Shown in pieces: positions 1 through 64,000 of a stretch of DNA of 64,000 bases. This stretch comes from Kiloniella laminariae DSM 19542 (GTDB taxonomy: Bacteria; Pseudomonadota; Alphaproteobacteria; Kiloniellales; Kiloniellaceae). The notes below the pieces were generated by a model. That model did not search any database. It saw only the letters and a list, made by a program, of their open reading frames with translations, and was not told the origin of the DNA. Position 1 is the first letter of the stretch, and the number at the start of each line of letters is the position of its first letter. A program made the translations under genes and the position numbers. The stretch is from the NCBI RefSeq assembly GCF_000374005.1, contig NZ_KB893136.1, positions 62,001 through 126,000 of the forward strand. Reading direction: 5' to 3'.

Positions 1-579
1 GATGTTCTTGTGGGCAACGCCGAACGCGCAGATGCCATCAACTGGGTTTCACCCTACCTCAATCTTGTGACCTACAACTTTCTCCATGCCGATTTTATGC
101 ACCTAGCCGGAAACATGATTTTCCTTTGGGTCTTCGGAGATAACGTCGAAGACGCCATGGGACATCGAAGGTATTTTCTTTTTCTGGCTGCCTGCGGTGC
201 TGCTGCCGGCCTGGGGCAGGCCATCCTCTCCCCGGGCTCCCAATTGCCAATCATTGGTGCCAGTGGTGCAATTTCGGGTATTCTGGGGGCTTATCTGTTA
301 CAATACCCTCGTGCCAAGGTTCTTGTGCCGATCTTTACGATACCCGTATTCGTTCGCGCCTACCTTTTGTTGATCTTCTGGATTGGATTTCAGATTGTGT
401 CTGCCCTGATCGCGGTGGAGAACCATGAAACAGGTGTCGCCTGGTGGGCTCATATTATTGGCTTTTTCAGTGGCATGGCCCTGCTTCCTCTTTTCAGACA
501 CAGCAGTTTGCCTCTGCTCAGCCCCGAGGAACTCCCCCGCGGGTTAAGTATAAGAAAAACCGGATACGACCAGAAATAA
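1..579 (+). CDS. Rhomboid family intramembrane serine protease, 3' part
   Basis: The reading frame is open from the first base, so the start lies outside the window; about 192 residues remain. Rhomboids are polytopic membrane proteases that cleave transmembrane substrates inside the bilayer. Visible hallmarks are an HxxxN element after the first visible hydrophobic segment (HLAGN), the catalytic-serine motif GASGAISG and a late histidine in WWAHIIGF, which would complete the Ser-His dyad. Several hydrophobic segments alternate with short loops. The C-terminal tail is short and polar. The family is clear; the substrate cannot be told from sequence. Confidence 0.9.
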   Translation, partial: DVLVGNAERADAINWVSPYLNLVTYNFLHADFMHLAGNMIFLWVFGDNVEDAMGHRRYFLFLAACGAAAGLGQAILSPGSQLPIIGASGAISGILGAYLLQYPRAKVLVPIFTIPVFVRAYLLLIFWIGFQIVSALIAVENHETGVAWWAHIIGFFSGMALLPLFRHSSLPLLSPEELPRGLSIRKTGYDQK

Positions 580-630
580 TTCTGTATCTGTGTCATTCGG
601 CATAAGACAAAGATAAGGGATGCAAATTTT

Positions 631-668
631 ATCGCTATTTTGTGAAATAACCATGGACGTATAGCGAT
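631..668. promoter_or_regulatory. Inverted repeat upstream of ilvD
   Basis: A perfect 8-bp inverted repeat, ATCGCTAT at 631-638 and ATAGCGAT at 661-668, lies 64 bp before the ilvD start in the 152-bp gap after the rhomboid gene. It could be an operator or a hairpin in the leader. No T-run follows, so it is unlikely to be the rhomboid terminator. Confidence 0.3.
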
Positions 669-731
669 GGATTTCCTAATTATCTTACAACAACCATAAA
701 TTCATCTACGACGTAACGTTAGGATAAAACC

Positions 732-2588
732 GTGCCAGAGTATCGTTCCAGAACCTCCACACATGGCCGTAACATGGCAGGTGCCCGTGGCCTGTGGCGC
801 GCAACCGGCATGCAGGATGATGATTTTGGCAAGCCGATCATCGCTATTGCCAACTCCTTCACCCAGTTCGTCCCCGGACATGTCCACCTCAAAGATCTGG
901 GTGGACTGGTCGCTGAAGAGATCCAAAAAGCTGGTGGTGTAGCCAAAGAATTCAACACCATTGCAGTTGATGACGGTATTGCCATGGGACATGACGGCAT
1001 GCTCTATAGCCTGCCGTCGCGTGAAGTGATCGCCGATGCCGTGGAGTACATGTGTAACGCGCACTGCGCTGATGCGGTGGTTTGTATTTCCAACTGTGAC
1101 AAGATCACCCCCGGTATGTTGATGGCTGCCATGCGCCTGAATATCCCGGCGATCTTTGTCTCAGGCGGACCAATGGAAGCTGGAAAAATTATCCTCAACG
1201 ACAAGGAGCGCAAGCTCGACCTTGTCGATGCCATGGTTGATGCAGCCGACCCCAATGTCAGTGATGAAGATGTAGCCGCTATCGAACGGTCAGCCTGCCC
1301 GACCTGCGGCTCCTGTTCAGGCATGTTCACCGCCAATTCCATGAACTGCCTCAGCGAGGCCATGGGTCTGTCCCTTCCAGGCAATGGCTCTTTGCTCGCA
1401 ACACACAAGCTGCGTGGCGAGCTTTTCAAAGAAGCTGGCCGACGGATTGTCGACATCACCAAACGTTATTACGAACAAGGCGATGAAAGCGTTCTTCCTC
1501 GCGGAATTGCCACCTTCGAGACTTACCAGAATGCCATGGTGCTGGATATTGCCATGGGCGGCTCAACCAATACAATCCTGCACATCCTGGCCATGGCACA
1601 GGAAGGCGGTGTCGACTTCAAGATGTCCGATATCGACAACCTGTCCCGCAAGGTTCCCCAGTTGGCAAAGGTTGCTCCATCAACTGCCAAGTACCATATG
1701 GAAGACGTCCATCGCGCTGGTGGAATTATGGGCCTTCTCGGTGAACTGGACCGGCTTGGGCTGATCCATCGGGACCGTCCAACCGTTCATGAGAAAACCC
1801 TGGGCCAGGCCATCGACAAGTGGGACATCGTCAAGACCAACGACCCAAAAACAAAAACCTTCTATTCTGCTGCTCCCGGCGGCGTCAGAACGACCCAGGC
1901 CTTCAGTCAGGACAGATATTATTCCTCGCTTGATGATGACCGCGCCAACGGCTGCATCCGCAGCGGTGAACACGCTTTCAGTCAGGAAGGTGGTCTTGCT
2001 GTCCTTTTTGGTAACATTGCTGTTGATGGCTGCGTCGTTAAAACTGCTGGCGTTGATGACTCCATACTCAAATTCAAAGGCACTGTGAAAATCTTTGAAT
2101 CTCAGGAAGCTGCCGTAGCAGGTGTACTTGGTGGAGAAGTTGTCGAGGGCGATGTCGTGGTCATTCGCTATGAAGGCCCCAAAGGTGGCCCGGGCATGCA
2201 AGAGATGCTCTATCCTACCAGCTATCTGAAATCCATGGGGCTTGGCAAGGCCTGTGCTCTCTTGACCGACGGACGTTTCTCCGGGGGCACTTCGGGTCTT
2301 TCTATCGGACACGTTTCCCCGGAAGCAGCACAAGGTGGTGCTATTGCCCTGGTCGAGGCTGGCGATGCCATCGAAATCGATATTCCCAACCGGACCATCA
2401 ATGTTCTGCTCAGCGATGAGGAACTGCAGCGTCGTCGGGATGCCATGAATGCCCGGGGCAAGGCAGCTTGGAAACCAGCTAAAGTCCGCCCCAGAAAAGT
2501 CAGTGGAGCCCTCAAGGCCTATGCACACTTTACCACCTCGGCTGATCGGGGTGCATATCGTGACGTGAACCAGCATGACGAAGAATAA
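732..2588 (+). CDS. ilvD: Dihydroxy-acid dehydratase IlvD
   Basis: IlvD dehydrates 2,3-dihydroxy-isovalerate and 2,3-dihydroxy-3-methylvalerate to the 2-keto acids in valine, isoleucine and leucine synthesis; it is a cytoplasmic Fe-S enzyme. The protein is 618 residues, close to the 616 of E. coli IlvD. It begins [20 protein letters not shown], matching the family N-terminus, which supports the GTG start; AGGA lies 7 bases upstream. The cluster-ligand motifs NCDKITPGM and [12 protein letters not shown] are intact. It stands alone, followed by a strong terminator, and convergent to a TetR gene. Confidence 0.97.
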
Positions 2589-2608
2589 CCGTCACACTGA
2601 ATAACGCG

Positions 2609-2652
2609 AAAACAAAAGGGCCGATGAAATCAATCATCGGCCCTTTTGTTTT
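2609..2652. terminator. Bidirectional terminator between ilvD and the TetR gene
   Basis: A near-perfect hairpin with a 19-bp stem (an AAAACAAAAGGGCCGATGA arm) and a short AT-rich loop. A-tract and T-tract on opposite sides allow it to end transcripts from both strands; ilvD and the TetR gene converge on it. Confidence 0.9.
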
Positions 2653-2678
2653 GAATTCTCTCTATGTCCTGCAAGATT

Positions 2679-3338
2679 TCAGACCGGTGAGGAAAATGCC
2701 CCCCTGACAATCCGGAGCAAAGCCTCTTGTCCGGCGTCAAGCATTCGGGCACGGGTTTCCCCCGACACCTGCGAAAGCGGAGCTACCTGAGCCCGTTCAA
2801 AATGAAAAAGCAATAACGCAAGATCATTCAGCTCCCTGTCCGGTAACGTCGCACCCTGCTGCTTCATATATCCGGCCATACGCTCCGTCAGAACCTGACT
2901 ATGGATCAAATCAAGTTGAGCCAGATCCTTGTTCGTTCCCATAGCTCTTTGCAATCGATCCTTGACCGTTGCGCTGGTCTTTGTGCTCGATAAAGCCCTG
3001 AAAATATTCTCCCAGAAAAGAGCAACATCGGTTTTTTCTGGTGGAAAGGTCCCTTCGGTTGCATCAAGCGCCGCACCAACCTCATCAAGCCACTGCTCAT
3101 AGAGCGCCAGAATAATTGCTTCCTTGTTTGGAAAGAATTGATAGAGCGAGGCAATGTTGACCTCGGCCACCTCGGCAATCCGGCGCGTTGTCAAACGGTC
3201 CAGACTAATCGAGGTCAAAAGATTTGCTCCGGCATCCAGAATACGCCGAACACTCTCTCTCGAACGCTGCTGTGTTGGCAGGCGTCTCTTGACCAGTTTT
3301 TTTTGCTTAACGAAACTCGTTTTCAACTCTGTCATCAT
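2679..3338 (-). CDS. TetR family transcriptional regulator
   Basis: A 219-residue one-component repressor. The N-terminal helix-turn-helix (about residues 20-70) has the typical TetR pattern: an RRILDAGANLL helix, then TTRRIAEVAEVNIASLYQFF and the following NKEAI. The C-terminal ligand-binding part is unassigned. It lies downstream of valS on the same strand but behind the valS terminator, so it should have its own promoter; an ATACGT-N6-ACGTAT palindrome 35 bp upstream may be an autoregulatory operator. ATG codons at 3338 and 3335 are both possible starts. The target genes are not evident. Confidence 0.9.
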   Translation of the reverse strand: MMTELKTSFVKQKKLVKRRLPTQQRSRESVRRILDAGANLLTSISLDRLTTRRIAEVAEVNIASLYQFFPNKEAIILALYEQWLDEVGAALDATEGTFPPEKTDVALFWENIFRALSSTKTSATVKDRLQRAMGTNKDLAQLDLIHSQVLTERMAGYMKQQGATLPDRELNDLALLLFHFERAQVAPLSQVSGETRARMLDAGQEALLRIVRGAFSSPV

Positions 3339-3372
3339 AACAGCAGGTTAGCGCTGTCTGCTGATGGATAAA

Positions 3373-3390
3373 ATACGTAATAAAACGTAT
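3373..3390. promoter_or_regulatory. Possible TetR operator
   Basis: Inverted repeat ATACGT (3373-3378) and ACGTAT (3385-3390) with a 6-bp spacer, located 35-52 bp upstream of the TetR start. The position fits an autoregulatory site, but the arms are only 6 bp. Confidence 0.35.
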
Positions 3391-3465
3391 ACAACACGGA
3401 TTTTTCGATGCATTTTCCCTTATCCCGTTGCAACGACAACAGGACAAAGGCCAGCATTCCAAAAG

Positions 3466-3492
3466 AAAAAGCCGCTACTACAGCGGCTTTTT
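3466..3492. terminator. valS terminator
   Basis: Hairpin GCCGCT-N5-AGCGGC flanked by A5 and T5. It follows the valS stop by about 22 bp and can act in both directions. Confidence 0.85.
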
Positions 3493-3514
3493 CATACTAC
3501 ATCAGACAGAAATC

Positions 3515-6166
3515 TTACAGATCAGCCAAACGCTCAACAGCAGCATTCAACTCGTTCAGTGTTGCCTGGAAATCATCGCGACGGCTGTGCTGTTCTTTGA
3601 CCACAGCTTCCGGTGCTTTCGAGACAAACTGCTCATTCGCAAGCTTCTTGTTGATTTTTTCTATTTCCAAAAGTGTCTTTTCAATTTCTTTACTCAGACG
3701 GGCTTTCTCCTGGCTCACATCAACAATACCTTCCAGAGGCAGAGCAAATGTTGCGTCATCCAGAACAATCTGGATCGCTCCTTTTGGCAGATCCCCCTCA
3801 ATCGTATCAAGGGAGGAAAGACGGGCAAGCCAGCTGATCACATCACGGTAATTTTCAACCCGCGCCTTGATCTCTTCCGTCCCATCCTTGAGCAGCAGAG
3901 GTGCTTTTAGCGCTGGTGGTGTGTTCAACTCGGCACGGGTTGCCCTGATATCAGTAATCAGGCGAATAACCCAATCCATCTCTTTTTCAACCGCAGCATC
4001 AATATACCGCTCGTCGAACGTCGGCCAGGCAGCAGAGATCAGAGGACCCGCTCCCTCCCCGCCAATAGTCTCCCAAAGCTCTTCGGTGATATAAGGCATA
4101 ATCGGATGTAACAGATGCAGGATCTGTGAAAGAGTCCAGGCAATCGTTGCCTTTGTCTCTTTTTCAGTTTCGCTATCTCCACTCGCCAGAACCGGCTTGG
4201 TAAATTCGAGATACCAGTCGCAGAATTCATTCCAGACAAACTTGTAGAGCGCATTGGCAGCATCGTTAAAGCGATAATCATCAAGCGCCTTGTCGACAGC
4301 AGCCGTTGCGGCTGCGACTTTACCAACAATCCAGCGATTGACCGGCTGTTTACAGCTCAAGGGGTCAAAATTGGGATCCAGCACTGCCCCGTTCATCAGG
4401 CTGAAACGGGCCGCATTCCAAAGTTTGGTGCCAAAGTTGCGATAACCTTCTACACGCGAGGAAGCCAGTTTGATATCACGCCCCGGCGCCGCCATCGCGG
4501 AAAGGGTAAACCGCAAGGCATCACAGCTGTATTCCGCAATGGTCTCCAGCGGATCAATCACGTTGCCCTTGGATTTGGACATTTTCTGGCCGTTTTCGTC
4601 GCGGACCAGAGCATGGATGTAAACCGTTTTAAAGGGTACATCATCCATAAAGTGCATGCCCATCATCATCATCCGGGCAACCCAGAAGAAGATAATGTCA
4701 AAGCCTGTTACCAGAACATCACCAGGATAATAACGCTTCAGCTCCGCAGTCTGTTCCGGCCAGCCAATTGTGGAAAACGGCCAGAGTGCAGAAGAGAACC
4801 AGGTATCGAGAACGTCAGGATCTCGCGTCAGTTCAACAGCATGACCAAATTGGGCCAAAGCGGCGACCTGCGCCTCTTCTTCCGTCTCTTCAACAAAAAT
4901 TTCACCATCCGGGCCGTACCATGCCGGGATCTGATGTCCCCACCAGAGTTGTCGAGAAACACACCACGGCTGAATGTTGCGCATCCATTCGTAATAGGTA
5001 TTTTCCCACTGCTTGGGCACGATCTGGGTTTTTCCCGTCTCGACAGCCTCAAGAGCCGGTTTTGCCAGCGTGGCAGCGTCCACGTACCACTGATCTGTCA
5101 ACCAGGGCTCAATCGGAACCCCGGAACGATCGCCATGTGGAACCGTATGCAGATGGTCATCGATTTTTTCCAGCAGGCCAAGCGCTTCGAATTCGGCGAC
5201 AATTTTCTTGCGCGCTTCGAAACGATCCAGACCCTGATAGGCCTCAGGCGCATTTTCGTTGATACGGGCGTGTTTGTCGAAAACGTTGATCATTTCCAGA
5301 TTACAACGCCGGCCAACTTCGAAGTCGTTGAAATCATGCGCTGGTGTAATTTTCACTGCGCCCGACCCGGTTTCAGGATCAGCATATTCATCCGCAACAA
5401 TCGGGATCAGTCGGCCAACAATCGGCAGAACAACATTTTTGCCGATGAGATCCTTGTAACGTTCGTCTTCGGGATGAACTGCAACTCCACTGTCGCCCAG
5501 CATGGTCTCCGGACGCGTTGTTGCCACGACAATATATTTGCCTTCCTGGCCTTCCAGTGGATAGCGGAAGTGCCAGAGATTGCCATTGACCTCGTTCTGT
5601 TGCACTTCCAGATCGGAAATCGCCGTCAGCAATTTTGGATCCCAGTTCACCAGGCGTTTGTCTTTATAGATCAGGCCTTCTTTATGCAGCTGAACAAAAA
5701 CCTTGCGTACAGCCGCGGACAAACCTTCGTCCATCGTGAAACGTTCACGAGGCCAGTCAGCCGAAGCCCCAAGGTGACGGAGCTGCTTGACAATGGTCCC
5801 ACCGGATTTTTCTTTCCAGTCCCAGACGCTCTCAAGGAACTTGTCCCGTCCCAAATCGTGCCGGGAAATCCCTTTTTCAGCCAGCTGGCGTTCGACAACC
5901 ATTTGTGTCGCAATACCCGCGTGGTCTGTTCCTGGCTGCCACAGCACATCGTGTCCGCGCATACGCTTGTAGCGGATCAGGACATCCTGAAGCGTAAAGG
6001 TCAGCGCATGGCCCATATGCAAACTGCCCGTCACATTCGGGGGCGGCATCATGATGGTATAAGGGGTCGCCTGGGAATGCGGATCGGCGGCAAAAGCGCC
6101 AGATTTTTCCCAACGTGCGTATTGCTTCGCCTCAACCTGGTCGGGGCAATAGGTTTTCTCCAGCAT
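3515..6166 (-). CDS. valS: Valyl-tRNA synthetase
   Basis: ValS charges tRNA-Val. It is a class I synthetase with the HIGH-type motif HMGHA near the N-terminus, a central editing (CP1) domain, the KMSKS motif (KMSKSKGN), an anticodon-binding domain and the C-terminal coiled-coil arm rich in Lys and Glu. I chose the ATG at 6166 (883 residues, beginning MLEKTYCP) because AGAGGA lies about 8 bases before it; a TTG 21 bp further out gives a longer frame but has no better ribosome site. popZ lies 86 bp upstream on the same strand, an arrangement also known in Caulobacter. Confidence 0.97.
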
Positions 6167-6252
6167 TGCTGGGTTCCTCTTACTCAATAATTCAATGTGA
6201 AATAATGCTGGTTGTTGCTAGCAGCTCAAAGGAAAAAAAGAAAGACCGGGCC

Positions 6253-6996
6253 TTATAAATCTTCGGCCCGGCGCACCATTTTCTTGATTTCTTCGCGAAC
6301 TATGCGCTCGACCATAGGGCCGAGCCGCACATCAAGCCAAGCTTTAAGCTCTGGCACCAGTGCTTCGCGTACGATGTCCTCGAGTGTCTTGCCAGTACCA
6401 ATCGCCAGTGATCGTTGTACAACTGCAGCACGCGCAATCTCTGACAGGGCAGAAGCCGCTTTATCCTGGGTTTCTTCCTGAAGTATGCTCACGGCATCAG
6501 ACACGTCGAGATCAAGATCCAGACCATCGTCCTCTTCGTCAAAGTCAACTTCTACCGGTTCATCAGCAGGAACTTCTTCTTCAAACGACAGATCTTCTTC
6601 TGGCTCAGATTCAGGCTCTTCTTCTTCTTCTTCGAGAGACAAATCTTCTTCAACAGCCTCAAAGGGATCTTCTTCCTCTACCGCTTCTTCCTGTTCGGCA
6701 CTTTCGAAGGTATTGCGGAAGTCCTCTTCAATTGAGTCTTCTTCAGGTGATGGCTCTTCGGCTGCGTCCTCTTCAGGTTCATCAGCTTCTTCAGCGGCAA
6801 GCACTTCCTCTTCCTCGACGACCTCTTCGGTTAGATCAAGAATATCATCGTCCGCCTCTGCTTCGGATTCTTCCTCAGCAGCAGCGGCAGCTTTCGGGGC
6901 ATCTTCACCCTCGGGACCATCCTCAGATATTATCCGGCGTATAGACGCCAGAATTTCTTCCATCGACGGTTCGCCCTGGGTTTCTTGATCACTCAT
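6253..6996 (-). CDS. popZ: PopZ-like polar organising protein (DUF2497)
   Basis: PopZ self-assembles at alphaproteobacterial poles and anchors ParB/parS and other polar proteins. This 247-residue protein has the conserved N-terminal helix (PSMEEILASIRRIISED) and the conserved C-terminal assembly region (LKAWLDVRLGPMVERIVREE, then IKKMVRRAEDL). Between them, residues about 24-165 are almost continuous Glu and Asp with little proline. The acidic linker is longer than the roughly 80-residue proline-rich linker of Caulobacter PopZ. The start at 6996 (MSDQETQG) is preferred over an extension to 7035. It sits just upstream of valS, as in other alphaproteobacteria. Confidence 0.9.
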   Translation of the reverse strand: MSDQETQGEPSMEEILASIRRIISEDGPEGEDAPKAAAAAEEESEAEADDDILDLTEEVVEEEEVLAAEEADEPEEDAAEEPSPEEDSIEEDFRNTFESAEQEEAVEEEDPFEAVEEDLSLEEEEEEPESEPEEDLSFEEEVPADEPVEVDFDEEDDGLDLDLDVSDAVSILQEETQDKAASALSEIARAAVVQRSLAIGTGKTLEDIVREALVPELKAWLDVRLGPMVERIVREEIKKMVRRAEDL

Positions 6997-7101
6997 TGAA
7001 ATGTTGTCCCACCGCTTCTTTCTCTGCCAACACACTATTCAGCTGACATTCAAGACAGACTGATCGCTAGATATTATTGAAAGAGAAAGGGTTTTGCACC
7101 C

Positions 7102-8499
7102 CTATTTTTCAATTTCAAGTCCAAACCACTTATCGCGGACCTTGTTATAATCCGCAGTGGGATCAAACAGATTGACCGGCAACCCCAGATATTGGGCCGT
7201 CAACTGCCCCATGGCACCCAAAACCTGATAGGTGGCAATCACTTCATCTCGTTCGGCACTTACAAGGTTTACCTGGGCATCGAGCAACTCTTGTTCTGCA
7301 TCCAGAACATCAAGAATCGTCCGTTCGCCGACTTCCTCTTCCTGTCGCACACCCTCAAGAGCAATTTCCGCAGCTTCGACAGCTGAGGTGAAGGACTGGA
7401 TCTGGGCCTGGGCGCTGACAAGATTTTCCCAGGAAGATACACCTTGTTGCTCTATCGAGCGAGATTGTTCCGCAATCTGGATCCTGCGCTGATTGGCATC
7501 CTGTTTTGCCTGGCGAACACGGCTGCTCACCAGCCCCTGTTGATAAATCGGAACTGTGACCTGGGCAATAATCTCGCCTGATGTACTGTCGACATCCTTG
7601 GAAGAGGTTTCATCTGACCGACTGACACTTCCGACCAGGGCAACTTCAGGGTAAAGTTCACCTGTGATTTCGCGTACCTGTTTAATCGCCGCCATCTCGT
7701 TGTACCTGGCAGCAAGAACAGAAGGGTTATTCTCAAGAGCAACACCAAGAAGCTCGGATTGGGATGCCGGAGGAGTTCCAAAAGGATTTGGCCGCTCTAG
7801 CTGAACAGGTTCGGCGCCGACAATCTCAATATAAGCCGCTTTGGAAGTATTCAAGGTACCTTCCGAGGCAATCCGTTTTGCTGTGGCAGTTGCCAATCTC
7901 GACTCGGACTGAGCAACGTCGGTTCGGGTCAATTCGCCGACTTCAAAACGGTCTTTTGTTGCCTCCAGCTGACGAGCAAGAACCTTTTCGTTATTAACAT
8001 TAAGCTCAAGTACAGCCTGATCCCGCCAGACAGAGGCATAGGCAGATACTGCTTTCAGAAGCACATCCTGTTCAACCGCGACAACATTTGCCCTTTGCGC
8101 CAGAACAAGGTTTTCTGCCTGCTCGGTCGCAGCAACCGTGCGCCCACCTCGATAAAGAGACTGCGAAACCTGAAGCGTCGCATTGAGAGGCTGCGTTGTG
8201 TCTGTTGAGTCTCCGGAAGGAGAATTGACATCGGTACGTCGAACCCCGCCAGAGCCGGAAAGAGTAACCTGGGGCCGCCAGTTGGAAAGAGCCTGAGGGA
8301 CAGATTCATTTACCGATTTCAATCCGGTTTGTGCGCTGGAAAGCGTTGGATTCGTCTCGTAAGCTTTAACCAGAGCATCATTCAGACTTTGTGCCTGGGC
8401 ACTGAATGCAAAGACACTCACCCCACCAAAAGCGGCAAGACCAGCAAGTGCACTTCTATTCAGGAGACTCTTTTTGGTTTTTTCTGTCTTACAGTTCAT
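7102..8499 (-). CDS. tolC: TolC family outer membrane channel
   Basis: TolC-type proteins form trimeric outer-membrane channels for type I secretion and RND or MFS efflux. The 465-residue protein has a signal peptide ending near AFSAQAQS (about residue 37), followed by the two homologous halves of an outer-membrane factor with long heptad-rich helices. LNDALVKAYETNPTL opens the first half and the second ends with ERTILDVLDAEQELL. It is in the same orientation as the methyltransferase gene upstream, separated by 216 bp. No inner-membrane partner is nearby, so it is probably a general exporter channel. Confidence 0.93.
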   Translation of the reverse strand: MNCKTEKTKKSLLNRSALAGLAAFGGVSVFAFSAQAQSLNDALVKAYETNPTLSSAQTGLKSVNESVPQALSNWRPQVTLSGSGGVRRTDVNSPSGDSTDTTQPLNATLQVSQSLYRGGRTVAATEQAENLVLAQRANVVAVEQDVLLKAVSAYASVWRDQAVLELNVNNEKVLARQLEATKDRFEVGELTRTDVAQSESRLATATAKRIASEGTLNTSKAAYIEIVGAEPVQLERPNPFGTPPASQSELLGVALENNPSVLAARYNEMAAIKQVREITGELYPEVALVGSVSRSDETSSKDVDSTSGEIIAQVTVPIYQQGLVSSRVRQAKQDANQRRIQIAEQSRSIEQQGVSSWENLVSAQAQIQSFTSAVEAAEIALEGVRQEEEVGERTILDVLDAEQELLDAQVNLVSAERDEVIATYQVLGAMGQLTAQYLGLPVNLFDPTADYNKVRDKWFGLEIEK

Positions 8500-8715
8500 T
8501 TTATTTCCAATTTTAGTCCGACTAGGTTCATAAAAAGAGGTTCACCAACACTCAGGAACCAAAGAAAATCTGAGGTAAATCAAACAGAATCGCTGCAAGT
8601 ATTCCCGAAAACAATATCACCGGGCATACTTCTTCCAGCAAACATCAACGATAAGTAGGCGCAAGATCCAGAAGAACAAGCCCCAGACAGTCAAAGAAAC
8701 GGCTCAGAACCCGCT

Positions 8716-9390
8716 TCAGAAGCTGAAAACTGCTTTGGGTTCAAAACCCGGTAATAACGGGGTATTGGCATCAAAAACAATACGGCTAGACACCTGCCCC
8801 ACATGTTTCTCGAACACAGTCACATGACCAAGGTCCTGTTTGTTACGTGCCTTATTATCCTGAACCACAGCGATCAGACGACCTTTTTCTGCAAGTTGAT
8901 CAAACAACGGGGCAGAAATCTCGGCAACCGCGCCCCCAAGAACAATCAGATCATAGGCAGCCTGCTTGGCATACCCTTCATTTAGGGCACCAGCAACAGC
9001 AACGGCATTTTCGGCCCCCTGCTGTGAAAAGGTCTCGTTCATACCAGCAACCAGACTCTCTTCAGATTCAAGTGCAATAACAGCGTTCACCAGCTTTGAA
9101 AGAACTGTTGCGGCATAACCGGTTGCAGCTCCAACCACCAGCGCGGTCTCATGTGCCTGAGGCTCTATTATCTGGAGCATGCGCGCCAGAACCATCGGCT
9201 CCATCAAATAGCGCCCATGACCAACGGCAAGATCCTCGTCTACATAAGCCACGCTTTTGGAAGCCTCCGGAACGAACTCTTCACGAGCTACCGTTTCAAA
9301 GGCATCCAGAACACCTGCGTGAGTGACTTTATTAGTGCGCAGCTGGCTATTGACCATGTTCACGCGGGCTTGTTGGAAATTGACCATCAT
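8716..9390 (-). CDS. pcm: Protein-L-isoaspartate O-methyltransferase family protein
   Basis: Pcm-type enzymes methylate isoaspartyl residues with S-adenosylmethionine to start repair of damaged proteins. The 224-residue protein has the family N-terminus (VNSQLRTNKV, then VAREEFVP), the YLMEPMVLARMLQ stretch and a SAM-binding region VVGAATGYAATVLSKL; the usual acidic glycine-rich motif is somewhat altered, so activity on isoaspartate is not certain. It precedes tolC on the same strand, a pairing common in alphaproteobacteria. Tandem ATGs at 9390 and 9387 are both possible starts. Confidence 0.85.
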   Translation of the reverse strand: MMVNFQQARVNMVNSQLRTNKVTHAGVLDAFETVAREEFVPEASKSVAYVDEDLAVGHGRYLMEPMVLARMLQIIEPQAHETALVVGAATGYAATVLSKLVNAVIALESEESLVAGMNETFSQQGAENAVAVAGALNEGYAKQAAYDLIVLGGAVAEISAPLFDQLAEKGRLIAVVQDNKARNKQDLGHVTVFEKHVGQVSSRIVFDANTPLLPGFEPKAVFSF

Positions 9391-9569
9391 AGAAACAACC
9401 GATCATTATGAATAAATTTCGGGGATCATACCCAAGAGTACGGACGCTTTCCAGATAAAGTAGTTCATTTTGTTACCAGAAAGCGGTTTTTTTTTATCCT
9501 GTAACTTCTATAGCCGAAACGGCGCCATTCCGGGCCCCTATTATTGCAACTGGAATCGACATTGCCCAC

Positions 9570-9598
9570 TTGACCTCCTGCCCGCTGATCACTATACA
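9570..9598 (+). promoter_or_regulatory. Promoter of tRNA-Cys
   Basis: TTGACC (9570-9575) and TATACA (9593-9598) with a 17-bp spacer, placing the start of transcription about 28 bp before the tRNA. Confidence 0.7.
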
Positions 9599-9633
9599 TC
9601 CCGGCACTGCCAGCGAACAAAGTTCGTCCGGAC

Positions 9634-9707
9634 GGCCCGGTGGCAGAGTGGTTATGCAGAGGACTGCAAATCCTTGAACGTCGGTTCGATTCCGGCCCGG
9701 GCCTCCA
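9634..9707 (+). tRNA. tRNA-Cys (GCA)
   Basis: A 74-nt cloverleaf with acceptor stem GGCCCGG/CCGGGCC, anticodon stem GAGGA/TCCTT, loop CTGCAAA giving anticodon GCA, T-arm GTCGG/CCGGC around TTCGATT, discriminator T and encoded CCA. Confidence 0.97.
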
Positions 9708-10011
9708 AATCCCCAGAGTATTCATCAGACTTCAGAAACCAGCCAGAGATTACACAATCTTTGCTGATTACCTTCCCTTCAAGAAGGATACCCCTTCCTG
9801 AAGGGGCAGCTGCCGACGGCCTCTTGATACATCAGCGATTCCCCGAATGACGACAGAATAAAAGGCCATCACCTCTTCGCAAATCGGGGAACAAGGCACT
9901 GTTTTTAAAAGAATAAAAAAAAATCAAAAAAAATACATAAAAGCCATTGCCAGGTTCAAAGACCACTGTTATAACCCAACCCGTCGCCAACGAGGCGGCC
10001 GAAAACACTGA
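9708..10011. other. Spacer between the two tRNA genes
   Basis: No gene is visible in these 304 bp. It holds a small hairpin (CCCCTTC, 2-nt loop, GAAGGGG at 9791-9806), an A-rich tract around 9905-9945, and the promoter of tRNA-Asn at its right end. The separate promoter means the two tRNA genes need not be cotranscribed. Confidence 0.6.
9947..9975 (+). promoter_or_regulatory. Promoter of tRNA-Asn
   Basis: TTGCCA (9947-9952) and TATAAC (9970-9975) with a 17-bp spacer, 36 bp before the mature tRNA. Confidence 0.65.
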
Positions 10012-10087
10012 TCCGCGATAGCTCAGTTGGTAGAGCAGGTGACTGTTAATCACCTTGTCGCAGGTTCGAGTCCTGCTCGCGGAGCCA
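10012..10087 (+). tRNA. tRNA-Asn (GTT)
   Basis: A 76-nt cloverleaf with acceptor stem TCCGCGA/TCGCGGA, D-arm with AGCTCAGTTGGTAGAGC, anticodon stem GGTGA/TCACC, loop CTGTTAA giving anticodon GTT, T-loop TTCGAGT, discriminator G and encoded CCA. Confidence 0.98.
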
Positions 10088-10091
10088 ATAC

Positions 10092-10126
10092 AAACCCTGA
10101 CCGGGAAACTGGTCAGGGTTTTGTTT
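10092..10126 (+). terminator. tRNA-Asn terminator
   Basis: Hairpin AAACCCTGACC, 8-nt loop, GGTCAGGGTTT, followed by TGTTTT; it starts 5 bp after the tRNA 3' end. Confidence 0.85.
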
Positions 10127-10266
10127 TATATAGCCACTTTTCTCCCTGGCCCTTCCCTCATTAAAACAGTTTCTCCTGATCTGAAGCTTTGCAATTCCCT
10201 CCTGCCTTGGATAAACTCTGGCCTACAGATTAACCATAGAATTATAGCCCTGACAGGGGCATCAAT

Positions 10267-11217
10267 ATGCACTTCTTAAGACTGTTTTTTGTATTCTGTT
10301 CTCTATCATTCGTGACCCTTTATAGCTTTTCAGTAAAGGCCGAAGGGATTGTTTATGCACGGGCAGCACAGGAAGCCGAGGATAACGGCGACTACCCTCT
10401 GGCGATAAAATACTATAACGAAGCTCTGGCTGAAGGAGACCTCTCAACCAAGCTTCAGGCTTATGTGCATAATAATCTGGGTCTATTGCATCTTGAACTG
10501 GGAAACAGCGCAGAGGCCGAAACAGACTTCGGGAAGGCAGTCACCCTTCTCCCTGATTATGCTGATGCCTACCTCAACCTGACCAATCTCTACGCTGCTC
10601 AAAATAAGTTTGACGAGGCCTTGAATATTCTTAATCAGGCGCTGCTGCAGACTCCGGAAAACCCGGATCTTCTCCTGAACCGGGGCCTGATATTCAAGGA
10701 AAAGCACGAAACATCCGCTGCCTTGCAGGACATTTCGCAATCTATATTGATAGAGCCCTCAATCGGCGAGAGTCTCATTCAACCGGATAATGTATATCTG
10801 GGAAATTATATTGAACCCGCGACAATCGATCATTTTATCACCATTCTTTCTGAAGAACCTGATAGCCTTGATGCCTTTGTAAAGCGGGCTCATGCCTATC
10901 TCTGTACCGGATTCCTGGATCTGGCATTAACCGACACCGAATATGTGATTGAGCTTGAGCCACGCTCGTTCAAGGCATACACCACAAAAGGGATTATCCT
11001 TTATAGTCAGGGTGCCTATGACAAAGCCATCAGGGCTTTTGACAATGCCCAGCGCCTCGCCCCGAACGATCCCGAGATCTTTTATCTTCGGGGCAAGCTA
11101 TACAAAGGGCTGGGCGACAACAACAACGCCTCATTTGATTTTCAGATGGCTTTCAGCATCAATCGCCAAGACCCGCGCTATAGAAAAGAACTGCAGGATC
11201 TCGGTCTGATCAAATAG
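10267..11217 (+). CDS. Exported tetratricopeptide-repeat protein
   Basis: A 316-residue TPR protein of unknown role. Residues 1-25 form a signal peptide (basic-free start, hydrophobic FFVFCSLSFV core, cleavage near VKAEG). Repeats with the TPR pattern of small and aromatic residues follow: AAQEAEDNGDYPLAIKYYNE, then NNLGLLHLELGNSAEAETDF and LNLTNLYAAQNKFDEALNIL, and again near the C-terminus. No lipobox cysteine is visible, so it is likely periplasmic. AGGGG precedes the ATG at a good distance. TPR proteins act as scaffolds; no partner is obvious here. Confidence 0.85.
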   Translation: MHFLRLFFVFCSLSFVTLYSFSVKAEGIVYARAAQEAEDNGDYPLAIKYYNEALAEGDLSTKLQAYVHNNLGLLHLELGNSAEAETDFGKAVTLLPDYADAYLNLTNLYAAQNKFDEALNILNQALLQTPENPDLLLNRGLIFKEKHETSAALQDISQSILIEPSIGESLIQPDNVYLGNYIEPATIDHFITILSEEPDSLDAFVKRAHAYLCTGFLDLALTDTEYVIELEPRSFKAYTTKGIILYSQGAYDKAIRAFDNAQRLAPNDPEIFYLRGKLYKGLGDNNNASFDFQMAFSINRQDPRYRKELQDLGLIK

Positions 11218-11296
11218 CTGTCTCAGACAACTGTTCTTCAAAATTCGAGTGATCCGGTTTGAAGCTTTTTCAGAGATTTTACTTAATAGCCAGCAA

Positions 11297-11914
11297 TCAT
11301 TTTTTATCAAACAGCGCAGTAATACGCCTTTGCTGGGTAACATTTAAAGTTGGCCAGATCTTATCCATATTCTCTTTGGCTTCTTTGGCTCCGGAAAGAT
11401 AGGCGCGCCCATACCAGATATAGGCAGCTTCCTTTGGGTCCATATCTTGCGTTGTTTTCGGCATCATTCCCTGAACATACATCCAGGCCATAAGCTCCAT
11501 GGCATCCTTGTCGCCTGAATTGGCCTGCTTGGAGATCGCCTCAAGATCCTGCTTGTACAACACACCACTTTTAATATTCTTGGACGCCCCGATCTTCTTT
11601 TCCTGCAACTTGGCTGCCTCGAGCAGTCGTTGTGCTTCGGCTTGCTTGTTTTCAGCAAGCGTATCCCGGTACTCAGAAAATGAATTCGCGACATCAATCT
11701 GAACCGGCAAATCCGAGCACCAGGCTGGCGGGGTATAGTCAGCACCACATTGGTCCCAGTGTTGAAGCTTTGCAGCATCCGCCCAAACCGCAGCCGGAGT
11801 TTCCGTCTTTGCCTCGGCTTCAGTCGCAAGGGCACTGTTCGCCTGATTCAACATTAGAATCGAAAACGACAGCAGGCACAGCGTGCCGGGATATGAAAAG
11901 GACAACTTCCGCAT
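11297..11914 (-). CDS. Exported Sel1-like repeat protein, unknown function
   Basis: A 205-residue protein starting at MRKLSFSYPG, with a signal peptide (hydrophobic core TLCLLSFSILMLN) cleaved near SALATEA. The C-terminal part has a Sel1/TPR-like segment: GDKDAMELMAWMYVQGM, then PKEAAYIWYGRAYLSGAKEA, where alpha-helical pairs typically form protein-binding solenoids. Cys residues in WDQCGADYTPPAWC could form a disulfide in the periplasm. The upstream in-frame Met at 11971 would spoil the signal peptide. It converges with the TPR gene; no function can be assigned. Confidence 0.75.
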   Translation of the reverse strand: MRKLSFSYPGTLCLLSFSILMLNQANSALATEAEAKTETPAAVWADAAKLQHWDQCGADYTPPAWCSDLPVQIDVANSFSEYRDTLAENKQAEAQRLLEAAKLQEKKIGASKNIKSGVLYKQDLEAISKQANSGDKDAMELMAWMYVQGMMPKTTQDMDPKEAAYIWYGRAYLSGAKEAKENMDKIWPTLNVTQQRRITALFDKK

Positions 11915-12083
11915 GGTAGGTGATGATATCACGACAAACCTAAGATTATGTAAACAGCAAAAATAGTTCAAAATCAGGTGAATTACAGACCTGACAACAG
12001 CTTAACACTTCCTCAGTGCCTCTAATAGCCTTACACTTGCCCCGGGGACGGCTTTACAGCAAGCCAAGTGAACGGATCATTGT

Positions 12084-13418
12084 ATGAAGGATGAGCAGAA
12101 AGGCACGCATGAGCGGGTCAACCAGATCTGGGTTGACGATGCCATTGCGCTCCATCGTAAATATCTGGATGGTAGAAATGGCGGCACCCGCCTGTTTCTT
12201 TCTTTCAAAAACGCCCGGAAGTTAAAGTTTTCGGAACAAATACTGGATACAGCTGAAATGGTTGGGGCAGAGCTGGCAGAAGCCAATTTCAAGAAAACCA
12301 GTTTGGCTCGGGTCAACCTTTTTGGCGCCAACCTTTCTAATGCAGATATGAGAGGTTGTTCTCTGATTAAAAGCGACTTGCGCGGTGTTTGCCTGGAGAA
12401 CGCAGATCTCGAAAATGCCTCCCTTGCCGCAGCAGACGTGCGAAACGGTTTTATTCTTATCCGCAAGCCTGATGGAACCTACGTGCCGGTCAAGAATGAC
12501 GAGGCCACCAGCTTTGACGGGATAAATCTTAAAGATGCAGATCTGAGCGATGCCAAGCTGGGACGCGTAATCGGCCGGAGAACCAACCTGACCAACGTCA
12601 ACTTTCGAAACGCTGATCTGACGGGCGCTGTTATGTCCAATTCCGATGTTAGTGGTTCGATCTTTATCGGTGCCAACCTGACCAATGCAGATTTCAGTGG
12701 CTGTGTCTTTCACGGTGCAAATTTGAGCGGCGCAATGCTGAACAACACCAATCTGGAGGGGGCTGACCTTACTGCAGCCCATTTCAGCAACAATGATCTG
12801 GGATACGCCAATACAACCAATACAAGCCTCCCCCGCAGTCTCGACGCCCTTGATCATACTTTGCGTGAACTGCTCGAAAGCCATCTCTTGTGGATTAATT
12901 CCTTAGGGCAAAAAGGCCGGCAAGCAGATTTGACCAAGTACGATCTACAGGCGACCGACTTTGCCGGTATAAACCTGCAGGCAGCAGAACTGTCTTTTAG
13001 TAACCTGTCCAACTGTACTTTTCTCGCAAGCCGCCTGAACATGGCCAACCTGAGCCAGGCCATGGCCCTTAATAGTGATTTCAGTGATACAGACATGCGC
13101 GGTATCAAACTGGAAAGCGCCAATCTGACCGGGGCCAGCTTGCGCCATGCCCGCCTTTCTCCCATGGTCATTCTTGGAACACAGGGGCAAAAGGTTGCGG
13201 CCAACCTGAAAAGCTCGTGTCTTGATCAGGCTGATCTGGAAAATGCTGATCTTAGCCATGCTGATCTTACTGGCGCACGTATTCGCCTTGCCAACCTCAC
13301 GAACACCAACCTCTCCCACACCAAATGTCTGGATGTTGACTTCACCGGAGCAGATCTGCGTACAGCCAACCTCACAGGTGCCGACCTGCGTGGTTGCAAG
13401 GGATTAATTTTACCATAG
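12084..13418 (+). CDS. Pentapeptide-repeat protein
   Basis: A 444-residue protein made mostly of A(D/N)LxX repeats that would fold into a right-handed quadrilateral beta-helix; examples are ANLSNADMRG, ANLTNADFSG and ADLRTANLTG. The repeat run is interrupted around residues 250-285 by a helical segment (LRELLESHLLWINS), followed by GRQADL restarting the helix. A related H..Y(L)...G motif precedes the first repeats, suggesting two duplicated modules. There is no signal peptide. Some family members mimic DNA (gyrase protection), but most are uncharacterised. It is flanked by unrelated genes. Confidence 0.88.
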   Translation: MKDEQKGTHERVNQIWVDDAIALHRKYLDGRNGGTRLFLSFKNARKLKFSEQILDTAEMVGAELAEANFKKTSLARVNLFGANLSNADMRGCSLIKSDLRGVCLENADLENASLAAADVRNGFILIRKPDGTYVPVKNDEATSFDGINLKDADLSDAKLGRVIGRRTNLTNVNFRNADLTGAVMSNSDVSGSIFIGANLTNADFSGCVFHGANLSGAMLNNTNLEGADLTAAHFSNNDLGYANTTNTSLPRSLDALDHTLRELLESHLLWINSLGQKGRQADLTKYDLQATDFAGINLQAAELSFSNLSNCTFLASRLNMANLSQAMALNSDFSDTDMRGIKLESANLTGASLRHARLSPMVILGTQGQKVAANLKSSCLDQADLENADLSHADLTGARIRLANLTNTNLSHTKCLDVDFTGADLRTANLTGADLRGCKGLILP

Positions 13419-13503
13419 CCAAATAACAACACTAAAATAATGTTAATATTTTATTTTCACACTGCATCTTGTAATTTTATCAATTAGGTCATAGTTTCAT
13501 CCC

Positions 13504-14136
13504 ATGAAAACGAATGTTATGAAAACCGGAAGCATGAATACAACGGGGACAATAGAAGTCATCGAAAAAACCACCCCTTTCCAGGGGTATTTTCGTATTG
13601 ATCGCTACCGTTTCCGCCACAGCCTGTTTAACGGCGGACTGTCCGGAGAAATTACCCGCGAAGTTTTCGAACGCGGCCATGCAGCAGCTGTTTTGCCTTT
13701 TGATCCCAAAACCGGGGAAATTATTCTGATTGAACAGTTTCGGGCAGGCGCACTGGCCGCTTCCATGCCTCCCTGGCTACTTGAGGTCATTGCCGGGATC
13801 ATCGAGGAGAATGAAACACCCGAAAATATGAGTCACCGCGAGGCTCAGGAAGAAGCTGGTTGTCACTTGGGAAGGCTCAAGAAAATCGGTACTTTTCTGA
13901 TGACACCTGGGGGAAGCTCAGAAACAATTACCCTGTTTTGCGGAGAGACGCTGCAGCAAGAACAGCGCAGCTCCTATGGTCTGGAAGAAGAAGGCGAGGA
14001 TATCCGCACCCACAAGATGAAAGCAGAAGAGGCATTCCTGCTCCTGAGTGAGGGTGCCATCACCAATGCAATTACAGCTATTGCCCTTCAATGGCTCGAG
14101 CTCAATCAAAAACAACTCGTCAAGGAATGGCAATAG
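13504..14136 (+). CDS. Nudix hydrolase, ADP-ribose pyrophosphatase type
   Basis: A 210-residue Nudix enzyme likely to cleave ADP-ribose or another nucleoside diphosphate derivative. The Nudix box begins at about residue 98: GIIEENETPENMSHREAQEE, then AGC, matching GX5EX7REUXEEXGU completely. The preceding IILIEQFRAGAL and following TPGGSSE fit the NudF/TrgB-like subfamily. Several in-frame ATGs (13504, 13519, 13534) exist; MNTTGTIEVIEK at 13534 is a plausible shorter start. cysK follows 99 bp downstream; a Nudix-cysK pair is known from the Rhodobacter trgAB-cysK tellurite-resistance locus. Confidence 0.88.
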   Translation: MKTNVMKTGSMNTTGTIEVIEKTTPFQGYFRIDRYRFRHSLFNGGLSGEITREVFERGHAAAVLPFDPKTGEIILIEQFRAGALAASMPPWLLEVIAGIIEENETPENMSHREAQEEAGCHLGRLKKIGTFLMTPGGSSETITLFCGETLQQEQRSSYGLEEEGEDIRTHKMKAEEAFLLLSEGAITNAITAIALQWLELNQKQLVKEWQ

Positions 14137-14235
14137 ATTCGGGCGACTGAACATTGAAAAACGCGAAAGCCTGGCAGAAGATAATACTATATTCGTTTAT
14201 AATGATTTGAATAAATCACTAACCCATACCAATGG

Positions 14236-15246
14236 ATGACAAAGATGGACATTCGCAACGGTTTTATTGAAAGCATCGGGAACACGCCTCTTATTCGCCT
14301 CAAGCGGGCTTCAGAAGAGACAGGCTGTGAAATTCTGGGCAAAGCCGAATTTCTCAATCCCGGTGGATCAGTTAAAGACCGCGCAGCCTGGGCTATTGTC
14401 AAGGATGCCGAAGAAAAAGGCATCCTCAAGCCTGGTGGTGTAATTGTTGAAGGCACTGCGGGGAATACCGGCATTGGTTTGGCACTCGTCGCCAGAGCCC
14501 GGGGCTACCGCTGTGCGATTGTCATTCCTGAAACCCAGTCCCAGGAAAAGAAAGACATGCTGCGTCTTTGCGGCGCGGATCTCTACGAGGTTCCTGCTGC
14601 ACCTTATAAAGACCCCAACAACTACGTGCATTACTCACAGCGTCTGGCACAGGAACTGGCCGGCAGCGAACCCAATGGAGTCATCTGGGCCAACCAGTTT
14701 GACAATGTGGCAAACCGTCAGGGACATATCGAAACCACCGCACAGGAAATCTGGAAACAGACGGACGGTAAGGTAGATGCCTACGTCAGTGCAGTAGGTA
14801 CCGGCGGCACACTTGCTGGCGTTTCCATCGGCCTGAAGGAACATAACAAGGACGTGGTGATTGGTCTGGCAGACCCCCATGGCGCAGCCCTGTTCAATTA
14901 CTACAAACACGGCGAACTGAAATCAGAGGGCTCCTCCATTACTGAAGGTATTGGTCAGGGGCGTATTACCGCCAACCTGCAAGGCGCTGTAATTGACGAA
15001 GCCTTCCGAATCAGTGATGCGGAAGCCGTTCCCCTGATTTTCAAGCTCTTTGAAGAAGAAGCTCTTTGCCTTGGCGGCTCCAGCGGTATCAACATTGCCG
15101 GGGCCATGGCTCTGGCCCGTAAAATGGGACCCGGCCATACTATTGTCACCATGCTCTGCGATCTGGGAACGCGCTATACCAGCAAACTCTATAACGCCGC
15201 CTTCCTCAAGGAACATGGTTTTCCAGTGCCCAAGTGGGTTTCCTGA
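14236..15246 (+). CDS. cysK: Cysteine synthase A (O-acetylserine sulfhydrylase)
   Basis: CysK joins O-acetylserine and sulfide to give cysteine, using pyridoxal phosphate. The 336-residue protein has SIGNTPLIRL, the PLP-lysine motif NPGGSVKDRAA, the substrate loop EGTAGNTGIGLA and the glycine-rich phosphate loop VGTGGTLAGVS. It belongs to the longer alphaproteobacterial variant rather than the 320-residue enterobacterial type. The start may be 14236 or the Met at 14245. It lies between the Nudix gene and an alaX gene on the same strand and ends before a clear terminator. Confidence 0.94.
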   Translation: MTKMDIRNGFIESIGNTPLIRLKRASEETGCEILGKAEFLNPGGSVKDRAAWAIVKDAEEKGILKPGGVIVEGTAGNTGIGLALVARARGYRCAIVIPETQSQEKKDMLRLCGADLYEVPAAPYKDPNNYVHYSQRLAQELAGSEPNGVIWANQFDNVANRQGHIETTAQEIWKQTDGKVDAYVSAVGTGGTLAGVSIGLKEHNKDVVIGLADPHGAALFNYYKHGELKSEGSSITEGIGQGRITANLQGAVIDEAFRISDAEAVPLIFKLFEEEALCLGGSSGINIAGAMALARKMGPGHTIVTMLCDLGTRYTSKLYNAAFLKEHGFPVPKWVS

Positions 15247-15276
15247 TTACTATAGATCGCGATTGCCCCATTCTGT

Positions 15277-15304
15277 ACAAAGGCTGCATCACTGCAGCCT
15301 TTGT
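15277..15304 (+). terminator. cysK terminator
   Basis: A 12-bp perfect stem ACAAAGGCTGCA/TGCAGCCTTTGT with a 4-nt loop, about 30 bp after the cysK stop and followed by a T-rich stretch. Confidence 0.8.
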
Positions 15305-15471
15305 TGTTTCAGCCTTCTTGTAAACAACACAGAAACAACATTTTTCTGGGGATTAACGCTACTCCTTCTCTAGATCACATGATAACTTTTCCGCTCGCTA
15401 TACTGTTAACAGTGTCCAACAGCCCTGGCTCGCGGATGCACTCATATCTCTTTACCTTACCCGAGGAATCC

Positions 15472-16182
15472 ATGGAGCTTCTATTTTACAAGGATGCCTA
15501 TCTGAAATCCTGTCATGCCACTATAACCTACGCCCAGGATGGTATTATTCGCCTGGACAAAACCATCTTTTACCCCACTGGGGGCGGGCAACCGGGTGAT
15601 CGTGGCTGGATCGAAACAGAAACAGGCGATCGTGTTGAAATCATTGAAGCCAGAAAAGGCGAGAATCATGAGGACATTATCCTCGTACTCAAGGAAAATG
15701 TGCCTCTCCCTGCTGTCGGGTCAAGTATAACAGCAGAGCTTGACTGGGAATATCGTTATGGACACATGAAAATACACAGCTGTCTGCATCTTCTCTGCGC
15801 CTCGGTTGTCGGGGATGTTACCGGAGGGCAGATCAGTGCCAATAAAGGCCGTCTGGATTTTAACCTGCCCGATACCCAGATTGACAAGGAAAGCCTTGAG
15901 GCAAGCATTAACAGACTGATCGCGGAAGATCACCCGATCACCCAGGACTGGATCAGCGATCAGGAGCTTGATACCAATCCAACACTGGTACGCACCATGT
16001 CGGTAAAACCACCCAGGGGATCAGGAAAAATTCGTCTGGTCAGGATTGGTGAAACCGTCGACCTTCAGCCCTGTGGTGGAACACATGTGAAAAGTACCGG
16101 CGAGATCGGTCCGGTCAGGATCGGCAAGATTGAAAACAAGGGCAAACAGAACCGCCGCATCAACCTCACTTTTGCAGATTAA
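15472..16182 (+). CDS. Alanyl-tRNA editing protein AlaX
   Basis: A stand-alone editing domain homologous to that of AlaRS; it deacylates Ser- or Gly-tRNA-Ala in trans. The 236-residue protein begins MELLFYKDAYLK and shows the TIFYPTGGGQPGDRG motif, a zinc-site histidine cluster in HMKIHSCLHLL and the second metal motif CGGTHV near the C-terminus. I chose the ATG at 15472 because CGAGGA lies just upstream and the family begins there; the frame is open further upstream but that part looks non-coding. The sulfurtransferase gene follows after 48 bp. Confidence 0.9.
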   Translation: MELLFYKDAYLKSCHATITYAQDGIIRLDKTIFYPTGGGQPGDRGWIETETGDRVEIIEARKGENHEDIILVLKENVPLPAVGSSITAELDWEYRYGHMKIHSCLHLLCASVVGDVTGGQISANKGRLDFNLPDTQIDKESLEASINRLIAEDHPITQDWISDQELDTNPTLVRTMSVKPPRGSGKIRLVRIGETVDLQPCGGTHVKSTGEIGPVRIGKIENKGKQNRRINLTFAD

Positions 16183-16230
16183 TCCCAAACCGGGTCAAAC
16201 CGCCCAGATTAAGAATAAGGAAGAACAGAT

Positions 16231-17082
16231 ATGCATGACGGCCTGTCCCCCCTGGTTTCAACTCAATGGTTACAAGATCACCTCTCGGCGCCAGATGTCA
16301 GAGTTGTCGACGGTACCTACTACCTTCCCAACGAGAACAAAAATGCCCGGGAGCTCTATCAGGACAGTCATATAGAAAATGCCGTCTTCTTCGATATTGA
16401 TGATATCTGTGCCGATGACAGCTCCCTGCCCCATATGTTGCCTTCAGAAATAAAATTTGCCTCCAGAGTACGAAAGCTCGGCCTGGGAGATGGCAACCGG
16501 ATTGTTGTTTATGACCAGAGAGGACTCTTCAGTGCTGCAAGGGTCTGGTGGATGTTCAAACTGTTCGGGCACCGCGATGTCGCCGTTCTGGATGGCGGTC
16601 TTCCAAAATGGCTTAAGGAATCCCGACCCGTTGATGACAACAGGGTGTACCCGGAAGAACGCCACTTCACCCCTCGGTTCAATAACTTCCTGGTGCGTGA
16701 CAAGGAACAGATCCTGCGTAATCTGACGACAGGGCGGGAGCAAGTGCTTGATGCCCGAGCAGCTGAACGTTTCAGCGGTTCAGTCGCAGAACCACGGGCT
16801 GGTTTGCGTTCAGGTCATATCCCTGGGAGCAAAAATCTGCCCTTCACCCGCCTGCACAGCCCAGAAGGCAGCCTTAAACCTGCCTCTGAATTAAAAATTA
16901 TCTTCGAAGAATCTGGTATTGACTATAACAAACCCGTCATTACCTCTTGCGGATCTGGCGTCACAGCCGCAGTGCTTGCTCTTGGTCTTGAGCTTACGGG
17001 GCACAAATCCGTTTCTCTCTATGATGGGTCCTGGTCCGAGTGGGGACTGGAAGGAGAAACACCTGTAGAAACAGGTTCATAG
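16231..17082 (+). CDS. sseA: 3-mercaptopyruvate sulfurtransferase
   Basis: Transfers sulfur from 3-mercaptopyruvate to thiol acceptors or cyanide. The 283-residue protein has two rhodanese domains: an inactive N-terminal one (LVSTQWLQDHL, then VRVVDGTYYLP) and a catalytic C-terminal one. The active-site loop is CGSGVT with Cys240, the loop typical of mercaptopyruvate rather than thiosulfate enzymes. AGGAAGAACAG precedes the ATG. It follows alaX closely and is near cysK, consistent with a sulfur-metabolism neighbourhood. Confidence 0.93.
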   Translation: MHDGLSPLVSTQWLQDHLSAPDVRVVDGTYYLPNENKNARELYQDSHIENAVFFDIDDICADDSSLPHMLPSEIKFASRVRKLGLGDGNRIVVYDQRGLFSAARVWWMFKLFGHRDVAVLDGGLPKWLKESRPVDDNRVYPEERHFTPRFNNFLVRDKEQILRNLTTGREQVLDARAAERFSGSVAEPRAGLRSGHIPGSKNLPFTRLHSPEGSLKPASELKIIFEESGIDYNKPVITSCGSGVTAAVLALGLELTGHKSVSLYDGSWSEWGLEGETPVETGS

Positions 17083-17125
17083 TTTCCTCCTTCAACCCTC
17101 TTTCCTCCCATACTATCGGTTATTT

Positions 17126-18589
17126 ATGAAACCTGCCTCTCCACAACAGCCCCGGACATTAAACGCCCGCTTTACCTCTGGCAGCATTCTGCGACATGTC
17201 ATCTCCATGACGGCGGCAACATCTATTGGCCTTATGTCAATTTTCTTTGTCGAGCTGGCAGATATGTATTTTATCAGTCTGCTTGGGGAAGAGGCACTTG
17301 CAGCCGCTGTTGGTTTCTCAGGGGCCATTACTTTCTTTGTTTTCTCTATCAGTATTGGACTCTCAATTGGTCTTGCTGCCGTGGTTGCCCGGGTGATTGG
17401 CGAAGGCCGGAGCGATCAGGCCAAACGAACAGTTTTTAACGGGCTTGTAGTTTCTTTTGTTCTGATGGGCATTATTGCCCTGCCGGTGTTTTTTTACACC
17501 AGAGAACTATTGATGTTGGTTGGGGCCGAAGGTCAGGCTCTCGTCTACGGTATCAGATACATGCAGATTATTGTGCCCTCCCTGCCTGTGATTGCCATTG
17601 GTATGTCGATGGGGGCCGTACTCCGGGCGATTGGTGAAGCCAAGGCTTCAATGATCTCCACCGTCGCTGCAGGTGTTATAAATGCCCTGCTCGACCCCTT
17701 CCTGATCTTTACACTGGATATGCATATTGAAGGGGCAGCCACTGCAACACTGATTGCTCGCCTGGTGATGGTCATAATCGCAGCTGTAAATCTCGGCCGA
17801 TATATGGGGGTATCTGTTTTCTGGCCTCAGGGAGGATTGTATCACGATATTCTTGCGATCAGCAGAATAGCCCTGCCCGCCTCTCTCACCAGCCTGGCAA
17901 CACCCTTCGCCAACTCCTATGTAACCACCTCCGTTGCCCACCATGGTTCTGATGCCGTTGCTGGCCTCGCCATCATCAGCCGAATTATACCTTTCGCTTT
18001 TGGCGCAGTATTTGCCCTGTCAGCAGCAATAGGCCCCATTGTCGGCCAGAATATAGGCGCAGGAGCCACAGGGAGAGTACAGGATGCACTCAAAAGCTCT
18101 CTTTTGGTGATCACAGGAGTGGTTTTTGCCACCTCAACCCTGCTGGCTCTTTCTGCCAGACAGATTGGCGAACTCTTCAGTGTCACAGGACTAAGTGCTG
18201 AACTGGTAGGCTTTTTCTGTATATTTGTTTCCTGGAGTTTCGTCTTCACCGGTGCGCAGTTCATCGCCAATGCAACCTTTAACAATATCAATCTCGCTCC
18301 CTGGTCCACCTTTGCCAACTGGGGAAAAGCTACACTGGGCACGGTTCCCTTCATCTGGTTGGGAGACTATTATGCCGGGGCAAAGGGAATCATTGCCGGG
18401 CAGGCCATCGGCGCTGTTATCTTTGGCACGATAAGTTTTATTGTGGCTTACAGGGTTGTTAAGCGTCCCGTAAAAGAAAAAGGCCCCCAGTATTTTGGCG
18501 CAATGCTGCCTGCTGTATTATCCCAGTTTGGCTGGCAAAGATTTCTTGAAGAGCGCTGGCGTGTCGAAGAAAAAAAACGTGACAAATAA
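17126..18589 (+). CDS. MATE family efflux transporter
   Basis: A 487-residue polytopic membrane protein of the multi-antimicrobial extrusion family, which exports cationic drugs and metabolites in exchange for Na+ or H+. The sequence shows about twelve hydrophobic segments in two homologous halves, with the MATE-type opening SIGLMSIFFVELADMYFISL and a repeat of this pattern in the second half (GLAIISRIIPFAFGAVFALS). The C-terminal tail is basic (EERWRVEEKKRDK). The GNAT gene follows directly. The substrate is unknown. Confidence 0.9.
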   Translation: MKPASPQQPRTLNARFTSGSILRHVISMTAATSIGLMSIFFVELADMYFISLLGEEALAAAVGFSGAITFFVFSISIGLSIGLAAVVARVIGEGRSDQAKRTVFNGLVVSFVLMGIIALPVFFYTRELLMLVGAEGQALVYGIRYMQIIVPSLPVIAIGMSMGAVLRAIGEAKASMISTVAAGVINALLDPFLIFTLDMHIEGAATATLIARLVMVIIAAVNLGRYMGVSVFWPQGGLYHDILAISRIALPASLTSLATPFANSYVTTSVAHHGSDAVAGLAIISRIIPFAFGAVFALSAAIGPIVGQNIGAGATGRVQDALKSSLLVITGVVFATSTLLALSARQIGELFSVTGLSAELVGFFCIFVSWSFVFTGAQFIANATFNNINLAPWSTFANWGKATLGTVPFIWLGDYYAGAKGIIAGQAIGAVIFGTISFIVAYRVVKRPVKEKGPQYFGAMLPAVLSQFGWQRFLEERWRVEEKKRDK

Positions 18590-18648
18590 CCTTGGCTCAC
18601 CATCTTCAACAGAGCGACTATAACAGATTAGGTGAAACGAGTTTTTAT

Positions 18649-19239
18649 ATGGCACCGAAAAACACCTCCTCCGGGAAAGAGATCGATGGACTGCTTGATG
18701 TAACTGTCACCTATCTTGAAATGTATGCTCGCCCGCAGAAATTGATGCTCAATTCTCCCTACAGCAACAAGACGTCACTCGTCCGGGCCTATAAGCCAAC
18801 CATCTCGTTTTATCGTTACCTTTACAACAGCGTTGGCTCCCCATGGCTCTGGTGGGAACGCCGTGTTATGCCGGACGAGACATTACAGAAAATTATTTCC
18901 GACGAAGCTGTGGAAATTTACGTGCTCTATTTTGAAGGAGTGCCCGCAGGATATGCAGAACTTGATCGTAGAAATGAACCTGTAATTGACCTTGCCTATA
19001 TGGGGCTCATTCCGGAATTTACCGGCTGCAAGCTGGGACCTTATCTCTTATCAGCTATCATTGATATCGCCTGGAGTTACGCGCCGGAGAAACTGTCCGT
19101 CAACACCTGCACACTCGACCACCCAAAAGCACTGGGGCTATATCAACGCTGTGGTTTCACCCCTGTTGAGCAAAAGATAAAATCGATAGAAGACCCCCGT
19201 TTGATATCCCTTCCTTCATTTCAATCGGGAACCGATTAA
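18649..19239 (+). CDS. GNAT family N-acetyltransferase
   Basis: A 196-residue acetyltransferase. The acetyl-CoA site is in the LAYMGLIPEFTGCKLGPYLL segment (variant R/QxxGxG/A loop), and the C-terminal half has the usual NTCTLDHPKALGLYQRCGF motif. Three starts are possible: a TTG at 18592, 3 bp after the MATE stop, giving 215 residues; this ATG, with AGGTG 14 bases upstream; or a later Met. The frame almost abuts the MATE gene, so the two are probably cotranscribed. The substrate is unknown. Confidence 0.8.
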   Translation: MAPKNTSSGKEIDGLLDVTVTYLEMYARPQKLMLNSPYSNKTSLVRAYKPTISFYRYLYNSVGSPWLWWERRVMPDETLQKIISDEAVEIYVLYFEGVPAGYAELDRRNEPVIDLAYMGLIPEFTGCKLGPYLLSAIIDIAWSYAPEKLSVNTCTLDHPKALGLYQRCGFTPVEQKIKSIEDPRLISLPSFQSGTD

Positions 19240-19250
19240 AAGACCTAACG

Positions 19251-20255
19251 TTACAGCCGGGGAACCGCGAGCAGGCTCTCGTCATTTAACAATTCATCAG
19301 ATTTTTTTTGCAAGGCGAGCTCCTTGTCCTCCCCAAGGTAACGGCTGTAAATTTCACCATAATTACCGTGGCTCTGGATAACGCGATACGCCCATTGCCT
19401 ATCAAGTCCAAGTGAACTTCCCAAGTCCCCTTCCATACCCAGAATCGTCAAGATTACAGAATTCCTTGTGACGGCAGCTGTGTTATCAATATTATCTGCT
19501 GTCAGGCCAAGAACCTCTGCCTGCAGCAAAACATGTCCGAACGAGCGGGCAATATTGAGCCACTCTCTATCTTCTGCAGCAACCACGATACCCAGCGGTC
19601 CCCCTGACAAGTCCGTATCCCAAACATGAGGTCGCGGAAATGTCCTGCGAATAGCCTTGCGTAAATCGGCCAACTCAACAGCGGGGAGCGCAACCGCAGT
19701 ACAGCCGAGTTTCAAGATAGCATCCTGGAGTTCAGCAGTGGTCTTATGTGCAACAACACTGAAACTGATCTGCTGTTTTTGGCTAAACACGGCCAAGCCA
19801 CTCCGGTATTCTGACTGCGCCACAGTACAGATACGTTTCCCCGCAAGAGCTGCCGCAGTTTTTTGTCCAAACAGGCTCATAACTGTTAACTGATTACCTA
19901 GCAGAGGCGCCGCCATCAACCGGCTTGTTTTTTCACTCTGGTTTGACGACAGCATCAAAAGATCAACCCGCTGTCCCCCCAGATAAGCAGCTCCTTCTCC
20001 GGCAGGTATCGTCACAATTTTTAAGGCATCTTTATCCTTGAAAAGGGCAAGGGCAAAGGCCTGACAAAACTCCTGAGCCAGACCGACAAGATGATCTTTT
20101 CCAGAAAAAGGTAGGATTTTTTTTTCATAGCCGCAGCGTAAATATCGTCTATCCTCAACATTATCTCGAACTTGACCAGCTGAGGCCGTTTCAAGAACAA
20201 GGCAAAAGAGAGCCATTATGGCCCCCAGCAAGGATGAAATTGGAACAATTTTCAC
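19251..20255 (-). CDS. Diverged AapJ-like extracytoplasmic solute-binding protein
   Basis: A 334-residue periplasmic binding protein with a signal peptide (MALFCLVLETASAGQ). It is recognisably related to AapJ encoded 4.4 kb upstream: both share a Cys near the N-terminus (LRCGYEKK here, LQCGVATP in AapJ) and a C-terminal stretch, LGLDRQWAYRVIQSHGNYGE here and LGLDAKWAYNIVKQVGNYGE in AapJ. Much of the ligand-binding region has diverged. It starts with GTG after CAGGG. It lies beyond the aap terminator, so it is expressed separately, and may give the same permease a different substrate range or act as a sensor. Confidence 0.8.
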   Translation of the reverse strand: MKIVPISSLLGAIMALFCLVLETASAGQVRDNVEDRRYLRCGYEKKILPFSGKDHLVGLAQEFCQAFALALFKDKDALKIVTIPAGEGAAYLGGQRVDLLMLSSNQSEKTSRLMAAPLLGNQLTVMSLFGQKTAAALAGKRICTVAQSEYRSGLAVFSQKQQISFSVVAHKTTAELQDAILKLGCTAVALPAVELADLRKAIRRTFPRPHVWDTDLSGGPLGIVVAAEDREWLNIARSFGHVLLQAEVLGLTADNIDNTAAVTRNSVILTILGMEGDLGSSLGLDRQWAYRVIQSHGNYGEIYSRYLGEDKELALQKKSDELLNDESLLAVPRL

Positions 20256-20354
20256 AGTAGAACCCTGACCAGAATATCAATTGCGGTCATCATAAATCAC
20301 AAAGACCTGCGAAGATACTACAGGAAGACACAACAGCAGATAATCAGAATAAAA

Positions 20355-20382
20355 AAAACGGCTGCCCACTGGCAGCCGTTTT
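20355..20382. terminator. aap operon terminator
   Basis: Hairpin AAAACGGCTGCC, 4-nt loop, GGCAGCCGTTTT, 23 bp beyond the aapP stop; the A-tract on the plus strand gives a T-run on the minus strand. Confidence 0.88.
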
Positions 20383-20404
20383 ATCAAAACAATCAAAAGA
20401 TTGC

Positions 20405-21178
20405 CTAGTGAGCCAGAATTTGGCTCAGGAATTTTTTCGTGCGGTCAGATTGAGGATTGTTGAAGAACTCTTCCGGTTCATTTTCCTCAATAATCTCGCC
20501 AGCATCCATAAAGATCACCCGGTCAGCAACCTTGCGTGCAAAGCCCATCTCATGGGTTACACAAATCATGGTCATGCCTGTATCAGCCAGCTCGATCATA
20601 GTATCCAGAACTTCGGCAATCATCTCTGGATCCAGTGCGGATGTCGGCTCATCAAACAGCATTACCCGTGGGTTCATGCACAAAGAACGTGCAATCGCGA
20701 CACGCTGCTGCTGGCCACCCGATAGCTGACCAGGGAACTTATCCGCCTGTTCAGGAATCTTGACACGCTCGAGATAGTGCATCGCAATTTCTTCTGCTTC
20801 TTTCTTCGGCATCTTGCGAACAAAGATCGGTGCAAGTGTGCAGTTTTCCAAAACAGTAAGGTGTGGGAACAGGTTGAAGTGCTGGAAACACATTCCCACT
20901 TCGCGACGGATCGCCTCGATATTTTTAAGGTTCCCGGTCAGTTCGATATTATCAACGATAATGTCGCCCTGCTGATGCTCCTCTAGACGGTTGATACAGC
21001 GGATCATGGTGGACTTTCCGGAACCGGAAGGACCACAAATCACAATACGCTCACCACGGCCGACGGTCAGATTGATGTTTTTAAGGACATGAAACTGGCC
21101 ATACCACTTGTTAACACCCTTTAACTGGATCGCCACTTCGTCTGTTTTCTTTGAAGTCTGAACATTCGTGTTGCTCAT
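20405..21178 (-). CDS. aapP: General L-amino acid ABC transporter ATPase AapP
   Basis: The ATP-hydrolysing subunit of a polar amino-acid importer. The 257-residue protein has Walker [10 protein letters not shown], the Q-loop, signature [15 protein letters not shown], Walker [15 protein letters not shown] and the switch histidine in VTHEMGFA. It is the last gene of aapJQMP, 15 bp after aapM and with AGGAG upstream of the ATG. Family knowledge: AapJQMP of Rhizobium leguminosarum takes up a broad range of L-amino acids and also affects efflux. Confidence 0.95.
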
Positions 21179-21193
21179 GTTAACACGCGCTCC

Positions 21194-22306
21194 TTATCTT
21201 TTATGGCCAGTATGCAGTTTATTCTCAAGCCAGAGGCTGTAGCGCGACATTGAGAAACAGGAAATGAAGAACAACAGCGCAATAAAGGCATAGGTCTCTG
21301 GCGCAAGACCGCGCCACTTAACATCGGCAACTGCAACCTGCGCAATACCGAGCAGATCAAAAAGACCGATAATCGAAACCAGTGTTGTATCCTTGTAAAG
21401 ACCGATGAAGGTATTCACGATTCCCGGAATAACAATGCGCAGAGCCTGAGGAAGGACAATCAGACGCATGGACTGCCAGTAACTCAGCCCCATGGCATCA
21501 GCACCTTCGTACTGTCCTTTGGGAATAGCCTGCAAACCGCCACGAATTACCTCTGCCATATAGGCAGAAGAGAACAAAGCCACACCAATCAGGGCACGAA
21601 GCAGTTTATCGAAGTTCACACCTTCGGGCAGGAACAACGGCAACATGTTTGATGCCATAAACAGAATGGTGATCAACGGTACGCCGCGAATGAATTCGAT
21701 AAAACAAACACAGAGCGTCCTGACAATCGGCATGTTCGATCGACGCCCCAGCGCCAGTAGAATACCGATAGGCAAGGAGGCAACAATTCCCGTAATACCA
21801 AGAACCAGCGTCAGGAGCATTCCGCCCCAATTCGCGGTATCAACCGTTTCAAGCCCCAGGCCACCACTCAACAGGTAAAATGCTGCAAAGGGGAACAGGG
21901 CAGAAAAGATCAAGAATTTGCCACGATGCGGGAGTTTATCAAACAATAGCGGTGCGATAGCAAAAACCATCAAAACAAAAACAATATTGGCACGCCAATA
22001 TTCTTCTTGCGGATAAAGCCCGTACATAAATTGGTGGAAGCGATCCCCGATCACCAGCCAACAAGCGCCTCCCTGGGTGCAGGCATCCTGCGTCTCACCT
22101 GTAAAGGTTGCCCCTGTGAAAACCCAGAAAACAACCGCGTTACCTACTTTAAACAGAAAAAAGAAGGCAATTATTGTAAGGATTGTATTGCCAACACTCG
22201 AAAACAACCGGTGTCTCAGCCATCCAACCACGCCGATAGAACCAGGCGGTGGCGGAAGATCCGGATGCTCACCAGGAGCATATTTTTGGTCAGTTATACT
22301 ACTCAT
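21194..22306 (-). CDS. aapM: General L-amino acid ABC transporter permease AapM
   Basis: A 370-residue inner-membrane permease of the HisMQ type, with a long N-terminal extension as usual for AapM. The EAA loop that contacts AapP is visible (EGADAMGLSYWQSMRLIVLP, then QALRI). A cysteine-containing loop in the N-terminal extension (QDACTQGGACWLV) is periplasmic by prediction. GGAGGGGCAG precedes the ATG. It is 9 bp from aapQ and works with it as the heterodimeric membrane channel. Confidence 0.95.
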   Translation of the reverse strand: MSSITDQKYAPGEHPDLPPPPGSIGVVGWLRHRLFSSVGNTILTIIAFFFLFKVGNAVVFWVFTGATFTGETQDACTQGGACWLVIGDRFHQFMYGLYPQEEYWRANIVFVLMVFAIAPLLFDKLPHRGKFLIFSALFPFAAFYLLSGGLGLETVDTANWGGMLLTLVLGITGIVASLPIGILLALGRRSNMPIVRTLCVCFIEFIRGVPLITILFMASNMLPLFLPEGVNFDKLLRALIGVALFSSAYMAEVIRGGLQAIPKGQYEGADAMGLSYWQSMRLIVLPQALRIVIPGIVNTFIGLYKDTTLVSIIGLFDLLGIAQVAVADVKWRGLAPETYAFIALLFFISCFSMSRYSLWLENKLHTGHKR

Positions 22307-22315
22307 CTGCCCCTC

Positions 22316-23509
22316 CTATCTTTCCACCAGGCGAACACGACTGTTGTACCAGTTCATAATCGCCGAGATTACCAGGCTGATTGTCAGATACACCAACATC
22401 GTAATAAAGATCACCTCAATAGCCTGCCCAGTCTGGTTCAACGTCACTCCCCCAAATGACTGGACAATATCGGGATAGCCGATAGCAACAGCCAGGGATG
22501 AGTTTTTTGTAAGGTTGAGGTATTGACTGGTCATTGGCGGAATGATGACCCGCAAGGCCTGAGGCAGGATTACCAACCGCATCGTCCAGCTTGGCTTCAG
22601 TCCAAGCGCTTCAGCAGCCTCAGTCTGGCCATGGGAGACAGACTGTATCCCGGAACGAACGGTTTCTGCAATAAAAGCAGCGGTATAAAGCGTCAGAGCA
22701 AACCAAAGGGCTGTAAATTCAGGTTTGATCGAAAGACCCCCCTGAAAATTGAACCCCTTCAGTTCGGGATAGGCGAAATCGAGAGGAAAACCGGTAACGA
22801 TGAATGCCAATGTCGGCAGTCCAATAATCGACATTATACTGGTCATCAAAACCGGATAGATTTTACCAGTTTCGTCCTGTTTTTTGTGAGCCCACTTTGA
22901 AAAGATAAAACTGCCGACAATGGCAATTACCAGACAAATTGGTACCAACATAAAACCGTCTGTTGGTATTGGTTCAGGGACGATCAGGCCGCGCTGGTTG
23001 AGTATGAAGGTATCCCAGATAGAGATACTCTGCCGTACGGAAGGCAATCCGAGGAAGATTGAATACCAGAGCAGGATCTGCAACAGCAGCGGTACGTTAC
23101 GTGTTACTTCGACATAACAGTAAACAATTCGGCTAATGAGCCAGTTTGGAGAAAGCCGAAGCACCCCGAGGACAACCCCCAGAATCGTCGCGGCAAGTAT
23201 CCCCATAATGGAAACCATTAGGGTATTTAAAAGCCCCACCCAGAAAACCGTGCCATGGGTATCTGTCGCCTTGAATTCAAAGAATGGGGAAATGGCGATA
23301 TCGTATCCAGCAGGCGCTGCAAGAAAATCAAAACCGGTACTGATACCGCGTTTTTCAATATTTGTTGCAGTGTTGAGGATGATGAATAACAGAAAAGCGC
23401 CAAACAGGCCTATTACAAGAGCCTGAAAGAAAAGCGATCTGAATCGCTGATCCGATAGGAGCGAAGCTCCACCCGACCCACGGGCATTTTGTGCAGTTTC
23501 AGCCGACAT
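22316..23509 (-). CDS. aapQ: General L-amino acid ABC transporter permease AapQ
   Basis: A 397-residue permease with about eight hydrophobic segments and the EAA loop EAAEALGLKPSWTMRLVILP, then QALRVIIPP. The large size compared with ordinary HisQ (about 230 residues) is normal for AapQ. TAGGAGG lies before the ATG. A large hairpin separates it from aapJ, which may lower its expression relative to the binding protein. Confidence 0.95.
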   Translation of the reverse strand: MSAETAQNARGSGGASLLSDQRFRSLFFQALVIGLFGAFLLFIILNTATNIEKRGISTGFDFLAAPAGYDIAISPFFEFKATDTHGTVFWVGLLNTLMVSIMGILAATILGVVLGVLRLSPNWLISRIVYCYVEVTRNVPLLLQILLWYSIFLGLPSVRQSISIWDTFILNQRGLIVPEPIPTDGFMLVPICLVIAIVGSFIFSKWAHKKQDETGKIYPVLMTSIMSIIGLPTLAFIVTGFPLDFAYPELKGFNFQGGLSIKPEFTALWFALTLYTAAFIAETVRSGIQSVSHGQTEAAEALGLKPSWTMRLVILPQALRVIIPPMTSQYLNLTKNSSLAVAIGYPDIVQSFGGVTLNQTGQAIEVIFITMLVYLTISLVISAIMNWYNSRVRLVER

Positions 23510-23546
23510 ACTGCCTCCTAAATGCTTATTTTTATTTTATAAAATT

Positions 23547-23612
23547 AAAGCCTGACTATCTGTAGCAGGGCTGCAACTAAGGCAGCCCTGCATCCAGATA
23601 AAATCAGGCTTT
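23547..23612 (-). promoter_or_regulatory. Long hairpin between aapJ and aapQ
   Basis: A three-part stem: AAAGCCTGA (23547-23555) with TCAGGCTTT (23604-23612), TATCTG with CAGATA inside it, and a perfect 10-bp GCAGGGCTGC/GCAGCCCTGC core. There is no long T-run, so it could act as an mRNA stabiliser or partial terminator giving more binding protein than permease. Confidence 0.7.
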
Positions 23613-23623
23613 AATATCTCGAC

Positions 23624-24631
23624 TTAGCGCATTGGAGGAGCGTAAAGCAGACCACCATCTTTCCACTGAGCATTGATACCACGCTCGATGTTCAGAGAGT
23701 CGGTAAGGTTTCTCTTGAAAGATTCACCGTAGTTACCAACCTGCTTAACGATGTTGTATGCCCATTTAGCATCCAGACCAAGCTGTTCGCCCATGTTGCC
23801 TTCAGCGCCGAGAAGACGCAGAATTTCTGGGTTCTCGGAAGAAAGCATTTCATCAACGTTTGCAGATGTAACACCCAGTTCTTCAGCAATAATCATCGCG
23901 TTCAAAGACCAGCGGGAAATATCACCCCACTGCTGATCACCATGACGTACCAGAGGACCGAGAGGTTCTTTGGAAATAATTTCTGGAAGAACGATCTGAT
24001 CTGCAGGAACAGACAGTGTCGAACGCAAGGAATACAGACCGGAAGCATCAGTTGTGTAAACATCACAACGACCTTCGTCATATACTTTTGCGCCTTCTTC
24101 TGCTGTTGCGACAGGAACAGTCTCGTAGCTCATGCCCTTGGAGCGGAAGTAATCGGCAAGGTTCAGCTCGGTTGTTGTACCAGTCTGAACACAAACGGAA
24201 GCTCCGTCGAGTTCAGTCGCACTGGAAACACCGAGGCTTTTGTTAACCATGAAGCCCTGACCATCATAATAGTTCACACCAGTGAACTCGAAGCCAAGGT
24301 TAACATCACGGGAGAATGTCCAGGTGGTGTTACGGGAAAGCATATCAACTTCACCAGCCTGAAGAACGGTGAAACGCTCTTTAGAAGTGGTAGGAGTGTA
24401 TTTTGCTTTGGAAGCATCACCAAAGACAGCTGCTGCAACGGCGCGGCATACGTCAACGTCAAGACCTTCCCACTCGTTCTGAGCGTTAGGAGCAGCAAAA
24501 CCAGGCAATGGTGTTGCTACGCCACACTGAAGGAAGCCTTTTGCTTTGACGTCATCAAGAGTACCAGCCTGAGCAGCTGTGGACATCGCTGTGGCTGCTG
24601 CAGCCGCAAAAAGGACTTTTCCGAATTTCAT
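23624..24631 (-). CDS. aapJ: General L-amino acid-binding periplasmic protein AapJ
   Basis: The substrate-binding subunit of the Aap importer, 335 residues. The signal peptide is MKFGKVLFAAAAATAMSTAA, cleaved near QAGTLDD. The mature part begins with the family pattern KGFLQCGVATPLPGFA, and contains GLDVDVCRAVAAAVFGD and the C-terminal AKWAYNIVKQVGNYGE. AGGGAAG precedes the ATG. It is the first gene of the operon and is separated from the permeases by a hairpin, as is common for highly expressed binding proteins. Confidence 0.96.
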   Translation of the reverse strand: MKFGKVLFAAAAATAMSTAAQAGTLDDVKAKGFLQCGVATPLPGFAAPNAQNEWEGLDVDVCRAVAAAVFGDASKAKYTPTTSKERFTVLQAGEVDMLSRNTTWTFSRDVNLGFEFTGVNYYDGQGFMVNKSLGVSSATELDGASVCVQTGTTTELNLADYFRSKGMSYETVPVATAEEGAKVYDEGRCDVYTTDASGLYSLRSTLSVPADQIVLPEIISKEPLGPLVRHGDQQWGDISRWSLNAMIIAEELGVTSANVDEMLSSENPEILRLLGAEGNMGEQLGLDAKWAYNIVKQVGNYGESFKRNLTDSLNIERGINAQWKDGGLLYAPPMR

Positions 24632-25116
24632 TTTTTGTGTCTTCCCTGCTGTTTAACACGTTTATTTTTGTTTAATGCGTCAGGATCTAGTTGCCCCGAT
24701 TTTGTTCGTTACCGGCATACGACTTGATCGCCGACGTAATAAACATACCCATACCAGTAACCTAAACAAGCCTTTCCGAAAACCGCCTTTTTTGCTTTGT
24801 CAGGATACAATTTTTTCTTGATTTCATTTTTTTATTAAAAATCAAAAGATTAGAAAGAAAATCAGATAATTATCTTTAAAATTTTCTTTTCTTAAAAATA
24901 TTTATTCCACTCAAATTATGGTTAATTTCACCTATTAGAGACCCTTATGCGTCTACCACCACCACACAGGGATTCCCTCACCAGCCACTTTTTCAGGGAA
25001 AAGACTCTGATATTTTTTGTAAAACAGATGGGAAAAATTGACACAACGCTTGCCAAGTCGGAAGCCAGAAAGGATGCTGCATCAAAACTATATCCCTTCC
25101 GTATATTCTCCAGAGA
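24632..25116. other. Divergent control region between aapJ and metC
   Basis: No gene is visible in these 485 bp. The middle part (about 24795-24915) is very AT-rich, with A- and T-tracts, and contains a perfect 12-bp palindrome AGATAATTATCT at 24864-24875. The region must hold the promoters of aapJ (minus) and metC (plus). I could not identify a convincing sigma-54 site or riboswitch. Confidence 0.5.
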
Positions 25117-26328
25117 GTGCGCATGACCGGTACAGCTTCACCCAAAGACTCATCCAAGAATTTCTCTCAAGCGACCCGAGTGACACAACTGGGTAGAGAT
25201 CCTCATCAGAATTATGGTGTGGTTAACCCGCCAGTGTACCATGCATCGACCATACTCTTTGACACTGTCGAAGAGATGGAGGCACGGGCCGCGACCAAAT
25301 TCGAAAAGGGCACAATCAACTATGGTCGCCAGGGCACTCCCACTATTTTTGCTTTAGAAAATGCCGTCGCAGACCTGGAAGGAGGATATGGAGCCTTTGC
25401 TGTCTCCTCTGGCCTAGGAGCTATTACAACAGCCATTCTTAGCGTTGTTCAATCCGGTGATCACATACTGGTCACAGATTCCGTTTATGCACCGACACGT
25501 TTTTTCTGCAATGATGTACTGAAAAGAATGGGGGTCGAAACAAGTTATTACGACCCTCTGATCGGAGGAGATATAACGTCTCTGATCAAAGAGAACACCC
25601 GACTAATTTTCACCGAATCTCCAGGTTCGCATAGCTTTGAAATGCAGGATATTCCTGCAATTTCAAAGGCTGCACATAACAAAGGCATCCTTGTTATGAT
25701 GGATAACACCTGGGCAACACCTCTGTTTTGTAAATCCTTTGATCTCGGGGTGGATATCTCTGTTCACGCCGGAACCAAATACATTGTCGGCCATTCCGAT
25801 GCGATGCTTGGGTTAATTGTAACGACAGAAGCCTGCTACGAGAAAATAAAGGAAACCACTTTTCATCTCGGGCAATGTTCTGGACCGGATGATGTTTATC
25901 TGGCGCAACGCGGCCTGAGAACAATGGCAGTACGCCTTCGTCAACACCAGGAAAGCGGACTTGAGGTTGCCAAATGGCTGCAACAGCGCCCGGAAGTTTC
26001 CCGAGTTCTTCACCCTGCTCTTCCAGAGGATCCGGGTTATGCACTCTGGTCACGTGATATGACCGGCGCCTCTGGCCTCTTCAGCATTGTGCTCAATCCT
26101 GTAGACAAAGCCGCCGTCAATGCCATGGTCAATGATCTGGATCTGTACGGCATCGGCTATAGCTGGGGTGGTTATGAAAGCCTGATACTGCCAAGCAATC
26201 CAAGCTCAATCCGCACAGCGACCAAATGGGCCGCAGAAGGTCCCCTGCTCCGGCTTCATATCGGTCTTGAAGACACCGATGACCTTATTCGAGATTTAGA
26301 ATCAGGATTTGAAAGAATGTCCCGATAA
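25117..26328 (+). CDS. metC: Cystathionine beta-lyase MetC
   Basis: A PLP enzyme of the Cys/Met metabolism family that cleaves cystathionine to homocysteine, pyruvate and ammonia. The 403-residue protein has the PLP-lysine motif HAGTKYIVGHSD, the substrate and cofactor motifs INYGRQGTPT and VMMDNTWATP, and the C-terminal LRLHIGLEDTDDLI. Length and motifs fit bacterial MetC better than gamma-synthase. The start is GTG at 25117 or ATG at 25123; both follow a weak CAGAGAG. hisI is 71 bp downstream. Confidence 0.92.
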   Translation: MRMTGTASPKDSSKNFSQATRVTQLGRDPHQNYGVVNPPVYHASTILFDTVEEMEARAATKFEKGTINYGRQGTPTIFALENAVADLEGGYGAFAVSSGLGAITTAILSVVQSGDHILVTDSVYAPTRFFCNDVLKRMGVETSYYDPLIGGDITSLIKENTRLIFTESPGSHSFEMQDIPAISKAAHNKGILVMMDNTWATPLFCKSFDLGVDISVHAGTKYIVGHSDAMLGLIVTTEACYEKIKETTFHLGQCSGPDDVYLAQRGLRTMAVRLRQHQESGLEVAKWLQQRPEVSRVLHPALPEDPGYALWSRDMTGASGLFSIVLNPVDKAAVNAMVNDLDLYGIGYSWGGYESLILPSNPSSIRTATKWAAEGPLLRLHIGLEDTDDLIRDLESGFERMSR

Positions 26329-26346
26329 AAAGTATCAAGACAAAGA

Positions 26347-26368
26347 GGGCCGTATAATTAGCACGGCC
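26347..26368 (+). terminator. Hairpin after metC
   Basis: GGGCCGT (26347-26353) pairs with ACGGCCC (26362-26368). No T-run follows, so it may be a weak terminator or only an mRNA structure between metC and hisI. Confidence 0.4.
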
Positions 26369-26399
26369 CCGAGGGCCTGAAACTGAAGGATAACCGCCT

Positions 26400-26816
26400 G
26401 TGCAGACAAGAATAAACGATGATACACTGGCAAGAATTCTTGCTCAGATCAAATTTGATGAACAAGGGCTCGTCCCTGCCATTGCACAAGATCAGGAAAA
26501 AGGAGACGTGGTCATGATGGCGTGGATGAATGCTGACGCCATCCGTGAAACGCTCCAAAGTGGCAGAGTTTGCTACTGGTCCCGCTCCAGAAAAAATCTT
26601 TGGAAAAAAGGTGAGACTTCAGGACAGCACCAGGATTTGGTGAATTTTCTGATCGACTGTGACGGTGATACTGTTCTGGTTAAAGTCAAACAGCACGGGG
26701 TGGCCTGTCACACAGGCAGACGCAGTTGTTTTTATCGGTCTGTAGATGCCGAAGGCACTATTAAAGAAATCATGGATGTGACAATTCCACCTGAAACCCT
26801 TTATTCCAGTTCTTAA
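26400..26816 (+). CDS. hisI: Phosphoribosyl-AMP cyclohydrolase
   Basis: HisI opens the purine ring of phosphoribosyl-AMP in the third step of histidine synthesis. The 138-residue single-domain protein has MMAWMNADAIRETL, YWSRSRKNLWKKGETSGQHQ, the metal motif IDCDGDT and CHTGRRSCFYR with zinc-ligand cysteines. It lacks the HisE pyrophosphohydrolase domain, as in most alphaproteobacteria. GTG start with AAGGA 9 bases upstream. It is followed by a strong terminator. Confidence 0.96.
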   Translation: MQTRINDDTLARILAQIKFDEQGLVPAIAQDQEKGDVVMMAWMNADAIRETLQSGRVCYWSRSRKNLWKKGETSGQHQDLVNFLIDCDGDTVLVKVKQHGVACHTGRRSCFYRSVDAEGTIKEIMDVTIPPETLYSSS

Positions 26817-26846
26817 GGGGCAATGAAAGCAGGGCTATAAAAAAAA

Positions 26847-26889
26847 ACAGGCTGTTACGGAATGAAGTGTAACAGTCTGTTTTTTTTTG
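26847..26889 (+). terminator. hisI terminator
   Basis: Hairpin AAACAGGCTGTTAC / GTAACAGTCTGTTT with one G-T pair, a 10-nt loop and a following T-run; the A-tract at its left could serve the other strand. Confidence 0.9.
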
Positions 26890-27065
26890 CCAGCCCGGAC
26901 ATAATCCCACCACAGACAGGCAAACTTGCCTTTTTCCCCATCGATAGAACACAATAAGTATGTTTCCCTCAAAAAATGCTGCCAGATCAAGGTATTTTAG
27001 CAGAGCATTAACCCATTAGGGTTATCTTGTGCTGGAAATATTATGAATATTTAGGTGGTAGATTG

Positions 27066-27851
27066 ATGAGTAATAAATCAGGTTCAGTGATCAGCGAAGA
27101 AGAAGCAGACAAACTTGCCGAAAGCGAAATGCTTGATGAAGCAAGGGACGTTGCCTCCAATCTCGAGCTCACGCTTCAACAGGTTCGTACCGGTCATATC
27201 GATGGTAAAAAAGCGGCTGAAAAACTGGTACAGGATTCGTCAAACCTGCGTTTTAAAGCAAAATCTGTAAGTATTCCCGGTTTTGCAGCCATTACCCATC
27301 GACTTGATGAATATCTGGGGGGTGTTACGGAACTCCAGCCGCAGCACATTAAAGATCTCCAGACTTACAGCGACCGGATTCTTGCCCTGCTGGATGGTGA
27401 AGATCTACCCCAAGCAAGCATTGCTGAAGTTGTGCGAAGTATGCCGCACAAAAGCACATTCAACGTTGAAGATATTGAGATCACCAACACTGAGGTCCTT
27501 CTGGTTATCCCTCAGAAAACAGCCGGGAAGGTTGTGGCAAGGGAGCTGGAGGCCTGTGGATACCGTGTAACCTCACTAACCGACCCTCTTGAAGCCATTA
27601 CAATGATACTGGAGACCCGCCCCGATCTGATTATCACCTCCATGGTGATGCCTCGGTTGGGGGGCGCCGACCTGGCTTGTGCTCTCAAGGCAATGCCATC
27701 AACAAAAAACACCCATGTTGCCGTTCTCACCAGCCTGACGCCTGATCACCCCGACATGCAGGCCCTGCCCATGAATGTAGGCGTTATCCGGCGCGGGAAC
27801 ACCTTTGGTGATGATCTTGCGGATGTATTGCACAAATTTAATATCACATAA
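27066..27851 (+). CDS. Degenerate Hpt plus receiver-like protein
   Basis: A 261-residue protein of unknown role. Residues about 25-115 resemble a helical Hpt/CheA-P1 bundle, but the segment that should hold the phosphorylatable His reads LRFKAKSVSIPGF, without it. Residues about 140-258 follow the receiver fold (VLLVIPQKTAGKVVARELEA, then LIITSMVMPRLGGADLACAL), with Ser192 where the phospho-acceptor Asp should be. The start at 27066 follows AGGTGG. The gene is alone and ends at a terminator. It probably works by protein binding without phosphotransfer. Confidence 0.75.
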   Translation: MSNKSGSVISEEEADKLAESEMLDEARDVASNLELTLQQVRTGHIDGKKAAEKLVQDSSNLRFKAKSVSIPGFAAITHRLDEYLGGVTELQPQHIKDLQTYSDRILALLDGEDLPQASIAEVVRSMPHKSTFNVEDIEITNTEVLLVIPQKTAGKVVARELEACGYRVTSLTDPLEAITMILETRPDLIITSMVMPRLGGADLACALKAMPSTKNTHVAVLTSLTPDHPDMQALPMNVGVIRRGNTFGDDLADVLHKFNIT

Positions 27852-27878
27852 TTTCACCCAACCATTGATCATTGAGAT

Positions 27879-27927
27879 CCGCACGTTATGTTCAGGGACA
27901 TTCCCCGCCTAACGTGCGGTTTTTTTT
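27879..27927 (+). terminator. Terminator of the Hpt/receiver-like gene
   Basis: CCGCACGTTA (27879-27888) pairs with TAACGTGCGG (27910-27919), followed by T8. Its T-run ends 16 bp before the parvulin start, which argues for the start at 27943. Confidence 0.92.
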
Positions 27928-27942
27928 ATGGAGAAAGAAATT

Positions 27943-28263
27943 ATGACTGATCAGGTACGCGCGTCCCATATCCTCCTCATGTACGAAGGATCCATGCGTT
28001 CGACTGCGACACGTACAAAAGCCGAAGCTGAGAGCTTGATGATTGATCTGAAAACCCAGATTGATAATGGTGCTGCTTTCGCAGAACTCGCAAAAGAAAA
28101 TTCAGATTGCCCTTCTTCCCAGGAAGGTGGAGATCTGGGTCATTTTGGTCCCGGCATGATGGTTCCCGAGTTTGAAAAAGCAACCTTTGCTATGGAACCC
28201 GGCCAGACAAGTGATCTGGTAGAGACAGCTTTCGGTTATCATCTGATCCAGCGGACTGAATAA
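27943..28263 (+). CDS. Parvulin-type peptidyl-prolyl cis-trans isomerase
   Basis: A 106-residue single-domain parvulin (PpiC/Pin1 type) that isomerises Xaa-Pro bonds. It opens VRASHILLMYEGSM, contains AELAKENSDCPSSQEGGDLG and HFGPGMMVPEFEKATF, and ends with AFGYHLIQRTE, the standard rotamase signature. There is no signal peptide, so it is cytoplasmic. The start at 27943 is preceded by GGAG; an upstream in-frame ATG at 27928 directly abuts the T-run of the terminator. Confidence 0.93.
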   Translation: MTDQVRASHILLMYEGSMRSTATRTKAEAESLMIDLKTQIDNGAAFAELAKENSDCPSSQEGGDLGHFGPGMMVPEFEKATFAMEPGQTSDLVETAFGYHLIQRTE

Positions 28264-28350
28264 GAAAATTAACCAGTAGAAAACCAAAATCAGGTATAAA
28301 GTCAGGACAAGAAAGAAATAGATAAAGTCATTCAGGAGGGAGAAAATGGA

Positions 28351-28656
28351 ATGGAACCGAACGCAGCAGATCGCCGCGACTATACCCGCCACCCTCGCAA
28401 ACTGAAGGCTTTACTTCTTATTGATGATTCCTGGCAACCAGCAGAATGCAAAGACATATCCGGAAGCGGGATACGCTTTAAAACGAAAGCGCGACCAGAA
28501 CCCGAGACGATGATCGAGATTCATGTCGACAGTCTTGGGCGCTTCGAGGGGCAGGTCATTCGGCACGTTACGGATGGTTTTGTTGTTCAGCTCAGCTCAT
28601 CTCCCGTCATCAAGGAGCAGCTGGATGAAGAACTTGGTGAGCCACAGGAAGCCTGA
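28351..28656 (+). CDS. PilZ domain protein
   Basis: A 101-residue stand-alone PilZ domain expected to bind cyclic di-GMP. Both halves of the binding motif are visible: RRDYTRHPRKL (RxxxR) near residue 8 and DISGSGIRF (D/NxSxxG) near residue 36. AGGAGGG lies 10 bases before the ATG. Single-domain PilZ proteins usually regulate motility, adhesion or polysaccharide machinery; the CheZ gene next to it is on the opposite strand. An overlapping ATG at 28346 in another frame leads nowhere. Confidence 0.9.
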   Translation: MEPNAADRRDYTRHPRKLKALLLIDDSWQPAECKDISGSGIRFKTKARPEPETMIEIHVDSLGRFEGQVIRHVTDGFVVQLSSSPVIKEQLDEELGEPQEA

Positions 28657-28666
28657 TTTATAGCTG

Positions 28667-28698
28667 CGCAAAAAGCGGCACTTGTGCCGCTTTTTGCG
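28667..28698. terminator. Bidirectional terminator between the PilZ gene and cheZ
   Basis: A 14-bp perfect stem CGCAAAAAGCGGCA/TGCCGCTTTTTGCG with a 4-nt loop, sited between two converging genes. Confidence 0.88.
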
Positions 28699-28713
28699 TT
28701 TCCGGAAAATATT

Positions 28714-28763
28714 TCGGATAAAATCACTGATTACAGAATCGGATAAAATCACTGATTACAGAA
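28714..28763. repeat. Two 25-bp perfect tandem repeats
   Basis: The unit starting TCGGATAAAATCACTGATTA and ending CAGAA occurs at 28714-28738 and again at 28739-28763 without a mismatch, between the terminator and the cheZ stop. It looks like a recent slippage duplication or a pair of protein sites. Confidence 0.95.
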
Positions 28764-28797
28764 AGAGATCATCAGATCTCAAACTTCATGTCCTGGG

Positions 28798-29526
28798 CTA
28801 ATCAAACAACGCGTCGATATCGTCCTGGGTAATGCCTTCGTTGGCTGCAGCAGGACCATTCATAAGCTGGTCGTCGCCATCGCGTCCATCCTCAACCCCG
28901 ACAGGCAAATCGACAAAGGCTTCAACCCCCCAGATATTAATCATGGAAACAATCCGGTCCTCGATAAACCGGAGGGTATTGATGATCTTGGTCATACGTT
29001 GACCGGTAATGTCCTGAAAATTGGATGCTTCGAGGATTGTTATAACGTTTCCAGCAATTTTCTCACAAGCCGTCTGTACATCTGAATCGTCATGAAGAAG
29101 ACCGGATAGTTCATTGACAATATGCTCTATCTTTTCGTTTGCATCCAGAATTGCATTTGTCGCGGTCTCTGTCGCCAGCACAATGGCATCCAGTTCATTG
29201 GTCGATTTGGCAAAAGGATTGTCGGCATCGTCAGGATGTTTGATAGCCGCGATTTCTTTTTTGGTTTTGCCAATCATTCTGACCATCTGGGCAATCTCAA
29301 GACGCACATCTTCCGCGTCATTGAAACTCTTGGCTGCAGCAGATGCCTCGGCAGCAGGTGCGCGCGGTACAGAATTTGACTGTCTCAGCGCCGTTATTTC
29401 CTGGCGAAGTTCGTTGATCGCCTCAAAAAGATGCATATTCGAAACAACAGCATCAGGTGCTAATCCCCTGCGGAGACGAACACCCCGTTCAGCTGCATAT
29501 TCCTTCTTAGGCTCAATCGTACTCAT
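28798..29526 (-). CDS. cheZ: CheZ-type CheY-P phosphatase
   Basis: A 242-residue CheZ-family protein that would dephosphorylate CheY-P at the flagellar or chemotaxis system. The catalytic segment is SNFQDITGQRMTKIINTLRF with Asp173 and Gln177 in the places of the E. coli Asp143 and Gln147. The C-terminal tail ITQDDIDALFD resembles CheY-binding tails. The N-terminal half forms long helices with an Ala-rich insert near residues 55-65. No other chemotaxis gene is in the window. Confidence 0.88.
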   Translation of the reverse strand: MSTIEPKKEYAAERGVRLRRGLAPDAVVSNMHLFEAINELRQEITALRQSNSVPRAPAAEASAAAKSFNDAEDVRLEIAQMVRMIGKTKKEIAAIKHPDDADNPFAKSTNELDAIVLATETATNAILDANEKIEHIVNELSGLLHDDSDVQTACEKIAGNVITILEASNFQDITGQRMTKIINTLRFIEDRIVSMINIWGVEAFVDLPVGVEDGRDGDDQLMNGPAAANEGITQDDIDALFD

Positions 29527-29631
29527 ATTCAGGCTCCAACAAATACCCCCAAAATCGTTGCTTACCTTAAATCAACAAACTTAATGATTTATTGAATAGC
29601 GACAAAATAGTGCAAAAAATCGATAAAAAAT

Positions 29632-29659
29632 TTGACCAATTGAACAAAATTTTTAATTT
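29632..29659 (+). promoter_or_regulatory. Possible promoter of the nucleoside operon
   Basis: TTGACC (29632-29637) and TAATTT (29654-29659) with a 16-bp spacer, in the AT-rich gap after cheZ. This would leave a leader of about 110 nt before the bmpA start. Confidence 0.4.
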
Positions 29660-29708
29660 AACAAGAACGATTGGTTGAATATTCCGGTCTTTTAGATCAA
29701 CATATCCG

Positions 29709-29777
29709 CCGGACTCCGGTGTGAATCCGGTAACGACAACTTTTTAAATGAAAAATAACAGGGATGGGACTTTCACA
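29709..29777 (+). promoter_or_regulatory. Structured leader before the BMP gene
   Basis: CCGGA (29709-29713) pairs with TCCGG (29726-29730). TGTGAA in the loop (29720-29725) is complementary to TTCACA at 29772-29777, which touches the chosen ATG. A pseudoknot of this kind could hide the start of translation. No known riboswitch class is matched with confidence. Confidence 0.35.
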
Positions 29778-30779
29778 ATGAAGAAGCTGTTCCAGACGGC
29801 TGCTGCGTCATTCATTGCTATGGCTGCTGCAACCTCTTATGCAGATGAAATCAAACCTGCCGTTGTCTTCGACATGGGCGGCAAGTTCGATAAATCTTTT
29901 AACGAAGGCGTCTACAACGGTGTCGAAAAATTCAAATCCGAAACCGGGATTGAATATAAAGAATTTGAGGTGACAAATCCCTCACAGCGCGAGCAGGCTA
30001 TTCGCAAAATGGCCCAGCGTGGTTCCAACCCTATCATTGGTGTTGGTTTTGCCCAGGAAGCAGCGATCGCAAAAGTTGCTCAGGAATATCCTGATATACA
30101 CTTTACGATTATTGATGCCGTCGTCGATCTCCCCAACGTGCAATCCGTTGTCTTTAAAGAACATGAAGGATCTTTCCTCGTTGGTGTTCTTGCAGCAATG
30201 GCTTCTGAAACCAATACCGTCGGCTTTATTGGTGGGATGGATATTCCGCTGATCCAGAAGTTTGCCTGCGGTTATGCACAGGGCGCGAAATATGTCAAAG
30301 GAGACGCCAGTGTCCTGAGTAACATGACGGGCACCACTCCCTCCGCCTGGAATGACCCGGGCAAAGGCAGTGAATTGGCCAAGAGTCAGTTTGACCGCGG
30401 GGCAGACGTTATCTTTGCTGCAGCCGGGGGAACAGGAATCGGTGTATACCAGGCTGCCAAAGATGCCGGAAAACTGGCAATTGGTGTTGATTCAAACCAG
30501 AACCACCTTCAGCCCGGCACCATGCTGACTTCCATGACAAAACAGGTTGATGTTGCTGCCTATAATACCTTCAAGACAGCAATGGAAGGCACCTGGAAAC
30601 CAGGGATTCTTTCCCTTGGCCTGGCTGAGAACGGTGTGGATTGGGCGCTTGATGATAACAACAAATCTTTGATCACCGATGCAATGACAGCCAAGGTGAA
30701 AGAGGCACGCGAAGAGATTGTTGCCGGAAAGATATCTGTTCACGATTACATGGAAGACAACAGCTGTCCTTCCCTGTAA
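29778..30779 (+). CDS. BMP family nucleoside-binding protein of an ABC importer
   Basis: The extracytoplasmic binding component (BmpA/Med family) of a nucleoside importer. The 333-residue protein starts with a good signal peptide, MKKLFQTAAASFIAMAAATS, cleaved after YADE or nearby. Family motifs are VFDMGGKFDKSFNEGVYNGV, IGVGFAQEAAIAKVAQEYPD, GFIGGMDIPLIQKFACGY and VDSNQNHLQPGTMLTSMTKQ. An ATG 30 bp upstream would put charged residues before the signal peptide, so I prefer 29778. It heads an operon running to 40744, whose enzymes all handle nucleosides. Confidence 0.92.
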   Translation: MKKLFQTAAASFIAMAAATSYADEIKPAVVFDMGGKFDKSFNEGVYNGVEKFKSETGIEYKEFEVTNPSQREQAIRKMAQRGSNPIIGVGFAQEAAIAKVAQEYPDIHFTIIDAVVDLPNVQSVVFKEHEGSFLVGVLAAMASETNTVGFIGGMDIPLIQKFACGYAQGAKYVKGDASVLSNMTGTTPSAWNDPGKGSELAKSQFDRGADVIFAAAGGTGIGVYQAAKDAGKLAIGVDSNQNHLQPGTMLTSMTKQVDVAAYNTFKTAMEGTWKPGILSLGLAENGVDWALDDNNKSLITDAMTAKVKEAREEIVAGKISVHDYMEDNSCPSL

Positions 30780-30816
30780 TTGCTGATTTATCCGTAACCA
30801 TAATATTAGGTTTCGC

Positions 30817-32460
30817 ATGACTGTTGAACAGATCGCGACCAGCAGGTCTGACGTGGCGGGGGGGCAAACAGCCCCCCCAACCACAAGTAAAACCCCAGCT
30901 ATCGAACTCAAGAGCATAAGCAAGAGTTTCGGTCCGGTAAAAGCCAATCAGAATGTCGACCTGAAAGTTCTCCCGGGAACCATCCACGGCATCATCGGTG
31001 AAAATGGCGCCGGAAAATCAACCTTGATGAGCATCCTCTACGGCTTTTACGAAGCCGATAGCGGAGATATATTCATCAATGGAAAGAAACAGGATATTCG
31101 TTCCTCAAAAGACGCGATATCTGCCGGAATCGGTATGGTTCACCAGCATTTTATGCTCGTGGAAACCTTTACCGTTCTCGAAAATGTCATGCTCGGCGCC
31201 GAAGGTGGCAGCCTGCTGAACAAAAGCAGTATTTCAGCCCGGGATGAACTGCTCAGGCTCTCGCAGGAATACAGCCTTGCTGTTGACCCGGACGCCTTGA
31301 TTGGGGAGCTTCCTGTCGGCCTGCAACAGCGTGTGGAAATCCTCAAGGCGTTATATCGGGGAGCAGAAATTCTTATCCTTGATGAACCGACAGGAGTTCT
31401 GACCCCACAGGAAACAGAACAGCTTTTCAAAATTCTCGATATCCTGCGCAGCCGTGGGGTCAGTATTATCCTGATCACACACAAACTGCAGGAGATCATG
31501 GCGATTACGGATCGGGTATCGGTTATGCGTGCCGGAACCATGGTTTCTGAGCGCGAAACCAAAGATACGTCAAAAAACGAGCTCGCAGAACTGATGGTGG
31601 GCCGGAAAGTTTTGCTTGAAGTCACCAAAGCCGATGCCACACCACAGGAAACCTTGCTGGAAGCAAAAGAAATAAGCTATCGCGATGAAGATGGCATCCT
31701 GCGACTGGACAATGTATCGCTCTCTCTTCGCGCCGGAGAAATTGTTGGAATAGCCGGTGTTTCCGGTAATGGCCAAACAGAGCTTCTTGCAGCTCTGAGC
31801 GGTATCTGTCCGCTCCATCAGGGCAGTATTACCATTGGAGATCGGGAGATTACCCCCCAGACCCCGAGTTCAGCCAAAGAGATCAGAGAGTTTGGCGTTG
31901 CACATGTTCCGGAAGATCGTCACCGGATGGGAATGGTTACAGCTTTCGATGCGAAAGAAGTGGCAATCATGGGCTATCATGATGACAGCTCCTATAACGG
32001 CACCTTTCTGATGAACACAAAAGCTGTCGAAAACCATTGTCGCCAGCTGATGCAGGACTACGATGTCCGCCCTGAAGATCCCAATTTGAAATCAGCCAAT
32101 TTCTCTGGTGGCAACCAGCAGAAGCTGGTACTGGCCCGGGAAATGGACCGTGCACCAAAAATCTTGCTGGTCGGGCAGCCCACCCGCGGGGTGGATATCG
32201 GCGCAATCGAGTTTATCCACAAAAATCTTATAAAAATGCGGGATACTGGCAGCGCCATTCTTCTGGTCTCTGTCGAACTGGAAGAAGTCCTTTCCCTCAG
32301 CGACCGCATTATCGTGATGTTTGAAGGACGAATTGTGGGTGACGTTAGTGCCAAGGATGCAGATGCTTGCCAGTTGGGATTGTTAATGGGCAATGCAGGT
32401 GAGGAAGGAACAGGAACCCCCTCAGATAATGCGGTAGTAACAGGGGAGGTTTCTCGATGA
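30817..32460 (+). CDS. Nucleoside ABC transporter ATPase, double domain
   Basis: A 547-residue ATPase with two fused nucleotide-binding domains, like NupO/YufO and sugar-type importers. Domain 1 has Walker A GENGAGKST, a signature region LPVGLQQRVEILKALYR and Walker B ILILDEPTGVLTP; the LSGGQ is altered to LPVGLQQ as is usual in this family. Domain 2 has GVSGNGQTE in place of Walker A, signature FSGGNQQKLVLAREM and ILLVGQPTRGVDIGA. It overlaps the first permease gene by ATGA. Confidence 0.95.
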   Translation: MTVEQIATSRSDVAGGQTAPPTTSKTPAIELKSISKSFGPVKANQNVDLKVLPGTIHGIIGENGAGKSTLMSILYGFYEADSGDIFINGKKQDIRSSKDAISAGIGMVHQHFMLVETFTVLENVMLGAEGGSLLNKSSISARDELLRLSQEYSLAVDPDALIGELPVGLQQRVEILKALYRGAEILILDEPTGVLTPQETEQLFKILDILRSRGVSIILITHKLQEIMAITDRVSVMRAGTMVSERETKDTSKNELAELMVGRKVLLEVTKADATPQETLLEAKEISYRDEDGILRLDNVSLSLRAGEIVGIAGVSGNGQTELLAALSGICPLHQGSITIGDREITPQTPSSAKEIREFGVAHVPEDRHRMGMVTAFDAKEVAIMGYHDDSSYNGTFLMNTKAVENHCRQLMQDYDVRPEDPNLKSANFSGGNQQKLVLAREMDRAPKILLVGQPTRGVDIGAIEFIHKNLIKMRDTGSAILLVSVELEEVLSLSDRIIVMFEGRIVGDVSAKDADACQLGLLMGNAGEEGTGTPSDNAVVTGEVSR

Positions 32461-33581
32461 GCAGTCCAAACAAAACTCTGCCGGGCTGGATTGATATTGG
32501 ATTAATACCACTGATCAACATCGCCCTCGCTTTTCTGGTTTCAGGATTTGTAATCTGGCTGATCGGGGAAGACCCCATCGAAGCAGTCAAGATTATGATC
32601 AATGGTGCCTTCGGTTATGACGAGGCTCTGGGCTATACACTCTACTATACCACAAACTTTATCTTTACCGGGCTGGCCGTCGCGGTGGCTTTTCACGCCA
32701 GCCTGTTCAATATCGGCGGTGAAGGGCAAGCCTATATAGGTGGTTTGGGCGTTGGGCTTTTATGCCTTTTGCTTGATCAGTATGTTCCCTTGTGGGTGAT
32801 TTTACCACTGGCCATCATTGCCTCAGGTCTCTTCGGTGCAGCCTGGGCTTATGTACCCGCTTATCTTCAGGCCTATCGCGGCAGCCACATTGTTATCACC
32901 ACCATCATGTTCAACTTCATCGCCGCTGCCTTGATGAATTACCTTCTGGTCAATGTTCTGATTGCTCGTGGATCGGGATCGCCTGAAAGCCGTGTTTTTG
33001 AGGAAACAGCCTGGCTACCCTTCATGCACGAAATTTTTGCCTGGTTTGGAGCCGAAATAACTCGAAGCCCCCTCAACTTGTCAATCGTTCTGGCTGGCTT
33101 TGCCTCTATTTTTGTCTGGTTCTTTATCTGGCACACCCGCTGGGGTTACGCCATCCGTATGCTGGGACACAATGAAAACGCCGCACAGTACAGTGGCATA
33201 GATACCAAGCGTGTGATTATCGGGACCATGTGTCTTTCTGGGGCTCTGGCCAGCTTTGTCGGCATAAACGAAATCATGGGCGTACATCATCGCATCTTGC
33301 TGGAATTCACAGCGGGTTACGGCTTCACGGGTATTGCCGTTTCGCTTATGGGCCGGAACCATCCGGTGGGTATCATTATCGCTAGCCTACTGTTTGGCGC
33401 CCTCTATCAGGGAGGCGCAGAACTGGCTTTTGAAATACCAACGATCCAGAAAGAAATGATAACAACAATTCAAGGACTTGTTATCCTTTTTTGCGGTGCG
33501 CTTGCTTTTATGATCAGACCAACACTGGAACGGATTTTCAGCAACTTCACCCAAGAAAACAAGACAGCGGTAGTGGAGTAA
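32457..33581 (+). CDS. Nucleoside ABC transporter permease 1
   Basis: A 374-residue inner-membrane protein of the BPD_transp_2 (LivHM/RbsC) family, NupP type. Ten or so hydrophobic segments are visible, with the characteristic FHASLFNIGGEGQAYIGGLG in the first third and IRMLGHNENAAQYSGID before the second half. Its start overlaps the ATPase stop by 4 bp and the second permease follows 4 bp after its stop, so the two are translated together and form a heterodimer. Confidence 0.94.
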   Translation: MSSPNKTLPGWIDIGLIPLINIALAFLVSGFVIWLIGEDPIEAVKIMINGAFGYDEALGYTLYYTTNFIFTGLAVAVAFHASLFNIGGEGQAYIGGLGVGLLCLLLDQYVPLWVILPLAIIASGLFGAAWAYVPAYLQAYRGSHIVITTIMFNFIAAALMNYLLVNVLIARGSGSPESRVFEETAWLPFMHEIFAWFGAEITRSPLNLSIVLAGFASIFVWFFIWHTRWGYAIRMLGHNENAAQYSGIDTKRVIIGTMCLSGALASFVGINEIMGVHHRILLEFTAGYGFTGIAVSLMGRNHPVGIIIASLLFGALYQGGAELAFEIPTIQKEMITTIQGLVILFCGALAFMIRPTLERIFSNFTQENKTAVVE

Positions 33582-33585
33582 GACA

Positions 33586-34560
33586 ATGGACGATTTTTTT
33601 CTCCTTTCCCTTTCCACCCTCGACTCAACTCTGAGGCTTTCCACGCCATTGATCCTCTGTGCAATGGCCGGAATTTTTTCAGAAAGATCCGGTATCATTG
33701 ATATCGGACTGGAAGGAAAACTGCTTGCCGGTGCCTTTGCAGCTGCAGCTATGGCTGCCTACAGCGGGTCAGCAATGCTTGGTCTCATCGCCGCCATTAT
33801 CACGTCTATTTCCATGGCTTTACTTCATGGTTTTGCCTGTATCACGCACAAAGGCAACCAGGTCGTCAGCGGTCTCGCGATCAATATACTCGCCTCTGGA
33901 CTAACGGTTACCTTTGGCATTGCCTGGTTCCATCAGGGTGGGCAGACCCCCAATCTCAGCGGTGACGCCCGCTTCTCTCCCATCACCTTCCCCGGTGCAG
34001 AGATGATCAGAGAGATCCCGTTTTTCGGACCAATTTATACCGAATTGCTGAGCGGTCACAATCTTCTGGTCTATGTAGCCTTCCTTGCAGTTCCCCTCAC
34101 CTGGTGGGTGCTTTACAAAACGCGCTTTGGTTTACGTTTGCGGGCCGTCGGTGAAAACCCTCAGGCTGTGGATACCGCCGGGATCTCCGTGACATTCCTC
34201 CGTTACAGAGCAGTGATTTGTGCCGGAATTCTTTGCGGTATTGCAGGGGCCTACCTCTCGACTGCCCACAATGCTGCTTTTGGCCGCGAGATGTCTGCCG
34301 GACAAGGATACATCGCGCTTGCCGCTATGATCTTTGGCAAATGGCGCCCGGTTCCGGGACTGTTGGCTTGTCTTCTTTTTGGCTTTCTCAATGCTCTCGC
34401 CTTCCGTCTGGAGGGGGTTTCCGTCCCTGGTATTGGGCAAATTCCAGTACAATTGATGCAGTCTCTTCCTTATGTACTCACCGTTATTCTTCTGGCTGGT
34501 TTCATCGGCAAGGCCATCGCGCCCAAAGCCATTGGCCGTCCCTATGTGAAGGAGCGATAG
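33586..34560 (+). CDS. Nucleoside ABC transporter permease 2
   Basis: A 324-residue partner permease (NupQ type). Motifs include LIDIGLEGK-like sequence IIDIGLEGKLLAGAFAAAAM, KGNQVVSGLAINILASG and LRLRAVGENPQAVDTAGISV, the loop contacting the ATPase. Shorter than permease 1, as usual for the second subunit. cdd starts 1 bp after its stop, linking transport to the catabolic enzymes. Confidence 0.94.
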   Translation: MDDFFLLSLSTLDSTLRLSTPLILCAMAGIFSERSGIIDIGLEGKLLAGAFAAAAMAAYSGSAMLGLIAAIITSISMALLHGFACITHKGNQVVSGLAINILASGLTVTFGIAWFHQGGQTPNLSGDARFSPITFPGAEMIREIPFFGPIYTELLSGHNLLVYVAFLAVPLTWWVLYKTRFGLRLRAVGENPQAVDTAGISVTFLRYRAVICAGILCGIAGAYLSTAHNAAFGREMSAGQGYIALAAMIFGKWRPVPGLLACLLFGFLNALAFRLEGVSVPGIGQIPVQLMQSLPYVLTVILLAGFIGKAIAPKAIGRPYVKER

Positions 34561-34561
34561 A

Positions 34562-34963
34562 ATGACCGAAGACGACATTCTCTCAACCCTCAAGGAAGAC
34601 ATGAAACGGGCTTACGCCCCCTATTCAAAATTTCATGTCTCTTCAGTCATCATCAGCAAAAGCGGGAAAAGCTATCGCGGCTGTAATGTCGAGAATGCAG
34701 CCTATCCACTTGGAACCTGTGCTGAAGCTGGCGCCATAGCCTCCATGGTTCAGGGCGGAGACCAAGAGATAGACGAGATCTATGTCATGGGATCAGGCGA
34801 CGCCCTGGTCACGCCTTGCGGTGGCTGCCGGCAGAAAATCCGGGAGTTTTCCACGCAGAAAACCCGTATCCATGTCTGTGGCCCTGAAGGTATTCGAAAA
34901 AGCTACAGCATGGATGATCTGCTCCCCGATTCATTTGGCCCTCATAATCTGACACATGACTGA
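34562..34963 (+). CDS. cdd: Cytidine deaminase
   Basis: Converts cytidine and deoxycytidine to uridine and deoxyuridine. The 133-residue protein is the short tetrameric type. Zinc and catalytic residues are Cys53 and Glu55 in TCAEAGA and Cys86 and Cys89 in PCGGCRQ; the ribose-binding NVENAAYPLG is present. The ATG follows immediately after the permease stop and its end overlaps the phosphorylase gene by 8 bp. Confidence 0.96.
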   Translation: MTEDDILSTLKEDMKRAYAPYSKFHVSSVIISKSGKSYRGCNVENAAYPLGTCAEAGAIASMVQGGDQEIDEIYVMGSGDALVTPCGGCRQKIREFSTQKTRIHVCGPEGIRKSYSMDDLLPDSFGPHNLTHD

Positions 34964-35774
34964 TATTACAAAATCAACAGAAATTATCCGTTCAGCCCTG
35001 CAGGGAATGAAACCCCAGGTCGCCATTGTTCTTGGATCCGGCCTGGGACCTCTTGTCGAAGCCGTCGAGAACCCTACCACTCTGTCGTATGAAGACCTGC
35101 CCGGTTTTCCACGCCCTTCAGTCGAAGGACACAGTGGATCTCTGACTCTGGGGCGGATCAATGGTATTGATCTGCTCGTTTTTCAGGGCCGTAGCCATTA
35201 TTATGAAAATGGTAACGCCAGTGGCATGCTGACTGTAATCGAGGTAATCCGCGCCCTTGGATGCGCTCAGCTGATATTAACCAACGCCGCAGGCAGTTTG
35301 AATAAAGACGCGGGCCCTGGCAGTCTGATGCTGATTACAGATCATATCAACTATTCAGGCTTGTCTCCCTTGATCGGTGCCAGAGGAAATGATCGCTTTG
35401 TCGATCTCACGGATGCCTATGATCCGTCAATCCGGAGGCGTCTGAAACATACGGCCCAGGAACAGCAACTGCCCCTGCACGAAGGGGTTTATATGTGGTT
35501 CTCTGGCCCTAACTTTGAAACTCCGGCGGAAATCCGTGCGGCAGGCATTTTAGGGGCCGATGCTGTCGGGATGTCTACGGTACCCGAAGTCATTCTGGCC
35601 CGTCGGGCTGGTATCCCGACAGCAGCCCTTTCGATTATCACCAATTATGGTGCAGGGATGAGCGACACAGCACTGACCCATGAGCAGACCATGCGCAATG
35701 CAAAGGTTGCTGCAGAAAATCTGATCAAGTTGATCAGCTGTTACCTCAAGGATCTAGGAAACACAAATGACTGA
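34956..35774 (+). CDS. punA: Purine nucleoside phosphorylase, trimeric type
   Basis: Phosphorolyses purine (deoxy)nucleosides to base and (deoxy)ribose 1-phosphate. The 272-residue protein belongs to the low-molecular-mass trimeric family (PNP-II, like human PNP, XapA and PunA) rather than hexameric DeoD: it has VLGSGLGPLVEAV, the phosphate motif FQGRSHYYENG, the base-site stretch WFSGPNFETPAEIRAAGILG and VGMSTVPEVILARRAGI. It overlaps cdd and deoC by 8 bp each. Confidence 0.94.
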   Translation: MTDITKSTEIIRSALQGMKPQVAIVLGSGLGPLVEAVENPTTLSYEDLPGFPRPSVEGHSGSLTLGRINGIDLLVFQGRSHYYENGNASGMLTVIEVIRALGCAQLILTNAAGSLNKDAGPGSLMLITDHINYSGLSPLIGARGNDRFVDLTDAYDPSIRRRLKHTAQEQQLPLHEGVYMWFSGPNFETPAEIRAAGILGADAVGMSTVPEVILARRAGIPTAALSIITNYGAGMSDTALTHEQTMRNAKVAAENLIKLISCYLKDLGNTND

Positions 35775-36522
35775 TACTGCAAAACTGGCCCTGGGCCTGC
35801 TTGATCTCACCAGCCTCTCCGCGGACGACACAAAAGAAAGTATTCGTACGCTCTGTGCAAAGGCCGTGACCCCTTTTGCACATGTTGCAGCCGTTTGTGT
35901 CTACCCGCAGTTCCTTTCTGTATGCCGTGAATCCCTTGAAAATACTGGCGTTAATTTTGCTGCAGTATCAAATTTTCCTGCCGGAAACGAAGGTCTTGAA
36001 TCTGCAGTCCATCAAACCCGGAAAATTATCGCCTTGGGCGGCAACGAAGTTGATGTCGTTGTGCCTTATCAAGAGTGGATTGCCGGAAACAAAACCAGTT
36101 CTCCGGATCTGGTAAAGGCCTGCAAGGACGTTTGTGGAAGCGATGTTTCCCTTAAGGTAATTCTTGAAAGCGGCACTTTTGCCAATCAAGCCGAACTTTA
36201 TGAATTAAGCCAAGCTGTCATCTCTGCCGGGGCCGATTTCATCAAGACTTCTACTGGCAAAACAGATGTTTCAGCAACTCTGGAAGCCGCCAGGACAATG
36301 CTCGAGGCTGTTCGTGACAGCGGAGCAGTCTGTGGGTTCAAGGCATCTGGTGGTATTCGCACCCATGCCCAAGCGCTTGAATACATGGAACTGGCCACAA
36401 CAATCATGGGTGAGAACTGGATTACTCCAGCGACATTCCGCTTTGGGGCCAGTGGTCTTCTGGATGATCTCCTGTCTGTCCTTGGACACAAGGGGCAAGC
36501 AGCAGATCAGGGCGGCTATTGA
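35767..36522 (+). CDS. deoC: Deoxyribose-phosphate aldolase
   Basis: Cleaves deoxyribose 5-phosphate to acetaldehyde and glyceraldehyde 3-phosphate. The 251-residue class I aldolase shows the Schiff-base lysine in DFIKTSTGK, the second lysine in VCGFKASGGIRT, and the N-terminal AVCVYPQF. The arrangement PNP-deoC-deoA-deoB is a classic deo operon. Its stop codon overlaps the deoA start by one base (TGATG). Confidence 0.96.
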   Translation: MTDTAKLALGLLDLTSLSADDTKESIRTLCAKAVTPFAHVAAVCVYPQFLSVCRESLENTGVNFAAVSNFPAGNEGLESAVHQTRKIIALGGNEVDVVVPYQEWIAGNKTSSPDLVKACKDVCGSDVSLKVILESGTFANQAELYELSQAVISAGADFIKTSTGKTDVSATLEAARTMLEAVRDSGAVCGFKASGGIRTHAQALEYMELATTIMGENWITPATFRFGASGLLDDLLSVLGHKGQAADQGGY

Positions 36523-37844
36523 TGTATCTTCCCCAGGAGATTATTCGAAAAAAACGGGAAGGTGAAAGCCTGACCACCGAGGAAATCTCTTTCTTTGTCC
36601 AGGGAATTACCAACGAAAATATCAGTGAAGGGCAAATAGCTGCTCTGGGCATGGCAATTTTCTTCAAAGGCATGTCTCTTCCGGAAACCATTGATCTGAC
36701 AAGGGCCATGATAACCTCAGGCCAGACGATTACCTGGCAGGAGCTCTCAAGTCTGGGGCCCGTTCTGGACAAACATTCCACTGGTGGCGTTGGCGACAAG
36801 TTAAGCCTGATGCTTGCCCCGATTATAGCGGCCTGTGGCGGTTTTGTTCCGATGATTTCTGGGCGTGGGCTCGGTCATACCGGCGGGACGCTGGATAAAT
36901 TGGACGCCATTCCCGGATACAAAACAGACGTCAGTATCGAACACTTCAAGAAAACGACCCGTGAGGCAGGTTGTGCAATCGTCGGGCAGACAGCCAACCT
37001 TGCACCGGCAGATAAACGCTTCTATGCGATCCGGGACATAACAGCCACTGTCGAATCCATTCCCCTGATCACGGCCTCTATTCTCTCAAAAAAACTTTCT
37101 GCTGGTCTGCAAGGACTGGTCATGGATGTAAAAACCGGCAGTGGTGCCTTTGCCAAGTCGTTCGAAATGGCTGAAGCTCTTGCTCAGAGTATTACTGATG
37201 TGGCCGCCGGTGCGGGACTGCCAACTTGTGCCCTGATCACTGATATGAATCAGGTTTTGGGCACAACAGCTGGAAACGCTCTGGAGGTCCACGAGGCTGT
37301 TGCCTACCTTTCCGGGCAAAACCACCATGGCCACCAGCACGAGATTATTAATGCCCTTTGCCGCGAGCTTCTTCTTATTGGCGGTCTGGCCCAGTCTGCC
37401 CAGGAAGCTGAAGACAAAATCAGAAGGGTTCTTGAAACAGGTGCAGCACGTACAAAGTTTGATCAAATGATATCTGGTCTGGGTGGCCCAAAAGATTTCA
37501 GCTCGACAGTGGACAAACACCTGGTCAAGGCAGCTGTAGAAATGGATGTATTCATGCCGGAAGAGGGGTATCTTGGCTCCATGGACAGCCGGATGATCGG
37601 GCTTGCCGTCGTGTCTCTTGGGGGGGGAAGAACCACATCAGGGCAGCAGATCGACCATTCGGTTGGCTTCAGCCATATCCAGCCTGTCGGCACAAAAATT
37701 GACCCGCGCCAGCCATTGGCCCGTGTTCATGCCCAAACAAGAGAAGCAGCTGAAACCGCTGCCCAAAACTACTGTTCTTCACTTACCCTAACGGATACTT
37801 GTCCTGTGCTAACGGCACCTGTTTTAAAAAAAATACAGAGTTAA
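36522..37844 (+). CDS. deoA: Thymidine phosphorylase
   Basis: Phosphorolyses thymidine and deoxyuridine to base and deoxyribose 1-phosphate. The 440-residue protein carries the family signature beginning DKHSTGGVGDKLSL at about residue 85, followed by SGRGLGHTGGTLDKLD and KTGSGAFA. The ATG at 36522 (MYLPQEII) is favoured over a TTG one codon earlier; it forms TGATG with the deoC stop. Followed within 3 bp by deoB. Confidence 0.96.
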   Translation: MYLPQEIIRKKREGESLTTEEISFFVQGITNENISEGQIAALGMAIFFKGMSLPETIDLTRAMITSGQTITWQELSSLGPVLDKHSTGGVGDKLSLMLAPIIAACGGFVPMISGRGLGHTGGTLDKLDAIPGYKTDVSIEHFKKTTREAGCAIVGQTANLAPADKRFYAIRDITATVESIPLITASILSKKLSAGLQGLVMDVKTGSGAFAKSFEMAEALAQSITDVAAGAGLPTCALITDMNQVLGTTAGNALEVHEAVAYLSGQNHHGHQHEIINALCRELLLIGGLAQSAQEAEDKIRRVLETGAARTKFDQMISGLGGPKDFSSTVDKHLVKAAVEMDVFMPEEGYLGSMDSRMIGLAVVSLGGGRTTSGQQIDHSVGFSHIQPVGTKIDPRQPLARVHAQTREAAETAAQNYCSSLTLTDTCPVLTAPVLKKIQS

Positions 37845-37847
37845 AAA

Positions 37848-39071
37848 ATGGCCCGAGCCTTTATCCTTCTTCTCGACTCCTTTGGTATTGGCGGAGCCCC
37901 CGATGCCAATATTTTTGGCGATGAGGGCGCAGACACCCTCGGCCATATCGCAAGGGAATGCGCAGCTGACAGAGCAGACAAATCCGGCTTGAGAGCCGGG
38001 CCTTTGACCCTGCCTGTTATGGAGTCCCTAGGTCTTGGCCTGGCTGCCAGGACCAGCACAGGCCTCTTGCCAGAAGGTTTTTCCTCCACACTGCCTCCCC
38101 CCAATTCTCTCTTCGGCTGTGCCAGTGAGATCAGCAATGGCAAGGACACACCAAGCGGCCATTGGGAAATAGCAGGTGTCCCCGTTGCCTTTGACTGGGG
38201 ATACTTTCCCAATAAACGGCCCTGCTTTGACCAGAAACTGATCTCTGACATTATAGCCAAAGCCAAACTCCCCGGTATTCTGGGAAACTGCCATGCCTCA
38301 GGCACAGAGATCATCCAAGAGTTTGGCACCGAACACGTGGCCAGTGGCAAGCCGATCCTCTACACCTCTGCCGATAGTGTTATTCAGGTTGCCGCGCATG
38401 AAACAAGCTTTGGCCTTGAGCGCCTGCTGGATCTCTGCCTGATCATACGGGAACTGGTCGATGAGCTGAATATCGGCCGGGTCATTGCCCGCCCCTTTGT
38501 CGGGGATGATTCAAAAACCTTCACTCGCACGGGTAACCGACGGGATTTTAGTGTTTTGCCCCCTGCCCCGACCTTGCTGGATCATGTGAAGGCTGCCGGG
38601 CGCGAAATGATCGCCATTGGCAAGATTGGTGATATCTATGCCCATCAAGGGCCGACACAGGTAATCAAAGCCAGCGGCCATGACCAACTGTTCGAAAAAA
38701 CCATGGTGCAGATCCGCTCCGCACCGGAAGGGTCATTGACTTTCACAAACTTTGTCGACTTTGACAGCCTCTATGGTCATCGACGGGATGTAATCGGCTA
38801 TGCAGCTGCTCTGGAAGATTTTGATCGCAAACTTGCGACTTTACTGCCTGAACTGAAAAAGGGCGATCTGGTAATACTTACTGCCGATCACGGCTGTGAT
38901 CCCACCTGGACTGGAAGCGACCACACCCGGGAGAACATCCCCATCCTGGCATTTGGCCCCGGATTACCCACAGGTAATATCGGGAAACGCAACACCTTTG
39001 CCGATATCGGACAGTCTGTCGCCAAATTTCTGGATGTTCCCCCCTTAACAAGCGGACAGTCTTTTATCTAG
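37848..39071 (+). CDS. deoB: Phosphopentomutase
   Basis: Interconverts (deoxy)ribose 1-phosphate and 5-phosphate, linking the phosphorylases to deoC. The 407-residue alkaline-phosphatase-superfamily protein begins with the metal motif LLDSFGIGGAPDA and ends with ADHGCDPTWTGSDHTRENIP, which supplies the Mn ligands. ISNGKDTPSGHWE holds the phosphothreonine region. It matches E. coli DeoB (407 residues) in length. Confidence 0.97.
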   Translation: MARAFILLLDSFGIGGAPDANIFGDEGADTLGHIARECAADRADKSGLRAGPLTLPVMESLGLGLAARTSTGLLPEGFSSTLPPPNSLFGCASEISNGKDTPSGHWEIAGVPVAFDWGYFPNKRPCFDQKLISDIIAKAKLPGILGNCHASGTEIIQEFGTEHVASGKPILYTSADSVIQVAAHETSFGLERLLDLCLIIRELVDELNIGRVIARPFVGDDSKTFTRTGNRRDFSVLPPAPTLLDHVKAAGREMIAIGKIGDIYAHQGPTQVIKASGHDQLFEKTMVQIRSAPEGSLTFTNFVDFDSLYGHRRDVIGYAAALEDFDRKLATLLPELKKGDLVILTADHGCDPTWTGSDHTRENIPILAFGPGLPTGNIGKRNTFADIGQSVAKFLDVPPLTSGQSFI

Positions 39072-39121
39072 ACTTTGCATCCCCGTGCAAAGGCACAAGA
39101 GAAAACACCAAGAGAAAACAT

Positions 39122-40096
39122 ATGGTTTTAAAAGCAGAAATCCACAGTCATCTTGAAGGTACAGCCTCTCCTGCCCTGGTCAGGAAACTTGCCGACCGGC
39201 ATGGCATGACACTTCCTGACAGCCTTTTCACCAACAAAGACAGCTTCCGCTGGACCACTTTCCTCGAATTTCTCAAAGCCTACGACATGGCCAGCGCTGT
39301 CATCAGAACCCCCGAAGATTATCGGGATGTCACCTATGATTACCTCAAACGTTGCGCCGAAGAAGATGCCATCTATGTCGAAGTGATGTCATCACCCGAC
39401 CATGCTGCCATGGCCGGAATGGCATATCAGGATCATCTCGACGGAATTGTCCAAGGTATAACAGATGCAACAAACGACTTCGGAATCGAAGGTCGGATTA
39501 TTGTTACCTGCGTACGTCACCTTGGCCCTGATCAGGCAGAAAAAGTAGCCCTCCAGACAGTTGCCGCCCCTCACCCTCTGGTGGTTGGTTTTGGCATGGG
39601 AGGAGATGAAAATGCCCACCATCCCTCTGATTTTGCCTGGGCCTTCAACATTGCCCACGAAGCTGGGCTCTTGTGTAATGTCCATGCCGGAGAAATGGCT
39701 GGTCCGGAAAGTGTTATCGCGGCCCTTGATCATTTACCCGTCAAACGGATCGGTCACGGGGTAAGGTCGATTGAAGACCCGGATCTGGTTAAAAGACTGA
39801 TTGAGGAGGACATCACTCTTGAAGTTTGCCCCGGCAGTAATATTGCCCTTGGTGTTTTTCCTGATTTTAACAACCATTCTTTCCTTAAGCTCCGGAAAGC
39901 AGGTGTCAAGGTAACCCTGAATTCCGATGATGCTCCCTATTTTGAGACTTCGATCGGAAGGGAATATCTTATCGCACGCGAACATTTTGGACTTTCTGAT
40001 GATGAACTGCTCAATCTGACTCGTACATCAATCGAAAATTCTTTCGCAGATCAAAAGACCAAGCTAAAACTGCTGGCTCGTCTCCAAAGTACTTAA
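39122..40096 (+). CDS. add: Adenosine deaminase
   Basis: Deaminates adenosine and deoxyadenosine to inosine and deoxyinosine for the phosphorylase. The 324-residue amidohydrolase has the metal pair HSHLEG near residue 9, the catalytic VHAGE, RIGHGVR, and the metal Asp in LNSDDAPYF, and the length is typical of Add. The start is preceded by an imperfect tandem CAAGAGAAAACA repeat that may serve as ribosome site. It is the sixth enzyme gene of the nucleoside operon. Confidence 0.94.
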   Translation: MVLKAEIHSHLEGTASPALVRKLADRHGMTLPDSLFTNKDSFRWTTFLEFLKAYDMASAVIRTPEDYRDVTYDYLKRCAEEDAIYVEVMSSPDHAAMAGMAYQDHLDGIVQGITDATNDFGIEGRIIVTCVRHLGPDQAEKVALQTVAAPHPLVVGFGMGGDENAHHPSDFAWAFNIAHEAGLLCNVHAGEMAGPESVIAALDHLPVKRIGHGVRSIEDPDLVKRLIEEDITLEVCPGSNIALGVFPDFNNHSFLKLRKAGVKVTLNSDDAPYFETSIGREYLIAREHFGLSDDELLNLTRTSIENSFADQKTKLKLLARLQST

Positions 40097-40123
40097 ATAA
40101 TTCTGAACACAGGTTTCCTGCGA

Positions 40124-40744
40124 ATGGCAAAACTCTATTTCTATTATTCCTCCATGAATGCCGGGAAATCGACAGTCCTGCTCCAGTCGAGCTACAACTA
40201 CCAGGAACGCGGCATGGGAACCTTGCTCTTCACCGCCGCTCTGGACGACCGTTACGGTACCGGGAAAATATCATCCCGTATCGGCCTTCAGGCAGAAGCC
40301 CTTATATATAGTCGCCAGGATGATCTGTTTGAAATGGCACGCGCAGAAGTTGCCAAACGACAGATCAGCTGTGTTTTCATCGATGAATCTCAGTTCCTGA
40401 CCAAAGAGCAGGTATTTCAGGTCAGTGAAATTGTCGATTGCCTGGACATTCCTGTCCTTGCCTATGGCCTGCGCACAGATTTTCAGGGAAACCTGTTTGA
40501 AGGCAGCGAACGCTTGCTGGCCTGGGCTGATGTGCTACATGAACTCAAAACAATTTGTCATTGTGGCCGCAAGGCCACCATGGTGATGCGAGTTGATGAA
40601 CAGGGCGAGCCGATCCGGGAAGGAAGCCAGGTCGAAATTGGCGGAAATGACCGCTATGTCCCGGTTTGTAGAAAGCATTTTAAAGAAGAGGTCCTTCAGC
40701 TGTCGCCGTCGCCCTTTGACTATCCTGTGAACAGGGTCCGATAA
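40124..40744 (+). CDS. tdk: Thymidine kinase
   Basis: Phosphorylates thymidine to TMP for salvage. The 206-residue type II kinase has P-loop SSMNAGKST at about residue 10, the Walker-B-like FIDESQFL, the catalytic and base-binding region [20 protein letters not shown] and a zinc site from CHCGRKA and a later VPVCRKHF. It closes the operon; its presence beside deoA means imported thymidine can be either salvaged or degraded. Confidence 0.95.
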
Positions 40745-40914
40745 TCTGAAACACCCCAGAGACCTACTAACCGGAAGTAGAGCCCGGAATTTATTTTTCT
40801 CATTTAGCTAAAATTAATAACTGGCTCACTAATCTATAACTCCAATGGCTTTCCAAGCTCTTCATTTCATCATGGAGAGTTTCATATTATCATATATAGG
40901 TCAGAGAAACAGGC

Positions 40915-43491
40915 ATGAGCATCGTCGTTCAAAGCTCTTTGAGAAGGTTTGGTCGAAGTGCTGTTCTGCTTTATGTTACCCTGGCTTTTCTTCTAATTTT
41001 CTCTTTTGTTGGTATTACGCTCAAACTCGAGCAGAATGCTGTTCTGCAGCAAGAGCAGGTTTTTAATGAACAGCAATTTCTGCAAACACAAATTGCTGCG
41101 CAAGCATTTCAGCAAACTGTGGATGATATCCTTCGCTTCTCTCTTGAACTCGAAAATCATTTCGACATCGATATCCTGAATGAAGATATAACGCCAGGTC
41201 ATCTGGATTCAGTTTTTTTACAAAGTCACGACTTCCAAAAAGAGATCCTTGGAATCCTGATTTATAATAGGCAACAAACTCTTCGTCTAAGCACACTGGA
41301 TGAGAAAAAAAACAGTAACCTCTCCCTCATAGAGGCGACGGTTAATGCCTGGATAAGACAAAACTGGACCGCTCTCAGCTCCCCGGAAATTTCTTCAATC
41401 GTTCCCGCGTTTCATGTCACAAAAACCGAACAGTTTTTTGCTATTCTTCGCCCCGTTCGTCGAGCTGGTCTGTTAACAGCTGTTTCTGTTACCCTCGCCG
41501 ACCTCTCCTATATGTCCCAACAGTACATCAAACCCCTGCGCTCGGGAGAATATGGCGCTGCATTCATGTTAAACGGGCAAGGTCTTGTGATTTATGACCA
41601 CGAAACAGAAATCATAGGCCGGAGTATTTTTGATGATTTGCACAAGGCATATCCGGATCTCCAGCGCATTGACCAACGTCTTGTAACCGAACCATCCGGC
41701 CAGTACGCATACTATTTCTCTGTTTCCCGTCAGGATAGTCAGAAAATCGTCAGAAAACTGATTTCCTGGCACAGCATCAACATCGATACGCGTCAGCTCG
41801 TCATTGCCCTTTCCGCTCCCGACACTGAAATCACACGCCCAATTGAACTATTACGTCAGCAAGCAATTATACTCGCCCTCCTCCTTTCCTTTGGATTAAT
41901 GGTAATTATCGCACTCTTTTTCAAACGAGACCTTCACACTCTACGGCGAACAGTAAAGCAACTCGACGCGGAACTGAAATTGCGTAACCAGGCATTAAAC
42001 AAGGCAGAAAAAAATTACATCGAGATGATTGAGAATGCTGCTATCGGCATATACCGGACCACACCAGACGGACGGCTGCTCCAGGCAAACCCCTACCTTG
42101 TCCGTTTGAACAGCTGTGAAAGCGAAAAAGAGCTCATCCTCCTTGCAAACTTCAATGATGATCACTGGTATAAAGATAAAGACAGACGCCTTGAATTTAA
42201 ACAGGAGATGGACAAGGAAGGCTATGTCGAAGGTTTTGTTTCCCAGATCAAAAGCCTGAAAAACCGGGAAGATAAATGGGTCAGCGAAACTGCCCGTGCT
42301 GTCAGAGATGAAGAGGGTAATATACTCTTTTATGAAGGCACCATGCTGGATGTCACACATCTGGTCCATACCGAAGAAGCCCGGAACAAAAGCGATGCCA
42401 ACTTGCGCGCTCATATTACAGCGATGCCTGATCTTGGTATCATCTACTCGCGCAAGGGAGATGTAATTGACATCTACGGTGATCAAAATCTGCTCTTCCT
42501 GAAGAAAGAACAGATGATCGGGCGAAACCTGACGGAAATGGCTGGCAGCAAGGCCGTTGAACTCTGGATGGGTATCATTGGTAAAACCATCGCAACCGAG
42601 AAGGTTCAAAACCTGGAATACTTTATGCCAATGGATGGTGCACCCCGATGGTTTGAAGCACGTTCAGCGCTCATTATTGACAAGGAAAATACCTGTCCCA
42701 GTGTTGTCATCTTAATACGCGACATAACCCAGCGACACCTTGATCAGGAAGCTCTGGTCACCGCTCTTGAAAATGCCGATCTTGCGAACAGGTCAAAATC
42801 AGAATTCCTGGCAAACATGAGCCATGAATTAAGGACTCCGCTGAATGCCATCTTGGGCTATTCAGAAATTATGGAACAACAGCTTCTTGGTCCGCTCGAA
42901 AATAAAAAATACCTGGGTTATGTCTCAGATATTCACAGCAGCGGGGCGCTGCTGCTTGAAATAATCAATGATATTCTCGATCTCTCCAAAATCGAGGCTG
43001 GACGTTATAGCCTGGAAGAAGAAAACATCAATCTTGCTGAAGTGGTTGAGCAGACCAACCGGATCATCAAGGGAACGGCTGCAGAAAAAAGATTGGAATT
43101 TGATACAAACCGTATCCCGGCTTTTATCCTCTATGCCGATGCCAGAGCCCTTAAACAAATTCTTTTAAATCTCCTGTCCAATGCCATCAAGTTCACTCCT
43201 GCAGGTGGCCGGGTCACCCTTTCAGCCAGTCAGGAAGAAGTCGGGGTTCAAATAAAGGTAACCGATACAGGGATAGGAATGGAGCCCAAAGACATCGTCA
43301 GAATCTTTGAGCCTTTCTTCCGGGTTGGACAGACAATGACGACAGAAGCATCCGGTACAGGTATTGGCCTGGCTCTGACCAGAAAACTGGTAGAATTTCA
43401 TCAAGGCACCCTTGAAATACAAAGTACAATTGATGAAGGTACCACTGCGACAGTTACTCTGCCCCTCGCCCGTTTGATCGGAAGAGGATAA
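40915..43491 (+). CDS. Membrane PAS sensor histidine kinase
   Basis: An 858-residue kinase. Residues about 17-35 form the first transmembrane helix, then a periplasmic sensor of roughly 280 residues, a second helix at about 317-336 (AIILALLLSFGLMVIIALFF) and a coiled-coil linker. Two PAS-like domains follow (the first from about 373, ENAAIGIYRTTPDG). The HisKA motif is FLANMSHELRTPLNAILGYS with His637, and the ATPase domain has LLNLLSNAIKF, DTGIGM and GTGIGLAL. There is no receiver domain and no response regulator nearby. The signal is unknown; the upstream nucleoside operon has a 170-bp gap. Confidence 0.93.
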   Translation: MSIVVQSSLRRFGRSAVLLYVTLAFLLIFSFVGITLKLEQNAVLQQEQVFNEQQFLQTQIAAQAFQQTVDDILRFSLELENHFDIDILNEDITPGHLDSVFLQSHDFQKEILGILIYNRQQTLRLSTLDEKKNSNLSLIEATVNAWIRQNWTALSSPEISSIVPAFHVTKTEQFFAILRPVRRAGLLTAVSVTLADLSYMSQQYIKPLRSGEYGAAFMLNGQGLVIYDHETEIIGRSIFDDLHKAYPDLQRIDQRLVTEPSGQYAYYFSVSRQDSQKIVRKLISWHSINIDTRQLVIALSAPDTEITRPIELLRQQAIILALLLSFGLMVIIALFFKRDLHTLRRTVKQLDAELKLRNQALNKAEKNYIEMIENAAIGIYRTTPDGRLLQANPYLVRLNSCESEKELILLANFNDDHWYKDKDRRLEFKQEMDKEGYVEGFVSQIKSLKNREDKWVSETARAVRDEEGNILFYEGTMLDVTHLVHTEEARNKSDANLRAHITAMPDLGIIYSRKGDVIDIYGDQNLLFLKKEQMIGRNLTEMAGSKAVELWMGIIGKTIATEKVQNLEYFMPMDGAPRWFEARSALIIDKENTCPSVVILIRDITQRHLDQEALVTALENADLANRSKSEFLANMSHELRTPLNAILGYSEIMEQQLLGPLENKKYLGYVSDIHSSGALLLEIINDILDLSKIEAGRYSLEEENINLAEVVEQTNRIIKGTAAEKRLEFDTNRIPAFILYADARALKQILLNLLSNAIKFTPAGGRVTLSASQEEVGVQIKVTDTGIGMEPKDIVRIFEPFFRVGQTMTTEASGTGIGLALTRKLVEFHQGTLEIQSTIDEGTTATVTLPLARLIGRG

Positions 43492-43652
43492 AATTAACAG
43501 GCCTGAACTTCTGGAAACTTTCTGGAAAGGATTTGGTGCAATAATAGAATCCAGATCAGAAGAAATCTGATCACAAGCTCACACACAGTGTTAGAGCCCC
43601 AATTTACACTAAAGAGTTTAACCCGTTATTTAACTTCGGGAGAATGACAATC

Positions 43653-43766
43653 ATGGAATGGCTGGCCCTCTTACCCTTCATCTGCCTTCTTGGCTATCTT
43701 TTGCTTTCTGTCCAAAAAGAACCCATTCCCTGCCGGATAAAAACCCGAAGCTCTTCCCGAAAATAA
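43653..43766 (+). CDS. Possible 37-residue membrane protein
   Basis: A small frame from an ATG at 43653, with GGGAG 11 bases upstream; an in-frame ATG at 43644 lies too close to that site. The product is one hydrophobic helix (MEWLALLPFICLLGYLLLSV) followed by a basic tail rich in Arg, Lys and Ser. This is the usual form of small bacterial inner-membrane proteins. No homologue is known to me. It occupies part of the 600-bp gap between the kinase and the cold-shock gene. Confidence 0.45.
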   Translation: MEWLALLPFICLLGYLLLSVQKEPIPCRIKTRSSSRK

Positions 43767-43786
43767 GATTTATCCACTAACCCCAA

Positions 43787-43831
43787 GAAGCGGGATCAGT
43801 ACTTCTACAGGAAGTGATTTGGTTCCGCTTC
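43787..43831 (+). other. Stem-loop after the small ORF
   Basis: GAAGCGG (43787-43793) pairs with CCGCTTC (43825-43831), with an inner stem ACTTC/GAAGT. It may end the small-ORF transcript or be part of a small RNA; the evidence is weak. Confidence 0.3.
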
Positions 43832-43923
43832 CTTTGCGTTATCCTCGTTTATTATAGAAACAGATATAACGAGATCCCGTGTTTTTCGTCCCTATTCTTC
43901 CTGATTTTTTTGTTCAGAGGATC

Positions 43924-43951
43924 TTGACTTTTTCACTGATTCACCTAAATA
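43924..43951 (+). promoter_or_regulatory. Promoter of the cold-shock gene
   Basis: TTGACT (43924-43929) and TAAATA (43946-43951) with a 16-bp spacer. It implies a 5' leader of about 140 nt, as in other csp genes. Confidence 0.55.
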
Positions 43952-44073
43952 CCGCTCATCGTTTTACATTTGTTATGTGTTACTTCAATAGCCGACAGGC
44001 CGATTTGCTGAGTTATCCCCTGACAGTGTGAGCGCTACCCAAAGCGTGTTGAAAATAATCACACACGCAGATA

Positions 44074-44092
44074 CTAACCTCCTGTTAGAGGA
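44074..44092 (+). promoter_or_regulatory. Hairpin covering the csp ribosome-binding site
   Basis: CTAAC (44074-44078) can pair with GTTAG (44084-44088), and alternatively CCTC (44078-44081) with GAGG (44088-44091) of the AGAGGA ribosome site. Two exclusive structures, one hiding the site, could give temperature-dependent translation. Confidence 0.4.
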
Positions 44093-44101
44093 ATTATGAC
44101 C

Positions 44102-44311
44102 ATGACTATTGGTGTCGTTAAATTTTTCAACCCGACTAAAGGCTACGGTTTTATCGAGCCCGAAGATGGTTCCAAAGATGCATTCGTTCACATTTCTGCT
44201 GTTGAACGTGCTGGCCTGAGCACTCTCAATGAAGGACAGAAAGTTTCCTATGAACTGGAAACTGGCAAAAACGGAAAAGCTTCTGCCGAGAACCTGTCTA
44301 TCGTTGAATAA
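44102..44311 (+). CDS. Cold-shock domain protein (CspA family)
   Basis: A 69-residue single OB-fold RNA/DNA chaperone. RNP1 is KGYGFIEP and RNP2 DAFVHISAV, so nucleic-acid binding residues are intact. The ATG at 44102 is 9 bases after AGAGGA; an ATG at 44096 is only 3 bases away and adds two residues. A long leader with structure over the ribosome site precedes it and a 12-bp hairpin follows. Such proteins melt mRNA structure in the cold or in stationary phase. Confidence 0.95.
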   Translation: MTIGVVKFFNPTKGYGFIEPEDGSKDAFVHISAVERAGLSTLNEGQKVSYELETGKNGKASAENLSIVE

Positions 44312-44336
44312 GGTCTCCAGAGAACCTGTTTCATAA

Positions 44337-44372
44337 AACAACGGCCCCGGATGAAAATCTGGGGCCGTTGTT
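44337..44372. terminator. Terminator between the csp gene and the anthranilate operon end
   Basis: A 12-bp perfect stem AACAACGGCCCC/GGGGCCGTTGTT with a 12-nt loop, between converging genes; only a short T-run follows. Confidence 0.75.
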
Positions 44373-44401
44373 ACTTCAAGCAATGTAATCTGTTCGGGAA
44401 A

Positions 44402-44812
44402 TCAATCGGGAATAACCGCTGTTGTTTCAATTTCTAATTTTGCCCGATCTTCCATAAAGGCACTAACCTCGACCACCGCCATTACAGGATAGTGGCGACC
44501 GATAACCTCCCGATAAGCTTCGCCAACCGCTTTGAGCGATGAAAGATACTCCTGTTTATCCCGGATAAACCATGTCATCCGCACAATATGTTCGGGTTTT
44601 GCCTCAGCTTCTTTAAGAACTGCAACAATATTCTGAAGTGCCTGGCGAAACTGGACAGCAAAATCATCACTCTCGAACTCTTCTTTTTCATTCCAGCCGA
44701 TAATTCCTGCCAGATAAACCGTTTGTCCCCGCGCCGCAATTATCCCGTTACTATAGCCTTTGGCCACCGGCCATCCCGGAGGTTGAAGTTGTCGATGCAC
44801 AGTCCCGGTCAT
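44402..44812 (-). CDS. RidA/YjgF family protein lacking the catalytic arginine
   Basis: A 136-residue Rid-superfamily protein; RidA itself hydrolyses reactive enamines and imines to keto acids and ammonia. The fold pattern is clear (VYLAGIIGW, then QFRQALQNIVAVLKEA and VVEVSAF), but the residue equal to Arg105 of E. coli RidA is Met111 (YPVMAVVEV), which places it with the other Rid subfamilies. It is the last gene of the anthranilate operon and overlaps the thioesterase gene by ATGA. A role in hydrolysing the enamine or imine left after ring reduction is an inference. Confidence 0.85.
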   Translation of the reverse strand: MTGTVHRQLQPPGWPVAKGYSNGIIAARGQTVYLAGIIGWNEKEEFESDDFAVQFRQALQNIVAVLKEAEAKPEHIVRMTWFIRDKQEYLSSLKAVGEAYREVIGRHYPVMAVVEVSAFMEDRAKLEIETTAVIPD

Positions 44813-45228
44813 TTGCTTTCCTCTAAATACTTTTTCATCGAAGACAAGATAGGTTCAGGCCAGATCCTGGCCTTGCTGGTGGTCATATCAACACAAACAA
44901 GAGTGATCTTGCTTGTGCAGCGTACTTCGTTGTTACAAACAGCCTCTATAGTACAGTTCACACTGCTTTTACCGATCGCTGTAATCTTGAGACCAAAGAC
45001 CACAAGATCTTCCAGCCTGCTCATGGCCTTAAACTCGGTCTCCATTCGAACCGTTGGAACCGCGATCTTCTGATGGAGATGCATCTGGTGAAAACTGCTG
45101 CCAATAACCTGCTCAAACCACTCTTCAATTGTCAGGTTAAACATCTCGAAATAGCGGGGATAAAAAACAATCCCGGCAGGGTCGCAATGCTGAAAACGGA
45201 TGGTAACCGGAAGTTTAAAAGCCATCAT
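44809..45228 (-). CDS. 4-hydroxybenzoyl-CoA thioesterase family protein
   Basis: A 139-residue hot-dog fold thioesterase. The active-site segment RFQHCDPAGIVFYPRYFEMF with its Asp matches the Pseudomonas 4-hydroxybenzoyl-CoA thioesterase type. In this operon it may release CoA from dead-end aryl-CoA or acyl-CoA intermediates. A thioesterase in a 2-aminobenzoyl-CoA locus fits earlier reports for Azoarcus-type clusters, as far as I recall. It overlaps livF by 4 bp. Confidence 0.9.
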   Translation of the reverse strand: MMAFKLPVTIRFQHCDPAGIVFYPRYFEMFNLTIEEWFEQVIGSSFHQMHLHQKIAVPTVRMETEFKAMSRLEDLVVFGLKITAIGKSSVNCTIEAVCNNEVRCTSKITLVCVDMTTSKARIWPEPILSSMKKYLEESK

Positions 45229-45908
45229 ACCCCCAGATACTGATCACGAAGATCGTTCGTAAGCGCGGCAGGACGCCCGGTCCAGACACTGCGCCCTTTC
45301 TCCAGAATGACACAGCTGTCCGCAAGCGGTAACAGCTCGGAAAGTGTCTTGTCTACCACCAGTAAAGATTGTCCTTCGCCCTTCAATCTACGTATGGCAG
45401 ACCAGATTTCCTGCCGAATAACTGGCGCCAATCCCTCGGTAGCTTCATCCAGGATCAGGAGCTTTGGATTGGTCATCAATGCCCGACCGATTGCCAACAT
45501 CTGCTGTTCCCCGCCAGAAAGCGTATCGGCCATCTGCCCGGCACGCTCTCCCAGCCGTGGAAACAGCGACACAACCTTTGCATAATCCCAAGCACCCGAT
45601 CGTGCCGTCGCAACCAGATTTTCGTAAACAGTCAAACTGGCAAAACAGCGACGCCCTTCCGGAACCAGGCCTATCCCGGATCGCGCAGCCTGAAAACTGC
45701 GCAGTCCAGTCAGATCCTGCCCGTCAAAAACAATGTGTCCTCTTTTCGCAGGAGTCAGGCGACAGATCGAACGGATGGTCGTGGATTTGCCCATACCGTT
45801 ACGTCCCATCAGAGCAACCAGTTCTCCGGCTGCGACCGAGAGGTCCACACCAAACAATGCTTGGGACGGTCCGTAATAGGTTTCTATTTGAGAAACTTCC
45901 AACATCAT
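45225..45908 (-). CDS. livF: Branched-chain/aromatic ABC transporter ATPase LivF
   Basis: A 227-residue ATPase with Walker A GRNGMGKST, signature LSGGEQQMLAIGRALM and Walker B LLILDEATEGLAP. It pairs with the LivG protein on the cytoplasmic face. It lies in the minus-strand operon with 4-bp overlaps to both neighbours. Because the operon codes for anthranilate breakdown, the importer probably brings in anthranilate or a related aromatic acid rather than leucine; this is inferred from context. Confidence 0.93.
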   Translation of the reverse strand: MMLEVSQIETYYGPSQALFGVDLSVAAGELVALMGRNGMGKSTTIRSICRLTPAKRGHIVFDGQDLTGLRSFQAARSGIGLVPEGRRCFASLTVYENLVATARSGAWDYAKVVSLFPRLGERAGQMADTLSGGEQQMLAIGRALMTNPKLLILDEATEGLAPVIRQEIWSAIRRLKGEGQSLLVVDKTLSELLPLADSCVILEKGRSVWTGRPAALTNDLRDQYLGV

Positions 45909-46654
45909 TCTTCCGTCCCCAGATATGCTTCCCGAACAACCGGATCACGTCGGATCATATCTGCGCTGCCCTGCGCAATAATTTGTCCATAAACCAGAAC
46001 CGAGATCCGATCAGCCAGACGGAAAACCGCATCCATATCGTGCTCAACCAGCAGAATCGGTACTTCCTGTTTAAGTTCTTCCAGAAACCCGGTCAGTCTT
46101 TCTGATCCCCCTGCCCCCATCCCCGCCATCGGCTCATCTAGAAGAAGAACTTTGGGTTTAAGAGCCAGCGCACAGGCCACTTCGACCTGACGCCGTTCAC
46201 CATGGGAAAGCTCTGCAACCGGAACATCTGCCCGGGGCAAGAGCCCGACCCGGGCAAGAACTTTTTCTGTCGCCTCCAACTGTTCCAGATCCCTGTCTGT
46301 CTGTTTCCAGAAACTGAAACTGGTCCCGGTTACGGCCTGGCTGGCCATCATCACATTACGCCGTACTGACAGTGGCATAGCCAGGGAAGAAATCTGGAAA
46401 CAACGGCCCAGTCCTCTTTTTGCCCTGGCCGCGATACTCAAACCGGTTACATTTTCCTGGCCGAGATAAATATGGCCGGAATCTGGGGATAATCCGCCAG
46501 AGATTTGGGCAATCAGTGTCGATTTTCCAGCCCCGTTTGGTCCGATTAACGCATGAATTTCGCCAGGTTTAAGATCAAGGGTTACATCATCCGTTGCCTT
46601 CAGAGCACCAAAGCTTTTTCGCAGCTTTTCAATACGCAAAACCGCTTCAGTCAT
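45905..46654 (-). CDS. livG: Branched-chain/aromatic ABC transporter ATPase LivG
   Basis: A 249-residue ATPase with Walker A GPNGAGKST, signature LSHGERRQVEVACALA and Walker B VLLLDEPMAGMGA, typical for LivG, which has HGE instead of GGQ. The start at 46654 (MTEAVLRIEKL) overlaps the livM end by 8 bp; a start 27 bp further upstream would add residues encoded inside livM. Partner of LivF, LivH and LivM. Confidence 0.93.
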   Translation of the reverse strand: MTEAVLRIEKLRKSFGALKATDDVTLDLKPGEIHALIGPNGAGKSTLIAQISGGLSPDSGHIYLGQENVTGLSIAARAKRGLGRCFQISSLAMPLSVRRNVMMASQAVTGTSFSFWKQTDRDLEQLEATEKVLARVGLLPRADVPVAELSHGERRQVEVACALALKPKVLLLDEPMAGMGAGGSERLTGFLEELKQEVPILLVEHDMDAVFRLADRISVLVYGQIIAQGSADMIRRDPVVREAYLGTEE

Positions 46655-47627
46655 GGCGAGACCTCCCGGCAAGAAGCCCAATTAATCCACCATTGGCAAA
46701 CAACACAACACTCAAAAGAATCAAACCGAGAAAGAACTGCCAGTGCTGGGTAAATCCTCCAATGAACGTCTCCAGCAAGACAAAGACAACTGCCCCCGCC
46801 ACGGGACCAAAGAGCCTGCCGACACCACCGAGAATAACAATCACCATGAGTTCTCCCGAATGATGCCAACTCAACATACTTGGACTGACAAAACCATTCA
46901 GATCTGCAAATAACGCCCCGGCCCCGCTGGTAATCATTGCGGAAAGCACAAAGGCGGTCAGACGGATCGGAAAGGGTTCGACGCCAGAGGTTGCCAGGCG
47001 TACCTCATTCAGCCGTGCCATGGTCAGGGCCGCACCAAAGCGAGACCCCATAAGTCTTCTGGTGAAAAAAATCGAGAGCATAAGAGAAAAAAAGCAAATC
47101 CCGAAAAAGATGAGAGGATCTGAAGTATCGAGAGAAAACAGACTGTTACGAACATAAATTGACAATCCATCTTCACCGCCATAGGTGGGAAAGGAGATGG
47201 CAAAATAATAAATCATCTGGGCAAAAGCCAGGGTGATCATGATGAAGTAGACCCCCTGGGTCCGCAGGCTGATCACGCCAATAAATGCCGCGGCAAGCCC
47301 TGCCACAAGAACAGCAACCAGCCATATCACAGGCATCTGGTCACTGCCGGGAATCCCCCCAATGAAATAGGAACCATCAAAAGCATGATAGGCAGCAACG
47401 CCTGCAACATAGCCTCCCAGACCAAAGAATGCTGCATGGCCAAAACTGATAAGCCCCCCGAAACCCAAAGCAAGGTTAAGCCCCACAGCGGCCATGGCAA
47501 TGATAACCACCCGGGAAGCAAGGCTTACATAATAGGGCTCATCAAGCAGGCTGGCGCAGAGCGGAGCCAGCGCCAGTAACAACACCAGAACCGAGTTGAT
47601 CCAGCTTTCACGACTGAGTTTACGCAT
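46647..47627 (-). CDS. livM: Branched-chain/aromatic ABC transporter permease LivM
   Basis: A 326-residue inner-membrane permease of the LivM type, with about nine hydrophobic segments. Typical features are AAVGLNLALGFGGLISFGHAAF near the N-terminus (written here in part: LNLALGFGGLISFGHAAFFG) and the C-terminal GGVGRLFGPVAGAVVFVLLE. It overlaps livH by 8 bp and livG by 8 bp. Confidence 0.93.
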   Translation of the reverse strand: MRKLSRESWINSVLVLLLALAPLCASLLDEPYYVSLASRVVIIAMAAVGLNLALGFGGLISFGHAAFFGLGGYVAGVAAYHAFDGSYFIGGIPGSDQMPVIWLVAVLVAGLAAAFIGVISLRTQGVYFIMITLAFAQMIYYFAISFPTYGGEDGLSIYVRNSLFSLDTSDPLIFFGICFFSLMLSIFFTRRLMGSRFGAALTMARLNEVRLATSGVEPFPIRLTAFVLSAMITSGAGALFADLNGFVSPSMLSWHHSGELMVIVILGGVGRLFGPVAGAVVFVLLETFIGGFTQHWQFFLGLILLSVVLFANGGLIGLLAGRSRHD

Positions 47628-48540
47628 TTGCAGGGAACAATCCTTTTGGTTTCACCGCCAAAACCACGGCCATAAGAAGATAGATCAGCATTGATGCCAA
47701 AGCAGAACCCACACTGGTCGCATCCGCGTTATCAAGTATCAGGCTAAACAGGCTCGGCAGGAAAATTCGCCCCATCGTATCAACAACACCGACGAGCAGA
47801 GCCCCGACCAGAGCTCCTTTGATTGAGCCAATGCCTCCGATTACAATCACGACAAAAGCCAGGATCAACATCGGTTCTCCCATGCCGACCTGTACTGATT
47901 GCAACACCCCCAACAAGGATCCAGCCAATCCGGCAAGAACTGCTCCAACCGCAAATACAAAGGTATAAAGCGCTGAAATATTCACACCGAGTGCCCCGAT
48001 CATTTCCCGGTCATTTTCACCCGCCCGGATACGCATGCCAATTCGGGTCCGGGAAATCAGAAGATACAGCCCGATAGCAATAAGAATACCTACGAGGATA
48101 ATCATCAAACGATAGAGCGGATAGGTCACTCCCCCCGGAAGAGATACAGATCCACCAAGCAGATCAGGCATATCAAGCCAGAGTGGAGATGCTCCAAAAA
48201 TCCAGCTGGTTCCTTCTGAAAAAATCAGGATCAAGGCAAAAGTTGCCAAAACCTGATCCAGGTGATCTCTGTCATAAAGTCTGCGGATCACGACCAGCTC
48301 GATAATGGCGCCCATAACTCCCGCTCCCAGGGCTCCAGCCAGAAGCCCGACCCAGAAAGATCCTGTGATCCCTGCCACATAGGCACAGATAAAAGCTCCC
48401 ATCATATAGAGAGATCCGTGAGACAGATTGATCAACCCCATGACCCCGAAAACCAGAGTCAGCCCAGAAGCCATTGTAAACAGCATGACGCCCAGCTGAA
48501 CTCCGTTCAGGAGCTGCTCCAAAACCAGTGCAATACTCAT
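47620..48540 (-). CDS. livH: Branched-chain/aromatic ABC transporter permease LivH
   Basis: A 306-residue permease of the LivH type: it starts MSIALVLEQLLNGVQLGVML and contains GVMGLINLSHGSLYMMGAF and GGIGSIKGALVGALLVG. The start at 48540 follows GGGGAAG; the frame continues 57 bp upstream without a better site. It forms the membrane channel with LivM. The binding-protein gene is 63 bp upstream. Confidence 0.93.
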   Translation of the reverse strand: MSIALVLEQLLNGVQLGVMLFTMASGLTLVFGVMGLINLSHGSLYMMGAFICAYVAGITGSFWVGLLAGALGAGVMGAIIELVVIRRLYDRDHLDQVLATFALILIFSEGTSWIFGASPLWLDMPDLLGGSVSLPGGVTYPLYRLMIILVGILIAIGLYLLISRTRIGMRIRAGENDREMIGALGVNISALYTFVFAVGAVLAGLAGSLLGVLQSVQVGMGEPMLILAFVVIVIGGIGSIKGALVGALLVGVVDTMGRIFLPSLFSLILDNADATSVGSALASMLIYLLMAVVLAVKPKGLFPANA

Positions 48541-48603
48541 AAAAACTTCCCCTTGTGATGCATTCTCCCGCCCATTTTTTTGAGCGGGAGCACACACCAG
48601 TGC

Positions 48604-49746
48604 TTACATTTTGCACTCGGATGCATAGGCATCCTGAAGGTTTTCAATCGCAATACCAGCCAGTTTGTTGGTTGGTTTGCCGTCGGCACCAGCAACAACT
48701 TCCCGAATATAGATGTTCTGAATCGGATGGTTGTTTGAACCAAATTTAAATGCCCCCCGGACAGATTCAAACTCGGCTGCTTTCAATGCTGCCCGAAATG
48801 CTTCAGCATCGGAAGGAGCTGCCTTGGCAAGGGCAGAGAGCATCAGATTGGCGGTATCAAACCCCTGAGAAGCATAGAGTGTAGGTGTCCGGCCATATTT
48901 TTCTTTGAAGCTCTTAACAAAAGCCACATTGGCGGCGTTATCCATATCATGCGCCCACTGGGACGTATTTTTCACGCCAATAGCCGCATCACCAACCGCC
49001 CCCAGAATAACCTCGTCAAACGAGAAAGCAGGGCCGAAGACAGGTAACCCGACCTCTGCGCCACCATACTGTTTCATGAAAGAAATCCCCATCCCGCCAG
49101 GCAGGAAGAAGAAAACGCTGTCCGCTTTGGACGCTTTGATCTGGGCGATTTCAGCCGCATAATCGGTCTGACCAAGCTTGGTAAAAAGCTCTCCCTCAAC
49201 ATCGCCATAATATGATTTGAATCCAGTAAGGGCATCCACACCGGCAGGGTAATTCGGGGCAATAATAAAGGGAGCTTTCAAGCCTTCCTTCTTCATGTAG
49301 GCACCCATGGCCTCATGCAGGTTATTATTCTGCCAGGCAACGTTAAAATAATTCTCGTTGCAAAGCTTTCCAGCCAGGGCAGAAGGGCCGGCATTGGGAG
49401 AGAGATAGATTGTTCCATCCCGGACCACCTCAGGGATCACTGCCATCGCCAAATTGGACCAGATAATTCCGGTGAGGATGTCTACCTTTTCTTTCTGCAA
49501 CATCTCATTCGCCAGCGACTTGGCCAGTTCCGGCTTGCGGGCATCATCGCGGATTATCACCTCGACATCGCTTTTTGACTGCTCGATCGCCAGCATAAAA
49601 CCATCGCGCACATCAATACCAAGATGCGATCCACCACCGGATAATGTTGTAATCATTCCTACCTTGGTTTCTGCCAGAGCAGATACCGCCGTCATTGACG
49701 TTGCGGCCATGAGGGCCAAAACCCCCGCACTCACAAATCTTTTCAT
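48604..49746 (-). CDS. Periplasmic substrate-binding protein of the Liv-type importer
   Basis: A 380-residue Peripla_BP_6 (LivJ-like) protein. The signal peptide is MKRFVSAGVLALMAATSMTA, cleaved after SALA. It shows KVGMITTLSGGGSHLGID at the mature start and the RDDARKPELA stretch of the second strand. GGGAG precedes the ATG. Aromatic-acid importers use this same family, so anthranilate is a reasonable ligand given the neighbours, but the pocket cannot be read from sequence. Confidence 0.93.
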   Translation of the reverse strand: MKRFVSAGVLALMAATSMTAVSALAETKVGMITTLSGGGSHLGIDVRDGFMLAIEQSKSDVEVIIRDDARKPELAKSLANEMLQKEKVDILTGIIWSNLAMAVIPEVVRDGTIYLSPNAGPSALAGKLCNENYFNVAWQNNNLHEAMGAYMKKEGLKAPFIIAPNYPAGVDALTGFKSYYGDVEGELFTKLGQTDYAAEIAQIKASKADSVFFFLPGGMGISFMKQYGGAEVGLPVFGPAFSFDEVILGAVGDAAIGVKNTSQWAHDMDNAANVAFVKSFKEKYGRTPTLYASQGFDTANLMLSALAKAAPSDAEAFRAALKAAEFESVRGAFKFGSNNHPIQNIYIREVVAGADGKPTNKLAGIAIENLQDAYASECKM

Positions 49747-49817
49747 TCTCGTCTCCCTAAGAGCTCCTGTTAATATTGATCGGCACATTTTCGTGCTCGT
49801 TATTTTTGAAGCATAAT

Positions 49818-51440
49818 CTATGATTTCTGCTTCAATTTAAACCTTTGGATTTTCCCGGTCTGGGTTTTTGGTAATTCGTTTAGGAACCGGATCACCCTGG
49901 GGTATTTATAAGGGGCAATAGTTTCTTTCACATGGTTTTTTAGTGTTTCTGCCGTGTCATCGTCTGCGAGAACACCTTCGCGCAAAACAACATGAGCTTC
50001 AACGATCATTCCCCTAACATCATCCGGGGCACCGACTACTGCACATTCCATAACACTGGGGTGAAGCAACAGCGCCTGTTCTACGTCTGGCCCCGCAATG
50101 TTGTAGCCAGACGACACAATCATATCATCGGAGCGGGCAACAAAATGAAACTCTCCCGTTTCATCCTGATAGAAACTGTCTCCGGTTAAATTCCAGCCTT
50201 CACAGACATACTCCTGCTGACGACTATCCGCCAGATATCGGCAGCCCGTCGGGCCCTTTACCGCAAGGCGGCCAACTTCCCCGCGTGGAACTTCATTCAT
50301 CTTTTCATCAACAATAATCGCTTGATAACCCGTCAGCACGCGTCCGGTACTGCTGGCTTTGGCACTGTTCAACCTGTTGGAGATAAAGATATGCAAGAGT
50401 TCGGTTGCCCCTATTCCATCCAGGATCGGCTTCCCGGTTTTGGCAACCCATTCATCGAACACGGCTGCAGGCAGGGTCTCCCCGGCCGATACTGCGCAGC
50501 GCAGGCTCGAGAGATCCGCTCCTTGGTCCATGGCTTTCAGCATCACCCGATAGGCCGTTGGCGCCGTAAAACAGATTGTTGCTCCATAGGTCTCTATAAT
50601 CTTGATCATTTCTGGCGGAGAGGCATTTTCAAGCAGCGTCGCGGTTGCCCCAAAACGAAGCGGGAAGACGGCCAACCCACCCAGACCAAAGGTAAAGGCC
50701 AGCGGAGGTGATCCGACAAAAACATCCTCTGGTGTGACCTGCAAGACTTCCTTGGCATAAGCATCGGCAATGGTCAGCAAATCTCGGTGGAAATGCATGG
50801 TCGCCTTGGGATTTCCTGTGGTACCCGAGGTAAAGCCCAGCAATGCAACGTCATCCCGACCGGTTTGCACAGCAGAGAACTGAACCGGTTTTCCCAGGGC
50901 AACCCGGTCAAGTTCCGCATCGTGATTGGCAGTACCATCAAAGCCGACTACTTTTTTGAGATAGCTGCTTTCCTTGGCACAAATGACAAGTTCATCCATC
51001 AACCGGGTATCACAAAGTGCCAGGGCAATCTCGGCCTTGTCGATAATTTTGGCAAGCTCTCCTGCCCGTAACATTGGCATGCTATTGACCACAACCGCCC
51101 CTGCCTTGGTTGCTGCAAGCCAGCAGGCCACCATCGCCGGGTTGTTGGCAGAGCGGATCAGAATGCGGTGCCCGGGCTTCACTCCAAAGTCCTCAACCAG
51201 GGCATGAGCAATTCGATTGGTCCAGTCGGTCAGTTCTTTATAGGTACGCTGGCGACCGTTGCCAATCAGGGCCGTATGATCGCCAAATCCCTGATCAACC
51301 ATGTCATTGGTTAAACATACAGCCGCGTTGAGATATTCAGGATACTGGAAGTTTTCCCTCAGATATTCCGGCTGGCTTTCCGGAGGTGGCAAGTTATCGC
51401 GGGTAAAGCTGTCAACATGAGCAGATGGCCCCAACATCAT
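49818..51440 (-). CDS. 2-aminobenzoate-CoA ligase (aryl-CoA ligase)
   Basis: A 540-residue member of the ANL superfamily that activates an aromatic acid with ATP and CoA. The P-loop-like motif GFTSGTTGNPKATM, the aryl-binding GIGATELLHIF and the C-terminal catalytic Lys in PKTQTGKIQRF are intact. The subfamily is close to benzoate- and 2-aminobenzoate-CoA ligases; the monooxygenase/reductase four genes upstream makes anthranilate the likely substrate. It overlaps the acyl-CoA dehydrogenase gene by ATGA. Confidence 0.88.
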   Translation of the reverse strand: MMLGPSAHVDSFTRDNLPPPESQPEYLRENFQYPEYLNAAVCLTNDMVDQGFGDHTALIGNGRQRTYKELTDWTNRIAHALVEDFGVKPGHRILIRSANNPAMVACWLAATKAGAVVVNSMPMLRAGELAKIIDKAEIALALCDTRLMDELVICAKESSYLKKVVGFDGTANHDAELDRVALGKPVQFSAVQTGRDDVALLGFTSGTTGNPKATMHFHRDLLTIADAYAKEVLQVTPEDVFVGSPPLAFTFGLGGLAVFPLRFGATATLLENASPPEMIKIIETYGATICFTAPTAYRVMLKAMDQGADLSSLRCAVSAGETLPAAVFDEWVAKTGKPILDGIGATELLHIFISNRLNSAKASSTGRVLTGYQAIIVDEKMNEVPRGEVGRLAVKGPTGCRYLADSRQQEYVCEGWNLTGDSFYQDETGEFHFVARSDDMIVSSGYNIAGPDVEQALLLHPSVMECAVVGAPDDVRGMIVEAHVVLREGVLADDDTAETLKNHVKETIAPYKYPRVIRFLNELPKTQTGKIQRFKLKQKS

Positions 51441-52597
51441 TTGTTTTCTCCCTGTTTTCTGCTGATTTCCTGCCGCGCGATAACTATTTTCTGAACATCT
51501 GAGGCCCCTTCATAAATACGAAGGGCACGTATTTCCCGGTAAAGGCTTTCGACAACGCTGCCCTTGCGCACCCCGTCCCCACCGTGGATCTGTACTGCTT
51601 TGTCAATAACGCCTTGTGCCTGGTCTGTCGCAAAGAGTTTGGCCATGGCGGCCTCACGCGTCACTCTTGCAGCGCCCGTGTCTTTGGTCCAGGCGGCACG
51701 ATAAACCAGCAGGGCCGAAGCATCGATATCCACAGCCATTTCTGCAATATGCCCCTGGATCATCTGCAGTTCATGCATCGGAGCCCCAAACAATTGGCGG
51801 TCAGCACAGCGTTTCAGTGTTTCCTCCAGCGCCCGTCGGGCAAAACCAAGCGCGGCAGCCCCAACGGTTGAGCGAAATACATCCAGAACCGACATGGCAA
51901 TCTTGAAGCCGCTGCCCGCTTCACCAATCAGAGCTGAACGGGGGAGTTTGACCCTGTCAAATTTCAACCGCGCCAGAGGATGTGGTGCAATAACCTCCAG
52001 CCGTTCCTCAACCGTCAGCCCAGCCGTACTGGCTGGCACCAGAAACGCGGACAGACCTTTTGCTCCTGCAGCCTCTCCTGTTCGGGCAAAAACAACATAG
52101 AGATCAGCAATTCCTCCATTTGAAATCCAGGTTTTCTCGCCACTGAGAACAAAACCATCATCCGTACTTTCTGCCGACATTTGGATGTTCGCGACATCAG
52201 ATCCCGAAGCAGGCTCGGTCAGGGCAAAGGCCGATATCGCCTTGCCTGCGCGGGTTTGTCTCAGCCAGTCACGTTGCTCCCCGGAACCGAACAGGGAAAT
52301 CGCCCCCATTCCCAGCCCCTGCATGGCAAAGGAAAAATCAGCCAGCCCATCGTACCGGGCCAGAGTCTCGCGGATCAGACAGAGAGAGCGAACATCAAGG
52401 CGTTCCTGCCCGGTCGCTCCAGAATGGGTTAGAAACCCCGCGGCGCCCAAAGATGAAACCAGACCACGACAAGCAGAATCAACGTCGCTGTGATCAACCG
52501 GGAGATTACCTTTGCACCACACTTCAAGCTGTTCGACCAGTTCGCGGTGGCGGCTCTCGAAAAAGGGCCAGTTTAGAAATGATGTATCAGCCATCAA
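51437..52597 (-). CDS. Acyl-CoA dehydrogenase
   Basis: A 386-residue FAD enzyme. It has [40 protein letters not shown] and the C-terminal [20 protein letters not shown], then [11 protein letters not shown]. The usual catalytic Glu in the YEG segment (IYEGAS) is present. It would introduce a double bond in the CoA-thioester after ring reduction or opening. It overlaps both flanking genes by 4 bp. The exact substrate is inferred from the operon only. Confidence 0.92.
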
Positions 52598-53406
52598 TTT
52601 CCCTCGAATACAGGTTTTTTCTTGGCGACAAAGGCATGATAGGCACGCTCAAAATCCCGCGTCTGCATACAGATTGCCTGGGCTTGGGCTTCTGCTTCGA
52701 TCGCCTGATCCGGCGACATGTTCCATTCGTGATTTAACTGGGTCTTGGTAATCCCATTGGCAAAGGTCGGCCCGGAAGCAATACGCTTGGCCAGAACAAG
52801 TGCTTGTTCCTCCAGCTCTTCCGCAGGATGCAGGGCATTGAAATACCCCCAGTCATGCCCTTCTTTCGCTGACATACTTCGCCCGGTATAGAGCAGGTCC
52901 GCCGCCCTGCCCTGTCCGATAATCCGGGGAAGAATGGCACAGGCCCCCATATCACAACCGGCCAACCCAACCCTTGTAAAAAGGAATGCGGTCTTGGCAT
53001 CCGGGGTCGCCAGACGCAGATCCGAAGCCATGGTGATAATGGCACCAGCACCAACACATACGCCGTCCACTGCCGAAATAATTGGTTTACCACAGTTCAG
53101 CATGGCCTTGACCAGATCTCCGGTCATCCGGGTAAAGGCCAGAAGCTCTTTCATGTCCATTCCGACCAGAGGTCCGATAATCTCATGGACATCCCCACCA
53201 GAACAGAAGTTTCCGCCATTGGAGGCAAAAACAACGGCATTGATGTCCTCTGCATAAACCAGATTCCGAAAGGTATCTCTCAGTTCTGCATAACTTTCAA
53301 AAGTCAGCGGGTTTTTTCGCTCAGGACGGTCAAGCTGGATCACAGCGACGGAATCTTCCATGCGCCACTTGAAATGTTTCGGGGAAAGGTCTGCCATTGC
53401 CGTCAT
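52594..53406 (-). CDS. Enoyl-CoA hydratase/isomerase family protein
   Basis: A 270-residue crotonase. The oxyanion-hole motif is [18 protein letters not shown] and the second [19 protein letters not shown]; the catalytic Glu positions are less clear ([17 protein letters not shown]), so hydratase, isomerase or ring-opening hydrolase activity are all possible. In a 2-aminobenzoyl-CoA pathway a crotonase is expected to act on the alicyclic or ring-opened CoA ester. ATGA overlaps link it to the MarR gene and the dehydrogenase. Confidence 0.88.
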
Positions 53407-53873
53407 GATTTTTTGTCCTCTATAGCTTTCAACCGGCTGAGTACCGGAACCAATCCATCCAGATCTTCGTCGTCCAGTTCTGCGAAAAGATCATTAATAA
53501 GGGCCTCATGATCCCGGGCCATCCCTTCAAACACCTTACGACCATGCGCGGTCAGGCACACCAGCATCGCCCGTCGATCTCCCTCGACATTTACCCGAAG
53601 TACAAGGCCATCGGTAACCAGACGTTCAATGATCCCGGTCACGTTACCGTTCGAAACCAGCAGCAGCTTTGACAATTCGCTCATCTTCAGACCGTCTGAG
53701 CTGCGATAGAGTGCTGCCATCACATCAAATCGGGGCAAGGTGGTATCGTAATTATCCCGGAGAAACTCGCGCAACCGGGCTTCAACAAACCTTGTTGTCC
53801 GCAACATGCGGATCCACATGCGCAAGCGCCGCTTGTTCAAGGACATATCGCTTTTGCTGGATGGCAAGGTCAT
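53403..53873 (-). CDS. MarR family transcriptional regulator
   Basis: A 156-residue winged-helix regulator. The DNA-binding part is seen in [40 protein letters not shown] and the wing [13 protein letters not shown]. MarR proteins commonly control aromatic-acid-CoA pathways by responding to the acid or its CoA ester. It sits inside the operon, between SDR and crotonase genes, so it is made with its targets. The start at 53873 forms ATGA with the SDR stop. Likely operators are the inverted repeats at 57019-57058. Confidence 0.93.
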
Positions 53874-54616
53874 ATCTCTCCTCCAGAAAGGGCGATCGCC
53901 TGCCCATTGATTGACCGGGCAGCATCCCGGCAAAGCCACAAAGCCGTATCAGCAACCTCCTGTGGTTGAATCAAGCGTTTTTGCGGGTTGTTATCGGCAA
54001 GAATCTGGCGAGCCTGGTCAGCGGTCTTTCCTGTCTTTGCCACAATGTTTTCTATCGATTTCTCTGTCATCTCCGTATCCAGAAACCCGGGACAGATGGC
54101 ATTAACCGTGGTGCCCGATTTGGCCACTTCCAGTGCAAGCGCACGCACCAGTCCAACGACACCATGTTTCGCAGCGGTGTAGGGGGCAACATAGGCATAG
54201 CCCTTCAGGCCAGCAGTAGAGGCAACCGCAATCAGGCGTCCTCCTTGTTGCGGCATTTGCTGCAGCCCATCGCGAAAGGTCAAAAAGGTTCCGGTCAGAT
54301 TAACCGCAAGGGTGTTTTGCCAGTCTTCCAGGCTGGTTTTATGCAGCGGTGCACTCCCCGACATCCCCGCATTGGCAATCACAATATCGATCTGCCCTGC
54401 TGTCGCATAGATATTGGCGACGGATTTTTCATCCGTTACATCTGCCACAACATAGGAAATAACCGGGTCTTTTGCAGCGGTCGCCCGGAGCTTGTCTTCC
54501 CGGCGTCCAGCAATCCAGACCTTTGCGCCAGCAGCCGCAAAACTTGCCGCCATAACAGCACCAACCCCACTGCCACCCCCGGTGATCAGCACAGTTTTTC
54601 CCGTCAACTCTGTCAT
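53870..54616 (-). CDS. Short-chain dehydrogenase/reductase
   Basis: A 248-residue classical SDR. The cofactor motif is [15 protein letters not shown] is present ([10 protein letters not shown]), and the catalytic Ser and YxxxK lie in [20 protein letters not shown]. It ends at the MarR start with ATGA and begins inside the monooxygenase stop. It is likely to oxidise a hydroxy or reduce a keto group of an alicyclic CoA ester; substrate is unknown. Confidence 0.92.
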
Positions 54617-56907
54617 GCCCGTACCACCATGGCTTCGGCTTTTTCTGCCAAGCGATAGAGCTGGTCACGCCCTGCCAGATAGGGAGCGGGCCATTGCAGA
54701 CTTTTCTCGCCCAGGCTCGCCCCGGCATGCAGGGTCCAGTAAGGATCAGCCAGATGAGGACGTGCCATACACACCAGATCTGCACGCCCGGCCATCAGGA
54801 TTGAATTGACATGATCTGGCTCGTAAATATTGCCCACCGCCATGGTCGCAATTCCCAACTCGTTGCGAATACGATCGGCAAAGGGCGTCTGGAACATACG
54901 TCCATAAACCGGCTTTGCCTCTTTCGAAGTCTGCCCGGCAGAAACATCAATAATGTCAACGCCGGCTTCGTGGAACAGACGGGCGATTTCCACAGCATCG
55001 TCCTGTGTGATGCCAACATCATCAACCCAATCCACAGCGGAGATACGAACAGACATCGGTTTATCGGCAGGCCAGACCGCCCGCATTGCCATGAAGACTT
55101 CCAAAGGATAACGCATCCGGTTTTCAAGGCTGCCACCATATTCATCCTCACGGATATTAGACAGCGGCGATATGAAAGAAGATATCAGGTACCCATGCGC
55201 GGCATGAAGTTCAATCATATCAAAACCGGAACGCGCTGCCATTTTAGTGGCATTCACAAACTGATCTCGCACCTCTGTCATATCTTCACGGTCCATTGCT
55301 TTTGGAACGGCATTATTTACTGACCAAGGTATGGCTGAAGCTGAAAGCAATGACCAGTTCCCCTCGGCCAGCGGGGCATCCATCTCCTCCCAACCGAGTT
55401 GCGTTGAGCCCTTGCGCCCCGCATGGCCAATCTGGCAGCAGATTTTTGCTTCCGTTTCCCTGTGGACAAAATCCACAAGCTTCTTCCAGCCCGCTTCCTG
55501 TTCCGGGCTGTACAAGCCCGGGCAGCCTGGCGTGATCCTGGCATCGGCGCTGACACAGGTCATCTCGACATAGACCAGTCCGGCACCTCCCTTGGCCCGC
55601 TCGGCATAATGAACAAAATGCCAGTCCCCAGGCACACCATCGACAGCTTTATATTGGGCCATAGGTGAAACCACGATCCGGTTTTTCACTTCAAGATTCC
55701 CGATCTTGAATGGCGTAAACATCGGTGCCTTGCCAGAACCCGGGGGTTGTCCCGCCTGGATCTGGAACCAGTCTTCAGCAGATTCCAGCCACTCCTTGTC
55801 GCGAACCCGGAGGTTTTCATGACTGATCCGTTGTGATCTTGTCAGCAGAGCATAGTTGAACTGCACCGGATCAAAATCGACATAGCGTTCCACATTTTCG
55901 AACCATTCAAGCGAGTTTCTTGCAGCAGATTGTAATCGCAGGACTTCAACGCGGCGTTCTTCCTGATAGCGCTCAAAAGCCGTCTCCATCGAGGTTTCAT
56001 GATCAAGATAATTCGCCAGAGAGATCGCACTGTCGAAAGCAAGGCGCGTGCCCGAACCTATGGAAAAATGTCCGGTTGCCGCAGCATCCCCCATCAACAC
56101 CACATTGTCATGGTGCCATTTCTCACAGATAACCCTTGGGAAATTCATCCAGACAGCAGAACCGCGAAGATGATCGGCATTGGAGATCAGGGCATTACCG
56201 TCAAGGTATTTGGCAAAGACCCTCTCGCAAGTCGCGATGGTTTCTTCCTTGGACATATCGGCAAAGCCAAAATTGTTCCAGGTTTCATCCGTGCATTCAA
56301 CAATCACCGTCGCGGTATTGTCGTCGAATTGATAGGCGTGTACCCAGACCCAGCCATGCTCGGTCTCTTCAAAGATAAAGGTAAAGGCGTCATTGAATTT
56401 CTGATGGGTGCCGAGCCAGATAAACTTGCACAGCCGGACATCAACATCGGGCTGGAACTGCTCTTTGTATTCATTGCGCACAGCCGAATTGATACCGTCA
56501 GCGGCGACAACCAGATCAAATTCTTTTTTATAGTCCTCGACCGGACCGAACAGGGTTGCGAAGCGTAGATCCACGCCCAACTCGCGAGCTCGGGCCTGAA
56601 GAATAATCAGCATCTGCTTGCGGCTGATCCCGGCAAAACCGTGCCCACCGGAAACGGTGCGCGTGCCCTTGTGATGCACGGCGATATCATCCCAATAGGC
56701 AAAGTTCTCACGGATCTGCTCGGCGCTCTCAGGATCGTTTTCGAGCATATTACCCAAAGCATCATCTGACAGAACCACGCCCCAGCCGAAGGTGTCCTCG
56801 GCGTTGTTACGCTCAATCACCACAACTTCATGCGTGGGATCCTTGAGCTTCATGCTGATGGCAAAGTAGAGCCCGGCTGGACCGCCCCCAAGACAGACAA
56901 TCTTCAT
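54613..56907 (-). CDS. 2-aminobenzoyl-CoA monooxygenase/reductase (bifunctional flavoprotein)
   Basis: A 764-residue fusion of two flavoenzymes. Residues 1-395 are an FAD-dependent aromatic hydroxylase (GGGPAG at 8-13; [18 protein letters not shown] for FAD). Residues from about 396 are an Old Yellow Enzyme-type FMN reductase ([49 protein letters not shown]). This architecture is known for the Azoarcus evansii enzyme, which hydroxylates and then reduces the ring; databases also call it salicylyl-CoA 5-hydroxylase/oxidoreductase. GGGAGGA precedes the ATG. First gene of the minus-strand operon. Confidence 0.92.
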
Positions 56908-57018
56908 TTGCGCGTCCTCCCGCAGAATACATACCTGAATACAAGTCAGAATTTTTGGTTATTCTTTTACTGACTGTTTTATTGCTTGTTACCCAATCAT
57001 AGACCCAAGTGAATTTTT

Positions 57019-57058
57019 ATTTCAAGCATAAAATATTTAAGCTTGAAATGTTTTATGC
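57019..57058. promoter_or_regulatory. Interleaved inverted repeats, likely operator of the divergent anthranilate operons
   Basis: ATTTCAAGC (57019-57027) and GCTTGAAAT (57041-57049) are a perfect 9-bp pair; GCATAAAA (57026-57033) and TTTTATGC (57051-57058) are a perfect 8-bp pair interleaved with it. The site overlaps the probable -35 of the plus-strand operon and lies 112 bp upstream of the monooxygenase start, a position fit for a MarR repressor of both sides. Confidence 0.6.
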
Positions 57059-57070
57059 TGGCGCTATCCT
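57043..57070 (+). promoter_or_regulatory. Probable promoter of the plus-strand anthranilate operon
   Basis: TTGAAA (57043-57048) and TATCCT (57065-57070), spaced 16 bp, about 100 bp before the dehydrogenase start. The -35 lies inside the inverted repeat. Confidence 0.45.
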
Positions 57071-57167
57071 CAAAAGAAAAACTTTCAGGGTATGCCTGCA
57101 AAGCAGGTTAGTCAGAAGACAGGTACAATAGTATTTTGCGATGATACTTATCGAGAGGCGATTAATA

Positions 57168-58313
57168 ATGAATGACGGCACTGTCATCGGTGTAATTGGC
57201 GCAGGAGCCATGGGGCGGGGAATTGCCCAGATCATGGCGACTGGCGGTTACAGGGTCGTGCTGGTCGATACCAATGAGGCCGCACTTGAGACGGCCCGAC
57301 AAGCCATTGCCGCGACCCTGGACAAGGCCATCGCCCGCAATCTGATGACGCCTGAAGATAAAACCGCTGTTCTCGCCCGGATCACGCCTGAACTCACGCT
57401 GGAGAGTCTGGCGTCTGCGGATCTGGTGATCGAAGCCATCGTCGAACAGCTGGAGGTCAAGGCCGGGCTGTTTGCCAGACTGGAGGCCATCTGCCGCAGC
57501 GATACCCTCTTTTGCACCAACACCTCTTCGCTGTCGGTTACAAAAATCGCCGCCGGGCTGCTTCATAAGTCCCGGCTTGTCGGCATGCATTTTTTTAACC
57601 CGCCACATATCATGAAACTGGTCGAGGTGATCGAAACGCCTGAAACTCCGGAAGCGGTCATCACGAGGGTTATGCAGCTCGCCCGGAAAATCGGCAAACA
57701 GCCGATCCGGGCCAAGGACCGTCCGGGTTTTGTCGTCAACCGCTGCGCCCGCCCCTATTACGGCGAGGCACTCTGTATTCTGGAAGAAGGTAATTTCACC
57801 GCAGCCCAGATAGATACCGCCCTGCACAGCGCGGGCTATCGCCTTGGCCCCTTCGAGCTGATTGATCTGGTCGGGGCTGACATCAACTATGCCGCCACGC
57901 TGAGCGTATGGGAAGCGCTGGAACGCCACCCGCGCTATCAGCCCTTTGACCGTCTGAAACAGCAGGTTGATGCAGGCAAGTTCGGTCAGAAATCCGGCGA
58001 AGGCTTCACCCTGCCCAAGGCCTCGGTTACAGAACTTTCCCCCGAAGCCGCCGCCAGCATTGTCGCGCGGATCGAGGCCACCCTGATCAACGAGGCCCAT
58101 TTTGTCGAGGCCGAGAGCACGGCATCGCGAGCGGATATTGACCAGGCGCTGCTGTTGGGGTTGAATTTCCCCCGCGGTCCTTTTGCCATGGCAACAGGTG
58201 ACAAACGCAGCGCCACGATTGCCCTCCTTGAAAAGCTGCACCACTCAGCGCCTGACCATTTAAAAGAGCGCTATACCATCGCCCCAAACCTTACAGGTAG
58301 CCATCATGACTGA
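57168..58313 (+). CDS. 3-hydroxyacyl-CoA dehydrogenase
   Basis: A 381-residue NAD enzyme oxidising 3-hydroxyacyl-CoA to the 3-keto compound. The Rossmann motif VIGVIGAGAMGRGIAQ opens the protein; NTSSLSVT, MHFFNPPHIMKLVEVI and RPGFVVNR are standard. It has two C-terminal 3HCDH domains (roughly residues 185-280 and 300-370), like PaaH-type enzymes, rather than the single one of short HADs. The start at 57168 follows GAGGCG. The next gene overlaps by 8 bp. It supplies the NAD domain missing from the FadB-like protein at the operon end. Confidence 0.93.
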   Translation: MNDGTVIGVIGAGAMGRGIAQIMATGGYRVVLVDTNEAALETARQAIAATLDKAIARNLMTPEDKTAVLARITPELTLESLASADLVIEAIVEQLEVKAGLFARLEAICRSDTLFCTNTSSLSVTKIAAGLLHKSRLVGMHFFNPPHIMKLVEVIETPETPEAVITRVMQLARKIGKQPIRAKDRPGFVVNRCARPYYGEALCILEEGNFTAAQIDTALHSAGYRLGPFELIDLVGADINYAATLSVWEALERHPRYQPFDRLKQQVDAGKFGQKSGEGFTLPKASVTELSPEAAASIVARIEATLINEAHFVEAESTASRADIDQALLLGLNFPRGPFAMATGDKRSATIALLEKLHHSAPDHLKERYTIAPNLTGSHHD

Positions 58314-59508
58314 ACTCAAGCAGGTTTTCATTTGTCAGGGCAAACGCACCCCGATCGGTAGATACGGCGGCGCCCTCAGCAGCCAGCGCCCAGATGATCT
58401 TGCCGCCGGGGTAATCAACGCCCTGCTTGAGGGAACAGACGACCTTCCAGTTGATGAAGTTGTCTTCGGTTGCGCCAATCAGGCCGGGGAAGACAACCGC
58501 AATGTTGCCCGAATGGCCGTACTGCTTTCCCGCCTGCCCGAAACGGTCCCTGCCCTGACGGTCAACCGGCTCTGTGCCTCTGGCCTTGATGCGGTGATCT
58601 CTGCTGCCCGGACCATCCAGTGTGGCGCAGCCGAGATAATTATCGCCGGGGGCGTCGAAAGCATGTCCCGCGCGCCCTTTGTCATGTCCAAATCCGAAAC
58701 CGCCTTTGGTCGCGCCCCGGAAATCTTTGACAGCACCATTGGCTGGCGCTTTGTCCACAAGGCCATTGCCAGCGAATACGGCATCGACAGCATGCCAGAA
58801 ACCGCTGAAAACGTGGCCGAAGCCTATGGTATTACCCGCACCGATCAGGATGCCTTTGCCCTGCGCAGCCAGCAACGCACGACTCGCGCCCAGACGGAAG
58901 GTTATTTCGAGGCGGAGATCAGCCCGGTTTCCATCAAACAGCGCAAGGGACCCGATCTGATCGTCAGCCGCGATGAACATCCGCGCGAAACCAGCCTCGA
59001 CAAACTCGCCAGCCTGCCCACACCCTTTCGCTCTCCCGGTACGGTCACGGCGGGGAATGCCAGCGGTGTCAATGATGGAGCCTGTGCCCTGTTGCTGGCC
59101 TCTGAATCAGCGGTCAAGACCCACAATCTGATGCCGCTGGCCCGCTTTACTGCCGCAACATCTGCAGGTGTCGCGCCCCGTCTGATGGGCCTTGGCCCCA
59201 TTGCTGCGCTGGAAAGGCTCACGGCCCTGACCGGGCAGACAGCCACGTCCTTTGACCACATCGAACTGAACGAGGCTTTTGCCGCCCAGGCCCTTGCCTG
59301 TCTGCGGGCCTGGAAGCTGGCTGATGATGCAGCGACAGTTAATCCGAACGGCGGAGCCATCGCCTTGGGGCACCCTCTTGGCATGACCGGGGCACGACTG
59401 GTTCTGTCCGCCAGCCGCGCCCTATCCGAAGGGAACGCCAGGACAGCCTTAGCAAGCCTTTGCGTCGGTGTTGGCCAGGGTGTCGCCCTTGCCCTTGCCA
59501 GAGTTTGA
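58306..59508 (+). CDS. Acetyl-CoA acyltransferase, 3-oxoadipyl-CoA thiolase type
   Basis: A 400-residue thiolase that cleaves a 3-ketoacyl-CoA with CoA. Active-site residues are Cys90 in [10 protein letters not shown], His in [16 protein letters not shown] and the second Cys in [13 protein letters not shown]. The sequence [25 protein letters not shown] and [11 protein letters not shown] follows the PcaF/PaaJ subfamily, which takes dicarboxylic 3-oxoacyl-CoAs. A dicarboxylic product is just what ring opening of an aromatic CoA ester would give. Confidence 0.92.
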
Positions 59509-59554
59509 CCCAAACAACCAAAATAGCACAAACCAGATCAGGGAAACCCAAACA

Positions 59555-60760
59555 ATGACACCGGAAGAAGCCCGAAAGAAACCCGAAGCGCTAAAATGGG
59601 AAGACCCGTTCCTGCTCGAGGATCAGCTGGAAGAAGAAGAGCGCATGATCCGCGACAGCGCCGCCGCCTATTGCGCCGACAAGCTGGCTCCCCTGGTTAT
59701 CGAAGCCAACAGACACGAAAAGTTTGACCGGGAAATCATGTCTGAAATGGGTGAGCTGGGGCTGCTGGGGTCAACTATTCCCGAAGAGTACGGCGGGGTT
59801 GGTACGAACTATGTTTCTTATGGTCTGGTTGCCCGCGAGGTCGAGCGGATCGACAGCGGCTATCGCTCCGCCATGTCGGTTCAGTCCAGTCTGGTTATTC
59901 ATCCGATCTTTGCCTATGGCACCGAAGAACAACGTCTGAAGTATCTGCCCAAACTGACCGCCGGGGAATGGGTCGGCTGTTTTGGCCTGACCGAGCCGGA
60001 TCATGGATCTGATCCCGGTTCGATGATCACCCGGGCCAAGGCTGTGGATGGTGGCTATCTGATATCCGGGGCAAAAAACTGGATTACCAACTCACCCATT
60101 GCCGATGTTTTTGTCATCTGGGCCAAGTCAGACAAACACGACGGCAAGATCAAGGGATTCATTCTGGAAAAGGGCATGCAGGGACTGGCCGCGCCAAAGA
60201 TCGAAGGCAAGTTTTCGTTGCGCGCCTCGATCACCGGAATGATCCAGATGGACGAGGTTTTTGTCCCCGAAGAAAATCTGCTGCCCCACGTGCAAGGACT
60301 AGCTGGGCCTTTCGGTTGTCTCAACCGTGCAAGATATGGCATCGCCTGGGGCGCCATGGGTGCGGCAGAGGCCTGCTGGCATGCCGCCCGTAGCTATACC
60401 CTTGACCGCAAACAGTTTGGACGGCCGCTGGCCCAAACCCAGCTGGTGCAGAAAAAACTGGCGGACATGCAGACCGAAATCAGTCTCGGCCTGCAGGGGG
60501 CACTCAGGCTCGGGCGGCTGTTCGACCGCAATGTCGCCCCGGCGGAACTGATCAGCCTGATGAAGCGCAACAACTGTGGCAAGGCGCTGGACATTGCCCG
60601 GGTATCCCGCGACATGCATGGGGGCAACGGAGTGTCCGATGAATATGGAGTAATCCGCCACGTCATGAACCTTGAAGCGGTCAACACCTATGAGGGCACA
60701 CACGATATCCACGCCCTGATCCTTGGTCGGGCCCAGACAGGACTGCAGGCGTTTCAATGA
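59555..60760 (+). CDS. gcdH: Glutaryl-CoA dehydrogenase
   Basis: A 401-residue acyl-CoA dehydrogenase that oxidatively decarboxylates glutaryl-CoA to crotonyl-CoA. Subfamily marks are the N-terminal [20 protein letters not shown], the FAD motif [14 protein letters not shown], the [20 protein letters not shown] catalytic Glu region and the C-terminal [19 protein letters not shown]. The start at 59555 follows AGGGA; the frame extends 87 bp upstream into the thiolase gene and is disregarded. Its presence points to glutaryl-CoA as an intermediate of this pathway. It overlaps the hydrolase frame at its stop. Confidence 0.93.
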
Positions 60761-60774
60761 AAAGAGATCTGCCG

Positions 60775-61611
60775 ATGATTACCGACTGGAATGATGCCTA
60801 TGACAACGCCGGGCATATCGACGGGGCCAGAGAGTATCCGCCGCGCTGGAATGCCCTGGCCCTGTCATTCCGGGAGGAAATGAGCGCAGCGGGCCGAGCA
60901 GAGCTAGATCTGGCTTATGGGACAGGCCCGCGCAACAAACTGGATCTCTTTTTGCCTGCCCCCTCGACAGCCTCATCAGACCCAAAAGGATTGGCTGTCT
61001 TTGTTCATGGTGGCTTCTGGAAAGCCTTTGACAAATCGACCTGGTCTCATCTTGCCAGAGGCGCGGTTGAACAGGGTTGGGCGATTTGCTTGCCCAGTTA
61101 CAGTCTCGCCCCGGAAGCACGAATTTCGACCATGACCGGGGAAATTGCCGCAGCGATCAGCTTCGCCGCCCTGCGTATATCCGGACCTATTCACCTGTCC
61201 GGGCATTCTGCTGGCGGGCATCTGGTATCACGCATGGTCTGTGCAGACAGCCCGCTGCCGCCCGCGATCAGGCAACGACTGGGGCATGTGCTGTCGATCA
61301 GTGGTCTGCATGACCTGCGCCCGCTGTTGCATACCGAAATGAACAAGATCTTGCAACTGGACGCCACAGAGGCACAAAACGAAAGTGCTGCCCTGCACCA
61401 GCCAGCCGGGAATTGCCCGATCAGCTGCTGGGTCGGTGCAGACGAGCGCCCGGCTTTCCTCTTGCAAAATGACCTGCTCGCCACCGTCTGGGCAGGGCTG
61501 GGTGCCGAAACCGAAATCAGGCATCAGTCCGAAAAACACCATTTTGATGTTATCAACGATCTGGCAAATCCGGACTCAGCCCTGACCAATTGTCTGCTGC
61601 AACAGAAGTAA
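60775..61611 (+). CDS. Alpha/beta hydrolase, arylformamidase-like
   Basis: A 278-residue esterase-type hydrolase. The oxyanion motif FVHGGFWKAFDKS and the nucleophile elbow LSGHSAGGHLV are clear, and the late Asp and His are likely from ADERPAF and SEKHHFDV. The sequence resembles the alpha/beta-hydrolase N-formylkynurenine formamidases; in an anthranilate locus, deformylation of N-formylkynurenine or N-formylanthranilate is a reasonable guess. The start may be 60757, with ATGA at the gcdH stop, or 60775, which has the better site AAAGAGATC upstream. Confidence 0.8.
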   Translation: MITDWNDAYDNAGHIDGAREYPPRWNALALSFREEMSAAGRAELDLAYGTGPRNKLDLFLPAPSTASSDPKGLAVFVHGGFWKAFDKSTWSHLARGAVEQGWAICLPSYSLAPEARISTMTGEIAAAISFAALRISGPIHLSGHSAGGHLVSRMVCADSPLPPAIRQRLGHVLSISGLHDLRPLLHTEMNKILQLDATEAQNESAALHQPAGNCPISCWVGADERPAFLLQNDLLATVWAGLGAETEIRHQSEKHHFDVINDLANPDSALTNCLLQQK

Positions 61612-61623
61612 AGGGACCTGCCC

Positions 61624-62877
61624 ATGAAGTCTGCGTCCGATCCTATCGACGGTCTGGTGTCGCTTGTACGTGAAGGCAAGATCGCCCTTGTGACCATCGA
61701 CAATCCCCCGGTGAATGCCACAAGCCACGCCGTGCGCAGCGGATTGGTCGCTGCCGCAGAGGAAATTGACCGCGATCCCGCCATTCAGGCCGTGGTTCTG
61801 ATCTGTGCAGGCCGGACCTTTATCGCCGGGGCTGATATTACAGAGTTCAACAAACCCCCTGTCGAGCCGATTTTATCCGATGTAATCCCCCGGCTGGAAC
61901 AGTCTAGTAAAGTCTGGATTGCCGCGATCCATGGCACCGCCCTGGGCGGCGGGCTGGAAGTTGCCCTGGGCTGTCATTACCGTCTGGCTGTCGCCACGGC
62001 AAAATTTGGCTTTCCCGAGGTTAATCTGGGCCTGATTCCCGGCGCAGGTGGCACCGTGCGTCTACCCCGCCTGATTGCCACCCGCCCGGCCATGGAGATG
62101 ATTTCGACTGGGAAGATTATCAACGCAGAAGACGCACTGGCATGGGGACTACTTGACAAGATCATTCCCGATGAACCTGAAATAACTCTGCGGGAGCAGG
62201 CCCTGGCCTTTGCCAAGGCGCTATTGAAAAAAAACTTGCCCTTGCCCCTGTCACAGCGCCCGGCGTCTGCCCCGCTTGCCGCTGGCGATCTGGAAAGCCT
62301 GAAAAGACAAATCACGGAGAAAAAAGCGGGACAGCTTGCCCCAGTCGAAGCCCTTGCCGCAGTACAGGAGGCAACTACACTCTCTGCAGCAGAGGCCTTG
62401 CTGAGCGAAAGGGAACGCTTTAACAGATTGAAACAGGGCGAGCAGTCCAAAGCCCTGCGCTATATCTTCTTTGCTGAAAAAGCGTTGTTTAAACAGCTGA
62501 AACCCACAGGCATTTCGGATCTGAGCGAGGGTAATTCTTTCCTGCACGATGGTCTTTTAGGACAGCGTTTGATGGCCGCCTATAACCGGGAACTCCGGTC
62601 AATAAAAGATGATATTCCCGAGTTTGCAAACCCGAGCCAATCCGAGCAAAAGGATTTTGGCCTGCTGGCTGACCTCATGGTCAGAGAGGCAACTGATACA
62701 ACCGACGAGACACGGCAAATGATCATTACACGGCTGCTTCTTACCCTGCAAAGTGAGGGGCAGAAACTGGTCACAGAAACCCCTGATCTTACAAACGAGA
62801 GTATCGACGCCGTTCTGGTCAGCTGTTTTGCCTTCCCGCGCTGGCGTGGTGGGCCAATGTACCTGCAGCAAAAATAG
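61624..62877 (+). CDS. FadB-like enoyl-CoA hydratase lacking the NAD-binding domain
   Basis: A 417-residue protein. Residues about 10-195 are a crotonase: AGRTFIAGADITEF and GFPEVNLGLIPGAGGTVRLP hold oxyanion and catalytic Glu. Residues about 195-290 are the helical linker of FadB-type enzymes (EALLSERERFNRL, then LRYIFFAEKALFK). The Rossmann NAD domain and the first 3HCDH domain expected next are absent, and the protein goes straight to the last 3HCDH domain (FGLLADLMVREA, then CFAFPRWRGGPMYL). Full-length FadB is about 715 residues. The frame is intact, so this is a domain deletion, not a frameshift. Confidence 0.9.
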   Translation: MKSASDPIDGLVSLVREGKIALVTIDNPPVNATSHAVRSGLVAAAEEIDRDPAIQAVVLICAGRTFIAGADITEFNKPPVEPILSDVIPRLEQSSKVWIAAIHGTALGGGLEVALGCHYRLAVATAKFGFPEVNLGLIPGAGGTVRLPRLIATRPAMEMISTGKIINAEDALAWGLLDKIIPDEPEITLREQALAFAKALLKKNLPLPLSQRPASAPLAAGDLESLKRQITEKKAGQLAPVEALAAVQEATTLSAAEALLSERERFNRLKQGEQSKALRYIFFAEKALFKQLKPTGISDLSEGNSFLHDGLLGQRLMAAYNRELRSIKDDIPEFANPSQSEQKDFGLLADLMVREATDTTDETRQMIITRLLLTLQSEGQKLVTETPDLTNESIDAVLVSCFAFPRWRGGPMYLQQK

Positions 62878-62926
62878 AGGCTTCACCTCCCCCTTTTCAC
62901 CCTGCTATAAAATCAGAAAAGCAAAC

Positions 62927-62949
62927 AGGAGAAGCCAAAGACTTCTCCT
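62927..62949. terminator. Terminator between the converging FadB-like and RAM genes
   Basis: An 8-bp perfect stem AGGAGAAG/CTTCTCCT with a 7-nt loop, 50 bp after the FadB-like stop; T-rich sequence lies on the minus-strand side. Confidence 0.65.
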
Positions 62950-62991
62950 TCAGAACAGCATGTTTGTATAATTAAGGTGTCGCTTCTGACT

Positions 62992-63237
62992 TTACCCGGA
63001 AAAAGCTTTAAACCCGACAATCGAATAGGTATCGCGGATACCCGGAATGGTCTGGACTTCGCTGGTGATAAAACGCCCGACATCGATTTCGGAATCAAGG
63101 TGGAACACCAGCATCAGATCGTACTCGCCGGAAATCGAATAGGTCGCAGGCGGCGGATCAACCCGGTCGGCAATATCAGCGGCAACGTCATAAACCTTGC
63201 CCAGTTCACACTTAACCATCACGAATGTCGTATTCAT
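62992..63237 (-). CDS. Stand-alone AsnC/Lrp ligand-binding (RAM) domain protein
   Basis: An 81-residue protein that is only the RAM domain of Lrp/AsnC regulators, without DNA-binding helices: VMVKCELGKVYDVAADIADR, SISGEYDLMLVFHLDS and DTYSIVGFKAF. Such small proteins form oligomers that bind amino acids and may modulate full-length regulators by co-assembly. The start at 63237 has only a weak ribosome site. It converges with the anthranilate operon and has its own transcription. Confidence 0.88.
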   Translation of the reverse strand: MNTTFVMVKCELGKVYDVAADIADRVDPPPATYSISGEYDLMLVFHLDSEIDVGRFITSEVQTIPGIRDTYSIVGFKAFSG

Positions 63238-63446
63238 TGTTTTCCAACCAGAATGTCATTGTCTTTACAAGGGAGTATAACCGCAAATAGGCAAGATTTT
63301 CCAGTACTTTATAAAACATCATTCATTTAATATGCACTGACCATAGTCAAATTTTACACCCTTGTAAAAAGATGACATCAGCTTAAAATCGCGCGACTCA
63401 TCATAATAAATAGCTAGATGATATTTGATAAAAATGCCAACAACTC
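63238..63446. other. AT-rich gap without a gene
   Basis: About 210 bp, AT-rich, containing the likely promoter of the RAM gene on the minus strand. I see no coding frame or RNA gene. Confidence 0.5.
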
Positions 63447-63620
63447 ATGGGCTTCGAATTCAGAGTTACCAAAGAAAATAAAGAGTTAATTATGTCAGCC
63501 TTCTCAATTTTAATCTCGGATAATGAAAAGATCAAATTTGGTGAGCCCTGTGCTTTGGGAACAATTAGAATTGGTGAGTTCTTGACCTGCTCCCCTGAAA
63601 TGTTCCCGATTTTAAGTTAG
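63447..63620 (+). pseudogene. Small gene truncated by the IS element
   Basis: A frame beginning MGFEFRVTKENKELIMSAF, then SILISDNEKIKFGEPCALG and TIRIGEF, up to the IS left end near 63583; the last dozen codons before the stop at 63620 come from the IS. The protein family is not recognised. The gene seems to have been cut about 45 residues in; the rest would lie beyond the IS, outside the window. Confidence 0.55.
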
Positions 63621-63645
63621 TCTTTTCCACAGAAGGAGAGATTAA

Positions 63646-63912
63646 ATGAAGAAATCCCGTTTCAGCGAAGAGCAGATTATCGGTATTTTGAAAACACACT
63701 AGGCTGGTATATCAGCCCGAGAGCTTTGCAGGAAGCACGGCATAAGCGATGCCACATTTTACAACTGGCGTTCAAAATATGGCGGGCTTGAAGTATCAGA
63801 AGCCAAGCGTTTGAAGTCCCTTGAAGCAGAGAATCAGAAGCTTAAGAAGTTACTGGCAGAACAAATGCTTGATGTTGCTACCTTGAAAGAAATGCTTGGA
63901 AAAAACTTCTAA
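63646..63912 (+). pseudogene. IS3-family orfA with an internal amber codon
   Basis: OrfA of an IS3-type transposase (HTH_Tnp_1): MKKSRFSEEQIIGILKTH, then TAG at 63700-63702, then AGISARELCRKHGISDATFY and a leucine-zipper-like C-terminus (LEAENQKLKKLLAEQM). GGAGAG lies before the ATG. In relatives the stop position is usually Glu or Gln, so one base change explains it. The slippery heptamer A AAA AAC at 63900-63906 precedes the stop. Confidence 0.8.
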
Positions 63913-64000
63913 GGCCTGGCTCCAGAAAAAAAGCAGTGAGCTGGGCCATGAAAGTGAAAGATTATTCTCAACGCAAAGCCTGTGACTTGGTGGGTATTGC
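63906..64000 (+). CDS. IS3-family orfB (transposase catalytic subunit), 5' end
   Basis: The -1 frame after the slippery site reads LLRPGSRKKAVSWAMKVKDY, then SQRKACDLVGI, the standard start of the rve-type IS3 OrfB. Only about 31 residues are inside the window. Expression would need -1 frameshifting from orfA, which is blocked by the amber codon unless it is suppressed or re-initiated downstream. Confidence 0.8.

Follow-up and report, generated by a model that had tools for sequence, protein, structure and literature searches.

At the end of a putative catabolic operon in the 64,000-nucleotide stretch of Kiloniella DNA analysed here (the window), an open frame encodes what appears to be a FadB-type multifunctional enzyme that lacks its NAD-binding domain, domain C of the rat peroxisomal homologue MFE1. 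This raises the question of what such a protein does and why it would retain any part of its dehydrogenase half. The explanation that we favour, and hold with good confidence, is that a bifunctional FadB/MFE1-type enzyme has become a monofunctional enoyl-CoA hydratase by in-frame deletion, that what is left of its two 3HCDH domains (D and E) braces the linker helix, and that a separate 3-hydroxyacyl-CoA dehydrogenase (HAD) carries out the lost step.

Architecture of the 417-residue protein

The frame is intact; it begins with ATG, preceded by an RBS-like AAGGGA, and follows closely on the preceding gene, whose stop is at 61611. Domain boundaries were taken from pairwise alignment of pieces of the protein with L111 (652 aa), the closest full-length relative.

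61624..62877, + strand: domain-C-less FadB/MFE1-type protein, 417 aa, predicted monofunctional enoyl-CoA hydratase (ORF; Pfam ECH_1 only)
61657..62517, + strand: residues 12-298, crotonase domain A and linker helix-10 (L111 4-286, alignment score 726)
62548..62613, + strand: residues 309-330, remnant of the first 3HCDH domain (D), GLLGQRLMAAY (L111 472-493; profile against shuffles)
62704..62874, + strand: residues 361-417, first half of the last 3HCDH domain (E), support-loop motif FPRWRGGPM at 404-412 (L111 595-651)

Pfam matched ECH_1 at residues 17-203 and neither 3HCDH_N nor 3HCDH. The G-G--G motif of the NAD-binding domain is missing as well, and instead of two complete 3HCDH domains there are only the remnants at 309-330 and 361-417, which lie below Pfam detection. 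A phmmer comparison with PDB 6ium placed residues 19-290 on the crotonase domain and linker, 365-413 on the last 3HCDH domain and, weakly, 307-330 on the start of the first. Relative to L111, about 185 residues (287-471) corresponding to the Rossmann domain, which Pfam places at 293-468 of L111, are lost, as are about 100 residues (494-594) now replaced by a spacer of ~30 residues, for a net loss of about 245 residues rather than the roughly 300 given by the first-pass annotation. The main claim of that annotation, that the NAD domain had been cleanly deleted with the frame left open, is borne out by Pfam, phmmer and the L111 alignment alike. It was also right that no trace of the Rossmann fold is left, but the first 3HCDH domain, which it had counted as missing too, is still recognisable by its first helix alone (309-330), and the last 3HCDH domain, which it had described as retained, is present only in its first half. 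The missing end of that domain is shared with full-length L111-L113 and L010, which end right past GGP (L114 reaches the contig end).

The first-helix remnant was examined with a profile of the start segment of the first 3HCDH domain, which the window protein matched weakly (E 0.07) and its K. laminariae counterpart, described below, at E 2.6e-5; both C-termini beat 998 shuffles. A MAFFT alignment had placed residues 309-330 at the start of the Rossmann domain, an assignment that was rejected, as the Rossmann-start profile gave no match while the first-3HCDH-helix profile did.

The operon and its ancestry

The gene is the last of five in an operon that opens, as the first-pass annotation had it and Pfam agrees, with a separate hydroxyacyl-CoA dehydrogenase carrying two 3HCDH stretches.

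57168..58313 (ATG at 57141 also possible), + strand: separate HAD, first gene of the operon (Pfam 3HCDH_N 216 bits, two 3HCDH stretches)
58306..59508, + strand: 3-oxoadipyl-CoA-type thiolase (NCBIfam PRK09050 607 bits, cut-off 605; pcaF 600.2, cut-off 597)
59468..60760, + strand: acyl-CoA dehydrogenase, probably glutaryl-CoA dehydrogenase (Pfam Acyl-CoA_dh domains; NCBIfam all below cut-off)
60757..61611, + strand: alpha/beta hydrolase (NCBIfam HaHSL_fam 369 bits, cut-off 320)
54613..56907, - strand: ACMR-type flavin monooxygenase/OYE fusion, divergent to the operon (NCBIfam PRK08255 1301 bits, cut-off 1078)
45225..54616, - strand: remaining cluster of branched-chain-type ABC transporter, CoA ligase, acyl-CoA dehydrogenase, enoyl-CoA hydratase (PRK08258), MarR regulator and SDR (ORFs)

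The best NCBIfam match of the HAD, PRK08268, scored under its cut-off. For the remaining cluster, Pfam and NCBIfam cover 51437-54616, and the ABC transporter and ligase were named by eye. The salicylyl-CoA 5-hydroxylase/oxidoreductase type represented by PRK08255 also takes in ACMR enzymes, and by this family match, the fusion flavoprotein is of the 2-aminobenzoyl-CoA monooxygenase/reductase or salicylyl-CoA 5-hydroxylase type. It is accompanied by the CoA ligase, hydratase, acyl-CoA dehydrogenase, SDR and MarR genes that characterise ACMR-type (2-aminobenzoyl-CoA) clusters, and the gene order is kept in other Alphaproteobacteria. Judged from gene content, the cluster reads as one for the aerobic breakdown of anthranilate or a similar aromatic acid via CoA thioesters. 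The HAD, thiolase, acyl-CoA dehydrogenase and predicted hydratase would then form its lower beta-oxidation branch, in which we infer both the placement of the hydratase and its substrate.

The nearest full-length relatives of the protein (633-653 aa) are found in the same kind of cluster. In L111, L126 and L127, the FadB-like gene is accompanied by the hydrolase and ACMR genes, in L112 by the acyl-CoA dehydrogenase and hydrolase genes as well, and L113, L114 and L129 are also ACMR clusters. The alpha/beta hydrolase is thus conserved beside full-length relatives (L111, L112, L126 and L127), and the acyl-CoA dehydrogenase (59468-60760) is 80-83% identical to the product of the neighbouring gene in L112, L114 and L129. 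These seven FadB-like proteins are 45-53% identical to the 417-residue protein over the crotonase domain and linker and, where complete, end early past GGPM as it does; they differ in having an intact Rossmann domain and no separate HAD gene alongside. Indeed, when the operon's HAD was used in tblastn around all seven loci, the only dehydrogenase found was the one within the FadB-like protein, whereas the operon in Kiloniella is headed by a HAD that is encoded separately and brings two 3HCDH domains of its own. Loss of the dehydrogenase half therefore goes together with a stand-alone dehydrogenase here. In a tree of the crotonase and linker part, the two Kiloniella proteins are nested within a 13-row clade (97/85) that contains these ACMR-cluster proteins. 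The ancestor would accordingly have been a bifunctional hydratase and dehydrogenase of an aminobenzoyl-CoA catabolic cluster, and an in-frame deletion would have cost it the NAD-binding domain together with the greater part of the first 3HCDH domain, with the HAD at the head of the operon taking over the dehydrogenase step. A search for this HAD in 385 genomes of the class at E 1e-120 matched only the window's own genome, which has three other strong 3HCDH_N matches.

Two minor features lie 3' of the operon, both read by eye: what is apparently a short Lrp/AsnC ligand-binding-domain protein just past its end (62977-63235, - strand) and, close to the window end, an IS3-like transposase orfA with an in-frame stop (63640-63910).

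Conservation and selection

K. laminariae G21630-S1 carries a protein of the same short architecture at the same operon position (411 aa, 62% identity; L038:7968-9203). Seven other Kiloniella congeners searched, one of them only 77% complete, have neither the domain-C-less gene nor the ACMR gene. The first-pass annotation had reasoned that full NAD domains at this locus in close relatives would point to an isolated deletion or an assembly error; the sole congener with the locus is short too, and an assembly error is ruled out by the occurrence of the same form in this independent assembly.

The domain-C-less gene is the least conserved of the operon, at 62% identity against 80-98% for its neighbours, and this faster evolution fits a weakening function as well. 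One could accordingly suppose that the in-frame deletion took place in the common ancestor of the two species and that the remnant has been fading ever since, as other hydratases suffice; the genome does encode other crotonases. However, dN/dS between the two Kiloniella genes is about 0.2-0.26 in the crotonase, linker and C-terminal segments (C-terminal dS being near saturation), and the C-terminal parts are 47% identical, against 28% (maximum 37%) over 1000 shuffles of the same substitutions, so that the observed value exceeds every one of them. Purifying selection is acting even on the C-terminal part. The frame has also stayed open in two species with dS above 1, the catalytic residues are intact, and parallel short forms have been retained across genera elsewhere. 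This is not clearly a dying gene, and we consider decay an improbable explanation compared with a retained, predicted hydratase.

A separate observation concerns 54613-58313, where dS relative to K. laminariae G21630-S1 is low for the HAD (0.15) and ACMR (0.36) genes and about 0.8-1.2 in the flanking genes, which looks like a recombination tract spanning the divergent promoter.

Predicted activity and a probable role of the remnant

The crotonase domain has both catalytic glutamates, E112 (GGGLE) and E132 (FPEV), and these are invariant in alignment A1 along with F282 and E285 of the linker. In place of the crotonase C-terminal helices there is linker helix-10: the L111 alignment extends to residue 298, the motif FFAEK lies at 282-286, and the structure model has a helix at 273-295. 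By alignment and motif counting, F282, E285 and K286 correspond to F271, E274 and K275 of rat MFE1, and R406 to R657. The residue equivalent to Asn481 (G-NR motif), given as a catalytic dehydrogenase residue of rat MFE1 (PMC5715344), is Gln in both Kiloniella proteins. Judging from its residues and domains, the protein cannot be a dehydrogenase.

Crotonases catalyse varied reactions, and the cluster has another crotonase (PRK08258) and a hydrolase besides. The protein might therefore perform a changed chemistry, such as opening the ring of the ACMR product by hydrolysis or isomerising that product; the dehydrogenase half would then have been dropped for want of an oxidation step. We regard this as very unlikely: both catalytic glutamates are as in MFE1-type hydratases, and the full-length relatives in such clusters retain the dehydrogenase, so the ancestral product was probably oxidised.

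For the hydratase that we predict instead, rat MFE1 provides a reason for keeping parts of domains D and E. There, the crotonase fold has the linker helix as its helix-10; this helix covers the active site and packs on domain E, to which it is joined by the Arg657-Glu274 salt bridge, and the hydratase needs D/E in cis for bracing this helix (PMC5715344). According to Kiema et al. 2002, as cited in PMC5715344, rat MFE1 without domain C keeps its hydratase activity fully, and constructs without D/E have none. By analogy, these engineering results, as they are cited there, predict natural domain-C loss with D/E parts kept. The helical D/E remnant of the Kiloniella protein would likewise pack on linker helix-10, which forms a lid over the active site of the hydratase, and may have been kept because the lid would otherwise not be held in place.

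AlphaFold was guided by an alignment of short forms only (A4), with A3 covering the N-terminal part only; earlier fragment-based guide alignments (A2 and local trials) misplaced the C-terminal fragments and were replaced by these two. With the short forms as alignment, mean pLDDT was 86 and pTM 0.84, the blocks for 361-417 reached 82-92, and the model is confident through the support loop and low in the spacer at 331-360. Foldseek aligned the model along 6ium over 656 columns with a TMq of 0.75, compared with about 0.63 for the crotonase and linker alone, although an rmsd of 10.4 across this span makes the placement loose; matches to rat MFE1 covered the crotonase and linker part only, ending at the linker. 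The higher TMq suggests that the C-terminal helices may occupy the place of domain E.

The first-pass annotation had offered a different role for the remnant, that of docking the hydratase onto the double-3HCDH dehydrogenase of the operon as a split FadB, a two-protein channelling complex. Both genes do share one operon in two species, and in MFE1 the dehydrogenase domains from which the remnant stems are packed against one another (PMC5715344). However, the HAD has a pair of 3HCDH domains of its own and thus offers no vacant position, half of domain E is all that remains, and the need of the MFE1 hydratase for D/E in cis explains retention through the linker helix without a partner.

Recurrence of domain-C loss

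The search for short forms took in 385 genomes of the class, 61 of the order and 398 of the phylum. In five more genomes, crotonase and linker matches lay in open frames of 454-506 aa, clear of contig ends, and on reading the five further matches are domain-C-less: G781 (438 aa), a genus represented by G480, G725 and G797 (472-486 aa, with a degenerate stretch at the former position of domain C) and G730 (446 aa). Five of 101 family members, each from a different genus, have the G730 form, and the other copies align with that of G730 end to end at 39-47%. The G480 form was found in 16 of 101; the open frames were 469-512 aa long in twelve of these, whereas in the other four they measured 538-637 aa and may be intermediate stages. 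Rhizobium and Sinorhizobium plasmid matches over residues 12-396 or more were rejected as short forms, being full-length proteins of about 676-782 aa. On the tree, the short label needs four changes, and four are forced by well-supported branches. Domain C thus seems to have been lost independently at least four times in bacteria, four being the minimum from the sampled genomes. The support-loop arginine (R406) and GGP are invariant in all 14 aligned short proteins; the G480-type family has Ala at the linker Glu position (FFAAR), so the linker salt bridge is not universal.

The first-pass annotation had proposed looking for such proteins beside double-3HCDH dehydrogenases. Short forms indeed turned up in three other lineages, but tblastn found no HAD gene within roughly 8-10 kb around the short genes (L121-L125). 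Nothing in the analysis calls for docking, which we think unlikely; bracing of the linker helix in cis remains the reading that we prefer.

With rat peroxisomal MFE1 and the FadB/PimF-type enzymes of bacteria (e.g., PDB 6ium and 3zw8), the 417-residue protein shares a crotonase domain with both catalytic glutamates, linker helix-10 and the (F/W)PR--GGPM motif; unlike them, it has no NAD-binding domain, and only a small piece of its first 3HCDH domain and one half of its last are left. Stand-alone enoyl-CoA hydratases (crotonase, PaaF) share the expected reaction but are about 260 aa long, with their own C-terminal helices and no 3HCDH-derived extension. The engineered rat MFE1 of Kiema et al. 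2002, as cited in PMC5715344, also has domain C cut and D/E parts kept, whereas the Kiloniella protein is natural and bacterial, has in addition lost the greater part of D as well as the end of E, and is a hydratase by prediction. Natural loss of domain C would thus repeat an old laboratory deletion experiment.

Hydratase-dehydrogenase fusions are usually viewed as a gain through channelling. Here, the fusion has been reversed, seemingly only as far as structure permits, with the NAD domain lost and the probable brace of the hydratase retained. We lean somewhat towards a general form of this idea, in which domain-C-less FadB/MFE1 recurs in nature as a form of the enzyme: no fewer than four lineages would have dropped the NAD domain yet kept a D/E-derived helical brace, since the crotonase gave up its own C-terminal helices at fusion and full shedding of the dehydrogenase half was thereby blocked. 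If true, gene fusion would here have led to structural entrenchment. With four independent cases, full-length cluster relatives and a rat MFE1 counterpart, the unfusing of a fused enzyme, and the residues preventing it, become directly testable. The literature searched, which took in few subscription papers, contained no description of natural domain-C-less forms. Pfam detects the crotonase alone in such proteins, and they are therefore easily filed as plain enoyl-CoA hydratases or fragments.

Several short forms have features of their own. In the family with the degenerate stretch instead of the NAD domain and with the four frames of intermediate length (L122:9372-10787, L123, L124 and L146-L151), the short FadB-like genes are adjoined by genes for a TRAP transporter and a PimC-like acyl-CoA dehydrogenase. 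In two G730-type proteins (L143:1288-2799 and L144:1477-2817), a catalytic Glu of the crotonase domain is replaced by Asp (FPDV and WPDV; L143 also has GAGAD), and they may therefore have another activity. Elsewhere in the window, 29748-40744 holds, by eye, an ordinary nucleoside uptake and salvage cluster with an ABC transporter, purine nucleoside phosphorylase, deoC, deoA, deoB, adenosine deaminase and thymidine kinase.
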